A stretch of DNA of 36,353 nucleotides from a virus: positions 1-36,353 of IMG/VR virus record IMGVR_UViG_3300028840_000732. One strand, written 5' to 3'. The notes under the pieces are model-generated. The model had not been told where the DNA came from and did no database searches. It saw only the letters and a list, made by a program, of their open reading frames with translations. A program made the position numbers and the translations under genes. Positions 1-36,353 of the stretch are shown here, in pieces; positions within the stretch are counted from its first letter, which is position 1; the number at the start of each line of letters is the position of its first letter.

Positions 1-231
1 TTCACTCTTCGCATACTTCAGTACGGAGACGTGAGATAGTCCTAAGAATTCACCTATTTCCATGGATGATTTACCCATGCGTCCGTATATAGAACGGCTC
101 CCGTTAATCTTTATCAGCGAATGTATGAACACTCTCCTAGCTGATGTGTATACTCTCCGTGATGACTTATCACACGGGTCGTATCCGGTTCGCTCGACAA
201 CCCGGAATTGTATTTCTTCTAGTTCGATCAT
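1..231 (-). CDS. Helix-turn-helix protein, DnaA domain IV-like (3' end outside window)
   Basis: The minus-strand frame opens at an ATG (229-231) and runs off the left edge, so at least 77 residues are visible and the C-terminus is missing. Near the visible end, residues EIGEFLGLSHVSVLKYA fit the helix-turn-helix of the DnaA C-terminal domain (pattern EIG-x-FG-x-DHTTV-xHA), preceded by a basic stretch with RRVYTSARR. A role in DNA binding is inferred; whether it binds an origin, a promoter or something else is unknown. The start overlaps the stop of the upstream zinc-knuckle gene (TCAT on the plus strand, i.e. ATGA), so the two are probably translationally coupled. It could also be a generic phage HTH regulator. 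Confidence 0.7.
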   Translation of the reverse strand, partial: MIELEEIQFRVVERTGYDPCDKSSRRVYTSARRVFIHSLIKINGSRSIYGRMGKSSMEIGEFLGLSHVSVLKYAKSE

Positions 232-407
232 AGGTCTTCAAATATATCGTTAGCCCATTCATCTTTCCAGTCCTGCAATTCGTGGGGCCAGACTTCTCCG
301 GTTCCTTCGCACATGGAGCAGGTAACGTACTCATCGAGTTCATCGTCATAGGTGTCTCCGAATCCGTTACACTCAGGGCAGGTTTCTGCTGTTGTTGGGT
401 CGTGCAT
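228..407 (-). CDS. Small protein with two CxxCxGxG-like zinc knuckles
   Basis: A 59-residue protein starting at the ATG at 405-407 after the leader ACTAACC. It contains CPECNGFG (residues 10-17) and CSMCEGTG (residues 30-37), the paired CxxCxGxG motif of the DnaJ/HSP40 cysteine-rich domain, which would bind one zinc ion. The rest is very acidic. Tiny DnaJ-zinc-finger proteins are common in phages and their partners are usually unknown. It overlaps the following HTH gene by 4 bases. The paired motif makes it very likely real although it is only 59 codons long. Confidence 0.8.
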   Translation of the reverse strand: MHDPTTAETCPECNGFGDTYDDELDEYVTCSMCEGTGEVWPHELQDWKDEWANDIFEDL

Positions 408-446
408 GGTTAGTATCCTTTTTTTAGTCCTACTAAAATAGTTGCA

Positions 447-830
447 TCAATCCTCAAAAAGTTCGGATATTTTTTGATACGACTTCTTGGTTATGAACGT
501 CCAGCCTGTTGCCGTGTAAACATTCACGCCTTTTCGGTTAGGCGAAACAATATAATCAGGAGTGGTGTATTCCTTTTGGTTGTCTATGCACATGGTTAAA
601 GCTTGGTAGAACTGCTCAAACTCCTCTACCGAAAACTCCATGATTTCGATGTCTACGATATGCTCATATTTGAGATTCTTGAAAGCAAAGTAGTACAGCG
701 TGTCGATGGTGATGTTGCGTTCGATTGTTTGGTTAAACAAGTGGTTTTTGAAAAGTTGCTCCCTTTTCTGTTCCGTGATTTGGGCGTTCGCTGATGACAG
801 TAGCCCGATGATAAAAATTAGTTTTTTCAT
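447..830 (-). CDS. Small secreted or periplasmic protein of unknown function
   Basis: A 127-residue protein. I chose the ATG at 828-830 rather than an in-frame ATG 15 codons upstream because it begins MKKLIFIIGLLSSANAQ, a standard signal peptide with a cleavage site after ANA. The upstream bases hold AAAAGGACTA, a weak ribosome site. The mature part has no motif I recognise. An exported small protein in the early arm could act in the host envelope, for example in superinfection exclusion, but nothing in the sequence proves this. It lies directly next to the cassette half-site at 865, so it may be foreign cargo. Confidence 0.7.
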   Translation of the reverse strand: MKKLIFIIGLLSSANAQITEQKREQLFKNHLFNQTIERNITIDTLYYFAFKNLKYEHIVDIEIMEFSVEEFEQFYQALTMCIDNQKEYTTPDYIVSPNRKGVNVYTATGWTFITKKSYQKISELFED

Positions 831-864
831 TAGTCCTTTTGTTTTCCTCTTTTGATATATGTCC

Positions 865-873
865 GTTATATGC
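865..873. other. Cassette end / inverse-core half site GTTATATGC
   Basis: GTTATATGC here is the exact reverse complement of GCATATAAC at 1098-1106. Together they bracket the 58-residue gene at 884-1060, as the two ends of an integron cassette do. Read on the minus strand, GCATATAAC is followed by GGACATATATC, which could be the first arm of a second attC whose other arm is missing. Confidence 0.45.
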
Positions 874-883
874 AATTAAGTAT

Positions 884-1060
884 TTAATTGAATCCGAAAC
901 ATAGCGCCATAATATCCCCCTCGAAATCTGATAAGTTAAATTTATCAACCTTAACATCTTTTCCATAGAATACCGAAAGACCTTTATTTAGTCTTTCAAC
1001 TGTTATACTTTCGTTAGAGTATTTATAATAAACTACTCCATCTTTTATATAGATATTCAT
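884..1060 (-). CDS. 58-residue protein in a cassette-like unit
   Basis: It starts at ATG 1058-1060 (MNIYIKDGVVYYKYSN) and ends in CFGFN before TAA. It is rich in beta-favouring and aromatic residues, and I do not recognise a family. The gene is bracketed by complementary 9-base ends (1098-1106 and 865-873) and is preceded on its own strand by an attC-like hairpin, which is the gene-forward orientation normal for integron cassettes. It has no AACCAATAACC leader, unlike the neighbouring early genes, which fits an independent origin. Confidence 0.6.
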   Translation of the reverse strand: MNIYIKDGVVYYKYSNESITVERLNKGLSVFYGKDVKVDKFNLSDFEGDIMALCFGFN

Positions 1061-1097
1061 CTTGTTTATATTTAAAGTTTATAAAGTGTAAATAAAA

Positions 1098-1158
1098 GCA
1101 TATAACACCAGCTATATTCTATACTCGTTCCTCGTTCAGCATATAGCCAAACCGTTAG
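1098..1158. other. attC-like recombination site (integron cassette type)
   Basis: Seen on the plus strand: GCATATAAC (1098-1106), spacer, GCTATAT (1111-1117), a loop of about 23 bases, ATATAGC (1141-1147), spacer, GTTAG (1154-1158). This is the AAC...L''...L'...GTT layout of an attC site, with a perfect 7-bp inner stem. Read on the minus strand the right core is GTTATATGC, which matches the far end of the next unit. The stop codon of the tiny gene at 1160-1252 abuts the site. A plain stem-loop is possible. Confidence 0.5.
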
Positions 1159-1159
1159 T

Positions 1160-1252
1160 TCAGCTCAGGTTTTGTGCGTGAAGTTTAGCTTCCATCGCCA
1201 GCATCCACTGAGTACCGTATGTTCTACGGGGTTTCTTTCTTATAGGTTTCAT
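1160..1252 (-). CDS. Possible 30-residue basic peptide
   Basis: The frame starts at ATG 1250-1252 (MKPIRKKPRRTYGTQW) and ends with TGA at 1160-1162, next to the attC-like site. The N-terminus is strongly basic and the rest could be a helix. No family is recognised. It fits the compact spacing of the array (11 bases after the next upstream gene), but it is short enough to be chance. Confidence 0.4.
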   Translation of the reverse strand: MKPIRKKPRRTYGTQWMLAMEAKLHAQNLS

Positions 1253-1263
1253 GTCGTTTTTTT

Positions 1264-1485
1264 TTAGTCTTCAACAGGCACCAAGATGAATCCGAAGTCT
1301 TCTTTGTATTCGTTTACTCCGTGCTCCCCGTCCCACTCTTCGTTTACACAACCTTTGTGTGTGATTAGCAGGTTGCCTTCGCATGAGTTTGTACGTGGGT
1401 TGATCTGACTTAGTTCGCTGGTGTCAACGTCGTAGATTTTAGCGTTGAACAATTCTTCGTTGGTTACTTTGATTGTTGTTTTCAT
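1264..1485 (-). CDS. Small acidic early protein, unknown function
   Basis: A 73-residue acidic protein (MKTTIKVTNEELFNAKIYDV...). The start is supported by the conserved leader AACCAATCAACC directly before ATG. The C-terminal half has the look of a small beta-rich fold (FGFILVPVED at the end). I recognise no family. It sits 12 bases downstream of the 74-residue gene in the leftward array. Confidence 0.7.
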   Translation of the reverse strand: MKTTIKVTNEELFNAKIYDVDTSELSQINPRTNSCEGNLLITHKGCVNEEWDGEHGVNEYKEDFGFILVPVED

Positions 1486-1497
1486 GGTTGATTGGTT

Positions 1498-1722
1498 TTA
1501 TTGGGTTAGCTTATCGTGATCTCTCTCCTCATCTATTAAGTCGTTATGGTTTTCCAATTCATCTGCCAGTTCTCTTAATGATTCTATTAAGCCTACATCC
1601 ACCCTCCCGTCAAGGTCGGTAACTTCCGTTGTTATGGTTGAATTTTCTACCATTACTGTTAGTTCAATTATTTTTGCAGGCCTTCCGCTATACGCCCCAA
1701 GATGTCTCGTTGTAAATTCCAT
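1498..1722 (-). CDS. Small early protein, unknown function
   Basis: A 74-residue protein with a beta-rich first half (MEFTTRHLGAYSGRPAKIIE) and an acidic helical C-terminus (SLRELADELENHND). No recognised domain. Its ATG follows the stop of the upstream gene by 5 bases, so translation is probably coupled; it lacks the AACCAATAACC leader seen elsewhere. Confidence 0.65.
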   Translation of the reverse strand: MEFTTRHLGAYSGRPAKIIELTVMVENSTITTEVTDLDGRVDVGLIESLRELADELENHNDLIDEERDHDKLTQ

Positions 1723-1727
1723 TGCTG

Positions 1728-1919
1728 TTATATTTGCTGAGACAGGGCGATAAACAGATCCTTGAATCTTTCGTCTGATGAAGGAACTATTTCGCTATGA
1801 CCCCCGTGATTTACTGAGCAGTCATTGAATCTCCTTCCATTGATTTTTGTCTGAACGATTTGCAAGTCTCCTTTAGTTGCTACTCGCTGTCCGTTGCTAA
1901 GTGTTTTTACAGTGATCAT
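1728..1919 (-). CDS. Small early protein, unknown function
   Basis: A 63-residue protein starting MITVKTLSNGQRV. The leader AAACCAATTAACC immediately precedes the ATG. It has a basic N-terminal half and a hydrophobic C-terminal helix (KDLFIALSQQI). No family is recognised. A TTGTAACC-class promoter variant (1946-1975) lies just upstream and probably drives it and the downstream array. Confidence 0.7.
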   Translation of the reverse strand: MITVKTLSNGQRVATKGDLQIVQTKINGRRFNDCSVNHGGHSEIVPSSDERFKDLFIALSQQI

Positions 1920-1945
1920 GGTTAATTGGTTTAGGTTTGGTTAAT

Positions 1946-1975
1946 TATACGGGCTACTCCCTAAAAAGGTTTCAC
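1946..1975 (-). promoter_or_regulatory. Leftward early promoter, variant
   Basis: On the minus strand GTGAAACC (1975-1968) replaces TTGTAACC, then come T-rich bases and CCCGTATA starting 19 bases after the GTG. The spacing is the same as in the other members of this motif family. Confidence 0.5.
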
Positions 1976-1995
1976 CCACTTAAATACTTTTTTAC

Positions 1996-2367
1996 TTAGA
2001 ACGGTACTACATCCTCCGGTTCCGGAACTACATCCCCTCCAGTAGTCAGTACCTGGTGAGGTATAGACTTATGAAAGAACTTACGGGTAAAGTATTCTAT
2101 ACGTCCTCCCATATCCTGAGCGAAGGTAGGCTTAAATGTTTTTAGCTTAGTCCATTCACGTCCGGTAGTCTTTTTGTTTGTCCGACGGTATAGGGTTATC
2201 CATCCGTCCTTAACTTCTGCCGCGATCATTCCTACTTTGTAACGTCGTATGTTACGGATGTTCGGTATTGTTTTGCGGAAGAGGTAAACGTAGTATTCTC
2301 CTTTTGTACCGATGATCTCGAATAGATTTTTCTCGGTGGCGATTGTCATTATTGGCTTTGGTTTCAT
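1996..2367 (-). CDS. Basic early protein, unknown function
   Basis: A 123-residue basic protein (MKPKPIMTIATEKNLFEIIG...). Leader AAACCACC precedes ATG. It has alternating strands with many R, K and aromatic residues and a negatively charged tail (PEPEDVVPF), the shape often seen in small nucleic-acid-binding or single-strand-binding proteins. This is a resemblance in composition only; I see no diagnostic motif. It is the last gene before the promoter variant at 1946-1975. Confidence 0.7.
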   Translation of the reverse strand: MKPKPIMTIATEKNLFEIIGTKGEYYVYLFRKTIPNIRNIRRYKVGMIAAEVKDGWITLYRRTNKKTTGREWTKLKTFKPTFAQDMGGRIEYFTRKFFHKSIPHQVLTTGGDVVPEPEDVVPF

Positions 2368-2378
2368 GGTGGTTTAAT

Positions 2379-2558
2379 TTAGATTATCGACTTAATGTTA
2401 ATCTCTTCGTATTTTTTTTGCGCCTCTTCTAGAGACGCGCCAGGGTTGTTGCGAACCCATTTCATATATTCTACCTCTACTTGTGTCTGCCGTTCAATTT
2501 TAGCACATTGTTCTTTTGTCGGCCCCGTAAAAAGTAGTTTATTTAGTGTGTGTTTCAT
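2379..2558 (-). CDS. 59-residue helical early protein, unknown function
   Basis: It starts at ATG 2556-2558 after the leader AACCAATAACC and ends with TAA at 2379-2381. Residues from about 15 onward (TKEQCAKIERQTQVEVEYM, then SLEEAQKKYEEI) predict two helices, possibly a short helical hairpin. No family is recognised. The leader and the array spacing of 11 to 22 bases on each side make a real gene likely. Confidence 0.7.
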   Translation of the reverse strand: MKHTLNKLLFTGPTKEQCAKIERQTQVEVEYMKWVRNNPGASLEEAQKKYEEINIKSII

Positions 2559-2580
2559 GGTTATTGGTTTAGGTTATTGG

Positions 2581-2844
2581 TTATATTTTCTCCTGCATCT
2601 CTTTACGTGTCATCGTGTCGAACCCGTAGAAGTTTAGGAACGCATTGATATGTAGTGCCGTGGTTTGTGATTGAGCGTTGTAAATACTGATCTCATTAGT
2701 GGCGTGATTGTAGCTTGCCACTCGCGTGGTATAGCTTATCAAGTCGCTAACTCGCTCTCCGTTCACTTCGTACTCATTTACGTGGTGGTTATTCAGTGTC
2801 TTACGTCCGTCTATTGGCTGCAATTTGAATGTTCTGTCAATCAT
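2581..2844 (-). CDS. Small early protein, unknown function
   Basis: An 87-residue protein (MIDRTFKLQPIDGRKTLNN...) ending in a helix (FDTMTRKEMQEKI). Leader AAACCAATAACC directly precedes the ATG. No domain is recognised. A well-formed TTGTAACC-class promoter lies 20 to 50 bases upstream, so this is probably the first gene of a transcript. Confidence 0.75.
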   Translation of the reverse strand: MIDRTFKLQPIDGRKTLNNHHVNEYEVNGERVSDLISYTTRVASYNHATNEISIYNAQSQTTALHINAFLNFYGFDTMTRKEMQEKI

Positions 2845-2864
2845 GGTTATTGGTTTTATTTGGT

Positions 2865-2894
2865 TTTACGTAGGTTGATTAAAAAAGGTTACAA
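2865..2894 (-). promoter_or_regulatory. Leftward early promoter (TTGTAACC class)
   Basis: Minus strand: TTGTAACC at 2894-2887, six T residues, then TACGTAAA starting at 2872, exactly 19 bases after the TTG. The TTG and the TAA stop of the gene at 2889-3035 share bases. Confidence 0.65.
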
Positions 2895-3035
2895 TTTTTT
2901 TACTGAGTACAGTGCGTAGTTAGGTGGTGTCTGCAATTCGGGGGCGGCTATTTGCACCGCGTGGAACCTTGTCTCCCCCATAACTACTATACTTTTGCCA
3001 GTCTCTTTGTGTGTTACTCTGAATAGGTAGTTCAT
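2889..3035 (-). CDS. 48-residue early protein, unknown function
   Basis: It starts at ATG 3033-3035, overlapping the stop of the upstream repeat protein (ATGA), and ends TTG-TAA inside the next promoter. Sequence MNYLFRVTHKETGKSIVVMG suggests a small beta-sheet with a later VKKL end. No family is recognised. Coupling by overlap plus the shared promoter bases support it as a real gene. Confidence 0.65.
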   Translation of the reverse strand: MNYLFRVTHKETGKSIVVMGETRFHAVQIAAPELQTPPNYALYSVKKL

Positions 3036-3391
3036 GCCTCCAGGTTTTTGTTCTCCCCACCCCCTGCGTAGGTAGAACGTCTTGCATTTTCAATCATAGC
3101 CGTCAAACCTTTCAATGTTTTAGCACCATAAGAAGTAGCGACTGTTCCTTTTCTTTCATTTGGATGAAATATAGCTTCTGCAACCTCTTTTGGCTCATAA
3201 GAATCATTTTCAATCATAGCTTGTAATCCCTCGTAGGTCTTACTTCCAAATCTTGTTTCAATTCTTCCTTTCTTTTCGTTGCCGTGATAGATAGCGTCTG
3301 TAACTTCTTTTAGTTGTCCGCCCCCTGCGTAGGTAGAACCGCCTAGCAAGGTAAGCGTGGTTTACTCTTCAGTTTTCTCTGCTTTAGTCAT
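3032..3391 (-). CDS. Duplicated-domain protein with an in-frame TAA near its start
   Basis: The long frame (3032-3349) encodes two tandem copies of a unit of about 35 residues: KEVTDAIYHGNEKKGRIETR (about residues 14-33) and KEVAEAIFHPNERKGTVATS (about 53-72), each ending in AMIEN. STYAGGG occurs at both ends. The frame has no ATG; its first possible start is a TTG. Thirty bases of ATG-initiated frame (MTKAEKTEE, 3365-3391) sit upstream after the conserved leader AACCAATATC, in the same frame, separated by one TAA (3362-3364). The gene may start at TTG 3349, be read through, or be a recent nonsense mutant. Function unknown. Confidence 0.55.
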
Positions 3392-3427
3392 GATATTGGT
3401 TTTTGTTGGTTTGTGTTTCTGTTTTAT

Positions 3428-3457
3428 CTTACGTGGGTAGACTGGAAAAGGTTACAA
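3428..3457 (-). promoter_or_regulatory. Leftward early promoter (TTGTAACC class)
   Basis: Minus strand: TTGTAACC at 3457-3450, TTTT, then CACGTAAG starting 19 bases after the TTG. The TAA within it is the stop codon of the gene at 3452-3712. It would drive the duplicated-domain gene. Confidence 0.6.
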
Positions 3458-3712
3458 TTCTCTTTGCATTTTAGCTATTTGCGAATGGAAGCAAAGGTCT
3501 GAAACAAAGTCTATACGATCTTGCATATCCATTTTGCCTAATTCTTGGGTTTTATTTTCCTCTTCACTGATGAGATCAAAAACGTTAGTTCCCAATGCTT
3601 TGCCAGCCATTTGGAAAAGTTCGTTAACCTCTTTTTCAGTAGGTTGGTATCCATCCATAGTCATGGCGTAGGATACGTTGGTTAGCTTTTCGCTTATTTG
3701 CTCGATGGTCAT
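3452..3712 (-). CDS. Small helical early protein, unknown function
   Basis: An 86-residue, largely helical protein (MTIEQISEKLTNVSYAMTMD...) with an acidic centre. No family recognised. The upstream gene ends 12 bases before it. Its last codon and stop (TTG TAA) form part of the next promoter. Confidence 0.7.
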   Translation of the reverse strand: MTIEQISEKLTNVSYAMTMDGYQPTEKEVNELFQMAGKALGTNVFDLISEEENKTQELGKMDMQDRIDFVSDLCFHSQIAKMQREL

Positions 3713-3724
3713 TTTCCTGGAATT

Positions 3725-3913
3725 TTAGTGGTTAGTATTTTGTTTTGATAGGTGTTTATTGTATTGCGTAATAAAGTCCTTTTGAAACCCTGTCATAGGT
3801 GGCTTGTTGCCGATAACAATGGGCAAAAGGTCTTCAATGTAACGCCCTAAATACTTTTCGTTAGTGTAGTATTTTAGTAGGTAGTTACGCAATTTTGCTT
3901 CCGCTTGGCTCAT
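3725..3913 (-). CDS. Small helical early protein, unknown function
   Basis: A 62-residue basic, helical protein beginning MSQAEAKLRNYLLKYYTNEK. The leader region carries AACCAATAAACC about 10 bases before the ATG. It lies between two similarly compact genes. I recognise no family. Confidence 0.65.
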   Translation of the reverse strand: MSQAEAKLRNYLLKYYTNEKYLGRYIEDLLPIVIGNKPPMTGFQKDFITQYNKHLSKQNTNH

Positions 3914-3931
3914 GGCTTCGTGGTTTATTGG

Positions 3932-4279
3932 TTATAAAACAGGGTCGAAAAATCCCCCGTATGCCATTAAGTCGCTCGCAAGGTTCAGAAAGTCGTGATA
4001 ATCGGGGTTTTCAAAGTTTACGTGAACATTTGTTTCGGCGAATGAGTCAAAGCTATCCTTATTTTCAAGATAGTGATTTCGCATTTCCTCAAAGGTTGTT
4101 TCAGTGTCGTACAAAATTGTACGTTCCCCTATATACCCCTCTCTCACATACTTAGGGAGGTGGGCAAATACTCGATATCCTGCTGTAGGGTCAAACTTTT
4201 TACGTGCATCGAATTGCATCATCGTGTAACCCTCATCCCTGCAAGTTTTAAGACAAATATCAGTTCCTATAGTTTGCAT
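3932..4279 (-). CDS. First clear gene of the leftward arm, unknown function
   Basis: A 115-residue protein (MQTIGTDICLKTCRDEGYTM...) with cysteines near the N-terminus and an aromatic, acidic C-terminal half that looks like a compact globular fold. No family recognised. The leader AACCAATAAAAACCAACC precedes the ATG. It is the most upstream convincing gene of the minus-strand array. Confidence 0.7.
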   Translation of the reverse strand: MQTIGTDICLKTCRDEGYTMMQFDARKKFDPTAGYRVFAHLPKYVREGYIGERTILYDTETTFEEMRNHYLENKDSFDSFAETNVHVNFENPDYHDFLNLASDLMAYGGFFDPVL

Positions 4280-4302
4280 TTTGGTTGGTTTTTATTGGTT
4301 AG

Positions 4303-4373
4303 ACCACCGTAGGGGAATTGAACCCCTATACTCCAGGATATATTGATCCCTTTGTTCCTCATCATTCGGTGGT
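4303..4373 (-). ncRNA. tRNA-like element with canonical T-arm, probably degenerate
   Basis: On the minus strand the ends ACCACCG and CGGTGGT pair perfectly over 7 bp, and AGGGG-TTCAATT-CCCCT (plus-strand 4311-4327) is a textbook T-arm and T-loop. I cannot fold a normal D-arm: the only helix is TGAT/ATCA with a 13-base loop. The candidate anticodon stem (GGGAT/ATCCT) leaves a 6-base loop with no U33. No 3' CCA is encoded. It is therefore a decayed tRNA, a tRNA mimic, or a fortuitous structure. A weak 32-codon frame (4267-4365) runs through it on the same strand. Confidence 0.35.
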
Positions 4374-4775
4374 TGGTTGAATTTTCATCGTGCGCCAGTC
4401 GGTTTACTTGGCACACGGAATAGGTTTACTTTGTCATTTGCCATATATTAATACGCGTTCTAATGGTTGCGTCATTCAGTCCCGTATGGCTCGGTTAATA
4501 CCCCTCAGATGGCGGTGAAACTACTCTTTGGGTGACTATTGCACACGAACGGAAGTATGTAGTTGTTCGCGGGTGGACTTTTCAGGAAGGTATCCACTTA
4601 TTCTACCTAACACCGTAGCCTTACGGGGCCATTTTTGCGGTGCTGCAATTCAGTTTAGTATTATAGTGAGAACTGATAAGGTCACTTGACAATTTCCAGG
4701 TATTGTCGCTCTAAGGTGGCTAGCCTCCATTGCTTTCGCAGCCGTGTTGGTTTTTAGTTTGTGCTTCTTTGTAGT

Positions 4776-4805
4776 TTAACGTAAACCCGTTCAAAAAGGT
4801 TACAA
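4776..4805 (-). promoter_or_regulatory. Leftward early promoter (TTGTAACC class)
   Basis: Minus strand: TTGTAACC at 4805-4798, five T residues, then TACGTTAA starting at 4783, 19 bases after the TTG. It is the best match to the host -33/-7 spacing among this family and points into the tRNA-like element and the leftward array. Confidence 0.65.
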
Positions 4806-4830
4806 AAAATTTCAACTTTCTTTTATTCGC

Positions 4831-5170
4831 TTCGCTAATTGCCGCTTTGTGAGGGTCAAGGCTCGTCGCCCCTACTTTAATAGCCTCCAACATTTAGTTA
4901 CTAAGAACAAACCGAACAACTGCAAACTCTTGGCGTGCTGCGTACCTTGGTACGGCACTGAGAATGGCTTACGCTGTTCTCGCTGTTTTCTTTTTGTAGC
5001 CTGTAAAAGAACTTGTTTCGTTTGCGCTACAATTATTTTAACGGGACGAACGGTAAAAAGGTTACAAAAAAAGTTAAAATAATTTGAGATCGCCAGTATT
5101 TCCACGGGATAGCGGGGCAAATAAAAAGGACAAGCACGACAAACCGCACCCAATAAAAAAGCACCCACCT
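4831..5170. other. Intergenic region with a perfect palindrome
   Basis: It contains the palindrome CGTACCTTGGTACG, extended on each side to GTGC...GCAC with a two-base bulge (4935-4958), and a second leftward promoter at 5037-5067. A 57-codon minus-strand frame (4720-4893) lacks a leader and runs through the promoter at 4776-4805, so I do not call it. No gene is convincing here. Confidence 0.5.
5037..5067 (-). promoter_or_regulatory. Leftward early promoter (TTGTAACC class)
   Basis: Minus strand: TTGTAACC at 5067-5060, five T residues, then CCCGTTAA starting at 5045, 19 bases after the TTG. No gene follows for about 750 bases, so its transcript would have a long leader or act as RNA. Confidence 0.6.
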
Positions 5171-5424
5171 AAATACAATAAAAATTTAAGCTATATAGGA
5201 ATAGACAGTGCACCCGCAAACATATAAAGAGATAGAAAGTATCAATGAACATCCAAGACGGTAATAACCGCAACCCGTATACCTACATCAGTAAGTTATC
5301 AGAAAGAGAAAACTCTTGCAATCAACCCAAAAATAGAACGCGCGCGCGTACGTAAGGGAAGCCATTGTCATATAATTACTATTATGTTAACTTGATACGT
5401 AACTAGCTGACAAACAACCATTGC

Positions 5425-5474
5425 CAACAAATAAGTTTGTTGAATTGTAACCTTTGCGCCCTGTATTGCAACAC
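5425..5474 (+). promoter_or_regulatory. Possible rightward promoter beside a 7-bp hairpin
   Basis: TTGTAACC at 5445-5452 follows the perfect inverted repeat CAACAAA/TTTGTTG by two bases. The downstream element at the expected position is TGCAACAC, which does not match CGTWWA, so this may be an operator-like copy rather than an active promoter. Confidence 0.35.
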
Positions 5475-5589
5475 GAAACACACGGAAAACATGGCGAACG
5501 CGAAGCGACCCCACCCCCGTCCAGGATCGCGTTTTCCTGGGACGGACTCACCCCCGCCCGACGCCATATAACCCACAACGGGAGCCTCT

Positions 5590-5699
5590 CTCATTACCTA
5601 TTGGATACTCTCTTATGGTCACAAAAAGACATGTAATGAGCATGTTTTTCTTGCAAAAGTGTCCAGAGTATTATACATTTACCGTCGGTGAGTATCCAA
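5590..5699. repeat. Interleaved inverted repeats (pseudoknot-like order)
   Basis: CTCATTAC (5590-5597) is complementary to GTAATGAG (5633-5640). TTGGATACTC (5601-5610) is complementary to GAGTATCCAA (5690-5699). Their order A-B-A'-B' is crossed, not nested. Between them, ACATG-TAATGAG-CATGT flanked by A and T runs (5623-5649) forms a terminator-like hairpin that would compete with pair A. The array ends 13 bases before the HTH gene. Confidence 0.6.
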
Positions 5700-5712
5700 A
5701 AAACTGGAATTT

Positions 5713-5931
5713 ATGTCAAAAAAGGGGTTCAAAGGTAATTCTGTCATTGTAAGGTCTGTTTTGGACTATGCTTTTTCCTTGAAGAAGGATAAGTCATGGA
5801 TTGCTGAGAAGATAGGCAGGAGCAGGTCTACTGTATACAACTATATAGAGTTGTGTGACATGCCTGCTGGGGACTTAGAGAGGCTGGTTGATGCTTTGGG
5901 TTTAGATCTGATTGTAGCTACTAAGGTTTGA
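5713..5931 (+). CDS. Small helix-turn-helix regulator
   Basis: A 72-residue basic protein (MSKKGFKGNSVIVRSVLDYA...). Residues about 28-50 (SWIAEKIGRSRSTVYNYIEL) read as a helix-turn-helix of the Cro/XRE type, followed by a helix LERLVDALGLDLIV typical of the same domain. It probably binds DNA as a dimer. As the first rightward gene after the inverted repeats at 5590-5699, it is a natural candidate for an autoregulator or early/late switch. The ATG is 13 bases after the last repeat. Confidence 0.75.
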   Translation: MSKKGFKGNSVIVRSVLDYAFSLKKDKSWIAEKIGRSRSTVYNYIELCDMPAGDLERLVDALGLDLIVATKV

Positions 5932-5946
5932 TTTTTTTCGGGGTTG

Positions 5947-5976
5947 TTGTAACCTTATTGTTTGTGGTTGCGTATA
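5947..5976 (+). promoter_or_regulatory. Rightward early promoter (TTGTAACC class)
   Basis: TTGTAACC at 5947-5954, then TGCGTATA starting at 5969, exactly 19 bases after the TTG. It follows the HTH gene stop by 15 bases and would drive the replication block starting at 6009. Confidence 0.6.
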
Positions 5977-6008
5977 TGGGGATGGTGTTTAACTTTTAAT
6001 TTACTGGA

Positions 6009-6164
6009 ATGAAAAAAGATGTAACCAAGATCCTAATCTCCTCGTATACGAAGAGAGATTTGGACTTAACCCAGGTAAAATCACGCAGGAGTATTGGTAA
6101 TGGTATGTATGCTCTTATTGATGCGTCTGGTGATGTAATAGGGTATTCAAACAGGAAGAAATGA
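6009..6164 (+). CDS. 51-residue basic protein, unknown function
   Basis: It begins MKKDVTKILISSYTKRDLDL and ends YSNRKK. The TGA at 6162-6164 overlaps the ATG of the next frame (ATGA). It resembles a small beta-hairpin domain (NGMYALIDASGDVIGYS). It lies directly after the rightward early promoter. No family recognised. Confidence 0.65.
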   Translation: MKKDVTKILISSYTKRDLDLTQVKSRRSIGNGMYALIDASGDVIGYSNRKK

Positions 6165-6631
6165 AAGGACGTAAGGGATTTGGAAATAACTATTTAAGAA
6201 AGGAGGGAATAATGGCGAGAGTAATCGAAAGGACGGTAACGGGTAACGGTGTCAGTTACATATTGGAGTGCGACTATTGTGGCGAACACTTTCATAGGGC
6301 GGGATGTAAGGTGCAACCCCATAAAAACGCATTTTGCTCAAAAGAATGTAATGCGTCGTACCATAGGGGTCTTGACACGGGTAAGATTGCCGATAGGTCT
6401 AAGAGAATAGGCAATACGTATTTAGACTTAATGCGTTATGGAGCGAGTGAGGAGAGGGCTAGACAGATGGTGCTGGAGGAGTATTCTATCAGTGATGAAA
6501 GGTTTGGTCAGGTGATGAATGCTTTCTTACCGTGGCATGTAAAGAGGGCTGCTAAGAAAAATGGCGCTAAGATCAGGGAGCAGTATGATAAGATGTTGAG
6601 TTTTAAGAGGGCTGCTAAAAATGTGGAATGA
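6161..6631 (+). CDS. Zinc-finger protein, possibly DNA-binding
   Basis: A 156-residue protein if started at the overlapping ATG 6161. A second start at 6212 (MARVIERT) follows a strong AGGAGG 8 bases upstream and would give 139 residues; both are credible. The fold centre is CDYCGEHFHRAGCK followed by FCSKECNASYH, a four-cysteine zinc-binding treble-clef-like motif common in phage HNH and recombination-endonuclease-like proteins. I see no clear HNH catalytic set after it. The C-terminal half is helical and basic, consistent with DNA binding. It is part of the replication block. Confidence 0.7.
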   Translation: MKGRKGFGNNYLRKEGIMARVIERTVTGNGVSYILECDYCGEHFHRAGCKVQPHKNAFCSKECNASYHRGLDTGKIADRSKRIGNTYLDLMRYGASEERARQMVLEEYSISDERFGQVMNAFLPWHVKRAAKKNGAKIREQYDKMLSFKRAAKNVE

Positions 6632-6878
6632 TTTCGATTTTTCATGGCGTGGGTGTAGATGCAAGGTCGTACCTGCTGCCGGATGCAGTTTTAACGTCGA
6701 CGGTAAGCGGTTTACATTTGTAGGCCGTTTTTTTTCCCACGGAAAGGACTTTGAGCACGAAGAGATGAAACCGTACTGGAGGATAAAGACGCCTAATGGC
6801 AAGATAGTCTCCAGGTCTGAGGACAGCCTTAGAGAGTCGTTCTGCCCTTGCTTGAAAGACAGTAACAATGAAGTTTGA
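6621..6878 (+). CDS. Small Cys-containing protein, unknown function
   Basis: An 85-residue protein (MWNDFDFSWRGCRCKVVPAA...). The central part GKRFTFVGRFFSHGKDF and YWRIKTPNGKIVSRSEDSL looks like a small beta-barrel or SH3-like fold. Two cysteine pairs (CRC, CPC) could bind metal. It overlaps the zinc-finger gene by 11 bases and the next gene by 11, so it belongs to the coupled replication cluster. Confidence 0.65.
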   Translation: MWNDFDFSWRGCRCKVVPAAGCSFNVDGKRFTFVGRFFSHGKDFEHEEMKPYWRIKTPNGKIVSRSEDSLRESFCPCLKDSNNEV

Positions 6879-7449
6879 CCTAAAGCACGAAGAGATAGGG
6901 GCCCTAATGGAGGAGTTCCGAGAACAGCCTGAGAAGATATTGTGGTATTGGGATCTTCAGCACATGAAGAAAATTCCTTCACTTAGAAAGCTGGCAGAAA
7001 TGTGGGGCACTAACCATAAGACAGTGAAGCGATTTATAGACAGACTAAATCGTAACGCCCATGCGATTTACCAGCCAAACATAGATGGCTATTGGGATAC
7101 AGAAGGTACCCGCCCACACATGCGCCCACCTTTGATAGGTGGAGAGGGGGTAGAAAAGGTGGATAAAACGGCTGAATACTACAAGAAGTTCATATCTGTA
7201 TTCAATAAGATAACGGGGAAGAAATATCGTGGTGACAGGAAGTCTAAGGAGAAGTTTGCTGCGAGACTGAAAGACGGGTATAGTGGAGAGGACTTTCTAA
7301 GAGCTATCCACGCAGCATATAATTCTGACTTTCATAAAGAAAAAAACTATGAGTACCTAACTCCTGAATATATTTGTAGGGGAGAGATACTTGACAGGTA
7401 TATGAATTTCGAGATACCTAAAAAACCTAAAGGAGAGCAACTGGCATGA
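6868..7449 (+). CDS. Replisome organiser / replication initiation-like protein
   Basis: A 193-residue protein. Residues about 37-60 (SLRKLAEMWGTNHKTVKRFI) form a winged-helix-type helix-turn-helix. The C-terminal region (about 108-180, with VFNKITGKKYRGDR, AARLKDGYSGEDFLRAI and YLTPEYICRGEILDRYM) matches the conserved phage C-terminal domain found in DnaD-like replisome organisers. These proteins bind the phage origin and recruit helicase. It overlaps the following ATPase gene by 4 bases (ATGA), in keeping with an initiator plus helicase pair. Family call is confident; origin position is unknown. Confidence 0.85.
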   Translation: MKFDLKHEEIGALMEEFREQPEKILWYWDLQHMKKIPSLRKLAEMWGTNHKTVKRFIDRLNRNAHAIYQPNIDGYWDTEGTRPHMRPPLIGGEGVEKVDKTAEYYKKFISVFNKITGKKYRGDRKSKEKFAARLKDGYSGEDFLRAIHAAYNSDFHKEKNYEYLTPEYICRGEILDRYMNFEIPKKPKGEQLA

Positions 7450-8375
7450 GTTTTTATTCAGTACCTGAAGATGAGCTGATGGAGCGCGTGATGCGTTTTA
7501 AGGACGAAGACCACGAATACCTATACGATATAGGTCACTCATTAGCGGATGAGTTCTATAAAGTGAAGCTGGGGACATGCACGGATATTACCGGATACCC
7601 CTACTCAGGGAAGTCGCTATTCTTGAAGGAAGTTCTATTTAATACCAGTGTTCTCCATGGGTTGAAACACATGATATATATGCCTGACGACGGTTCAGTG
7701 GAGGAGGTTGTGGCTAATATGATACATAAGTTCACTGGAAAGACATTTAACCCTAAGTATCCTAATGTGATCAGCCCTTCAGAGATAGAGAAGGGCGTAA
7801 GGTGGTTTCATAAGCACTTTAAGATTATTGATAGGAATATGGACGATGATAAGTCGAGGCCTAAGATGGCTCCAGAGGAATTTTGGGAAATGGTGGTTAG
7901 AGACGGTGATATCCACACGGGGACTATAGACTCCTGGAACTTTTTGGATGTAGCTGATAATCCGAGAGCATTGGCGGGGCATCTGACATTTAGGAATGAG
8001 TTGTGTCAGAAATATGAGAAGCACTTCTTCACAATAATACACCCTAGAAACCCTACGGCTAACGACTTTGATAAGGAGGGGAGACTAAGGCCACCATCGA
8101 CGTATAATTTGATGGGTGGATCTGAGTGGAATAACAATGGTAAAAATATTATTGTTGTCCATAAGGAGGTTAAAGAGGGTGATGCTTATGACATCTACTT
8201 CCGGAAGATAAAGCCGCGTATAGTGGGGAAGACAGGACATATATCATTAGGTTTCGATATCCCTACTCAGAAGTTCTATCAGGTGCAGGGTGGCCCCAAT
8301 CCGAAAAAATATTCTGATGCTACTGAAACCTTAAAGAAGGAACTGCGTATAAGTGATGAGGATTTGGGTTTTTAA
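7446..8375 (+). CDS. RecA-fold ATPase, replicative DnaB-like helicase candidate
   Basis: A 309-residue protein. Walker A is GYPYSGKS (residues 50-57). A later GTIDSWNFLD stretch (about 155-165) lies where the second acidic motif is expected, followed by FFTIIHPRNP and a NLMGGSEWNNNGKNIIVVHK block that resembles the sensor and arginine region of DnaB/Twinkle-type helicases. It is shorter than full DnaB (about 450 residues) and lacks the N-terminal primase-binding domain, so it would be a core-only helicase or a loader. Immediate linkage to the replisome organiser supports a role in replication. Confidence 0.75.
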   Translation: MSFYSVPEDELMERVMRFKDEDHEYLYDIGHSLADEFYKVKLGTCTDITGYPYSGKSLFLKEVLFNTSVLHGLKHMIYMPDDGSVEEVVANMIHKFTGKTFNPKYPNVISPSEIEKGVRWFHKHFKIIDRNMDDDKSRPKMAPEEFWEMVVRDGDIHTGTIDSWNFLDVADNPRALAGHLTFRNELCQKYEKHFFTIIHPRNPTANDFDKEGRLRPPSTYNLMGGSEWNNNGKNIIVVHKEVKEGDAYDIYFRKIKPRIVGKTGHISLGFDIPTQKFYQVQGGPNPKKYSDATETLKKELRISDEDLGF

Positions 8376-8384
8376 TACTAACCG

Positions 8385-8651
8385 ATGGCAATAGAGAGTA
8401 GGTTCAGAAAGTACGTAAAGCAGTGGCTAAGGGATGAGGGGTACTCTATCGACAACTTAGCTGCAAATTGGGAGGTAAGTAGGGGTAAGTGCATAAAGAT
8501 AATGGATAACCCTTACAGACAAATAACCCCATACCAACTTGACCAGCTTGCACTGATGCTGGATCAGGTAGAGAAGTCAGATATAATGAGATTAGTAATC
8601 GAAGACAGAAAGTATAACAAGCCTGGAATGGCTATTCAATGGTTCATGTAA
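8385..8651 (+). CDS. Small helix-turn-helix protein
   Basis: An 88-residue basic protein. Residues about 20-40 (SIDNLAANWEVSRGKCIKIM) suggest a helix-turn-helix, followed by ITPYQLDQLALML, a helix pattern seen in Cro/XRE-like domains. Probably DNA-binding. The TAA overlaps the next ATG (TAATG). Weak evidence for a specific role. Confidence 0.6.
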   Translation: MAIESRFRKYVKQWLRDEGYSIDNLAANWEVSRGKCIKIMDNPYRQITPYQLDQLALMLDQVEKSDIMRLVIEDRKYNKPGMAIQWFM

Positions 8652-8854
8652 TGGAAAAACGAAGTTTAGTAGAGTTTATCGAAGAGGGCTGGGACATAAA
8701 GGCATTTTTTGTTCCGGAAACAGACGCCAACCCACCAATAATGTGCCTGATGTTAGAACGTGATGAGGACGTGGAGTTCGCTTTCTCTGATGTGATAACG
8801 AGTAAGGTAGAAGCGCTTAACCGATGTATTCAACAATTAACACGACTGATATGA
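8651..8854 (+). CDS. 67-residue acidic protein, unknown function
   Basis: I start at ATG 8651, which overlaps the preceding stop (TAATG), rather than at an in-frame ATG 12 bases upstream. Sequence MEKRSLVEFIEEGWDIKAFF suggests a small alpha/beta protein. Its TGA overlaps the ATPase start (ATGA), so expression is coupled to recombination genes. No family recognised. Confidence 0.6.
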   Translation: MEKRSLVEFIEEGWDIKAFFVPETDANPPIMCLMLERDEDVEFAFSDVITSKVEALNRCIQQLTRLI

Positions 8855-10110
8855 AACTACAAGAAGTACACATCAAAGAGTTCAAGGTTCTGGAAGACAT
8901 AGAGTCTTATCCGGAAGGGAAAAACATTCTATTGATAGGTGATAATGGTGTCGGAAAATCATCATTCATCCAAGCCATAAAGATAGCGCTTGGCTCTAAG
9001 GACGTGCCGCCAATTAAGAAGGGCGAATGGTCAGTAGAGGCCACCGATAAGGACGGGAACCCTATAACCTTCAAGGCTAAAGTCAAAGACGGGAAAGCTA
9101 AAGTAACCATAGAGATGAATGGCATGAAAGACTCCCGTGTAGGAACGCTAAAGCAACTGGTGGGGGATATAGGTATCGACCCACAAGAGTTTGTGGAGAT
9201 GAGTAATACCGAGACGGGCCGGAAAAAGCAGATAGAGATATTTAAGGGGATGTTCCCCGAAGATGTTGTCAAAGAGCTGGACGACCATAAAGCCAACATC
9301 CAAGCCCTGTATGATGAGAGAACAGACCTCAATAGGGATGTCAAATACCTAAAGACCGATATCGAGAAGCACCCGCTACACGGAAAGAACGTTAAAGACG
9401 TACAGCGAGTGGACGTATCTGCCGTATTGGAGAAGATAGAGGAGGCCAACAAGCATAATGATATCTACGACCGTTCTGTGGATGCGCGTAACGCTATCGA
9501 AGAAGAGCAAGAGCTGAATAAGAGTCGGATCAAACAACTCAAGGAGCAACTGAAAAAGGCTCAAGAAGAGGGGCTTGAATTAGAACAGCGTAAGGCAAAG
9601 GCTGATAAGTGGCTGTCTGAGAATAACCCCATAGATACCTCTGAGCTAAAATCAGACCTGAAACACGCAGAAGAGATAAACAGACAGGCCGATAAGTACG
9701 AAGAGTACATGAAAAAGCAGGAGCAGTTGGAAGAGAAGCAGGAAGAAGTGGAGAGCATGACTGTCAGAATCGAAACAATGAGGGCTGAGGTGGAAAGATT
9801 TATCCGTGAAGATATGGAAAGTCCAGTTCCAGGCCTTACATTTGACGACGAGCAACTGATGTATAACGGTATTCCTGTGCACCCTGAGAGCTTGTCAACA
9901 AGTGAGATTATCGAGTTGGGGATTAAGATGACCATGGCGCAGAATCCGGATTTAGGCATACTGTTCATAGAGCATGGAGAGAGCATTGGTAAGAAGCGAA
10001 TGGAGGATATTCTCGATATCGCTAAGAAGAATGACTGGCAGATCGTGATGGAGCAAGTGGAGAGGGGTACTGAGAAATTGACTATTGAAATCATAAACGA
10101 CGAAGCATGA
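8851..10110 (+). CDS. RecF/Rad50-like AAA (ABC-type) ATPase
   Basis: A 419-residue protein starting at ATG 8851, which overlaps the previous stop. An in-frame ATG 27 bases upstream would add non-homologous residues. Walker A is GDNGVGKS (residues 30-37) in the N-terminal LQEVHIKEFKVLEDI context typical of SMC/RecF proteins. The middle (about 190-310) is charged, E/K/Q-rich coiled coil. An ABC signature-like LSTSEIIELG precedes the Walker B region ILFIEHGES (about 370-378), where the usual D-E pair is E-H. Such ATPases pair with a nuclease in phages, as SbcC does with SbcD. A nuclease gene follows with an ATGA overlap, so a DNA-end-processing or recombination complex is inferred. Confidence 0.85.
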   Translation: MKLQEVHIKEFKVLEDIESYPEGKNILLIGDNGVGKSSFIQAIKIALGSKDVPPIKKGEWSVEATDKDGNPITFKAKVKDGKAKVTIEMNGMKDSRVGTLKQLVGDIGIDPQEFVEMSNTETGRKKQIEIFKGMFPEDVVKELDDHKANIQALYDERTDLNRDVKYLKTDIEKHPLHGKNVKDVQRVDVSAVLEKIEEANKHNDIYDRSVDARNAIEEEQELNKSRIKQLKEQLKKAQEEGLELEQRKAKADKWLSENNPIDTSELKSDLKHAEEINRQADKYEEYMKKQEQLEEKQEEVESMTVRIETMRAEVERFIREDMESPVPGLTFDDEQLMYNGIPVHPESLSTSEIIELGIKMTMAQNPDLGILFIEHGESIGKKRMEDILDIAKKNDWQIVMEQVERGTEKLTIEIINDEA

Positions 10111-11036
10111 ATCAAATTGAAAAAGTAGAGGCACCATGGTCATTAGAGATTGAAATGCCTGACACGATATTCTATCGTTCAAAAATACATGGTAAAGAGA
10201 GATACTACTTCACGGTAAACGAGAAGATGGATAGGGCAGAATTCTTTGTAGGAACGACATCATGGATTAAGGAAGTCTATCCTCCAAGCCCCTTCCTGAT
10301 AAAGTGGTACAAAACTAAGTCTGAGGAAGAGATTGATCAGATTCTAGAAGACACCAGCTCTTACGGTACATTCTTCCACGAACAGGTAAACAACTTTGTT
10401 CGCCACGGGGAGTATGATATGGATAATGCCATCAGTGACGTACAGGTTTTCTGTGAGGCTGCTGGACTGCCTGTTCATTATTGGTGGGCTGATAAGTTGT
10501 GTAACGACATGCTATCACTCAACCAGCTATTCATCGAAAAGGAAATCAAGCCTATCGCATCAGAGATAGTGCTACACAGTAGGGAGCCATTCTTGAGGGG
10601 TGGATCTTGTGACTTTGTTTGCGAAATGACGTTTAACCGCAAGCGGGTAGTGGCTATAATCGACTTTAAGACGGGGCAGATAAGTAATGATTCGCCAAAC
10701 ACAAACCACCATGCAGCGCAACTGTATGACTACCGGAAGATGTGGAATGAGTTGTATCCTGATATGCCTGTGGAGATGGTGTTTAATTGGTCGCCTACAG
10801 ATTGGAGGAAAAAACCTACCGCCGGAAAGTTAGTAAACCAAACGAGTGATGACGTGGAGACTATGTATCACCGTAGACTCGAAGATGCCGCTATGATATA
10901 TGGTGGTGATATTAAGTCTGTACGCAGGTATGGAGGTCTGTTGAAACCTGGGGTCGAATCAGGAGATTATGACTTTCAGAGTGCTGAGGATTACATTATT
11001 GAAATGATGCAGGATAATGACTTCGGAGATGAGTAA
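10107..11036 (+). CDS. PD-(D/E)XK exonuclease of the Cas4/YqaJ/RecB type
   Basis: A 309-residue nuclease. Motifs in order: GTFFHE (87-92), EIVLHS then GGSCDF with the metal-binding D169, IIDFKTG with D186 and K188, and QLYDYR (205-210). This is the RecB-family layout of histidine/glutamate, D, DxK and the Q-x3-Y motif. It would degrade or trim DNA ends for recombination or to salvage host DNA. It overlaps the Rad50-like ATPase by 4 bases, supporting a two-subunit complex. The exact polarity and partner are not visible. Confidence 0.85.
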   Translation: MNQIEKVEAPWSLEIEMPDTIFYRSKIHGKERYYFTVNEKMDRAEFFVGTTSWIKEVYPPSPFLIKWYKTKSEEEIDQILEDTSSYGTFFHEQVNNFVRHGEYDMDNAISDVQVFCEAAGLPVHYWWADKLCNDMLSLNQLFIEKEIKPIASEIVLHSREPFLRGGSCDFVCEMTFNRKRVVAIIDFKTGQISNDSPNTNHHAAQLYDYRKMWNELYPDMPVEMVFNWSPTDWRKKPTAGKLVNQTSDDVETMYHRRLEDAAMIYGGDIKSVRRYGGLLKPGVESGDYDFQSAEDYIIEMMQDNDFGDE

Positions 11037-11355
11037 AGCAGACACTATAAAAATGTTCAGATTACAGCCAGACCTCGGAAACGTGGTGGCTGTATCTAAC
11101 CTAAATGCAATATCAGCTATGATGCAATCAAAGGCAGAAACAGTAAGAGAGAGGAGTCCGGACAGAGAAGACCTGATAAAGGAGTTCTATAAGATGGCAG
11201 ACATGGCTGACGAGACAGTGGCGCTATGGACAGAGCTCTACAGAAGATGTTCTGATGTGGAGATAAAGTGCCACGACATGCAGGGGATAATCCTTGAGCA
11301 GAAACGGAAGATAGAAGAACTGGAGTTTGACGTTAAATCAAGCCAAGAAATGTAA
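11029..11355 (+). CDS. Coiled-coil protein, unknown function
   Basis: A 108-residue protein starting MSKADTIKMFRLQ at ATG 11029, 8 bases before the end of the nuclease gene. An ATG at 11017 is less likely. Residues about 75-105 (ELYRRCSDVEIKCHD, then LEQKRKIEELEFDV) are coiled coil. It could be an accessory of the recombination pair upstream, which is an inference from position only. The next gene has its own host-like promoter (TATCTTTG) overlapping this gene's stop. Confidence 0.6.
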   Translation: MSKADTIKMFRLQPDLGNVVAVSNLNAISAMMQSKAETVRERSPDREDLIKEFYKMADMADETVALWTELYRRCSDVEIKCHDMQGIILEQKRKIEELEFDVKSSQEM

Positions 11356-11363
11356 TATCTTTG
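11356..11363 (+). promoter_or_regulatory. Host-like -7 element TATCTTTG
   Basis: This matches TAnnTTTG of Bacteroidota promoters and lies 5 bases before the sulfotransferase ATG. If it is the promoter, the transcript is leaderless or nearly so. No TTG at the ideal distance is visible. Confidence 0.4.
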
Positions 11364-11367
11364 CGAC

Positions 11368-11994
11368 ATGGCACAAGTATCTAAGCAGAATAACTACATC
11401 TTTATTCACATCTTTAAGACGGCAGGGAACTCCGTTCGCAATATCCTAAGACAGGAGCAGCACGAAGAACTCATGGGTGTTCACGTAGACATCGCTGATG
11501 TAAAGCGACACATGTACGCTCATGGTGATAAAGAGTTTTTCGATGGGGCCTTTAAGTTCACATTCGTCCGAAACCCTTACGATTGGATGGTCAGCCTATA
11601 CCACTACATCCGAAGGGCTCAGAAGCACAAGTTCCACGACAGGGCTATGAACATGACGTTCAAAGAGTGGTTGCAGTGGTTCTTAGAGTTTATGAAGACA
11701 GCTCCACGCCAGCACGGAACTAATAAATACCTCACTCAGTATGAGTTTATCATTGACGATCAGGGTGAGGAATGTGTTAGTTGGTTCCGCATGGAGGATC
11801 TTGACAAACATTGGCCGCTAATCTGTAAGACATGCCTTGGAAGGGTTGAGAAATTACCGATGGTGAACGTGTCAAATAACAGGGATAGAGACTTCTCTAA
11901 ATATTACGATAAAGAGTCCGAGCAGTGGGTGTATGATACATTCAAGAAGGACTTTGAAAAATTTGGATATGAGCGATTGGAGCCAATGCGGTGA
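11368..11994 (+). CDS. Sulfotransferase family protein
   Basis: A 208-residue protein. The N-terminal IFIHIFKTAGNSV (residues 11-23) matches the 5'-phosphosulfate-binding loop of PAPS-dependent carbohydrate sulfotransferases (FxHxPKTAGTS). FVRNPYDWMVS (66-76) matches the 3'-phosphate-binding motif (FVRNPYER-type). The proline of PKTAG is phenylalanine here. The expected reaction is transfer of sulfate from PAPS to a sugar hydroxyl. It heads a cassette of sugar- or surface-modifying genes and overlaps the following methyltransferase by 26 bases. The acceptor (host polysaccharide or virion glycan) is unknown. Confidence 0.8.
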   Translation: MAQVSKQNNYIFIHIFKTAGNSVRNILRQEQHEELMGVHVDIADVKRHMYAHGDKEFFDGAFKFTFVRNPYDWMVSLYHYIRRAQKHKFHDRAMNMTFKEWLQWFLEFMKTAPRQHGTNKYLTQYEFIIDDQGEECVSWFRMEDLDKHWPLICKTCLGRVEKLPMVNVSNNRDRDFSKYYDKESEQWVYDTFKKDFEKFGYERLEPMR

Positions 11995-12487
11995 GCAAAA
12001 GATACTCGAATCGCTGTTTGAAAAGATGGGGGTTGAGAAAGGTAAGAGCCTAGAGTTCGGTGGTGGTGATGCTGCGCGTCAGTCTAACACGCGATGGTGC
12101 CTTGAGTCTGGATGGGAGTCTCACTTTTGGGATATAGCACCAGCTAACGACAAGGTAGAGAAAGTCGAAGTAACTCCAGCCAACATAAACACGCTTATAG
12201 AGGACAGGGGACTTAATGATGGCCTTGACCTACTGTCAATAGATATTGATGGTAACGACTATTGGGTGTGGGAGGCTTTGAAGTATCAGCACAAAGTTGC
12301 GATACTGGAGTTCAATCCATGTTTTGATTATGGGGTATGTAAGACTATCGAGTACGATCCTGAGCACAGGTTTGATAGGACAAGGTATTACGGAGCATCG
12401 TTCGGGGCTATGATGAAACTTGCTGAAAAGAAGGGTTACAGCTATTACGCGAATACACCCCTAAACATCATATTTGTAAAGAAATAG
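11969..12487 (+). CDS. FkbM-like SAM-dependent methyltransferase
   Basis: A 172-residue protein starting at ATG 11969 inside the end of the sulfotransferase gene. LEFGGGDA (28-35) is in the position of the SAM-binding motif I, and LSIDIDGNDYWVWEAL (about 89-104) is the signature of FkbM-type O-methyltransferases (IDIDG-x-E/D). It probably methylates a sugar or another small acceptor. The domain is complete though short. It is in an operon with the sulfotransferase and a second methyltransferase, implying stepwise decoration of one glycan. Confidence 0.75.
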   Translation: MSDWSQCGEQKILESLFEKMGVEKGKSLEFGGGDAARQSNTRWCLESGWESHFWDIAPANDKVEKVEVTPANINTLIEDRGLNDGLDLLSIDIDGNDYWVWEALKYQHKVAILEFNPCFDYGVCKTIEYDPEHRFDRTRYYGASFGAMMKLAEKKGYSYYANTPLNIIFVKK

Positions 12488-12505
12488 TTAAATGTAGAGC
12501 CGATA

Positions 12506-12577
12506 ATGGAGCCGTCCTACAACGTAAAAAGCGGCTGGGCTCCGGATAAGTTAAATAGAAAATGGGTAACAGTATGA
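12506..12577 (+). CDS. Possible 23-residue peptide
   Basis: MEPSYNVKSGWAPDKLNRKW and three more residues, ending TGA in an ATGA overlap with the next methyltransferase start. It fits between the two methyltransferase genes and could couple their translation, but no family is recognised and it may be chance. Confidence 0.3.
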   Translation: MEPSYNVKSGWAPDKLNRKWVTV

Positions 12578-13149
12578 AGCCATTCAATTCAGACGTACAT
12601 CTCGAAGAGGAGATGAAAAAGATTATTGACGCCTTCGGTGTGGAGGTGGTCGTTGAGACAGGAACCTATAAGGGGGCAAGTACAAACTGGTTCGCAAAGA
12701 ATGTGGACAAGGTTTGCACTTGTGAACTTAACGCTAAATATTTCAATGAGGCGCTGACGTACCTAACCGCAGAAGGTCACGACAACTTTTCAATGTTTAA
12801 GGGTAACAGCCCCGAAGGTCTTGAAATGTTCCTTGAGGAGAATATCGGTAAGAACATATTGGTATTCTTGGATGCTCACTGGTATAACTACTGCCCGTTA
12901 ATGGATGAGCTTGAAGTTATCGAGAACAGCCATCAAAAGCCTATACTCGTAATCCACGACTTTAAGGTGGAGGGAGAGCATGAGCTTCCGGAAAAGCACT
13001 ACGACTCCTATAACGGTCAGGACTATGAATGGAGCTGGATCAAGGATGCTGTTGAGGATATCTATGGAGAAGACGGGTATGAGAAGTATTACAACAGTAA
13101 GGCCACAGGATCTCAGCGCGGATGTTTATTTATTATCCCTAAGCAATGA
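12574..13149 (+). CDS. Class I SAM-dependent methyltransferase
   Basis: A 191-residue protein. I prefer ATG 12574 (MKPFNSDVHLEEE) because it overlaps the tiny upstream frame; an ATG 12 bases earlier is possible. VVETGTYKGAST (26-37) is the glycine-rich SAM-binding motif I, CTCELNAKYF (48-57) is motif II with its acidic ribose-binding residue, and NILVFLDAHW (94-103) is the post-II strand. This is the layout of the Methyltransf_24 group that includes cephalosporin hydroxylase-like and sugar-modifying enzymes. The substrate is unknown; gene neighbours point to surface glycans. Confidence 0.75.
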   Translation: MKPFNSDVHLEEEMKKIIDAFGVEVVVETGTYKGASTNWFAKNVDKVCTCELNAKYFNEALTYLTAEGHDNFSMFKGNSPEGLEMFLEENIGKNILVFLDAHWYNYCPLMDELEVIENSHQKPILVIHDFKVEGEHELPEKHYDSYNGQDYEWSWIKDAVEDIYGEDGYEKYYNSKATGSQRGCLFIIPKQ

Positions 13150-13460
13150 GTATAGCACACCTAATATTCACTATCCTATCACAGTGGATGCCGTGTGAAC
13201 ACGCGGAGATAGCAACCAAACAGGCTATACTGGAGACAGGGTGGTTCAAATCATACGCATATACCGAATACCACAATGCCTTCGGGTTGATGTGGGAAGG
13301 AAAGATACAGAAGTTTGACACCGTAGAGGAGTCGTGCTATCAGTATTACCGTCAGGTGTATTGCCAGTATGAGGGAGGAGACTACTACGATTTTCTGATT
13401 GAACTACCGTATGCCGGAGATCCAGGATATACAGACAAGCTCGATCAGATACATTTTTAG
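13146..13460 (+). CDS. Glucosaminidase-like peptidoglycan hydrolase
   Basis: A 104-residue protein. EIATKQAILETGWFKS (21-36) followed by YHNAFGLMW (42-50) matches the core of the glucosaminidase/flagellar-lysin family (QaxLETGWG-x-S, NLFGIK), with E30 as the expected catalytic acid. The later YYRQVYCQYEGGDYYDF and PYAGDPGYTDKL segments match its C-terminal lobe. It probably cleaves peptidoglycan glycan strands, as an endolysin or virion-associated lysin. It has no signal peptide by eye. It overlaps the methyltransferase by 4 bases, and transcription ends in the twin terminators downstream. Confidence 0.8.
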   Translation: MSIAHLIFTILSQWMPCEHAEIATKQAILETGWFKSYAYTEYHNAFGLMWEGKIQKFDTVEESCYQYYRQVYCQYEGGDYYDFLIELPYAGDPGYTDKLDQIHF

Positions 13461-13517
13461 GGTAAGCCACGCCCGATCAACACGTTCTTTACAACGTGGC
13501 ACATCGACAAAAAGAGG

Positions 13518-13544
13518 AGCCTCAGTTAATTCTGGGGCTTTTTT
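13518..13544 (+). terminator. Rho-independent terminator 1 of a pair
   Basis: AGCCTCAG-TTAATT-CTGGGGCT (one G-T pair) followed by six T residues, 57 bases after the lysin stop. Confidence 0.85.
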
Positions 13545-13545
13545 G

Positions 13546-13553
13546 TATCTTTG
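13546..13553 (+). promoter_or_regulatory. Host-like -7 element TATCTTTG
   Basis: It matches TAnnTTTG and starts right after terminator 1, so transcription could restart here. No gene follows until 13718, and terminator 2 intervenes, so a short RNA is possible. Confidence 0.35.
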
Positions 13554-13593
13554 GGTATCCTCGCTAACCCCCTAAGCGTTGGTTTTGTGTTTC

Positions 13594-13621
13594 GGCCTCC
13601 GGTTAATTCCGGGGGCTTTTT
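13594..13621 (+). terminator. Rho-independent terminator 2 of a pair
   Basis: GGCCTCCGG-TTAATT-CCGGGGGC plus T-run. It has the same TTAATT loop as the first terminator, so the pair looks duplicated or convergently selected. Confidence 0.85.
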
Positions 13622-13660
13622 CTATCTACGTGAAATTATTTTGAACTTTTTTTGTCATTA

Positions 13661-13690
13661 GTGTAACCTTTATTCGGTTAGTGCCGTAAT
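13661..13690 (+). promoter_or_regulatory. Rightward early promoter variant
   Basis: GTGTAACC at 13661-13668, then GCCGTAAT starting at 13683, 19 bases after the GTG. This is the same spacing as the TTGTAACC family. It lies 28 bases before the secreted-protein ATG. Confidence 0.55.
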
Positions 13691-13717
13691 AGTAACTGTA
13701 ACACAAAACAAAAAACT

Positions 13718-14104
13718 ATGAAAAACCTAATTGCAATCATTTTTACCCTCATTACGACAGTAGGGTTTACACAAACGACAGTAGAGGAGATCATCCGAGA
13801 CAACTACGTGGTTGAAAGCATCTTCCTCTATACAGAAGATGATATGACCCATCTCTTATTAGATGAATCTATTGAACTGAGAGAGTCTGATGTCTTTATC
13901 AAGATGAACTCATGGTGCGGTGATGACAAGGGGTTAAAGATTAAGCAAAAAGGGTTTTTCGATATCTACGAGATATATGTTGAGGGGTATAAGTACGTAG
14001 TATACTTCCAACAGGGTGAAGCTATCAATGGTAACGATATATACATATCTGTTTTTATCACACGTGATGCAGCATTTAATCGAGAGTTGTTACCGAAGAG
14101 GTAA
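13718..14104 (+). CDS. Small secreted protein, unknown function
   Basis: A 128-residue protein with a signal peptide MKNLIAIIFTLITTVGFTQ (about residues 1-19). The mature part has many acidic and aromatic residues and two short FDIYEIYVEGYKYVVYF-like strands, compatible with a small beta-sandwich. It does not align with the secreted protein at 447-830. It has its own early-type promoter and a terminator (14127-14152), so it forms a separate transcription unit like a moron gene. A host-envelope role is inferred only from secretion. Confidence 0.7.
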   Translation: MKNLIAIIFTLITTVGFTQTTVEEIIRDNYVVESIFLYTEDDMTHLLLDESIELRESDVFIKMNSWCGDDKGLKIKQKGFFDIYEIYVEGYKYVVYFQQGEAINGNDIYISVFITRDAAFNRELLPKR

Positions 14105-14126
14105 CAATCAAACAACCGGACAGTTT

Positions 14127-14152
14127 ATGGGGCTTTAATAGTCCCATTTTTT
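14127..14152 (+). terminator. Rho-independent terminator
   Basis: ATGGGGC-TTTAATA-GTCCCAT with a T-run to 14152, 22 bases after the secreted-protein stop. Confidence 0.8.
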
Positions 14153-14155
14153 GTT

Positions 14156-14163
14156 TATTTTTG
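14156..14163 (+). promoter_or_regulatory. Host-like -7 element TATTTTTG
   Basis: It matches TAnnTTTG and lies 18 bases upstream of the ATG at 14182, immediately after a terminator. Confidence 0.45.
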
Positions 14164-14181
14164 TGTCTAAATACTAAGATA

Positions 14182-14613
14182 ATGGAACGAAATAAAGACG
14201 GATCTGACGGTAAGAATAAGACTAAGAAAACTCCAGGAGAAGCGAGAGGAAGGCGTAGATACTTTCTAAAGCAAAAGTCAATTCAAGAGTTAGCTGAACT
14301 GGCTAAAAATGGAGATTCTATGGCTCAACAAATTCTTGATCAACGTGCCAGAGAAAGAGAAAGAGAGCTGGCTACTCGTCAGGAAGAATGGAATCGTCAG
14401 GCGTATAGCGAGGCTCGCAAGAAGCGTGACGAACGGACGGCTGAAGCCGCACTTCGAGAACAGCAAGCTAAAGAGGAACGAGAAGCGCGAGATGAGGCTA
14501 CCCGTGAGGCGGGTCGTGATGCGGTTAATAAGTCGAGTGCAGGTCGTGGTCGTCCGTCTCGAAAAGATCGCCGCAGACGCAGAAGGAGCTTCTACAGACC
14601 AGGGCGACGATAA
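14182..14613 (+). CDS. Arg/Glu-rich coiled-coil protein
   Basis: A 143-residue protein starting MERNKDGSDGKNK at ATG 14182; the frame extends upstream only with TTG codons. Residues 40-115 are a long charged helix rich in R, E, A and Q (ARERERELATRQ, LREQQAKEEREARD). The C-terminus is strongly basic (RGRPSRKDRRRRRRSFYRP). This suggests a nucleic-acid-binding or assembly protein. It starts the rightward late-type block. Confidence 0.65.
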   Translation: MERNKDGSDGKNKTKKTPGEARGRRRYFLKQKSIQELAELAKNGDSMAQQILDQRARERERELATRQEEWNRQAYSEARKKRDERTAEAALREQQAKEEREARDEATREAGRDAVNKSSAGRGRPSRKDRRRRRRSFYRPGRR

Positions 14614-14615
14614 TT

Positions 14616-14891
14616 ATGGAAAATCTTCTAAACGGAGAGATATACAGCATTAAGTACAATGTTGGTGATCGCGGATTCTCCTACTATGTGGGTCAGATTA
14701 TTCATAAGCTGCCTACGGAAGAGGGTGTTCTGAGGGACGTTCCTATTTCCGGAATAGTTCGTGACCCAGCTAATCAGGAGAGCACTGGTAAGCCAACGTA
14801 TGTGATATTCATAGATGTTGATGGAGATACTATAAAGTGGAAGGCTTTAGAGGGTATTGATGTTGACATAAACTTCAAAATTGAACGATAA
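14616..14891 (+). CDS. Small beta-rich protein, unknown function
   Basis: A 91-residue protein (MENLLNGEIYSIKYNVGDRG...) with predicted strands and a C-terminal WKALEGIDVDINFKIER. No family recognised. Its stop overlaps the next start (TAATG), so it is coupled to the virion-like gene downstream, perhaps as an accessory of it. Confidence 0.65.
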   Translation: MENLLNGEIYSIKYNVGDRGFSYYVGQIIHKLPTEEGVLRDVPISGIVRDPANQESTGKPTYVIFIDVDGDTIKWKALEGIDVDINFKIER

Positions 14892-15574
14892 TGTCGAATT
14901 TGATTTCGGTAACAGTTAAGAGTATCGGTGATCAGGAGATTGCTGATAAGACCCACCTAATAAACAACAAGTTTATCGTAACGGCTACCGAGAGTGGTGG
15001 TGATACGAGTATTCAGTATGGCTTCCCGAAGGGTCTTCGTACTATCGTTGTTGATGAGACAGGGTTGGACACGACCTTTCAGGCGGCTACGGTAGAGAAG
15101 ATAGCATTGAGTGTTGTAGGTGTTAATGGGCGATCTACACCTGCCGAGACTACTAAATTCCTAACGAGTGATATCGTTCTTGCTGTTGCCAACCCTGAAG
15201 ACAGTTCTAACTCTGATATTACGTTGGTTTCCGGGGATGTGTATACTGTTGACGCTACGCTTTCTGGGATTTCTGACGAAAACGTTATCGGGTGGAAACC
15301 TTACGAAATTGACGAGAACACAACATCGTTAAGCGTTCCATCAGGGGCTTTTGTATCAGCAGTGGCAGCGGTTGGAATAACAGGGGATTTAGAAATTGTT
15401 GTTGCAGACGCTCTTGGTAACGAGTTCCTCACGGACGCAGACCTTTCAGGTCAGGCAGAGGTATACGGAATAACAACCGTGAATACGGGTACGCTTGGTT
15501 CAGATATAACCGTTACCGTTGGGGGTGGCACAGGAACGGCTATTATCTACTTAAAACTTGAAAAGCCGGTATAA
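14891..15574 (+). CDS. Putative virion structural protein
   Basis: A 227-residue protein made almost entirely of beta-strand-like, Thr/Val/Gly-rich sequence (MSNLISVTVKSIGDQEI... ITVTVGGGTGTAIIYLKLE). This is the composition of phage head-decoration or fibre domains. No specific family is recognised. Its neighbours (the beta-rich protein at 16428-17042 and the GroES-like proteins) are consistent with an assembly module. The structural role is an inference. Confidence 0.55.
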   Translation: MSNLISVTVKSIGDQEIADKTHLINNKFIVTATESGGDTSIQYGFPKGLRTIVVDETGLDTTFQAATVEKIALSVVGVNGRSTPAETTKFLTSDIVLAVANPEDSSNSDITLVSGDVYTVDATLSGISDENVIGWKPYEIDENTTSLSVPSGAFVSAVAAVGITGDLEIVVADALGNEFLTDADLSGQAEVYGITTVNTGTLGSDITVTVGGGTGTAIIYLKLEKPV

Positions 15575-15595
15575 ATAAAAGAACAAACGAAACAC

Positions 15596-16186
15596 ATGGA
15601 AGCGCTAATCGACGAATACATTGTTCGCACAGAGCATGAATCGAAGAAAGAAAAAGACTTAGGGAATGGGCAAAAGATAATTATACCTGGAGATTGGAAC
15701 CCTTATGAAGAAGACAACTACAGCCACGAAGGAGTGGTTCTCAGCGTACCCAAAGGGGCAAGTGACGGCAAGCTCCACCCCATCGAAGTGGGTGACACCG
15801 TTTACTTTCTGTATACCATCGTTGACAACAAACTGGAAGGCGACAAATACAGGTGTGACAAAAACGAAATTTTCGCATACAAGCGAGACGGCAAACTATA
15901 CATGGTAGACGGGTGGAACTTCATCCAGCCTATCGAAGAGTCGGAAGACCAAACCATGGTTAACGGCATATACATTAAGAGTACGCCGGACAAAGTAGAG
16001 CGTATGGGCCGAGTCTATGCTTGTGATGAATGGATGCAGGAGCAAGAAGTTAGGGTTGGTGACATTGTGATGTTCCGTCCAGACAGGGAGTATCCAATGT
16101 ATGTTGAAGGGGAATTGGTTTACAGGATCCGAACAATAGATATTTACGGAGTGGTATATGAGGAAGAAGAAGCGGGTATACAATAA
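15596..16186 (+). CDS. Tandem GroES-like co-chaperonin-type protein
   Basis: A 196-residue protein with two GroES-fold-like halves. The first half has GVVLSVPKGA, then HPIEVGDTVYFLYT, then KNEIFAYKRDGKLYMVDGWN. The second half repeats the plan: GRVYACDEWMQEQEVRVGDIVMFRPD, then YRIRTIDIYGVVYEE. In GroES each subunit has xGxVxxVGxG, then V(x)GDxVLFxxY, then I(x)x(x)xDIxAVI. Phage GroES homologues (T4 gp31) help fold the capsid protein with host GroEL. Fused double-domain forms also occur in organelles. A separate single-domain form is encoded at 19792. The call is from pattern, not from a search. Confidence 0.55.
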   Translation: MEALIDEYIVRTEHESKKEKDLGNGQKIIIPGDWNPYEEDNYSHEGVVLSVPKGASDGKLHPIEVGDTVYFLYTIVDNKLEGDKYRCDKNEIFAYKRDGKLYMVDGWNFIQPIEESEDQTMVNGIYIKSTPDKVERMGRVYACDEWMQEQEVRVGDIVMFRPDREYPMYVEGELVYRIRTIDIYGVVYEEEEAGIQ

Positions 16187-16394
16187 GTCTACCGGAAGGG
16201 ACTACACCTACGATAAGGAGTATCAGGCCACTCCATCTCGTAAGAAGTATCGCGCTGAACTGAATCGTGAAGCTAAGAAGAGGGGGATATACGGAAAGCG
16301 GTGGAATAAAGGAGTAGACCTCAGCCATAAGAAGGACGGGGGCATGGAGCTAGAGAACCGCAGCCAAAACAGAGCCCGCAAAGGAAGAAAATAA
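16158..16394 (+). CDS. Small basic HNH-like protein, probably degenerate
   Basis: A 78-residue very basic protein overlapping the preceding gene by 29 bases. RDYTYDKEYQATPSRKKYRA...NREAKKRG matches the N-terminal half of compact phage HNH endonucleases. DLSHKKDGG then ENRSQNRARKGRK matches their C-terminal H and N-R-x-x-N elements. The first catalytic H of the DHxxP type is weak (LSH). It may be a DNA-binding or weakly active nuclease; phage HNH proteins often assist packaging. The family call is moderate. Confidence 0.55.
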   Translation: MRKKKRVYNKSTGRDYTYDKEYQATPSRKKYRAELNREAKKRGIYGKRWNKGVDLSHKKDGGMELENRSQNRARKGRK

Positions 16395-16398
16395 TCGG

Positions 16399-16406
16399 TA
16401 TATTTG
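16399..16406 (+). promoter_or_regulatory. Host-like -7 element TATATTTG
   Basis: It matches TAnnTTTG, 21 bases before the ATG at 16428, directly after the HNH-like gene stop. Confidence 0.45.
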
Positions 16407-16427
16407 CAGTAAACAAAACAAGATAAG

Positions 16428-17042
16428 ATGTCTAAAACACTTTCCTTTAATCTTGCAAACGGAAATGGCTCGATCCAGCTTAATGACGAGTCAATCATAT
16501 ACGTTTTCACAGATACACTTGGAGCCCTTGTGGTGTATGAAGAGTCTGAAACGGGCAATCGTGATCAGATTGTTGTTTCTGACGCTCCTGCCGATATTGC
16601 TGCCGTAAGTTCTAATCTATATGCGATTACCGTTCCTGATTCAGTCACTATGTATGTGGCTACTGAGCGCACGCGGGCAATCGAAGAAGTTGGAAGCGTG
16701 GCTACGGTATACTACGATGAGGCTGGCGCACAACCGAAACCTATCGTAACATCTCAAACATTGGTAACTGTTCAAGCTGCTTTCAATACGAAGGCCGGAG
16801 TGACAAGCTACTCGTTTGACGAAGTTAACGCTACTAACAACACTATTTCGTTGGCTGCTGCTAACGGAGACAAAACATCAGAGTTCACTCTAAACACTGC
16901 TTTCCAGGTGTCAGGAACGAACTTCGATGGATTCTTTGTGGTACAGTCGAGCGCCTTCTCAGGAGGCAAGACCGTGATCACATTGAAGACCGGATATGAC
17001 GTTCCTTCGGGAGCATCTACTACCGGACTGGTGACTCTGTAA
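16428..17042 (+). CDS. Putative virion structural protein
   Basis: A 204-residue beta-rich protein (MSKTLSFNLANGNGSIQLND...). The second half has NTISLAAANGDKTSEFTL and GKTVITLKTGYDVPSG, an immunoglobulin-like or spike composition. It has its own host-type promoter and a strong terminator (17117-17147), so it is probably highly expressed. No family recognised; a decoration or head protein is an inference. Confidence 0.55.
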   Translation: MSKTLSFNLANGNGSIQLNDESIIYVFTDTLGALVVYEESETGNRDQIVVSDAPADIAAVSSNLYAITVPDSVTMYVATERTRAIEEVGSVATVYYDEAGAQPKPIVTSQTLVTVQAAFNTKAGVTSYSFDEVNATNNTISLAAANGDKTSEFTLNTAFQVSGTNFDGFFVVQSSAFSGGKTVITLKTGYDVPSGASTTGLVTL

Positions 17043-17116
17043 GAGTTTCCGAGACATCTTGTTTTAATATAATTGAATTAACTGAAGTTGAACACGTTAT
17101 TAACATAACATATACT

Positions 17117-17147
17117 GCCCTGTCTATACTTTAGGTAGGGCTTTTTT
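17117..17147 (+). terminator. Rho-independent terminator
   Basis: GCCCT (17117-17121) pairs with AGGGC (17137-17141) and a run of six T residues follows. Confidence 0.8.
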
Positions 17148-17155
17148 ATTTACTT

Positions 17156-17434
17156 ATGAGTATGGATTTTACGAAATCTGTTCTTAACTTAGGGCTGTCG
17201 ATACGGGAGACGGTTGACTACACTAAGGAGGAGACGAGAGTGGAGGTAGCACTTGTTAGAGATGACGAAAAAGTGTTTGACATATCCAAGGTTTACGCCT
17301 CAGACGAGGATGTGGATGTGACCGAAGAGCTGGAGAAGATTAGTAATGAAATACACGAAGTCCTGATGACCGACAGGCTTCAACAAATGTTATTGAATGG
17401 ATCGGATACTTCACGTAGGGCTGAACGCGCCTAA
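17156..17434 (+). CDS. Small acidic protein, unknown function
   Basis: A 92-residue acidic protein (MSMDFTKSVLNLGLSIRETV...) starting just after a terminator. Middle helices (EELEKISNEIHEVLMTDRL) suggest an oligomerising segment. Its last 38 bases overlap the glycosyltransferase start. No family recognised. Confidence 0.6.
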   Translation: MSMDFTKSVLNLGLSIRETVDYTKEETRVEVALVRDDEKVFDISKVYASDEDVDVTEELEKISNEIHEVLMTDRLQQMLLNGSDTSRRAERA

Positions 17435-18395
17435 AGACCGTGGCCAGCTACATGGATTCGCTAGGGCGCTAAGAGAAGAGTCAGTGTCACTGCAACTCCA
17501 TGTGGACACCATGGACATCAATAAGAAGTTGATAGATGCTGTAGACGGCTTCCGTCCAGACATTGTATTTCTACAGATTCAGGGCGAGGGACGAGTTCGC
17601 ACAGAAGTTATTGAGGAGATATCGAGAGTATGTCCATATATATACAACTGGACTGGAGATGTTCGTTCTAAGATACCTGAGTGGTACTATGAAGTGGCTC
17701 CATACGTTGTAACGCTATTCAGTAACAAGAAGAATGTCGAGGACATGCGTAAGGACGGCTACCGCACAGACTTCTTGCAGATAGGATACGACCATAAGAT
17801 ATTCAAGCCTACGGGCCCTAAGTTGGCTGCTGCTCCAATCGTATTCATGGGGAACCACTACCATCAGAAGTTTCCTAACTCAGACATGCGCTATAAGATG
17901 GCAAAAGTCCTGACTAAGAAGTATGGAGAAGAGTTTGGCCTGTTTGGTGGTGGATACCCTCCGAGAATGATCAAGAACGCACGTAACATCATGCTCAGTC
18001 AGAATACAGAGGCGTCGATATACCGTGGTGCTGAAATGGCGATATCGTTTAGCCACTTCAACTATGAGGGGTACTTCTCCGATAGACTGTTGAGGATTAT
18101 GGGTTCCGGATGTTTAGCAATCACCCATCCATATCCAGGCGTTGAAGAAGACTTTAACGATGAAGAGCATCTATTGGTGTTCAAAACGAAGGCTTCGAGA
18201 ATAAACACTGAAGCTGCGTATGAAGATTTTAAGGGGCTGATGTCATTAGTACGTCACTACAGGGGTAAGACCTATCAGAAGAAAGCCCGAAGGATAGCAC
18301 GTCAGGGAGAAGAATTTGTCAGAAACAACTACACATATAACCACATGGTTAGGAATATCATTGAGTTACACCGAGAATGGAGGAATAAGTTATGA
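17397..18395 (+). CDS. GT-B glycosyltransferase, CgeB-like
   Basis: A 332-residue protein. It starts MDRILHVGLNAPKDRG, a GT-B N-terminal Rossmann strand. YIYNWTGDVRS and VAPYVVTLFSNKKNVEDM are typical of CgeB/spore-maturation-like transferases. The C-terminal half has the donor-binding region: IYRGAEMAISFSHF then RLLRIMGSGCLAITHPYPGVEEDF (about 203-247). It probably transfers a nucleotide-activated sugar. It overlaps the next glycosyltransferase by 4 bases. The acceptor could be the virion or the host surface. Confidence 0.8.
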   Translation: MDRILHVGLNAPKDRGQLHGFARALREESVSLQLHVDTMDINKKLIDAVDGFRPDIVFLQIQGEGRVRTEVIEEISRVCPYIYNWTGDVRSKIPEWYYEVAPYVVTLFSNKKNVEDMRKDGYRTDFLQIGYDHKIFKPTGPKLAAAPIVFMGNHYHQKFPNSDMRYKMAKVLTKKYGEEFGLFGGGYPPRMIKNARNIMLSQNTEASIYRGAEMAISFSHFNYEGYFSDRLLRIMGSGCLAITHPYPGVEEDFNDEEHLLVFKTKASRINTEAAYEDFKGLMSLVRHYRGKTYQKKARRIARQGEEFVRNNYTYNHMVRNIIELHREWRNKL

Positions 18396-19789
18396 TTACA
18401 ATAGCTATACCATACTACCAGTCTCGATCTAAGGAGAGGGAGATAGAGTTTCAGATAGCAGCTATAGAGAATCTATCGTGCGAATACCTTACAGAACTCA
18501 TTGTGGTAACAGAGAAGAAAGATCACAATATCGGCATTGAGCATCCGAGGCTCCGTCACTACTGCGTTCGTCAGAGACAGACGTATAACGACCTTATCAG
18601 GGTTCTAAACAAAACTTCGTCAGATGTTAAGATAATCGCTAATGCTGACATATTCTTTACCGACCCTGACTTACTAAACATTGTGGCGTCGCTACGTGAA
18701 GATCAGTGTTACGCTCTGTCAAGGTGGGACTTGTTCAATAATGGCAATGTTCACCTACATGCACATCCGGACTCTCAGGACGCGTGGATATTTAGGGGTG
18801 ATATACGCGGTATTAACGGGAACATACAGTTTGGAATACCGGGGTGTGATAACCGCATAGCATACGAGATAGCTTCAGCAGGGTATCGCGTACTAAACCC
18901 ATGTAAGACTATACGCAGCTTCCACGTGCACAACTCTAAGAAGAGAACGTATAATGACGACACTAAGCGTATAGAACCACCGTACAAGCTGGTTAAACCC
19001 ACATGGCTACATCAGAATGAGGAAGAGGCTAACATCGAAGAGATGGCGGCAGTACCTACGATAGAGGACTACAAAAGCATGTACGATTACGGGGTGCAGA
19101 AGAAGCGAATGGAGGAGCAGTTACAGCACTTCAAAGATCCCGATTGGGATTTAGCTATTGTGATTCCGTCTATCTACACACGTCAGAAGATGTTGACACG
19201 ACTAACGAAGGAGCTTTACAAGCAGATATACAGTTGGGATGTTAAGAAGACTAAGGTGAAAGTTCGGATATACACTGAGGTTGACGGTGGATTACTACCC
19301 ATAGGATCAAAGCGTAACGAGCTAACGATGAAGGCTGACGCTAAGTTTATAATGAATTGGGACGATGACGATATGCCTAAACCTGACGCTGTAAAGCGTA
19401 TTGTAGATAAGATAGTATTGAATCCCGATGTTGACGCTATAACGATAGAGCTGGGAGTCTACAACAAGGATGGTGATGATTGGGTTAAGACCGGAAAGAC
19501 AATCTACGGAGAGGCTGACCAAAAGAGAGAGATATCCGACTACATCAAAGACGGTAAGTCTATGACAGTCATTAAGAATCCTCCTGGACACCTATGCGCT
19601 ATCCGAAAAGAAATCATGCTTCAGGTGCCATTCAGGACGATATGGGGTAATGGTGGAGATAGGAAGAAGAGAGGGGATAATGGCTCAGATGTTAAGCACC
19701 TAACAGAACTTCAGGGGCTTGGCCTTATTAAGACTACAGCTCATGTACCTGGAGAGATATACGAGTATTTATACGATCAAAACAAATAA
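18392..19789 (+). CDS. Two-domain GT-A glycosyltransferase
   Basis: A 465-residue protein with two glycosyltransferase family 2-like units. Unit one has TIAIPYYQSR (3-12) and the metal/nucleotide-binding NADIFF (84-89). Unit two has LAIVIPSIYTR (254-264) and NWDDDDMP (322-329), a clear DxD. A helical linker lies at about 205-245. It probably adds two sugars or polymerises one. Coupled to the CgeB-like enzyme, it makes a short glycan pathway placed among virion genes, consistent with glycosylation of virion proteins. Specificity cannot be read from the sequence. Confidence 0.8.
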   Translation: MITIAIPYYQSRSKEREIEFQIAAIENLSCEYLTELIVVTEKKDHNIGIEHPRLRHYCVRQRQTYNDLIRVLNKTSSDVKIIANADIFFTDPDLLNIVASLREDQCYALSRWDLFNNGNVHLHAHPDSQDAWIFRGDIRGINGNIQFGIPGCDNRIAYEIASAGYRVLNPCKTIRSFHVHNSKKRTYNDDTKRIEPPYKLVKPTWLHQNEEEANIEEMAAVPTIEDYKSMYDYGVQKKRMEEQLQHFKDPDWDLAIVIPSIYTRQKMLTRLTKELYKQIYSWDVKKTKVKVRIYTEVDGGLLPIGSKRNELTMKADAKFIMNWDDDDMPKPDAVKRIVDKIVLNPDVDAITIELGVYNKDGDDWVKTGKTIYGEADQKREISDYIKDGKSMTVIKNPPGHLCAIRKEIMLQVPFRTIWGNGGDRKKRGDNGSDVKHLTELQGLGLIKTTAHVPGEIYEYLYDQNK

Positions 19790-19791
19790 CT

Positions 19792-20112
19792 ATGGCAAAG
19801 GTAAACGTAAAAAGCTGGAGAGCTATCAATGGGTTTGTATTCGTAACCCCTATGATGCAATCAGAGAAGACTAAGGGAGGTATATTCATTCCTGACTCTG
19901 TGAGGGAGCCCCTAAACATCGGTAAGGTCGAATCTAACGGCCCAGGAACTAAGGATGCTCCAACACAGCTAAAGGGGGATGAATATGTAATCTACCCTAA
20001 GCATAACAAGGCCACGCAATCACTGTTGATCAATGGTGAGGAGAAAGAGTTCTTCGTTATGTACGAGAAGGATATTTACGCAGTAGCTACAGATGTCGAA
20101 ATCGAAGAATAA
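19792..20112 (+). CDS. GroES-like co-chaperonin
   Basis: A 106-residue protein. AINGFVFVTPM (11-21), the flexible-loop region EKTKGGIFIPDS (25-36), IGKVESNGPG (43-52), GDEYVIYPKHNK (62-73) and MYEKDIYAV (90-98) follow the GroES pattern in order, with the GG-I-x-IP mobile-loop end. It is the normal length of GroES (about 95-110 residues). It would cap host GroEL and adapt it to fold the phage capsid protein, as gp31 does in T4. It begins 2 bases after the glycosyltransferase stop and overlaps the next gene. Confidence 0.85.
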   Translation: MAKVNVKSWRAINGFVFVTPMMQSEKTKGGIFIPDSVREPLNIGKVESNGPGTKDAPTQLKGDEYVIYPKHNKATQSLLINGEEKEFFVMYEKDIYAVATDVEIEE

Positions 20113-20494
20113 GTTAGAGCGACCCAAAGGGCTATCTGATGCTGAATACATTAAATACCTTGAAAACAGGGTTTTTGAATTATCGGCATCCAGCACTACG
20201 GCTAAGATGTATCGTGGCCTAAAGAAACAGGCTGACGACTTGGCTGTGTTGCTGAGTAAAAAGATAGTGGTCGAAGGTAAGGAGGTAGACTTGTTCCACC
20301 CCACCTCAATATCTGACGCTTCGGATAAGACATTTGAGCGAATGACAAAGTTGTTCAAGGAGGTCTGGCCTATGCTTAAAGACCTTGACGAGATGGAGGA
20401 GAAGATATCCCCTATAATGGAGTTTATTGATGATAAGCAGAAGCCTGGGGGTGCAATGGAGGAGCTATTGAATGAGTCCAAAGAAGAGAAATAG
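20093..20494 (+). CDS. Candidate small terminase subunit or packaging partner
   Basis: A 133-residue, helical, charged protein overlapping the large terminase gene by 23 bases. It starts MSKSKNKLERPKGLSDAEYI, has a probable coiled coil (about 20-50) and acidic helices (KDLDEMEEKISPIMEFIDD). Position directly before TerL and size fit TerS, but there is no clear DNA-binding HTH, so this is an inference from context. Confidence 0.5.
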   Translation: MSKSKNKLERPKGLSDAEYIKYLENRVFELSASSTTAKMYRGLKKQADDLAVLLSKKIVVEGKEVDLFHPTSISDASDKTFERMTKLFKEVWPMLKDLDEMEEKISPIMEFIDDKQKPGGAMEELLNESKEEK

Positions 20495-22655
20495 AGTTCA
20501 GAGCCCTAAGAGCTTTCAGCGAAAGAGAACAATCGGCGAGTATGAGATAACGCTGCCCGAACCACCTCATAAGACTGAAATAGCTGGTCACGACCTGCCT
20601 ATGAAGGAGCAGCGTTTTACGCCTCCTGATCAGTCGTATGTTAAAAGACTGTCACGAATAATATCTGGAAATAATGCTGATAATAAGTCGTGGAGGATAG
20701 GCTTAGAAGATGAGGATGTCGCCTTCGTAAAGAGGGAGCTAAGGAGGAGGAATGAGGGTTATTGGTTCTACAACAACGGAAACATAGAATACATTACGGG
20801 GTTGCACTACTTCTATTGTGCCTATTGGTACTTAGATGATGGGCTCCCATTCTTCGTTGATGCAGATAGAGACTTCTACTATGTGTGGGATCACTGCGAG
20901 AAAGACCCAAAGTGTTACGGATTAGTGTATATCTGTGACCGTCGTTCAGGAAAGACATACAAAGGAACAAACATAATCTATGAAGCAACGACTAAAGCGA
21001 AAAACGCACAGTCTGGTATACAGAGCAAAACTGACGGGGACGCTAAAAAAGTATTCCGGAAACTCGTCCACGCATGGAAAAAGCTCCCAGAGTTCTGGCG
21101 GCCTGTTTCGTCGTCAGGATCAAACCCAAAAGAGGAACTGAGATTTGAAGAGCCTTCGAGAAGGGCTAGTGCCAATAAGCATTTTGACTACCAAGATGTT
21201 CTCGATAGCTTTATCGACTACCAACCGTCTACCGAAGAAGCCTATGATGGCTCTAAACTGTTAAGGGTGTACCATGATGAGATAGGAAAGAAAACTAAGA
21301 TAGACATTCGTAATAGGTGGTATATCGTTAAGCCCTGTCTCGAAGTTGGTGGTAAGGTTATCGGTAAGGCGTACCTATCCTCTACTGTTGAAGACACTGA
21401 TAGAAAGGGCGTTGATGTTGTAAGTAAAATATGGGATGAGTCAGATCCCAATAAGAGAAAGGGGGACGGCACTACAATGTCCGGTCTATACCGACTATTC
21501 AAGCCAGCACAATATGGGTTCTTCTCATGTGTAGATGAATACGGGTATACTGTCGTTGAAACACCCGAAAAGCCATACATAAACATCTATGGTGATGAGA
21601 TGACGATAGGATCCCGCGAGTGGCTGAGAAGGCGTCGTGATGGAGTCCATGGCAACGACCTTAATATCGAAAGGCGTAAGTATCCAATGGATATCAATGA
21701 CGCTTTCATTAAGGATTCTAAGGGAGAGACGTTCCCAACCTACAAAATTCAGGAGCAGAAAGAGTGGAACGCCACTGTTGTTTCTGACGGAATCGTAACA
21801 GGAAACTTCGTGTGGGGCAATCCGGACACTAAGAGAGGTGTGGAATTTCAGGTAGACCCCAATGGTAAGTTCAATGTGGCGTGGATGCCTCCGGCAGATC
21901 AGCGTAACCTGATCAGAGACACGGGGAGATTTGTCGCCCCTAAAGACCCTTCTGGTGGTGGCATAGGTGTTGACCCCTTTGACCATGATCAGACAGTATC
22001 AGGAAAGAAGTCCAATGCAGCAATCTATGGGTTCCGCAGCTACACGCCCACGGAGATGTATGCCTCCAATATGTTCGTATTCGAGTATGTTAATAGGCCA
22101 GCCCTATCCCAGGTGTTCTACGAAGATGTTATGAAGGTTTCCATGTTCTACGGATGGCATGCTCTGATAGAGAATCAGAAGCCATGGTGTATACAGTGGA
22201 TGAAAAACCAAGGATTCTACGGGTATGTGAAGAGGCTTCAGAGAAAAGACTACACTAAGGACTCTACCGGAAAGTGGACTGACGGTATATCTATGGCTGG
22301 AGAGGCTGCCCGACAATACTTGGTAGACCAACTAAACACCTATATCTACAAATTTGTTGGCTCTATAAGTGATAAGGTGCAGATAGAAGATTTAGGAGTA
22401 AGTCCTAACGACCTGATATCGGATATGTACGGTAAGTGTTCCTTTGATCACCTACTGAATGACTGGTTAAGATTCGACGTGAATAACTGGACTGAGTATG
22501 ATGCCACGGTAGCGTCAGGGCTTGCCATTGTGTGTGCTATAAAAGATAGGGCTAAGAGAAGGCAGGAGGAAGAGGATAGTAAAGAAGGTAGAGAGAAGCG
22601 CCCTAAAGACTTTCCGTTCCCGCTATTCGACAGGCATGGCAATAGGATAGGATGA
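20472..22655 (+). CDS. Large terminase subunit (TerL)
   Basis: A 727-residue packaging motor. The ATPase domain has Walker A CDRRSGKT (155-162) and Walker B LLRVYHDE (263-270). The RuvC-like nuclease domain begins GIGVDPFDHD (497-506) with D501 and further acidic residues, followed by a conserved FVFEYVNRP segment. It is large for TerL (typically 450-650) and of the size seen in crAss-like phages. It would pump DNA into the prohead and cut concatemers. It is followed by the portal gene, as expected. Confidence 0.9.
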   Translation: MSPKKRNRVQSPKSFQRKRTIGEYEITLPEPPHKTEIAGHDLPMKEQRFTPPDQSYVKRLSRIISGNNADNKSWRIGLEDEDVAFVKRELRRRNEGYWFYNNGNIEYITGLHYFYCAYWYLDDGLPFFVDADRDFYYVWDHCEKDPKCYGLVYICDRRSGKTYKGTNIIYEATTKAKNAQSGIQSKTDGDAKKVFRKLVHAWKKLPEFWRPVSSSGSNPKEELRFEEPSRRASANKHFDYQDVLDSFIDYQPSTEEAYDGSKLLRVYHDEIGKKTKIDIRNRWYIVKPCLEVGGKVIGKAYLSSTVEDTDRKGVDVVSKIWDESDPNKRKGDGTTMSGLYRLFKPAQYGFFSCVDEYGYTVVETPEKPYINIYGDEMTIGSREWLRRRRDGVHGNDLNIERRKYPMDINDAFIKDSKGETFPTYKIQEQKEWNATVVSDGIVTGNFVWGNPDTKRGVEFQVDPNGKFNVAWMPPADQRNLIRDTGRFVAPKDPSGGGIGVDPFDHDQTVSGKKSNAAIYGFRSYTPTEMYASNMFVFEYVNRPALSQVFYEDVMKVSMFYGWHALIENQKPWCIQWMKNQGFYGYVKRLQRKDYTKDSTGKWTDGISMAGEAARQYLVDQLNTYIYKFVGSISDKVQIEDLGVSPNDLISDMYGKCSFDHLLNDWLRFDVNNWTEYDATVASGLAIVCAIKDRAKRRQEEEDSKEGREKRPKDFPFPLFDRHGNRIG

Positions 22656-22693
22656 TTAGCTTTTGGAGTAAATTCTAAAGGTTACAAAATCCT

Positions 22694-22701
22694 TATCTTT
22701 G
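22694..22701 (+). promoter_or_regulatory. Host-like -7 element TATCTTTG before portal
   Basis: It matches TAnnTTTG, 19 bases upstream of the portal ATG. A GGTTACAA copy (22680-22687) is next to it but lacks the second early-promoter element. Confidence 0.5.
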
Positions 22702-22720
22702 CATCAAACAGTATGTTGTA

Positions 22721-25168
22721 ATGGCGAAGTATTCTGAGGCACACGTAAAGGCGAAATGCCAAGCCAATCCGTTTCCTAATGACCACATAGACCCTAAAGT
22801 AAAGGATGACCCCAGTTTTGGCGTCAAAGTGGGTTCTGCAATCTATTGGAGGCATTGGGATCAATTCGTAATCTCAGGACACCAGCAAGAAATACGCACC
22901 AATAGACTGTACGCTCAGGGGAAGCAAGACTCAGATCAATACATCCCTAAGTTAGACCCGCAGTTAACGCAGCCGGGTTCCGGACTATACAACAACATTG
23001 ATTTCTCTATCGTTTCCCCGATGCCTAAGATTATAGACATCATTGTAGGAAACATCATAAATACAGACTACAAAGTACATTTCGATGCTATAGACCCGTA
23101 TGCCGAGACTGAACGCTCAGAAGCATACGACGACCTGTACGGTAGGATGATCAAACATGAGGTGGCTAAAAAGTTGGAAGATGAGCTTGGAGTGCCGTTA
23201 GAGCCGCGACACGATTTTGTTCCCGCCAATGAGGAGGAGATAAACCTGCACATGGAGTTAGGGTACAAGCCTGACATCTGTGTAGCCATGGAGGAGATTG
23301 TAGACTTCGAGCTTCTGAGAAACGATTGGGAGACGGTAAAAAAGCGAGTGGTAAGAGACTTGGTGGAGAACTACAAAGGATTTGTCCGGATATGGTTCGA
23401 CTACAACAACAAGATTCGCATGAGATATGTGGATATCGAACATGTGGTTCATCCGTACACTAACGACCCTCGATTCAACGACTGTAACTACTTCGGAGAG
23501 GTTAAGATGATGTCCGTAAGAGAGCTTAGGGAGATTGTTCAGAAGAAGGGGTTCCAGAAGATTACAGAAGAAGACCTGTTCAAGGCGGCTAGACAGTCTG
23601 CCAGCACAAACGGAAACGGAGACTGGAGATGGGGTAGCCACTACAATGAGGATGGGTACTACCAAGGAGAGCCATACGCATACGATGACTACCGAATAGA
23701 GTGCTTAGACTTCCTATTCTACAGCTATGACCTAAAGAATTGGGAGTGGAAAGAGAATAAGTACGGGAACCACCACCTTAATGAGAAGGGGTTCACCTAT
23801 GAAGCGCCCAAAGAGTCTAAGTACAATAAGGAGCGTATCTCTAAAGGTGTGGAGATGGAGTATGAGGGGCTATACATCACCTGCATCAATAAGATGGGTT
23901 ATTGGGGAAAGGGCAAGAACATGATCAGACCCCGTGGTGCTGACTACATATCCTCAGATCTGTTCAAGAAATTTCAGGGCTATCAGATAAACCCACGGTA
24001 CGGGCGTCGCAACCCTATTCCGGAAAAGGTTAGAACGCACCTTGACAACATTCAGTTGATATCCTTGAAGATGCGTCAGGTGGTGGCAGAATCTACGCCT
24101 CCAGGAATTGCTATTGACGTAAACTCTTTGAACGATGTAGTAATTAAGGGTGTGGACATGCAGTCCATGGACTTGATAAAGCTATACAAGCAGAAGGGTA
24201 TACTCATATTCGACCGACAGGGTATTGACGGTGAGTACATGAATGGCAAGCCTATTGAGGAACTTCGCAATGGCATACAGGATAGCCTTCGGCCACTCAT
24301 GGAGGCGATACAATTTGAGGTAGAGCAGATAATCACTGAGACTGGCATCGGGCCTATGGATGCACAACAGCCTGATGAGAAAGCGCTCGTAGGTATTCAA
24401 AAGCTACAGATACTAAATGCTAACAACGCCTTCCGAGAGCTATTCCAAGCGTGGGCTGAGGGTATCTACCAACCTACCGCCATGACTATTGCTCGAATGG
24501 TTCAGGATAAGGCAGAGGACTTCGGGTTGAAAGACTATAGGCCTGTTATTGGAAAGCTCGGTGTAGCTCCTATAGAAACATTAGAGAGTAGGATTACCTA
24601 CCTAGAGTTGGGCATTAAGACTGAGATGCTTCCGGGTGCAGAGGAAACAGAGCGTCTAAGAGAGACGGTTAATAAGGCTGTCGAAATAGGCGATATCACC
24701 ATGGAAGACAGCATGGAGATCATGCGAATGTCTAACAACAAGAAAGCAGAAGCAATGCTAAAGTACCGTAAGAGGGTGCGTCAACAGGAGAAGATAGAGA
24801 TGCAGCGTCAGCAGGAGGAGATCGTAGGTCAGCGAGAGATGGCTGTAACACAGGCGAGAAGTCAGGCAGAAGCGCAGAAAGAACAGGTTAAGTACGATTT
24901 AGAGCTGAGAAACTTAGAGAAGGAGTACGAGTTGAAGATGAAGTTGCAGCAGGTAGTAAATGAAGGGTGGAGACTACGTGACCACATCCAAGGTAAGAAC
25001 AAGCTCGACCAAATAGAGCTGGCTAATGAATTGGCAATGGAGAGAGAAGACGTAAAAGAGGAGAAGGAGGACGAGCCGAACATAGGCGATACAGGCAATA
25101 CTATTCCGGGGATGCGTGATCCCGAATTGGGAACAAACCCTATTGGCGCAGCTCAGGACATAAAATAA
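22721..25168 (+). CDS. Portal protein
   Basis: An 815-residue protein directly after TerL, of the length usual for portals of crAss-like and other short-tailed phages. Features: an N-terminal SAIYWRHWDQF region, NNIDFSIVSPMPKIIDIIVGN (residues about 90-110, exceeding neither wing nor stem limits), a clip/stem region near FQGYQINPRYGRR to KGVDMQSMDL, and a C-terminal coiled coil (QQEKIEMQRQQEEIVGQRE, about 688-750). It would form the 12-subunit ring through which DNA enters. The assignment rests on position, length and domain character. Confidence 0.85.
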   Translation: MAKYSEAHVKAKCQANPFPNDHIDPKVKDDPSFGVKVGSAIYWRHWDQFVISGHQQEIRTNRLYAQGKQDSDQYIPKLDPQLTQPGSGLYNNIDFSIVSPMPKIIDIIVGNIINTDYKVHFDAIDPYAETERSEAYDDLYGRMIKHEVAKKLEDELGVPLEPRHDFVPANEEEINLHMELGYKPDICVAMEEIVDFELLRNDWETVKKRVVRDLVENYKGFVRIWFDYNNKIRMRYVDIEHVVHPYTNDPRFNDCNYFGEVKMMSVRELREIVQKKGFQKITEEDLFKAARQSASTNGNGDWRWGSHYNEDGYYQGEPYAYDDYRIECLDFLFYSYDLKNWEWKENKYGNHHLNEKGFTYEAPKESKYNKERISKGVEMEYEGLYITCINKMGYWGKGKNMIRPRGADYISSDLFKKFQGYQINPRYGRRNPIPEKVRTHLDNIQLISLKMRQVVAESTPPGIAIDVNSLNDVVIKGVDMQSMDLIKLYKQKGILIFDRQGIDGEYMNGKPIEELRNGIQDSLRPLMEAIQFEVEQIITETGIGPMDAQQPDEKALVGIQKLQILNANNAFRELFQAWAEGIYQPTAMTIARMVQDKAEDFGLKDYRPVIGKLGVAPIETLESRITYLELGIKTEMLPGAEETERLRETVNKAVEIGDITMEDSMEIMRMSNNKKAEAMLKYRKRVRQQEKIEMQRQQEEIVGQREMAVTQARSQAEAQKEQVKYDLELRNLEKEYELKMKLQQVVNEGWRLRDHIQGKNKLDQIELANELAMEREDVKEEKEDEPNIGDTGNTIPGMRDPELGTNPIGAAQDIK

Positions 25169-25178
25169 TAAGATTCAT

Positions 25179-25186
25179 TACTTTTG
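25179..25186 (+). promoter_or_regulatory. Host-like -7 element TACTTTTG
   Basis: It matches TAnnTTTG and lies 35 bases before the scaffold-like ATG. Confidence 0.45.
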
Positions 25187-25221
25187 CATAAGTTACAAAT
25201 ACATTAAAATCAAGTTTAATT

Positions 25222-26367
25222 ATGGATGGTTTTGATCTGCCTATCGAAAAGGTTGCTGAAGCCCTTGGCGGCAAAGGCGCCGAAGGCGAAGAGAAAGATG
25301 ATAGTTCTTTGAATAATGAACAGGAAGGCGAACAGCAAAGTAAGCCTGAAGGTTCTCAAGAGGCGCAAGAGTCTCCAGAAGGTGAAACCGAACAGAAGCC
25401 TGAAGGCGAGAGTGGTCAGGAAGGTTCGGAGAAGCCTGCGGAAGAAGGTGCGGAAAAACCTGCGGATGAAAAGGTAGGGGAGCCCGAACAGAAGCCATAT
25501 GAGGACACAGAGCAGCCCAAAGAGGAGGTTCCGTCATTTAAGAATATCAACGAAGTATACGACTATGTTGATGACAAGTTGTATGAAGAGCATGGAATAA
25601 CGCTTGACGACTACTATGACATAGATGGCGTTGATTATGACGACATGGCTGAGAACGATGAGGTTGGACTCATTACTGAGTGGATGTACTTGGAAAACGA
25701 AAATATCAATGACAAAATCATTGATGCAGAGCTATCTAGGTTTGACGCACTATTCGTAAGTGATGAGGAGCGTCAGGAAATGATTGACAACGATGAGATA
25801 ACCGAACGGGAGCTTGACAAACTAGACGCTGAATTTGAGCGAATGAAGCTGAAGGCATTGAGTGATATGAAGTCAATGCAAGACAGCCTTCCTAACATAG
25901 ATGATATTGAGTTTGGCATTGGTCAGGCAGCGACGGCTGATCAACCAAACAAAGAGTATATCGAGCAGCTAACAAACCAAGTTCGAGATAACATAGGGAA
26001 GTACGATAAGGAAACCTTTGAAATCAAGGACGCTAATGGTGAAGTTGTCGGAAGCATCAACTACGAATTAAACCAAGACGATAAGTCGGCGGTAGAGGGT
26101 TCAATGGTCAATGGCCTGATGAGCCGATATGTTGATGACTCCGGAAATGTAGACTTCGGAAAATGGCAGCAAGATATGTTGGTGGTGAACAACCTTGACA
26201 AAATCCTAAACCTCGCTTGGCAGGAGGCTAGTGCTAAAGCCGAGAAAGGAACGGTCGATAAGATCAACAACAAGGATTTTAGTTCAGGAAGTGAGCCTAC
26301 CGGAAATGAAACACAGAAAACGTCGGGTTTTGAACGAATGTTGAGAAGCAGTCGTTTCGGGGATTAA
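25222..26367 (+). CDS. Acidic scaffold-like protein
   Basis: A 381-residue protein between portal and capsid, where scaffolds are encoded. Residues about 20-110 are a low-complexity, E/G/K/Q/P-rich acidic stretch with repeated KPEG/EGE units. The centre and C-terminus are helical (ELDKLDAEFERMKLKALSD, then RMLRSSRFGD). It would direct prohead assembly and then leave or be cleaved. No protease gene is recognisable in the window. Confidence 0.75.
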   Translation: MDGFDLPIEKVAEALGGKGAEGEEKDDSSLNNEQEGEQQSKPEGSQEAQESPEGETEQKPEGESGQEGSEKPAEEGAEKPADEKVGEPEQKPYEDTEQPKEEVPSFKNINEVYDYVDDKLYEEHGITLDDYYDIDGVDYDDMAENDEVGLITEWMYLENENINDKIIDAELSRFDALFVSDEERQEMIDNDEITERELDKLDAEFERMKLKALSDMKSMQDSLPNIDDIEFGIGQAATADQPNKEYIEQLTNQVRDNIGKYDKETFEIKDANGEVVGSINYELNQDDKSAVEGSMVNGLMSRYVDDSGNVDFGKWQQDMLVVNNLDKILNLAWQEASAKAEKGTVDKINNKDFSSGSEPTGNETQKTSGFERMLRSSRFGD

Positions 26368-26408
26368 AGAGAAAAAGAAAAAAACAATAACGACAAAACG
26401 ATAAAACA

Positions 26409-27842
26409 ATGGCAAGTCCTACTGCTTATCAGCAGGGTGGTTTTGATACCCCCCGGTCGAATAACTTTCTGAGTTATTACGACGCATTAAAGCCGGACGT
26501 AGACCCACAACTATATAAGGTCTTCGGAAAGCAAAAGTTAAACTTCTTCGGTGGTATGCTAGAGTATTTCGGTGCTGAGGCTCCGACATCTCAGCTTGAG
26601 TACCGTTGGTATGAAGAGGCTCGAAAGTATCCTAAGATCCGCGCTACTAACGCCGGAGCTGGAGCTGCTGGTGCTTCTGTAACATTCACTCTTGCGGCTA
26701 ACGCATCTGTGTCTTACGGAAACGCATCTCCTTATGATACGTCGGTTACTCCTAACCAAACGGCTATTCCGGTTCGTGAGAACGATATCATCGAGATCAA
26801 GCCAGCGACAGGAACGACTGCATCTTCTGGAAACTACATTCAGGCTTTCGTTACTTCGGTAAACAAGTCTGCCGGAACATTTGCAGCTACTCCACTGAAC
26901 GATGCTGATTCTATCCCTTCTATCTCGACTGCGGACGAAATCATCATCATCGGTAACGCTTCTGGTGAATTCTCTACTACTCCTGATGCAATGCAGGATG
27001 AGTATGATAAGTACACCTCTAACTTGCAGATCATCCGTGAGACATGGGAGAGCTCTAACACAGCTCAGCACCTTATGGAATGGGTTGATCGTGAGAAGGG
27101 TCTTTACATGTTGAAAGGTGAAGATGCGGGTACTGTACGAGCTATGAACAAGCGTGACCTTACGCTGCTTCTTCAGGAGCCTCTGTCTAACACTGCTCTT
27201 GCTAACTCAGCGTTCCCTGTGACGAATCCAGGTACTACCACTCGTGGTCTAGTATATGAGTTCATCGACCGAGGTAACGTGAAGAACTATAACGCTGTTT
27301 CAGGTCTTACTCTATCTGACCTTGAAGACCACGTTGTTGTTCTACAGAAGGCTAAGGCAGGTAACGACCACATTATGATGGTTGGGCCAGACCTTGACCT
27401 ACAGCTTGACCGTGAGTTGCGAGATGTATTGAAGAACGGAGCAATCCAGTATGGTAGCTTTAACGGCGATCAGGATAAGACTGTTGACCTTGGGTTCACC
27501 AGCTTTAAGATCGGTTCTACAATGTTCCACAAGCGTTGCCTTGAGTCATTCGTTGACCTTCAGACAACCGGAGCATCAGGATATGGCTACTCTTACGAAG
27601 GATTCCACTTCCCTACTAAGAACGCTACTATCCAAGGTGAAGACCGTATGCCTGAGCGAGTGCCTACGATTCGTATGCGATACCTTGCTAGCAATGGTAA
27701 GAGCCGCGCGTTTGAGACTTACCTTCACAACGGCCTTGAGCAGGGTGATACAGGTAAGGACTTCTTGCAGGTTCGATACATCATGCAGGTTGGTTTCCAG
27801 CTTATCGGAGCTAACACTACTGGATACTTCAAGCGATCCTAA
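26409..27842 (+). CDS. Major capsid protein (HK97-like)
   Basis: A 477-residue protein after the scaffold, of the size seen in crAss-like phages (about 490). It has an N-arm (MASPTAYQQGGFDTPRSNNF), an inserted beta-rich domain (about 85-180, many A/T/S/N), the helix LDRELRDVLKNG, and a C-terminal segment LQVRYIMQVGFQLIGANTTG resembling the P-domain. An acidic-linker region lies at DEYDKYTSN. The role is assigned by position and length; a terminator follows. Codon use is strongly biased toward GCT/GGT-type codons, as expected of the most abundant protein. Confidence 0.85.
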   Translation: MASPTAYQQGGFDTPRSNNFLSYYDALKPDVDPQLYKVFGKQKLNFFGGMLEYFGAEAPTSQLEYRWYEEARKYPKIRATNAGAGAAGASVTFTLAANASVSYGNASPYDTSVTPNQTAIPVRENDIIEIKPATGTTASSGNYIQAFVTSVNKSAGTFAATPLNDADSIPSISTADEIIIIGNASGEFSTTPDAMQDEYDKYTSNLQIIRETWESSNTAQHLMEWVDREKGLYMLKGEDAGTVRAMNKRDLTLLLQEPLSNTALANSAFPVTNPGTTTRGLVYEFIDRGNVKNYNAVSGLTLSDLEDHVVVLQKAKAGNDHIMMVGPDLDLQLDRELRDVLKNGAIQYGSFNGDQDKTVDLGFTSFKIGSTMFHKRCLESFVDLQTTGASGYGYSYEGFHFPTKNATIQGEDRMPERVPTIRMRYLASNGKSRAFETYLHNGLEQGDTGKDFLQVRYIMQVGFQLIGANTTGYFKRS

Positions 27843-27855
27843 GTTTTGACTATAC

Positions 27856-27890
27856 GGGAGCCCCGCCTTTTGGTTGGGGTTCCCTTTTTT
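27856..27890 (+). terminator. Rho-independent terminator after capsid gene
   Basis: GGGAGCCCC pairs with GGGGTTCCC (one G-T pair) around a loop of 11 bases, followed by six T residues. Confidence 0.85.
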
Positions 27891-27917
27891 ATTGCCTAAT
27901 AATTAAAATCTAATATA

Positions 27918-29021
27918 ATGCCACAATTAAGCACACCAAAGGCTCCAAAGGAGTCAGAGGTTACAAGCCTCGCAGAAATAGCTCGCGAGAGAGCTAAAGA
28001 AAAAGACACTTGGGTATTCCGTTTGAAGCGAAAGAAGTACAACGGTAAGTTCCCATTCTCAGAGAACATTCCTTCTATTTGTGAAATCTTCGACCCTATC
28101 AAGGGGCATAACCGTACAATCGTCTATAAGGCGGGTTCACACACGGTATTCCTTGATGAGATGTCAGATGACGATAAGGATAGAGCCTTAAAGCGACCTA
28201 CCAGTATTCTAATTCAGAACGGCGCTTTATCGGTTAGTAATCGAGAGACAAACCTATTAACATTCTTGCTATTGTCTGGCAATGTTGCTGGAGGCGTTAA
28301 TGACGAGCACCGTATTCCTGGACGTTCTATTATCGCTGAAGTATTCGATAGCGAGTCTAACGCATTGAAGCGTAACCATACCCGTGAGCGTAGAATCAAA
28401 GTTGAGCAGACAATCCTCGACATGGATCCTCACGGAATTAAGGCGCTTGGTATGGTGACTATCGATAACCATGGTTCGCTATCAGCTATCGAGCGTTACT
28501 CCACAAGTGAGATTCGCGACATCCTACTAAACATTGCGTTTAAGAATCCGGATAAGATATTCGAGAAGCTGAACGATCCTAAGAGTAAGAATCAGTATAT
28601 CATCAGTAAGGCTATATCGCGTGGCCTATTACAATTTGATGAACGTGCTAACACCATCCTAAATCAAGACGGCGAGTCTATCCTGACAGCCCATGGTCGA
28701 AATGCTGTTCTACACATGTCTGACTTAGCTACTAAAGATCAGGAGTGGATGAACTACGTAGATGAGTTGCGCGACCTGATAGAGCCTAAGAAGAAAGATG
28801 ATGAGAATTTTGATAACTCTTCTGAGCCTTCCGGAAAGGTAGATTGGGTAGACGCTCTGATCACTGAGTTGAAAGAGGCTGGTGTAGTTCGCCTCAAGAG
28901 CATGAACTTCTACTTCAAAGGAGAGAAGGGCGATGAGGAGAAACTGACACCCACTCAGCTGAAAGACCGAATGAAGAAAGATGGAAAATTCTTGGAATTT
29001 CTTGCGAGTCAACTGAAGTAA
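27918..29021 (+). CDS. Putative virion protein, unknown
   Basis: A 367-residue protein in the slot directly after the capsid gene (MPQLSTPKAPKESEVTSLAE...). It has helices and basic patches throughout and no recognisable enzyme motif. The C-terminus VDWVDALITELKEAGVVRLK and LTPTQLKDRMKKDGKF is helical. It may be a head-completion or neck protein, or a cargo protein injected with DNA. Its unit ends with a terminator at 29076. Confidence 0.55.
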   Translation: MPQLSTPKAPKESEVTSLAEIARERAKEKDTWVFRLKRKKYNGKFPFSENIPSICEIFDPIKGHNRTIVYKAGSHTVFLDEMSDDDKDRALKRPTSILIQNGALSVSNRETNLLTFLLLSGNVAGGVNDEHRIPGRSIIAEVFDSESNALKRNHTRERRIKVEQTILDMDPHGIKALGMVTIDNHGSLSAIERYSTSEIRDILLNIAFKNPDKIFEKLNDPKSKNQYIISKAISRGLLQFDERANTILNQDGESILTAHGRNAVLHMSDLATKDQEWMNYVDELRDLIEPKKKDDENFDNSSEPSGKVDWVDALITELKEAGVVRLKSMNFYFKGEKGDEEKLTPTQLKDRMKKDGKFLEFLASQLK

Positions 29022-29075
29022 TACTATATTGCGACAACGTTTTTCTCATGGCGTTTCATATTGGTAAAGGGAGAG

Positions 29076-29104
29076 AGGGAGCTTATGGCTCCCTTTCTTT
29101 TTTA
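29076..29104 (+). terminator. Rho-independent terminator
   Basis: AGGGAGC-TTATG-GCTCCCT followed by a T-rich run. Confidence 0.85.
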
Positions 29105-29109
29105 TTGGT

Positions 29110-29117
29110 TATCTTTG
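29110..29117 (+). promoter_or_regulatory. Host-like -7 element TATCTTTG
   Basis: It matches TAnnTTTG, 24 bases before the ATG at 29142 and immediately after a terminator. Confidence 0.5.
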
Positions 29118-29141
29118 TAATCGTTACGAAAAGGTTACAAA

Positions 29142-30734
29142 ATGGCGTTAAGCACGGTAAATTTCAAGGTTACATTTGACTACGCTGCATCCACAAAGGA
29201 GTTTGATTTTGAGGACACCACGGACTATTCAGGACAGGGAGTATCTAAAGCTGTCGCTGCTGGCGTTTTCAAGATTGTGGCTCCTGACGGCTCAGTAGTA
29301 TATAACAACACTAACTTCGGATCCCCTGATATAGACCCTGACACGTCTTTGACGTTCTCAGGGGTGGCCCTACCGCTAATGGGTGACGGCTCGGTAATGC
29401 AGGGAGACTATGTATTCACTTACACCGTTCAGGTAGCCGGAGGGTCGATTAGCCAATCATACACTGTTTTGAGGTCTAAGACTGTAACGCTAAACTACTC
29501 AGAGCCCACGATAGACCTTGATATTACTGTTGACTGCAACCTACCACTACTGACGTCTACAGACAATACTTCTTACGCCGTTAATGGCATAACCCCTACG
29601 ATCAATAGTCGTGATCACCGTATACAGTATCCGGCAGTAGCTAATAAGGCTGAGGTTAACGGAGGCGATTCTAAGACGGTAACGACATCAACGGTATATG
29701 TTGTAAAGAATCAGAACTTACAGTACACTAGCACGATTACTACGCTCGTCACTTACAGTCTTGGTGGTGATGCTTTCATCTACGATAGTATATCCGGAGC
29801 CACCCGTGCTGACGTTGCATGTGACCCCAACCTATGTGATGTTTATTGTGGCATACATACGCTATGGGATAAACTTCAGGCAGCTAAGGGTACAGCGCGA
29901 GAAGAAGTTCTAAGAGAGAAGTTCGAGTACGTATGTGCTATTGCTTTCGCTGCATCACAGGCTATTCGCTGCGGAAAGTCTGCTGACGTATCGGAATACT
30001 TGGTGCAGATAAAGAAAATTGGTCAATTTGACGACGGGTGTGGGTGCTCTAATGGTGAGCCTGTGCTAGTCCAAGGATTGAACGGTAACGGTCAAACATT
30101 CGTTGTTGACGCTGGAGGCGGTATTGACGTGACTGTTGTTACTGCTGGAGGAACCACGACATACACTGTGGAGCTAGAGCCAGCGTTGCTAACCAAGCTG
30201 AACAACTCGTATAATACTACGGTGAGCGCAGGTTCGGGTGTGACGGTTACAGAAACTACTGATGCTTCGGGGAATAAGAACTATGAGGTTGCGAACACCT
30301 TGAGTATATCCACTCCTGACATACTAACGTTTGACGTTACTATTACGATGAATCCCGGGAAAGTCCCCACGGTAACGATTAACGACAGCAAGGTGTACGG
30401 TAATGTGTTTTCTTCAGGAGGCTTGTCGGTGGACAATAACAATACAGGTGCTAGTTGGGGTACGAGTGCTAATTCATTCCAAGTGTCTGGATTCTTGATC
30501 GCTCCCACAACACACTATATGACTGGATGTGATATTATGGAATCTACATTAGTAGGTGGTTCATCGACAAAAGCTGATGACGGGCAGAGAATCAGTATAG
30601 AGTTTGTAGAGTGGGGAGGAACTAACGATCAGCATAACATTTCGATAGTAACGTCGAGTGGCGCTCCGATGTCTGGGGCATTGCTTGACAATGTGCTGGA
30701 GAGCGTAAGGTTTAACATAACATTTATGGCATAA
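29142..30734 (+). CDS. Putative tail or appendage structural protein
   Basis: A 530-residue protein. The N-terminal part (1-200) is beta-rich with T/V/S repeats. A central helical, cysteine-containing block (CDPNLCDVYCGIHTLW and CAIAFAASQAIRCG) lies at about 225-290. The C-terminal part (about 310-530) is a G/T/V-rich fibre-like region ending in a jelly-roll-like ISIVTSSGAPMSG. Similar mixed proteins form tail appendages. Its stop overlaps the next start (TAATG). Confidence 0.6.
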   Translation: MALSTVNFKVTFDYAASTKEFDFEDTTDYSGQGVSKAVAAGVFKIVAPDGSVVYNNTNFGSPDIDPDTSLTFSGVALPLMGDGSVMQGDYVFTYTVQVAGGSISQSYTVLRSKTVTLNYSEPTIDLDITVDCNLPLLTSTDNTSYAVNGITPTINSRDHRIQYPAVANKAEVNGGDSKTVTTSTVYVVKNQNLQYTSTITTLVTYSLGGDAFIYDSISGATRADVACDPNLCDVYCGIHTLWDKLQAAKGTAREEVLREKFEYVCAIAFAASQAIRCGKSADVSEYLVQIKKIGQFDDGCGCSNGEPVLVQGLNGNGQTFVVDAGGGIDVTVVTAGGTTTYTVELEPALLTKLNNSYNTTVSAGSGVTVTETTDASGNKNYEVANTLSISTPDILTFDVTITMNPGKVPTVTINDSKVYGNVFSSGGLSVDNNNTGASWGTSANSFQVSGFLIAPTTHYMTGCDIMESTLVGGSSTKADDGQRISIEFVEWGGTNDQHNISIVTSSGAPMSGALLDNVLESVRFNITFMA

Positions 30735-32215
30735 TGAGTGCGATACAATATTTAGGTAATGGTAATGGTCGGCTGTACGTTGTAGAGCCTGATGGCACTA
30801 CGGTAAACCGATCGTTCGTCAACAATCAACAGGGTGTTCGTGATTTTAAGGCTTTTGGCACTGTAGCTGCATCCATACAAGCGCGGTCTGCGGAAGGTAA
30901 GATTACAGTCGATACTATTGACGCAAGCGGAGGTACATTTCTGATTTTGATTAACGCTTCCTCGGTTGGGGGCACAACGAATTATGCTGGAGGTACTACC
31001 ACGTCAGAGCTTGCTGAAGATATCACTGACGTTATCAACGCCAGTAGCGATACGTATGTAGCTGCACACGCTGGAGATGATGTTTACATCAGGACGGTAA
31101 ACCCAGGCGTTGAGGCTAATGGGTATGCCATCTCTATTGTCGATGGGTCGTCTACTAAGTATACTATTGAAAACATGGCGGGCGGTTCCGGTAGTGATCA
31201 GATTTATGACCCTCAAGATGGTTTTCGTTTCTTCATAAACGCTAACTTTGATTCTTCCGGATGTGCTGGGTGTGGTTCTAACGCCCCTGCTTTCGACCTG
31301 ACAAACGCTGTCGAAATAACGGACTTTATCGTAACTCAGTCGCTACAGAACAATCCGTACACTGATACTATTACAATCAGTAGTGGTGTAGTCATTCCTT
31401 CACGCAAGGCTTCGGATATGACGTTCAGGGTTGCCGGAGAAGGTGCTGCTGCTGATAATCTCGACACGATAAACATTAGTGGGTCTTCTGACGGTGATAA
31501 GATACATTTGGTTGCTGCTAGCTCTGGAGCCGCGATTACGGTAAAGCATAACAACGGTAACATTAAGCTGGCTACGGGTGCTGATTTAGTCCTGACCAAC
31601 CCTCAAGACCGCCTGACGTTACAGTGGGACTCTGAGGAGAACGAGTGGATGGAGCTATCTCGCGGTGGTTCGTCTACCATCGCTGCTGGAGCTGTCGATA
31701 CTACTGAACTTGCCGCTGGAGCTGTAACAACAGCAAAGATTGACGCTCTTGCTGTAACATCTGCTGAGTTAGCTGCTGATGCTGTCACTACGGTAAAGAT
31801 TGCTGACGATAACGTAACCACCGCAAAAATTGCGGATAATAATGTTACGGTAGCAAAAGTGGAGGACAGCCTGACGTATGAAGCGTTTGTTGTTCCGGTA
31901 TCGTTTGAGACTGGAGAGCAGTGCGACAACAAGTGGAAAGCTCCCTTTGATTGCGCAGTTACAGATATTTACGCTATCGTTACGAAGGCTATCGCCGGAA
32001 CGGATTCTGGCACGATAACCCCTAAGAACAACGCTGGGACAACAATGACTGGCGGAGTGATCACATTCTCCGCATCTGCTGCGTTGAATACGGCTCAGAC
32101 GTCTACACCATCAGCAAACAACACGCTGTCAGACGGTGATGTTATGAGCCTAACCACAGCTAAGTCTACCGCTGGAGGTAAGGCCCTTGTAACTATTCAT
32201 GTAACTAGGACGTAA
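30734..32215 (+). CDS. Tail-fibre-like protein with repeated TTAKI units
   Basis: A 493-residue protein. Residues about 318-380 contain repeated units of about 10 residues (AGAVDTTEL, AGAVTTAKI, ALAVTSAEL, ADAVTTVKI, DDNVTTAKI, DNNVTVAKV), the pattern that builds triple-beta-spiral-like or coiled shafts in phage fibres. An N-terminal beta-rich region includes CAGCG (175-179). The C-terminal 110 residues would be the receptor-binding tip. It probably helps host recognition. Repeat units may allow length variation by recombination. Confidence 0.75.
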   Translation: MSAIQYLGNGNGRLYVVEPDGTTVNRSFVNNQQGVRDFKAFGTVAASIQARSAEGKITVDTIDASGGTFLILINASSVGGTTNYAGGTTTSELAEDITDVINASSDTYVAAHAGDDVYIRTVNPGVEANGYAISIVDGSSTKYTIENMAGGSGSDQIYDPQDGFRFFINANFDSSGCAGCGSNAPAFDLTNAVEITDFIVTQSLQNNPYTDTITISSGVVIPSRKASDMTFRVAGEGAAADNLDTINISGSSDGDKIHLVAASSGAAITVKHNNGNIKLATGADLVLTNPQDRLTLQWDSEENEWMELSRGGSSTIAAGAVDTTELAAGAVTTAKIDALAVTSAELAADAVTTVKIADDNVTTAKIADNNVTVAKVEDSLTYEAFVVPVSFETGEQCDNKWKAPFDCAVTDIYAIVTKAIAGTDSGTITPKNNAGTTMTGGVITFSASAALNTAQTSTPSANNTLSDGDVMSLTTAKSTAGGKALVTIHVTRT

Positions 32216-32220
32216 GGTTT

Positions 32221-33009
32221 ATGGCTATCGACATAGATAAGTTTAAGCGATTTGTAGACTTCATCTCTAATAAGAATGGCAGAGGAACGATAACCCCTCC
32301 TGACTTCAACTTAGCTGCTGAATCAGCACTGAAAGAGTGGACGATGAAGCAGTACAATAATGAGGAGGAGTATCAGCCAGGTCGTCCTATTCCTAGGTAC
32401 GGATATGAGATGACCACTAAGATCACGGATAATCTCAGACACCTAAAAGAGGTTAGGGAGTTTGCCCCTGATGATGGCTCGATAGACGTTCCTAATGGCA
32501 CCACTACGGACATCAATAAACAGGTGTGCCCAGCATACCTACACTTTAGCTCTATGAGGGCTGTCTATAAGGTGTATGAAGGAACTACCGATAATAACAT
32601 CTGCGGTTATAGTCCCACTGATAAGGAGACACGTCCGGTAAAAGAATACGAGAACGACGTAAAGCTAGTGCGTGATGATGAGCTTGGAGATTATTTGGGG
32701 AGTAGTATTATCTATCCTTCTGTATCTGATCCGATCTGCACGTTATATTCGTCTACTGTTCAGATATTCCCGAAGAAGGGCATCCATCGTGTTAAGTTTA
32801 CGTACCTCCGTCAACCTGACATCCCGAAATGGAGCTATATTGTTGTTAATAACCGCCCTGTGTATGACCCCTCTAATAGCGTTGATATCGACGCGCCAGA
32901 AGAAGCGTTCAACAAGATAGCTATGGGGGCATTGTCGTTCCTAGGTATCAGCATTAGGGAGCCTGAGTTAGTACAGTATTCGGAAGGGATGAAAAGCAAA
33001 GGAGTATGA
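32221..33009 (+). CDS. Putative head-tail connector or tail protein
   Basis: A 262-residue protein with helices at the N-terminus (MAIDIDKFKRFVDFISNKNG; SALKEWTMKQYNNEEEY), a beta-rich middle and a C-terminal helix (APEEAFNKIAMGALSFLGIS). This is the layout of adaptor or tail-tube-like connector proteins in short-tailed phages. The next small basic gene overlaps by 4 bases. Function inferred from position. Confidence 0.55.
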   Translation: MAIDIDKFKRFVDFISNKNGRGTITPPDFNLAAESALKEWTMKQYNNEEEYQPGRPIPRYGYEMTTKITDNLRHLKEVREFAPDDGSIDVPNGTTTDINKQVCPAYLHFSSMRAVYKVYEGTTDNNICGYSPTDKETRPVKEYENDVKLVRDDELGDYLGSSIIYPSVSDPICTLYSSTVQIFPKKGIHRVKFTYLRQPDIPKWSYIVVNNRPVYDPSNSVDIDAPEEAFNKIAMGALSFLGISIREPELVQYSEGMKSKGV

Positions 33010-33161
33010 GTCTATACGAGAACATTCATAAGAAGCGTAAGCGCATTGCTGCTGGATCAGGAGAGAAGATGCGTAAGGTTGGTCAGAAGGGAGCTCCTAC
33101 TGATAAGGCTTTTAAGAAGGCCGCTAAGACGGCTAAGAAAAACAGGTCGTACAAGAAATGA
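33006..33161 (+). CDS. Small basic virion-module protein
   Basis: A 51-residue Lys/Arg/Ala-rich protein (MSLYENIHKKRKRIAAGSGE...). The start overlaps the connector stop (ATGA) and the end overlaps the next gene (ATGA). Proteins beginning MSLYxNIHxKRKRIxxGSxEKMRK recur in uncultured tailed phages, usually in the structural region. The function is not known. It probably binds nucleic acid or packaged DNA. Confidence 0.75.
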   Translation: MSLYENIHKKRKRIAAGSGEKMRKVGQKGAPTDKAFKKAAKTAKKNRSYKK

Positions 33162-33403
33162 AGATCAGGAAGACAACAAAGGGTAAGGGTCGTAATTTCA
33201 GGACTGTTGAGGAAGGCGCCGGAATGACTAAGAAGGGTGTCCGTGCTTATAGGCGTAAGAACCCAGGTTCTAAGCTGAAGACTGCCGTTACTGAGAAGAA
33301 TCCTACTGGCAAACGCGCTGCCAGAAGAAAGTCTTTTTGTGCTCGTTCTAAGGGGTGGACTGGAGAGCGTGGTAAAGCGGCTCGTCGTAGGTGGCGATGC
33401 TAA
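33158..33403 (+). CDS. Small basic protein, DUF6321-like
   Basis: An 81-residue protein (MKIRKTTKGKGRNFRTVEEG...). GAGMTKKGVRAYRRKNPGSK (about 21-40) and RRKSFCARSKGWTGERGKAA (about 57-76) match a conserved phage protein with GxGMTxKGVxxYRRxNPGSKLKTAVT and SFCARS motifs. It probably belongs to the DUF6321 group. It overlaps the previous gene by 4 bases. Its TAA stop lies within the left arm of the attC-like site, so the gene end and the recombination site are joined. Confidence 0.75.
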   Translation: MKIRKTTKGKGRNFRTVEEGAGMTKKGVRAYRRKNPGSKLKTAVTEKNPTGKRAARRKSFCARSKGWTGERGKAARRRWRC

Positions 33404-33448
33404 CGTCGAATAAACCCCATTGAAACGGTGTTTATTCAGATGTTGGCT
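33398..33448. other. attC-like site A (left boundary of the RM cassette)
   Basis: TGCTAAC (33398-33404), then GAATAAACCCC (33408-33418), a short loop, GGTGTTTATTC (33427-33437), then GTTGGCT (33442-33448). The inner arms pair 10 of 11. This is a compact attC layout of about 51 bp; the predicted cut point is G33442/T33443. Confidence 0.7.
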
Positions 33449-33485
33449 GCAAGGCTGCAAAAAACAAAAATTTCAGTTAAGTTGA

Positions 33486-33493
33486 TAACTTTG
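33486..33493 (+). promoter_or_regulatory. Cassette promoter, host-like -7 element TAACTTTG
   Basis: It matches TAnnTTTG, 14 bases before the methyltransferase ATG and inside the cassette, so the RM genes can be expressed at any insertion point. Confidence 0.5.
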
Positions 33494-33507
33494 TACAAAC
33501 AAATAAT

Positions 33508-34890
33508 ATGATTACAAAACAGTACATAGACGAACTCAAAAAAGAAGGAAATGGTGCTATTGGCGAGTTAGTCAAATCTCAAAATGACGGTAGCGGAATC
33601 GTCTATATACTTGAGAACTTAGGGTATCTGCCCAATGACTTTGACGGCAGCTGGTTGCCTGACCTGTTAGAGCATAAAAACAAACATGTTCGTCTTTGGG
33701 CAACCAAAACAATCGGGAAATTAAAGGACACGACCTACATACCACATTTGGAAAAGACTGCCTTAAATGACGAAGTGACGGAAATTAGACGAGAAGCCGT
33801 TTCGTCAATAGGCAGACAACGGTCTGAAAACGCGAAAGAAATACTTTACAAGATTCTTGGCGACACTGACCCAAAAATAGTATGTCAAGCAATTAGAGCC
33901 TTATTAGTATTTAAAGGCAAAAAAGAAGTTGACGAAAAACTCAAGTCACTTATTAATCATGAAAATGAAATGGTGACAAAAGTTATTTACAAGGAGTATT
34001 TCGCAAAATCAAACGAGAAAACGTCTGAACAACCGCATACTGAATCTTACGATTTTTTAAAAAATGTAGTTGTCAATGATGATGTTCGTGAGGTTCTTAA
34101 ACTCATTCCTGATGAAAGTTTTCATTTAACCTTCACCTCCCCTCCATATTACAATGCACGAGACTACTCTATTTACCCAAGCTATCAGGCGTACTTAGAC
34201 TTTTTAGAAGAAGTTTTTCAACTGACTTACAACAAGACCAAAGAGGGACGCTTTCTCATTGTAAACACTTCGCCAATCATAATCCCAAGGATTAGCCGAC
34301 AACATTCTTCTAAACGTTATCCTATTCCTTTTGACATTCATCATTTCCTAGTTCAAATGGGGTGGGAGTTCATTGATGATATTGTTTGGGTAAAGCCTGA
34401 AGCAAGTGTTAAGAACAGAGTTGGCGGATTCATGCAGCATAGAAAGCCACTTGGATATAAACCAAATGCTGTGACTGAATATTTAATGGTTTATCGCAAG
34501 CAAACATCCAAACTCCTTGATTGGAACATTCGACAATATGACAGGGAAACAGTTGAAGAAAGTAAAGTTAAAGGTGATTTTGAGTCAACAAACGCTTGGC
34601 ACATAGACCCGACATTCAATAAAGTTCATTCTGCTGTATTTCCTATTGAACTCTGCAAAAGAGTTATTGAGTACTATAGCTACAAAGGAGATTTGGTATT
34701 TGACCCATTTGGAGGCAGCGGAACCTTTGGACGAACGGCCAAAAGTATGGACAGGCACTTTTTCCTTACAGAACAAGAACCCAAATACTTTGAATACATG
34801 AAAACACATTTTAAAAACGATAGCTTATTCAAAGAGAGAAAGACACAGTTTTTATCATTGAAAGAGTTTAATAAGACAATCAACAAATGA
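33508..34890 (+). CDS. DNA methyltransferase (m4C type) with N-terminal HEAT-like repeats
   Basis: A 460-residue protein. Residues about 25-165 carry HEAT-like helical repeats (e.g. NKHVRLWATKTIGKLKD, DEVTEIRREAVSSIGRQ, DPKIVCQAIRALLVFKG), an unusual N-terminal addition that could contact DNA or the partner endonuclease. The catalytic part follows: TSPPYYNARDYS (210-221) is motif IV with the SPPY of N4-cytosine (beta-class) enzymes, and FDPFGGSGTFGR (398-409) is the SAM-binding motif I. Motif order IV before I indicates class beta. It overlaps the endonuclease gene by 4 bases and would protect phage DNA from it. Confidence 0.9.
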   Translation: MITKQYIDELKKEGNGAIGELVKSQNDGSGIVYILENLGYLPNDFDGSWLPDLLEHKNKHVRLWATKTIGKLKDTTYIPHLEKTALNDEVTEIRREAVSSIGRQRSENAKEILYKILGDTDPKIVCQAIRALLVFKGKKEVDEKLKSLINHENEMVTKVIYKEYFAKSNEKTSEQPHTESYDFLKNVVVNDDVREVLKLIPDESFHLTFTSPPYYNARDYSIYPSYQAYLDFLEEVFQLTYNKTKEGRFLIVNTSPIIIPRISRQHSSKRYPIPFDIHHFLVQMGWEFIDDIVWVKPEASVKNRVGGFMQHRKPLGYKPNAVTEYLMVYRKQTSKLLDWNIRQYDRETVEESKVKGDFESTNAWHIDPTFNKVHSAVFPIELCKRVIEYYSYKGDLVFDPFGGSGTFGRTAKSMDRHFFLTEQEPKYFEYMKTHFKNDSLFKERKTQFLSLKEFNKTINK

Positions 34891-35804
34891 CACTAACGGA
34901 ACAAGTAGCAAAGAACATTATCAAAAAACTCCTTAATGGAGCAGATTATAGAATAGAGGTTGTAACTCTAATAAATGCTGAGTTTCTTCAATTTGCCATT
35001 GACTTTTTCAAACAAATTGTTAACGCCAAACTGAACAATCAAGAAATAGATGTTGATTGGTACAAGAAAGCATTCCTTCTTGACCCAAGCCTTTCCAAAG
35101 AGGAAATTGCAATCAATTCAGGTCTAAACATGAAAACCATTAGCAACATGTTTAATTCAACCAAGAAGGAAGTAGTAATTGATGCCTCAAATGACCATTA
35201 TGAAACTCTTTACAATTCAATAAAGGAGCTTGTAGAATCGGAAAATGAACTTGACCTGACATTAACCATCAAGCTAAAAGGAGTTTCAGTTGATTTGAAC
35301 GTAAGCGAAAGCCTAATTGTAATAAACACATTAGCAGTTAAGCGAGCAGCTTTAAGGGGTGGACTTTGGAGTACAGCCGGAAAAAGAGTAGAAAAACCAT
35401 TAATGCAAACCCTTTGTAAACTTTATCAAGTTCCTGCCAGCAATTATAAATCAGTAATGATTGGCAGCACAACTGATGAAGCATTTGAAAGGGAAATTGA
35501 CTTCTACTTACTGCATGACGGAACTGAATATAAATGTGAAGTAAAGCTAATGGGTAAAGGAAATCCAGAAAGTGCAGACGCTGTAATAGCAAGGGACAGC
35601 AAAGTATTTGTTGCAGACAAACTTTCAGATACTAATAAGGCTCAACTTGACAGTTTAAATATTGAGTGGGTTGAACTTCGAAACTCTCATGGCTTTAGAC
35701 GTTTTAAGACCGTTTTGGAAAATTTAGATATTCCGCATACCGACTATAGTGACGACAATATTGATGAAGATGTGACTGAAATTTTTAACGAAATATTTGA
35801 ATAA
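34887..35804 (+). CDS. Type II restriction endonuclease, CfrBI-like
   Basis: A 305-residue protein. Catalytic residues of the PD-(D/E)XK fold are visible: EREIDFYLL with D205, and CEVKLMGKG with E218 and K220. Helical N-terminal half (e.g. FLQFAIDFFKQIV) and NTLAVKRAALRGGLWSTAGK (147-166) resemble what I recall of the CfrBI family, which pairs with an m4C methylase and recognises CCWWGG. I could not verify this. It starts on ATGA overlapping the methyltransferase stop and ends just before site B. If active, it would cut unmethylated competing phage or host DNA. Confidence 0.8.
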   Translation: MTLTEQVAKNIIKKLLNGADYRIEVVTLINAEFLQFAIDFFKQIVNAKLNNQEIDVDWYKKAFLLDPSLSKEEIAINSGLNMKTISNMFNSTKKEVVIDASNDHYETLYNSIKELVESENELDLTLTIKLKGVSVDLNVSESLIVINTLAVKRAALRGGLWSTAGKRVEKPLMQTLCKLYQVPASNYKSVMIGSTTDEAFEREIDFYLLHDGTEYKCEVKLMGKGNPESADAVIARDSKVFVADKLSDTNKAQLDSLNIEWVELRNSHGFRRFKTVLENLDIPHTDYSDDNIDEDVTEIFNEIFE

Positions 35805-35814
35805 AAAAAGCCCT

Positions 35815-35946
35815 GCAGCCAACAAAGTATAAAAGCAATGGCGGCAGACAAGTAAAAAGAAAGTTTAGTGCTTAAACAAAACATGGTGGCGGTGGACAGG
35901 AAAGTATCTTGAAAACCGCCACTGCTTTTATACAGAACCGTTAGCC
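35815..35946. other. attC-like site B (right boundary of the RM cassette)
   Basis: GCAGCCAAC (35815-35823), then GTATAAAAGCAATGGCGG (35827-35844), a loop of 71 bases, CCGCCACTGCTTTTATAC (35916-35933), then GTTAGCC (35940-35946). The long arms pair 17 of 18. Total length of about 130 bp is within the range of large attC sites such as VCRs. Predicted cut at G35940/T35941. Confidence 0.75.
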
Positions 35947-36353
35947 TTAAAGCCTACGGTGATGGGCCACTTCAGCTTTCCACTGATAAGAATTGGAGGA
36001 TGTTCCCACATTTAGAGGGCTTTGGTAAGAATGAGATCTCCGACCCTCACGAAATAGAATCAATTTTTAACAGTGAAGCTTTTGCTGAGTTTGGTAAGAT
36101 GAATGTAATGCCGCTGATATACGATGAAAAAAAGAAGCGCTGCAATATTTTAATCTACGACTCTGAAAAAGCAATGTTAAACACTCATAAAATTGTGAAA
36201 AATATCGCTGGTCGTGGTCGAAAGCACCCTGTATATGTATTCATTGACAAAGAAGATAACTACATAGCTGAAGTAAGATATGGTAATGCTACAGCTAATG
36301 CTCTTCAAAGAGGTCTTTGGACGCACACTAAGAATGCTTTACCATACTTTGAT
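35913..36353 (+). CDS. Open reading frame of unknown function, truncated at both ends
   Basis: This frame is open from 35913 (through the right arm of site B) to the window end. From 35949 it reads protein-like: KAYGDGPLQLSTDKNWRMF, then PHLEGFGKNEISDPHEI, LIYDEKKKRCNILIYD, GRGRKHPVYVFIDKEDNY and ANALQRGLWTHTKNALPYFD. There is no ATG, GTG or TTG before ATG 36000, and restoring the pre-insertion sequence supplies none. Either translation starts at 36000 (GGAGG directly before the ATG is too close to act), or the gene has lost its 5' end. The QRGLWTHTKNA segment looks like a conserved motif, but I cannot name the family. Confidence 0.55.

Follow-up and report, generated by a model that had tools for sequence, protein, structure and literature searches.

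The window, that is, the whole stretch of DNA analysed here (36,353 bp), is the entire IMG/VR virus record IMGVR_UViG_3300028840_000732. From 20.5 to 33.4 kb it carries an unbroken late operon of a Bacteroidota podovirus-type phage, as assigned by PHROGs matches, followed by a restriction-modification (RM) operon and by the remainder of a second restriction endonuclease gene. The features of this part of the window are as follows, with a slash marking the join in G/TT.

20472-33009, plus strand: phage late operon with terminase, portal, coat protein, fibre-like protein and gp112-like structural protein (PHROGs)
33009-33158, plus strand: 50-aa phage gene (phrog_16028), its start overlapping the preceding gene
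33158-33403, plus strand: complete DUF6321 phage gene, overlapping the preceding gene; final phage gene ahead of the cassette
33398-33448, plus strand: 51-nt hairpin resembling an attC only in its geometry (as DNA, z -4.15 and -4.30); its last G (33442) abuts the cassette
33442-33456, plus strand: 5' cassette end GTTGGCTGCAAGGCT, 14/15 bases paired with 35809-35823, mismatch at position 11
33443-35940, plus strand: gene cassette of 2498 bp, from the TT after G/TT to the final attC G (end pairing, attC match)
33486-33493, plus strand: promoter-like box TAACTTTG, Bacteroidota-type -7, 14 bases ahead of the start codon
33508-34890, plus strand: DNA methyltransferase of 460 aa with N-terminal HEAT repeats (PF01555, E 9.5e-34; PF13646)
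34887-35804, plus strand: CfrBI-family restriction endonuclease of 305 aa (PF09516, E 3.8e-24; PADLOC REase_II, E 1.8e-115)
35809-35823, plus strand: 3' end of the cassette, AGCCCTGCAGCCAAC, on the R'' side, pairing with 33442-33456
35817-35946, plus strand: attC site of a Bacteroidota family, 130 nt, R' completed by the right flank (R1 model, 67.9 bits, E 5.2e-16)
35940-36353, plus strand: second type II restriction endonuclease gene, 5'-truncated (from about codon 91) and running off the contig (PADLOC PDLC03568 (REase_II), E 7.5e-56, profile positions 93-229)

The late operon has distant relatives in Cellulophaga phi18:3 and the Flavobacterium elemo phages, and its gene order resembles that of one viral relative (L004). 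Since the DUF6321 genes of viral contigs mostly terminate in TGY-TAA, the window copy, which ends in TGC-TAA, is complete. Searches for close phage relatives through the terminase, portal, gp112 and DUF6321 genes returned distant ones only, and none had an empty site, so that the comparison with relatives lacking the cassette proposed in the preliminary description of this DNA yielded neither a near relative nor an empty-site phage. An Rfam search of the window gave no match. Between the phage replication and late genes (17397-19789), the window also carries a glycosyltransferase-like gene (18392-19789, PHROGs match) with a neighbouring 332-aa ORF.

The RM operon had been described as having its own promoter, and a promoter-like box is indeed present. 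The methyltransferase and endonuclease genes are undamaged and overlap by 4 bp. The endonuclease retains E203, D205, E218 and K220; in an alignment of 54 sequences, conservation at each of these positions is 97% or higher. At the sequence level the pair thus belongs with the CfrBI-type RM systems: PF09516 scores above the Pfam cut-off, the catalytic residues are present and an N4/N6 methyltransferase is adjacent, although the window methyltransferase differs in carrying N-terminal HEAT repeats. We compared it with 68 genome loci encoding the methyltransferase, most host copies of which are about 60-73% identical to that of the window. The -7 promoter type of Bacteroidota is TAnnTTTG, and such a box also occurs at most 80 bp upstream of the methyltransferase gene in 24 of the 68 other loci, so that the promoter-like box of the window recurs in many host copies. 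Scans for sigma-70 promoters and terminators gave site counts no higher than in shuffled sequences. Searching plasmids and viral contigs with the endonuclease returned nothing. For the putative recognition sequence, the CCWWGG of CfrBI-type enzymes, the phage part of the window showed no avoidance (25 sites seen against 24.8 expected).

The two ends of the RM unit pair with each other as the ends of a circular cassette would. Pairing of GTTGGCTGC at 33442 with GCAGCCAAC had been noticed before, and the complementarity proved longer than first claimed: 10/10 bases pair (GTTGGCTGCA), followed by one mismatch and four more pairs, 14/15 in total. To characterise the right-hand site, we used a covariance model (R1) built from 13 bacterial attC sites around orthologous operons, with the window excluded. 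R1 matched the window at 35817-35946 only. The preliminary description had placed attC-like inverted repeats on both sides of the operon. Repeats of 51 nt and 130 nt are indeed present, and when their bottom strands were folded as DNA both did better than shuffled sequences (z -4.2 on the left, -2.3 on the right), but the attC covariance check recognised the right one alone (E 5.2e-16); the left one, which has no match to R1, resembles an attC in geometry only.

We then asked, for consecutive sites of bacterial arrays, whether the 5' end of a unit matches the R'' in the 3' site that closes the same unit. At least five contiguous matches beyond GTT were found in 34 of 41 units, against 4.7% of random end pairs; in 14 Bacteroidota loci, 34 of 39 neighbouring units followed the pairing rule. 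Because most host units pair in this way (34/39), chance pairing is excluded, and the argument that the two ends must match because they adjoin in the circular cassette holds in host arrays. Counting the window cassette, 35 units pair; 97-100% of them match at positions 1-9, none at position 11 (0/35; the 5' base is A in all 35) and 63-86% at positions 12-15. The window cassette obeys each step of this extended end rule of host cassettes (L013-L066, L219-L227). With the attC match, the end pairing with its mismatch at position 11 and the orthologous cassettes in host arrays (see below), the earlier designation of the operon as a precise integron-type gene cassette is strongly supported by sequence comparison, with exact boundaries at 33443 and 35940.

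The same cassette had been expected in bacterial hosts, and orthologous operons were found there as attC cassettes: in about ten of the 68 loci the operon lies between or beside inverted-repeat sites of about 132 bp, and several of these loci show end pairing over 9-10 bases (for example GTTATCGGC/GCCGATAAC in L015, L021 and L059). Most orthologous operons among the 68 loci had no attC nearby. R1 matches occurred in 103 of 198 sampled Bacteroidota genomes, often many per genome, and in 4/199 and 2/199 genomes of two control phyla, where each was a single match of 29-51 bits, below the 67.9 bits of the window site. These counts argue for an attC family specific to Bacteroidota. A blastn search of the attC sites against phages found none. 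One other viral contig, L005 (IMGVR_UViG_3300006065_000007, 137 kb), has several R1-type attC sites; its positions of interest are 3876-5648 on the minus strand, 12086-12216 and record position 56474-56607. Also encoded there are phage HNH-type endonucleases and, just ahead of an endonuclease remnant, an RM methyltransferase of 69% identity.

Host arrays with these sites are headed by a tyrosine recombinase. In ten Bacteroidota arrays (L219-L228), all 44 R1 sites lie 3' of the recombinase gene and on its strand, and three loci (L013, L015, L066) hold the recombinase together with the RM operon, so that the cassette unit itself is met in recombinase-headed arrays. The catalytic residues are present in the protein, which can be aligned with IntI through to the C-terminal SPxD; it lacks the roughly 40 residues (the IntI additional domain) that stand between two conserved halves of canonical IntI. 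It scored 209 bits against the IntI family, for which the cut-off is 265 bits, and in the PDB it was matched best by XerC-like and XerA entries. In the tree it groups with IntI and apart from Xer (100/100 support), not resolved as a single clade. R1 sites were found in 61 of the 70 genomes with the recombinase and in 42 of the 128 without it (odds ratio 13.9); the 198 genomes are not independent, and the p-value of this co-occurrence therefore overstates the case. A motif resembling TATAAAnnAG/TT stands just before the first cassette in 7 of 13 loci (L015, L219, L221, L225-L228), about 70-110 bp past the recombinase gene, and is a candidate attI site. No tblastn match to the recombinase gene was found in the window, which is a fragment.

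Canonical IntI was also considered as the driver of these arrays and set aside: Bacteroidota IntI has no positive association with R1 (odds ratio 0.52, 198 genomes), and 30 IntI loci contained two weak R1 matches. Canonical IntI above the family cut-off is present in 57 of the 198 Bacteroidota genomes, almost never beside R1-type sites (L169-L198).

At the left join, the phage operon reaches 33403 unbroken, and no more than a few bases separate the join from the cassette boundary. The hairpin spans the DUF6321 stop to the G at 33442, its AAC overlapping the TGC-TAA gene end. No attI-like motif is present at this join, and the exact hairpin pattern was absent from viral contigs. It may be a phage hairpin that served as target.

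At the right join, the second endonuclease gene is cut exactly at the cassette end. Its first ~90 codons are missing and occur nowhere in the window; full-length homologues from bacteria and viral contigs (L074-L078) have about 90 extra upstream residues. The cut falls at a GTT-AGC codon pair, which a bacterial homologue (L078) shares, and it lies in an open frame; therefore the right end of the cassette is inside a coding sequence at G/TT. With the 5' part of this gene lacking, one clean insertion does not suffice to explain both flanks; a deletion between the hairpin and a G/TT site, a loss that followed insertion, or a contig that is chimeric or rearranged are possible causes. The flank beyond 35940 had no match in the phage collection, and eight host genomes with the RM operon lacked the right-flank fragment. 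Being a truncated endonuclease gene with no phage match, this flank leaves phage continuity on the left only. The operon had been placed in a phage structural region and said to have been captured by the phage: on the left both statements agree with the late operon and with the join at the cassette boundary, but neither extends to the sequence right of 35940. Homology of the right flank to phage gp113 was considered and rejected, and an endonuclease fragment (G176:C77) taken for a second insertion at the same codon was dropped, since it ends near a contig edge. In the viral contigs L074-L076, full-length relatives of the second endonuclease stand with no obvious adjacent partner methyltransferase.

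The reading that we favour, with a probability of roughly 0.68, is that an RM cassette from a Bacteroidota integron-like system was joined in trans to phage DNA at G/TT sites. On this view an IntI-related tyrosine recombinase of a host would have cut the operon out in circular form, using the folded attC at its 3' end, and the circle would then have been joined in trans to DNA outside an array at G/TT sites: on the right at GTT-AGC inside the endonuclease gene, on the left against the hairpin that ends the phage late operon. Action of the recombinase on these sites and insertion within the phage genome are the conjectural steps. So is any advantage for the phage. Methylation would shield the phage genome from hosts with this specificity, and DNA other than its own could be a target of the endonuclease. 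Such protection, or simple hitch-hiking, is no less plausible than the competitor weapon or addiction module suggested previously.

The rival that weighs most on the right flank is a chimeric contig, in which the phage ends at the hairpin and a bacterial RM cassette lying in an endonuclease gene was joined to it by amplification or assembly. The bacterial RM homologues of that flank at 70% identity, its G+C content of 38% against 46% in the phage, the missing start of the second endonuclease and the failure to find a second copy of the junction all fit such an artefact. A random join would rarely fall within a few bases of a cassette boundary and right after a phage hairpin, though, endonuclease genes of the same family (L074-L076) occur in viral contigs and one other viral contig has the same attC family; we therefore hold a chimera to be doubtful, if a serious contender. 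It is unlikely that a stretch of host array was acquired by ordinary or illegitimate recombination with no recombinase acting on phage DNA. Routes of this kind were proposed by Qi et al. (2023; PMC9892861), who described a terminator with an inverted GTTRRRY at a phage boundary, but here the left join coincides with a cassette end rather than with the interior of an array, and no attC of the R1 family lies to its left. An ordinary RM island, flanked by hairpins through chance and no cassette at all, would suit the wide exchange of RM operons and the many orthologous operons that have no attC nearby. It is nevertheless very improbable in view of the exact ends, the pairing and mismatch rule common to host cassettes and the full-length attC match.

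Cassettes in phages are already known. Qi et al. (2023; PMC9892861) reported attC clusters and methyltransferase cassettes in virulent phages without an integrase, and the window resembles these in having attC-bounded genes, among them a methyltransferase, next to phage genes; it differs in its complete RM pair, its Bacteroidota attC family and the truncated endonuclease at its right join. Insertion of cassettes outside integrons at attG sites (Loot et al., 2024, as relayed in PMC12901181) likewise places a cassette at a plain G/TT inside another gene, as far as that secondary account goes; in the present case the presumed source recombinase is of a different family and the target gene has lost its other side. 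With sedentary chromosomal integrons, the host arrays share a leading tyrosine recombinase, unidirectional attC-ended units and circular end pairing, and a candidate attI motif precedes the first cassette in 7 of 13 loci. They depart from these in a recombinase that lacks the IntI additional domain and runs parallel to the array, and in paired ends that reach about 15 bases with a fixed mismatch. Bacteroidota have been counted among the integron phyla (review, PMC8618304); IntegronFinder surveys at first recorded only In0 elements in Bacteroidetes and then one complete integron, in Salinibacter ruber (PMC9024848). For archaeal integrases, the additional domain served as the identifying feature (PMC9668308). 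We found no description of arrays with an integrase lacking this insert in the journal literature searched, where subscription papers were covered in part, and the insert-less system appears to be new.

Taken together, we lean towards the view that about half of the sampled Bacteroidota harbour a distinct integron branch, marked by an integrase with no IntI additional domain, by attC and attI forms of its own and by a longer paired end; it would supply complete defence cassettes, some of them reaching phages. Integrases are commonly recognised by the additional domain, which the recombinase of these host arrays does not have. If the insert-less recombinase works, cassettes can be recombined at attC without the additional domain, and a large pool of them in a major phylum has so far gone unnoticed. 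The window, with its RM cassette, would then, if the favoured reading is true, show directly how a phage can acquire a complete defence system through site-specific recombination.
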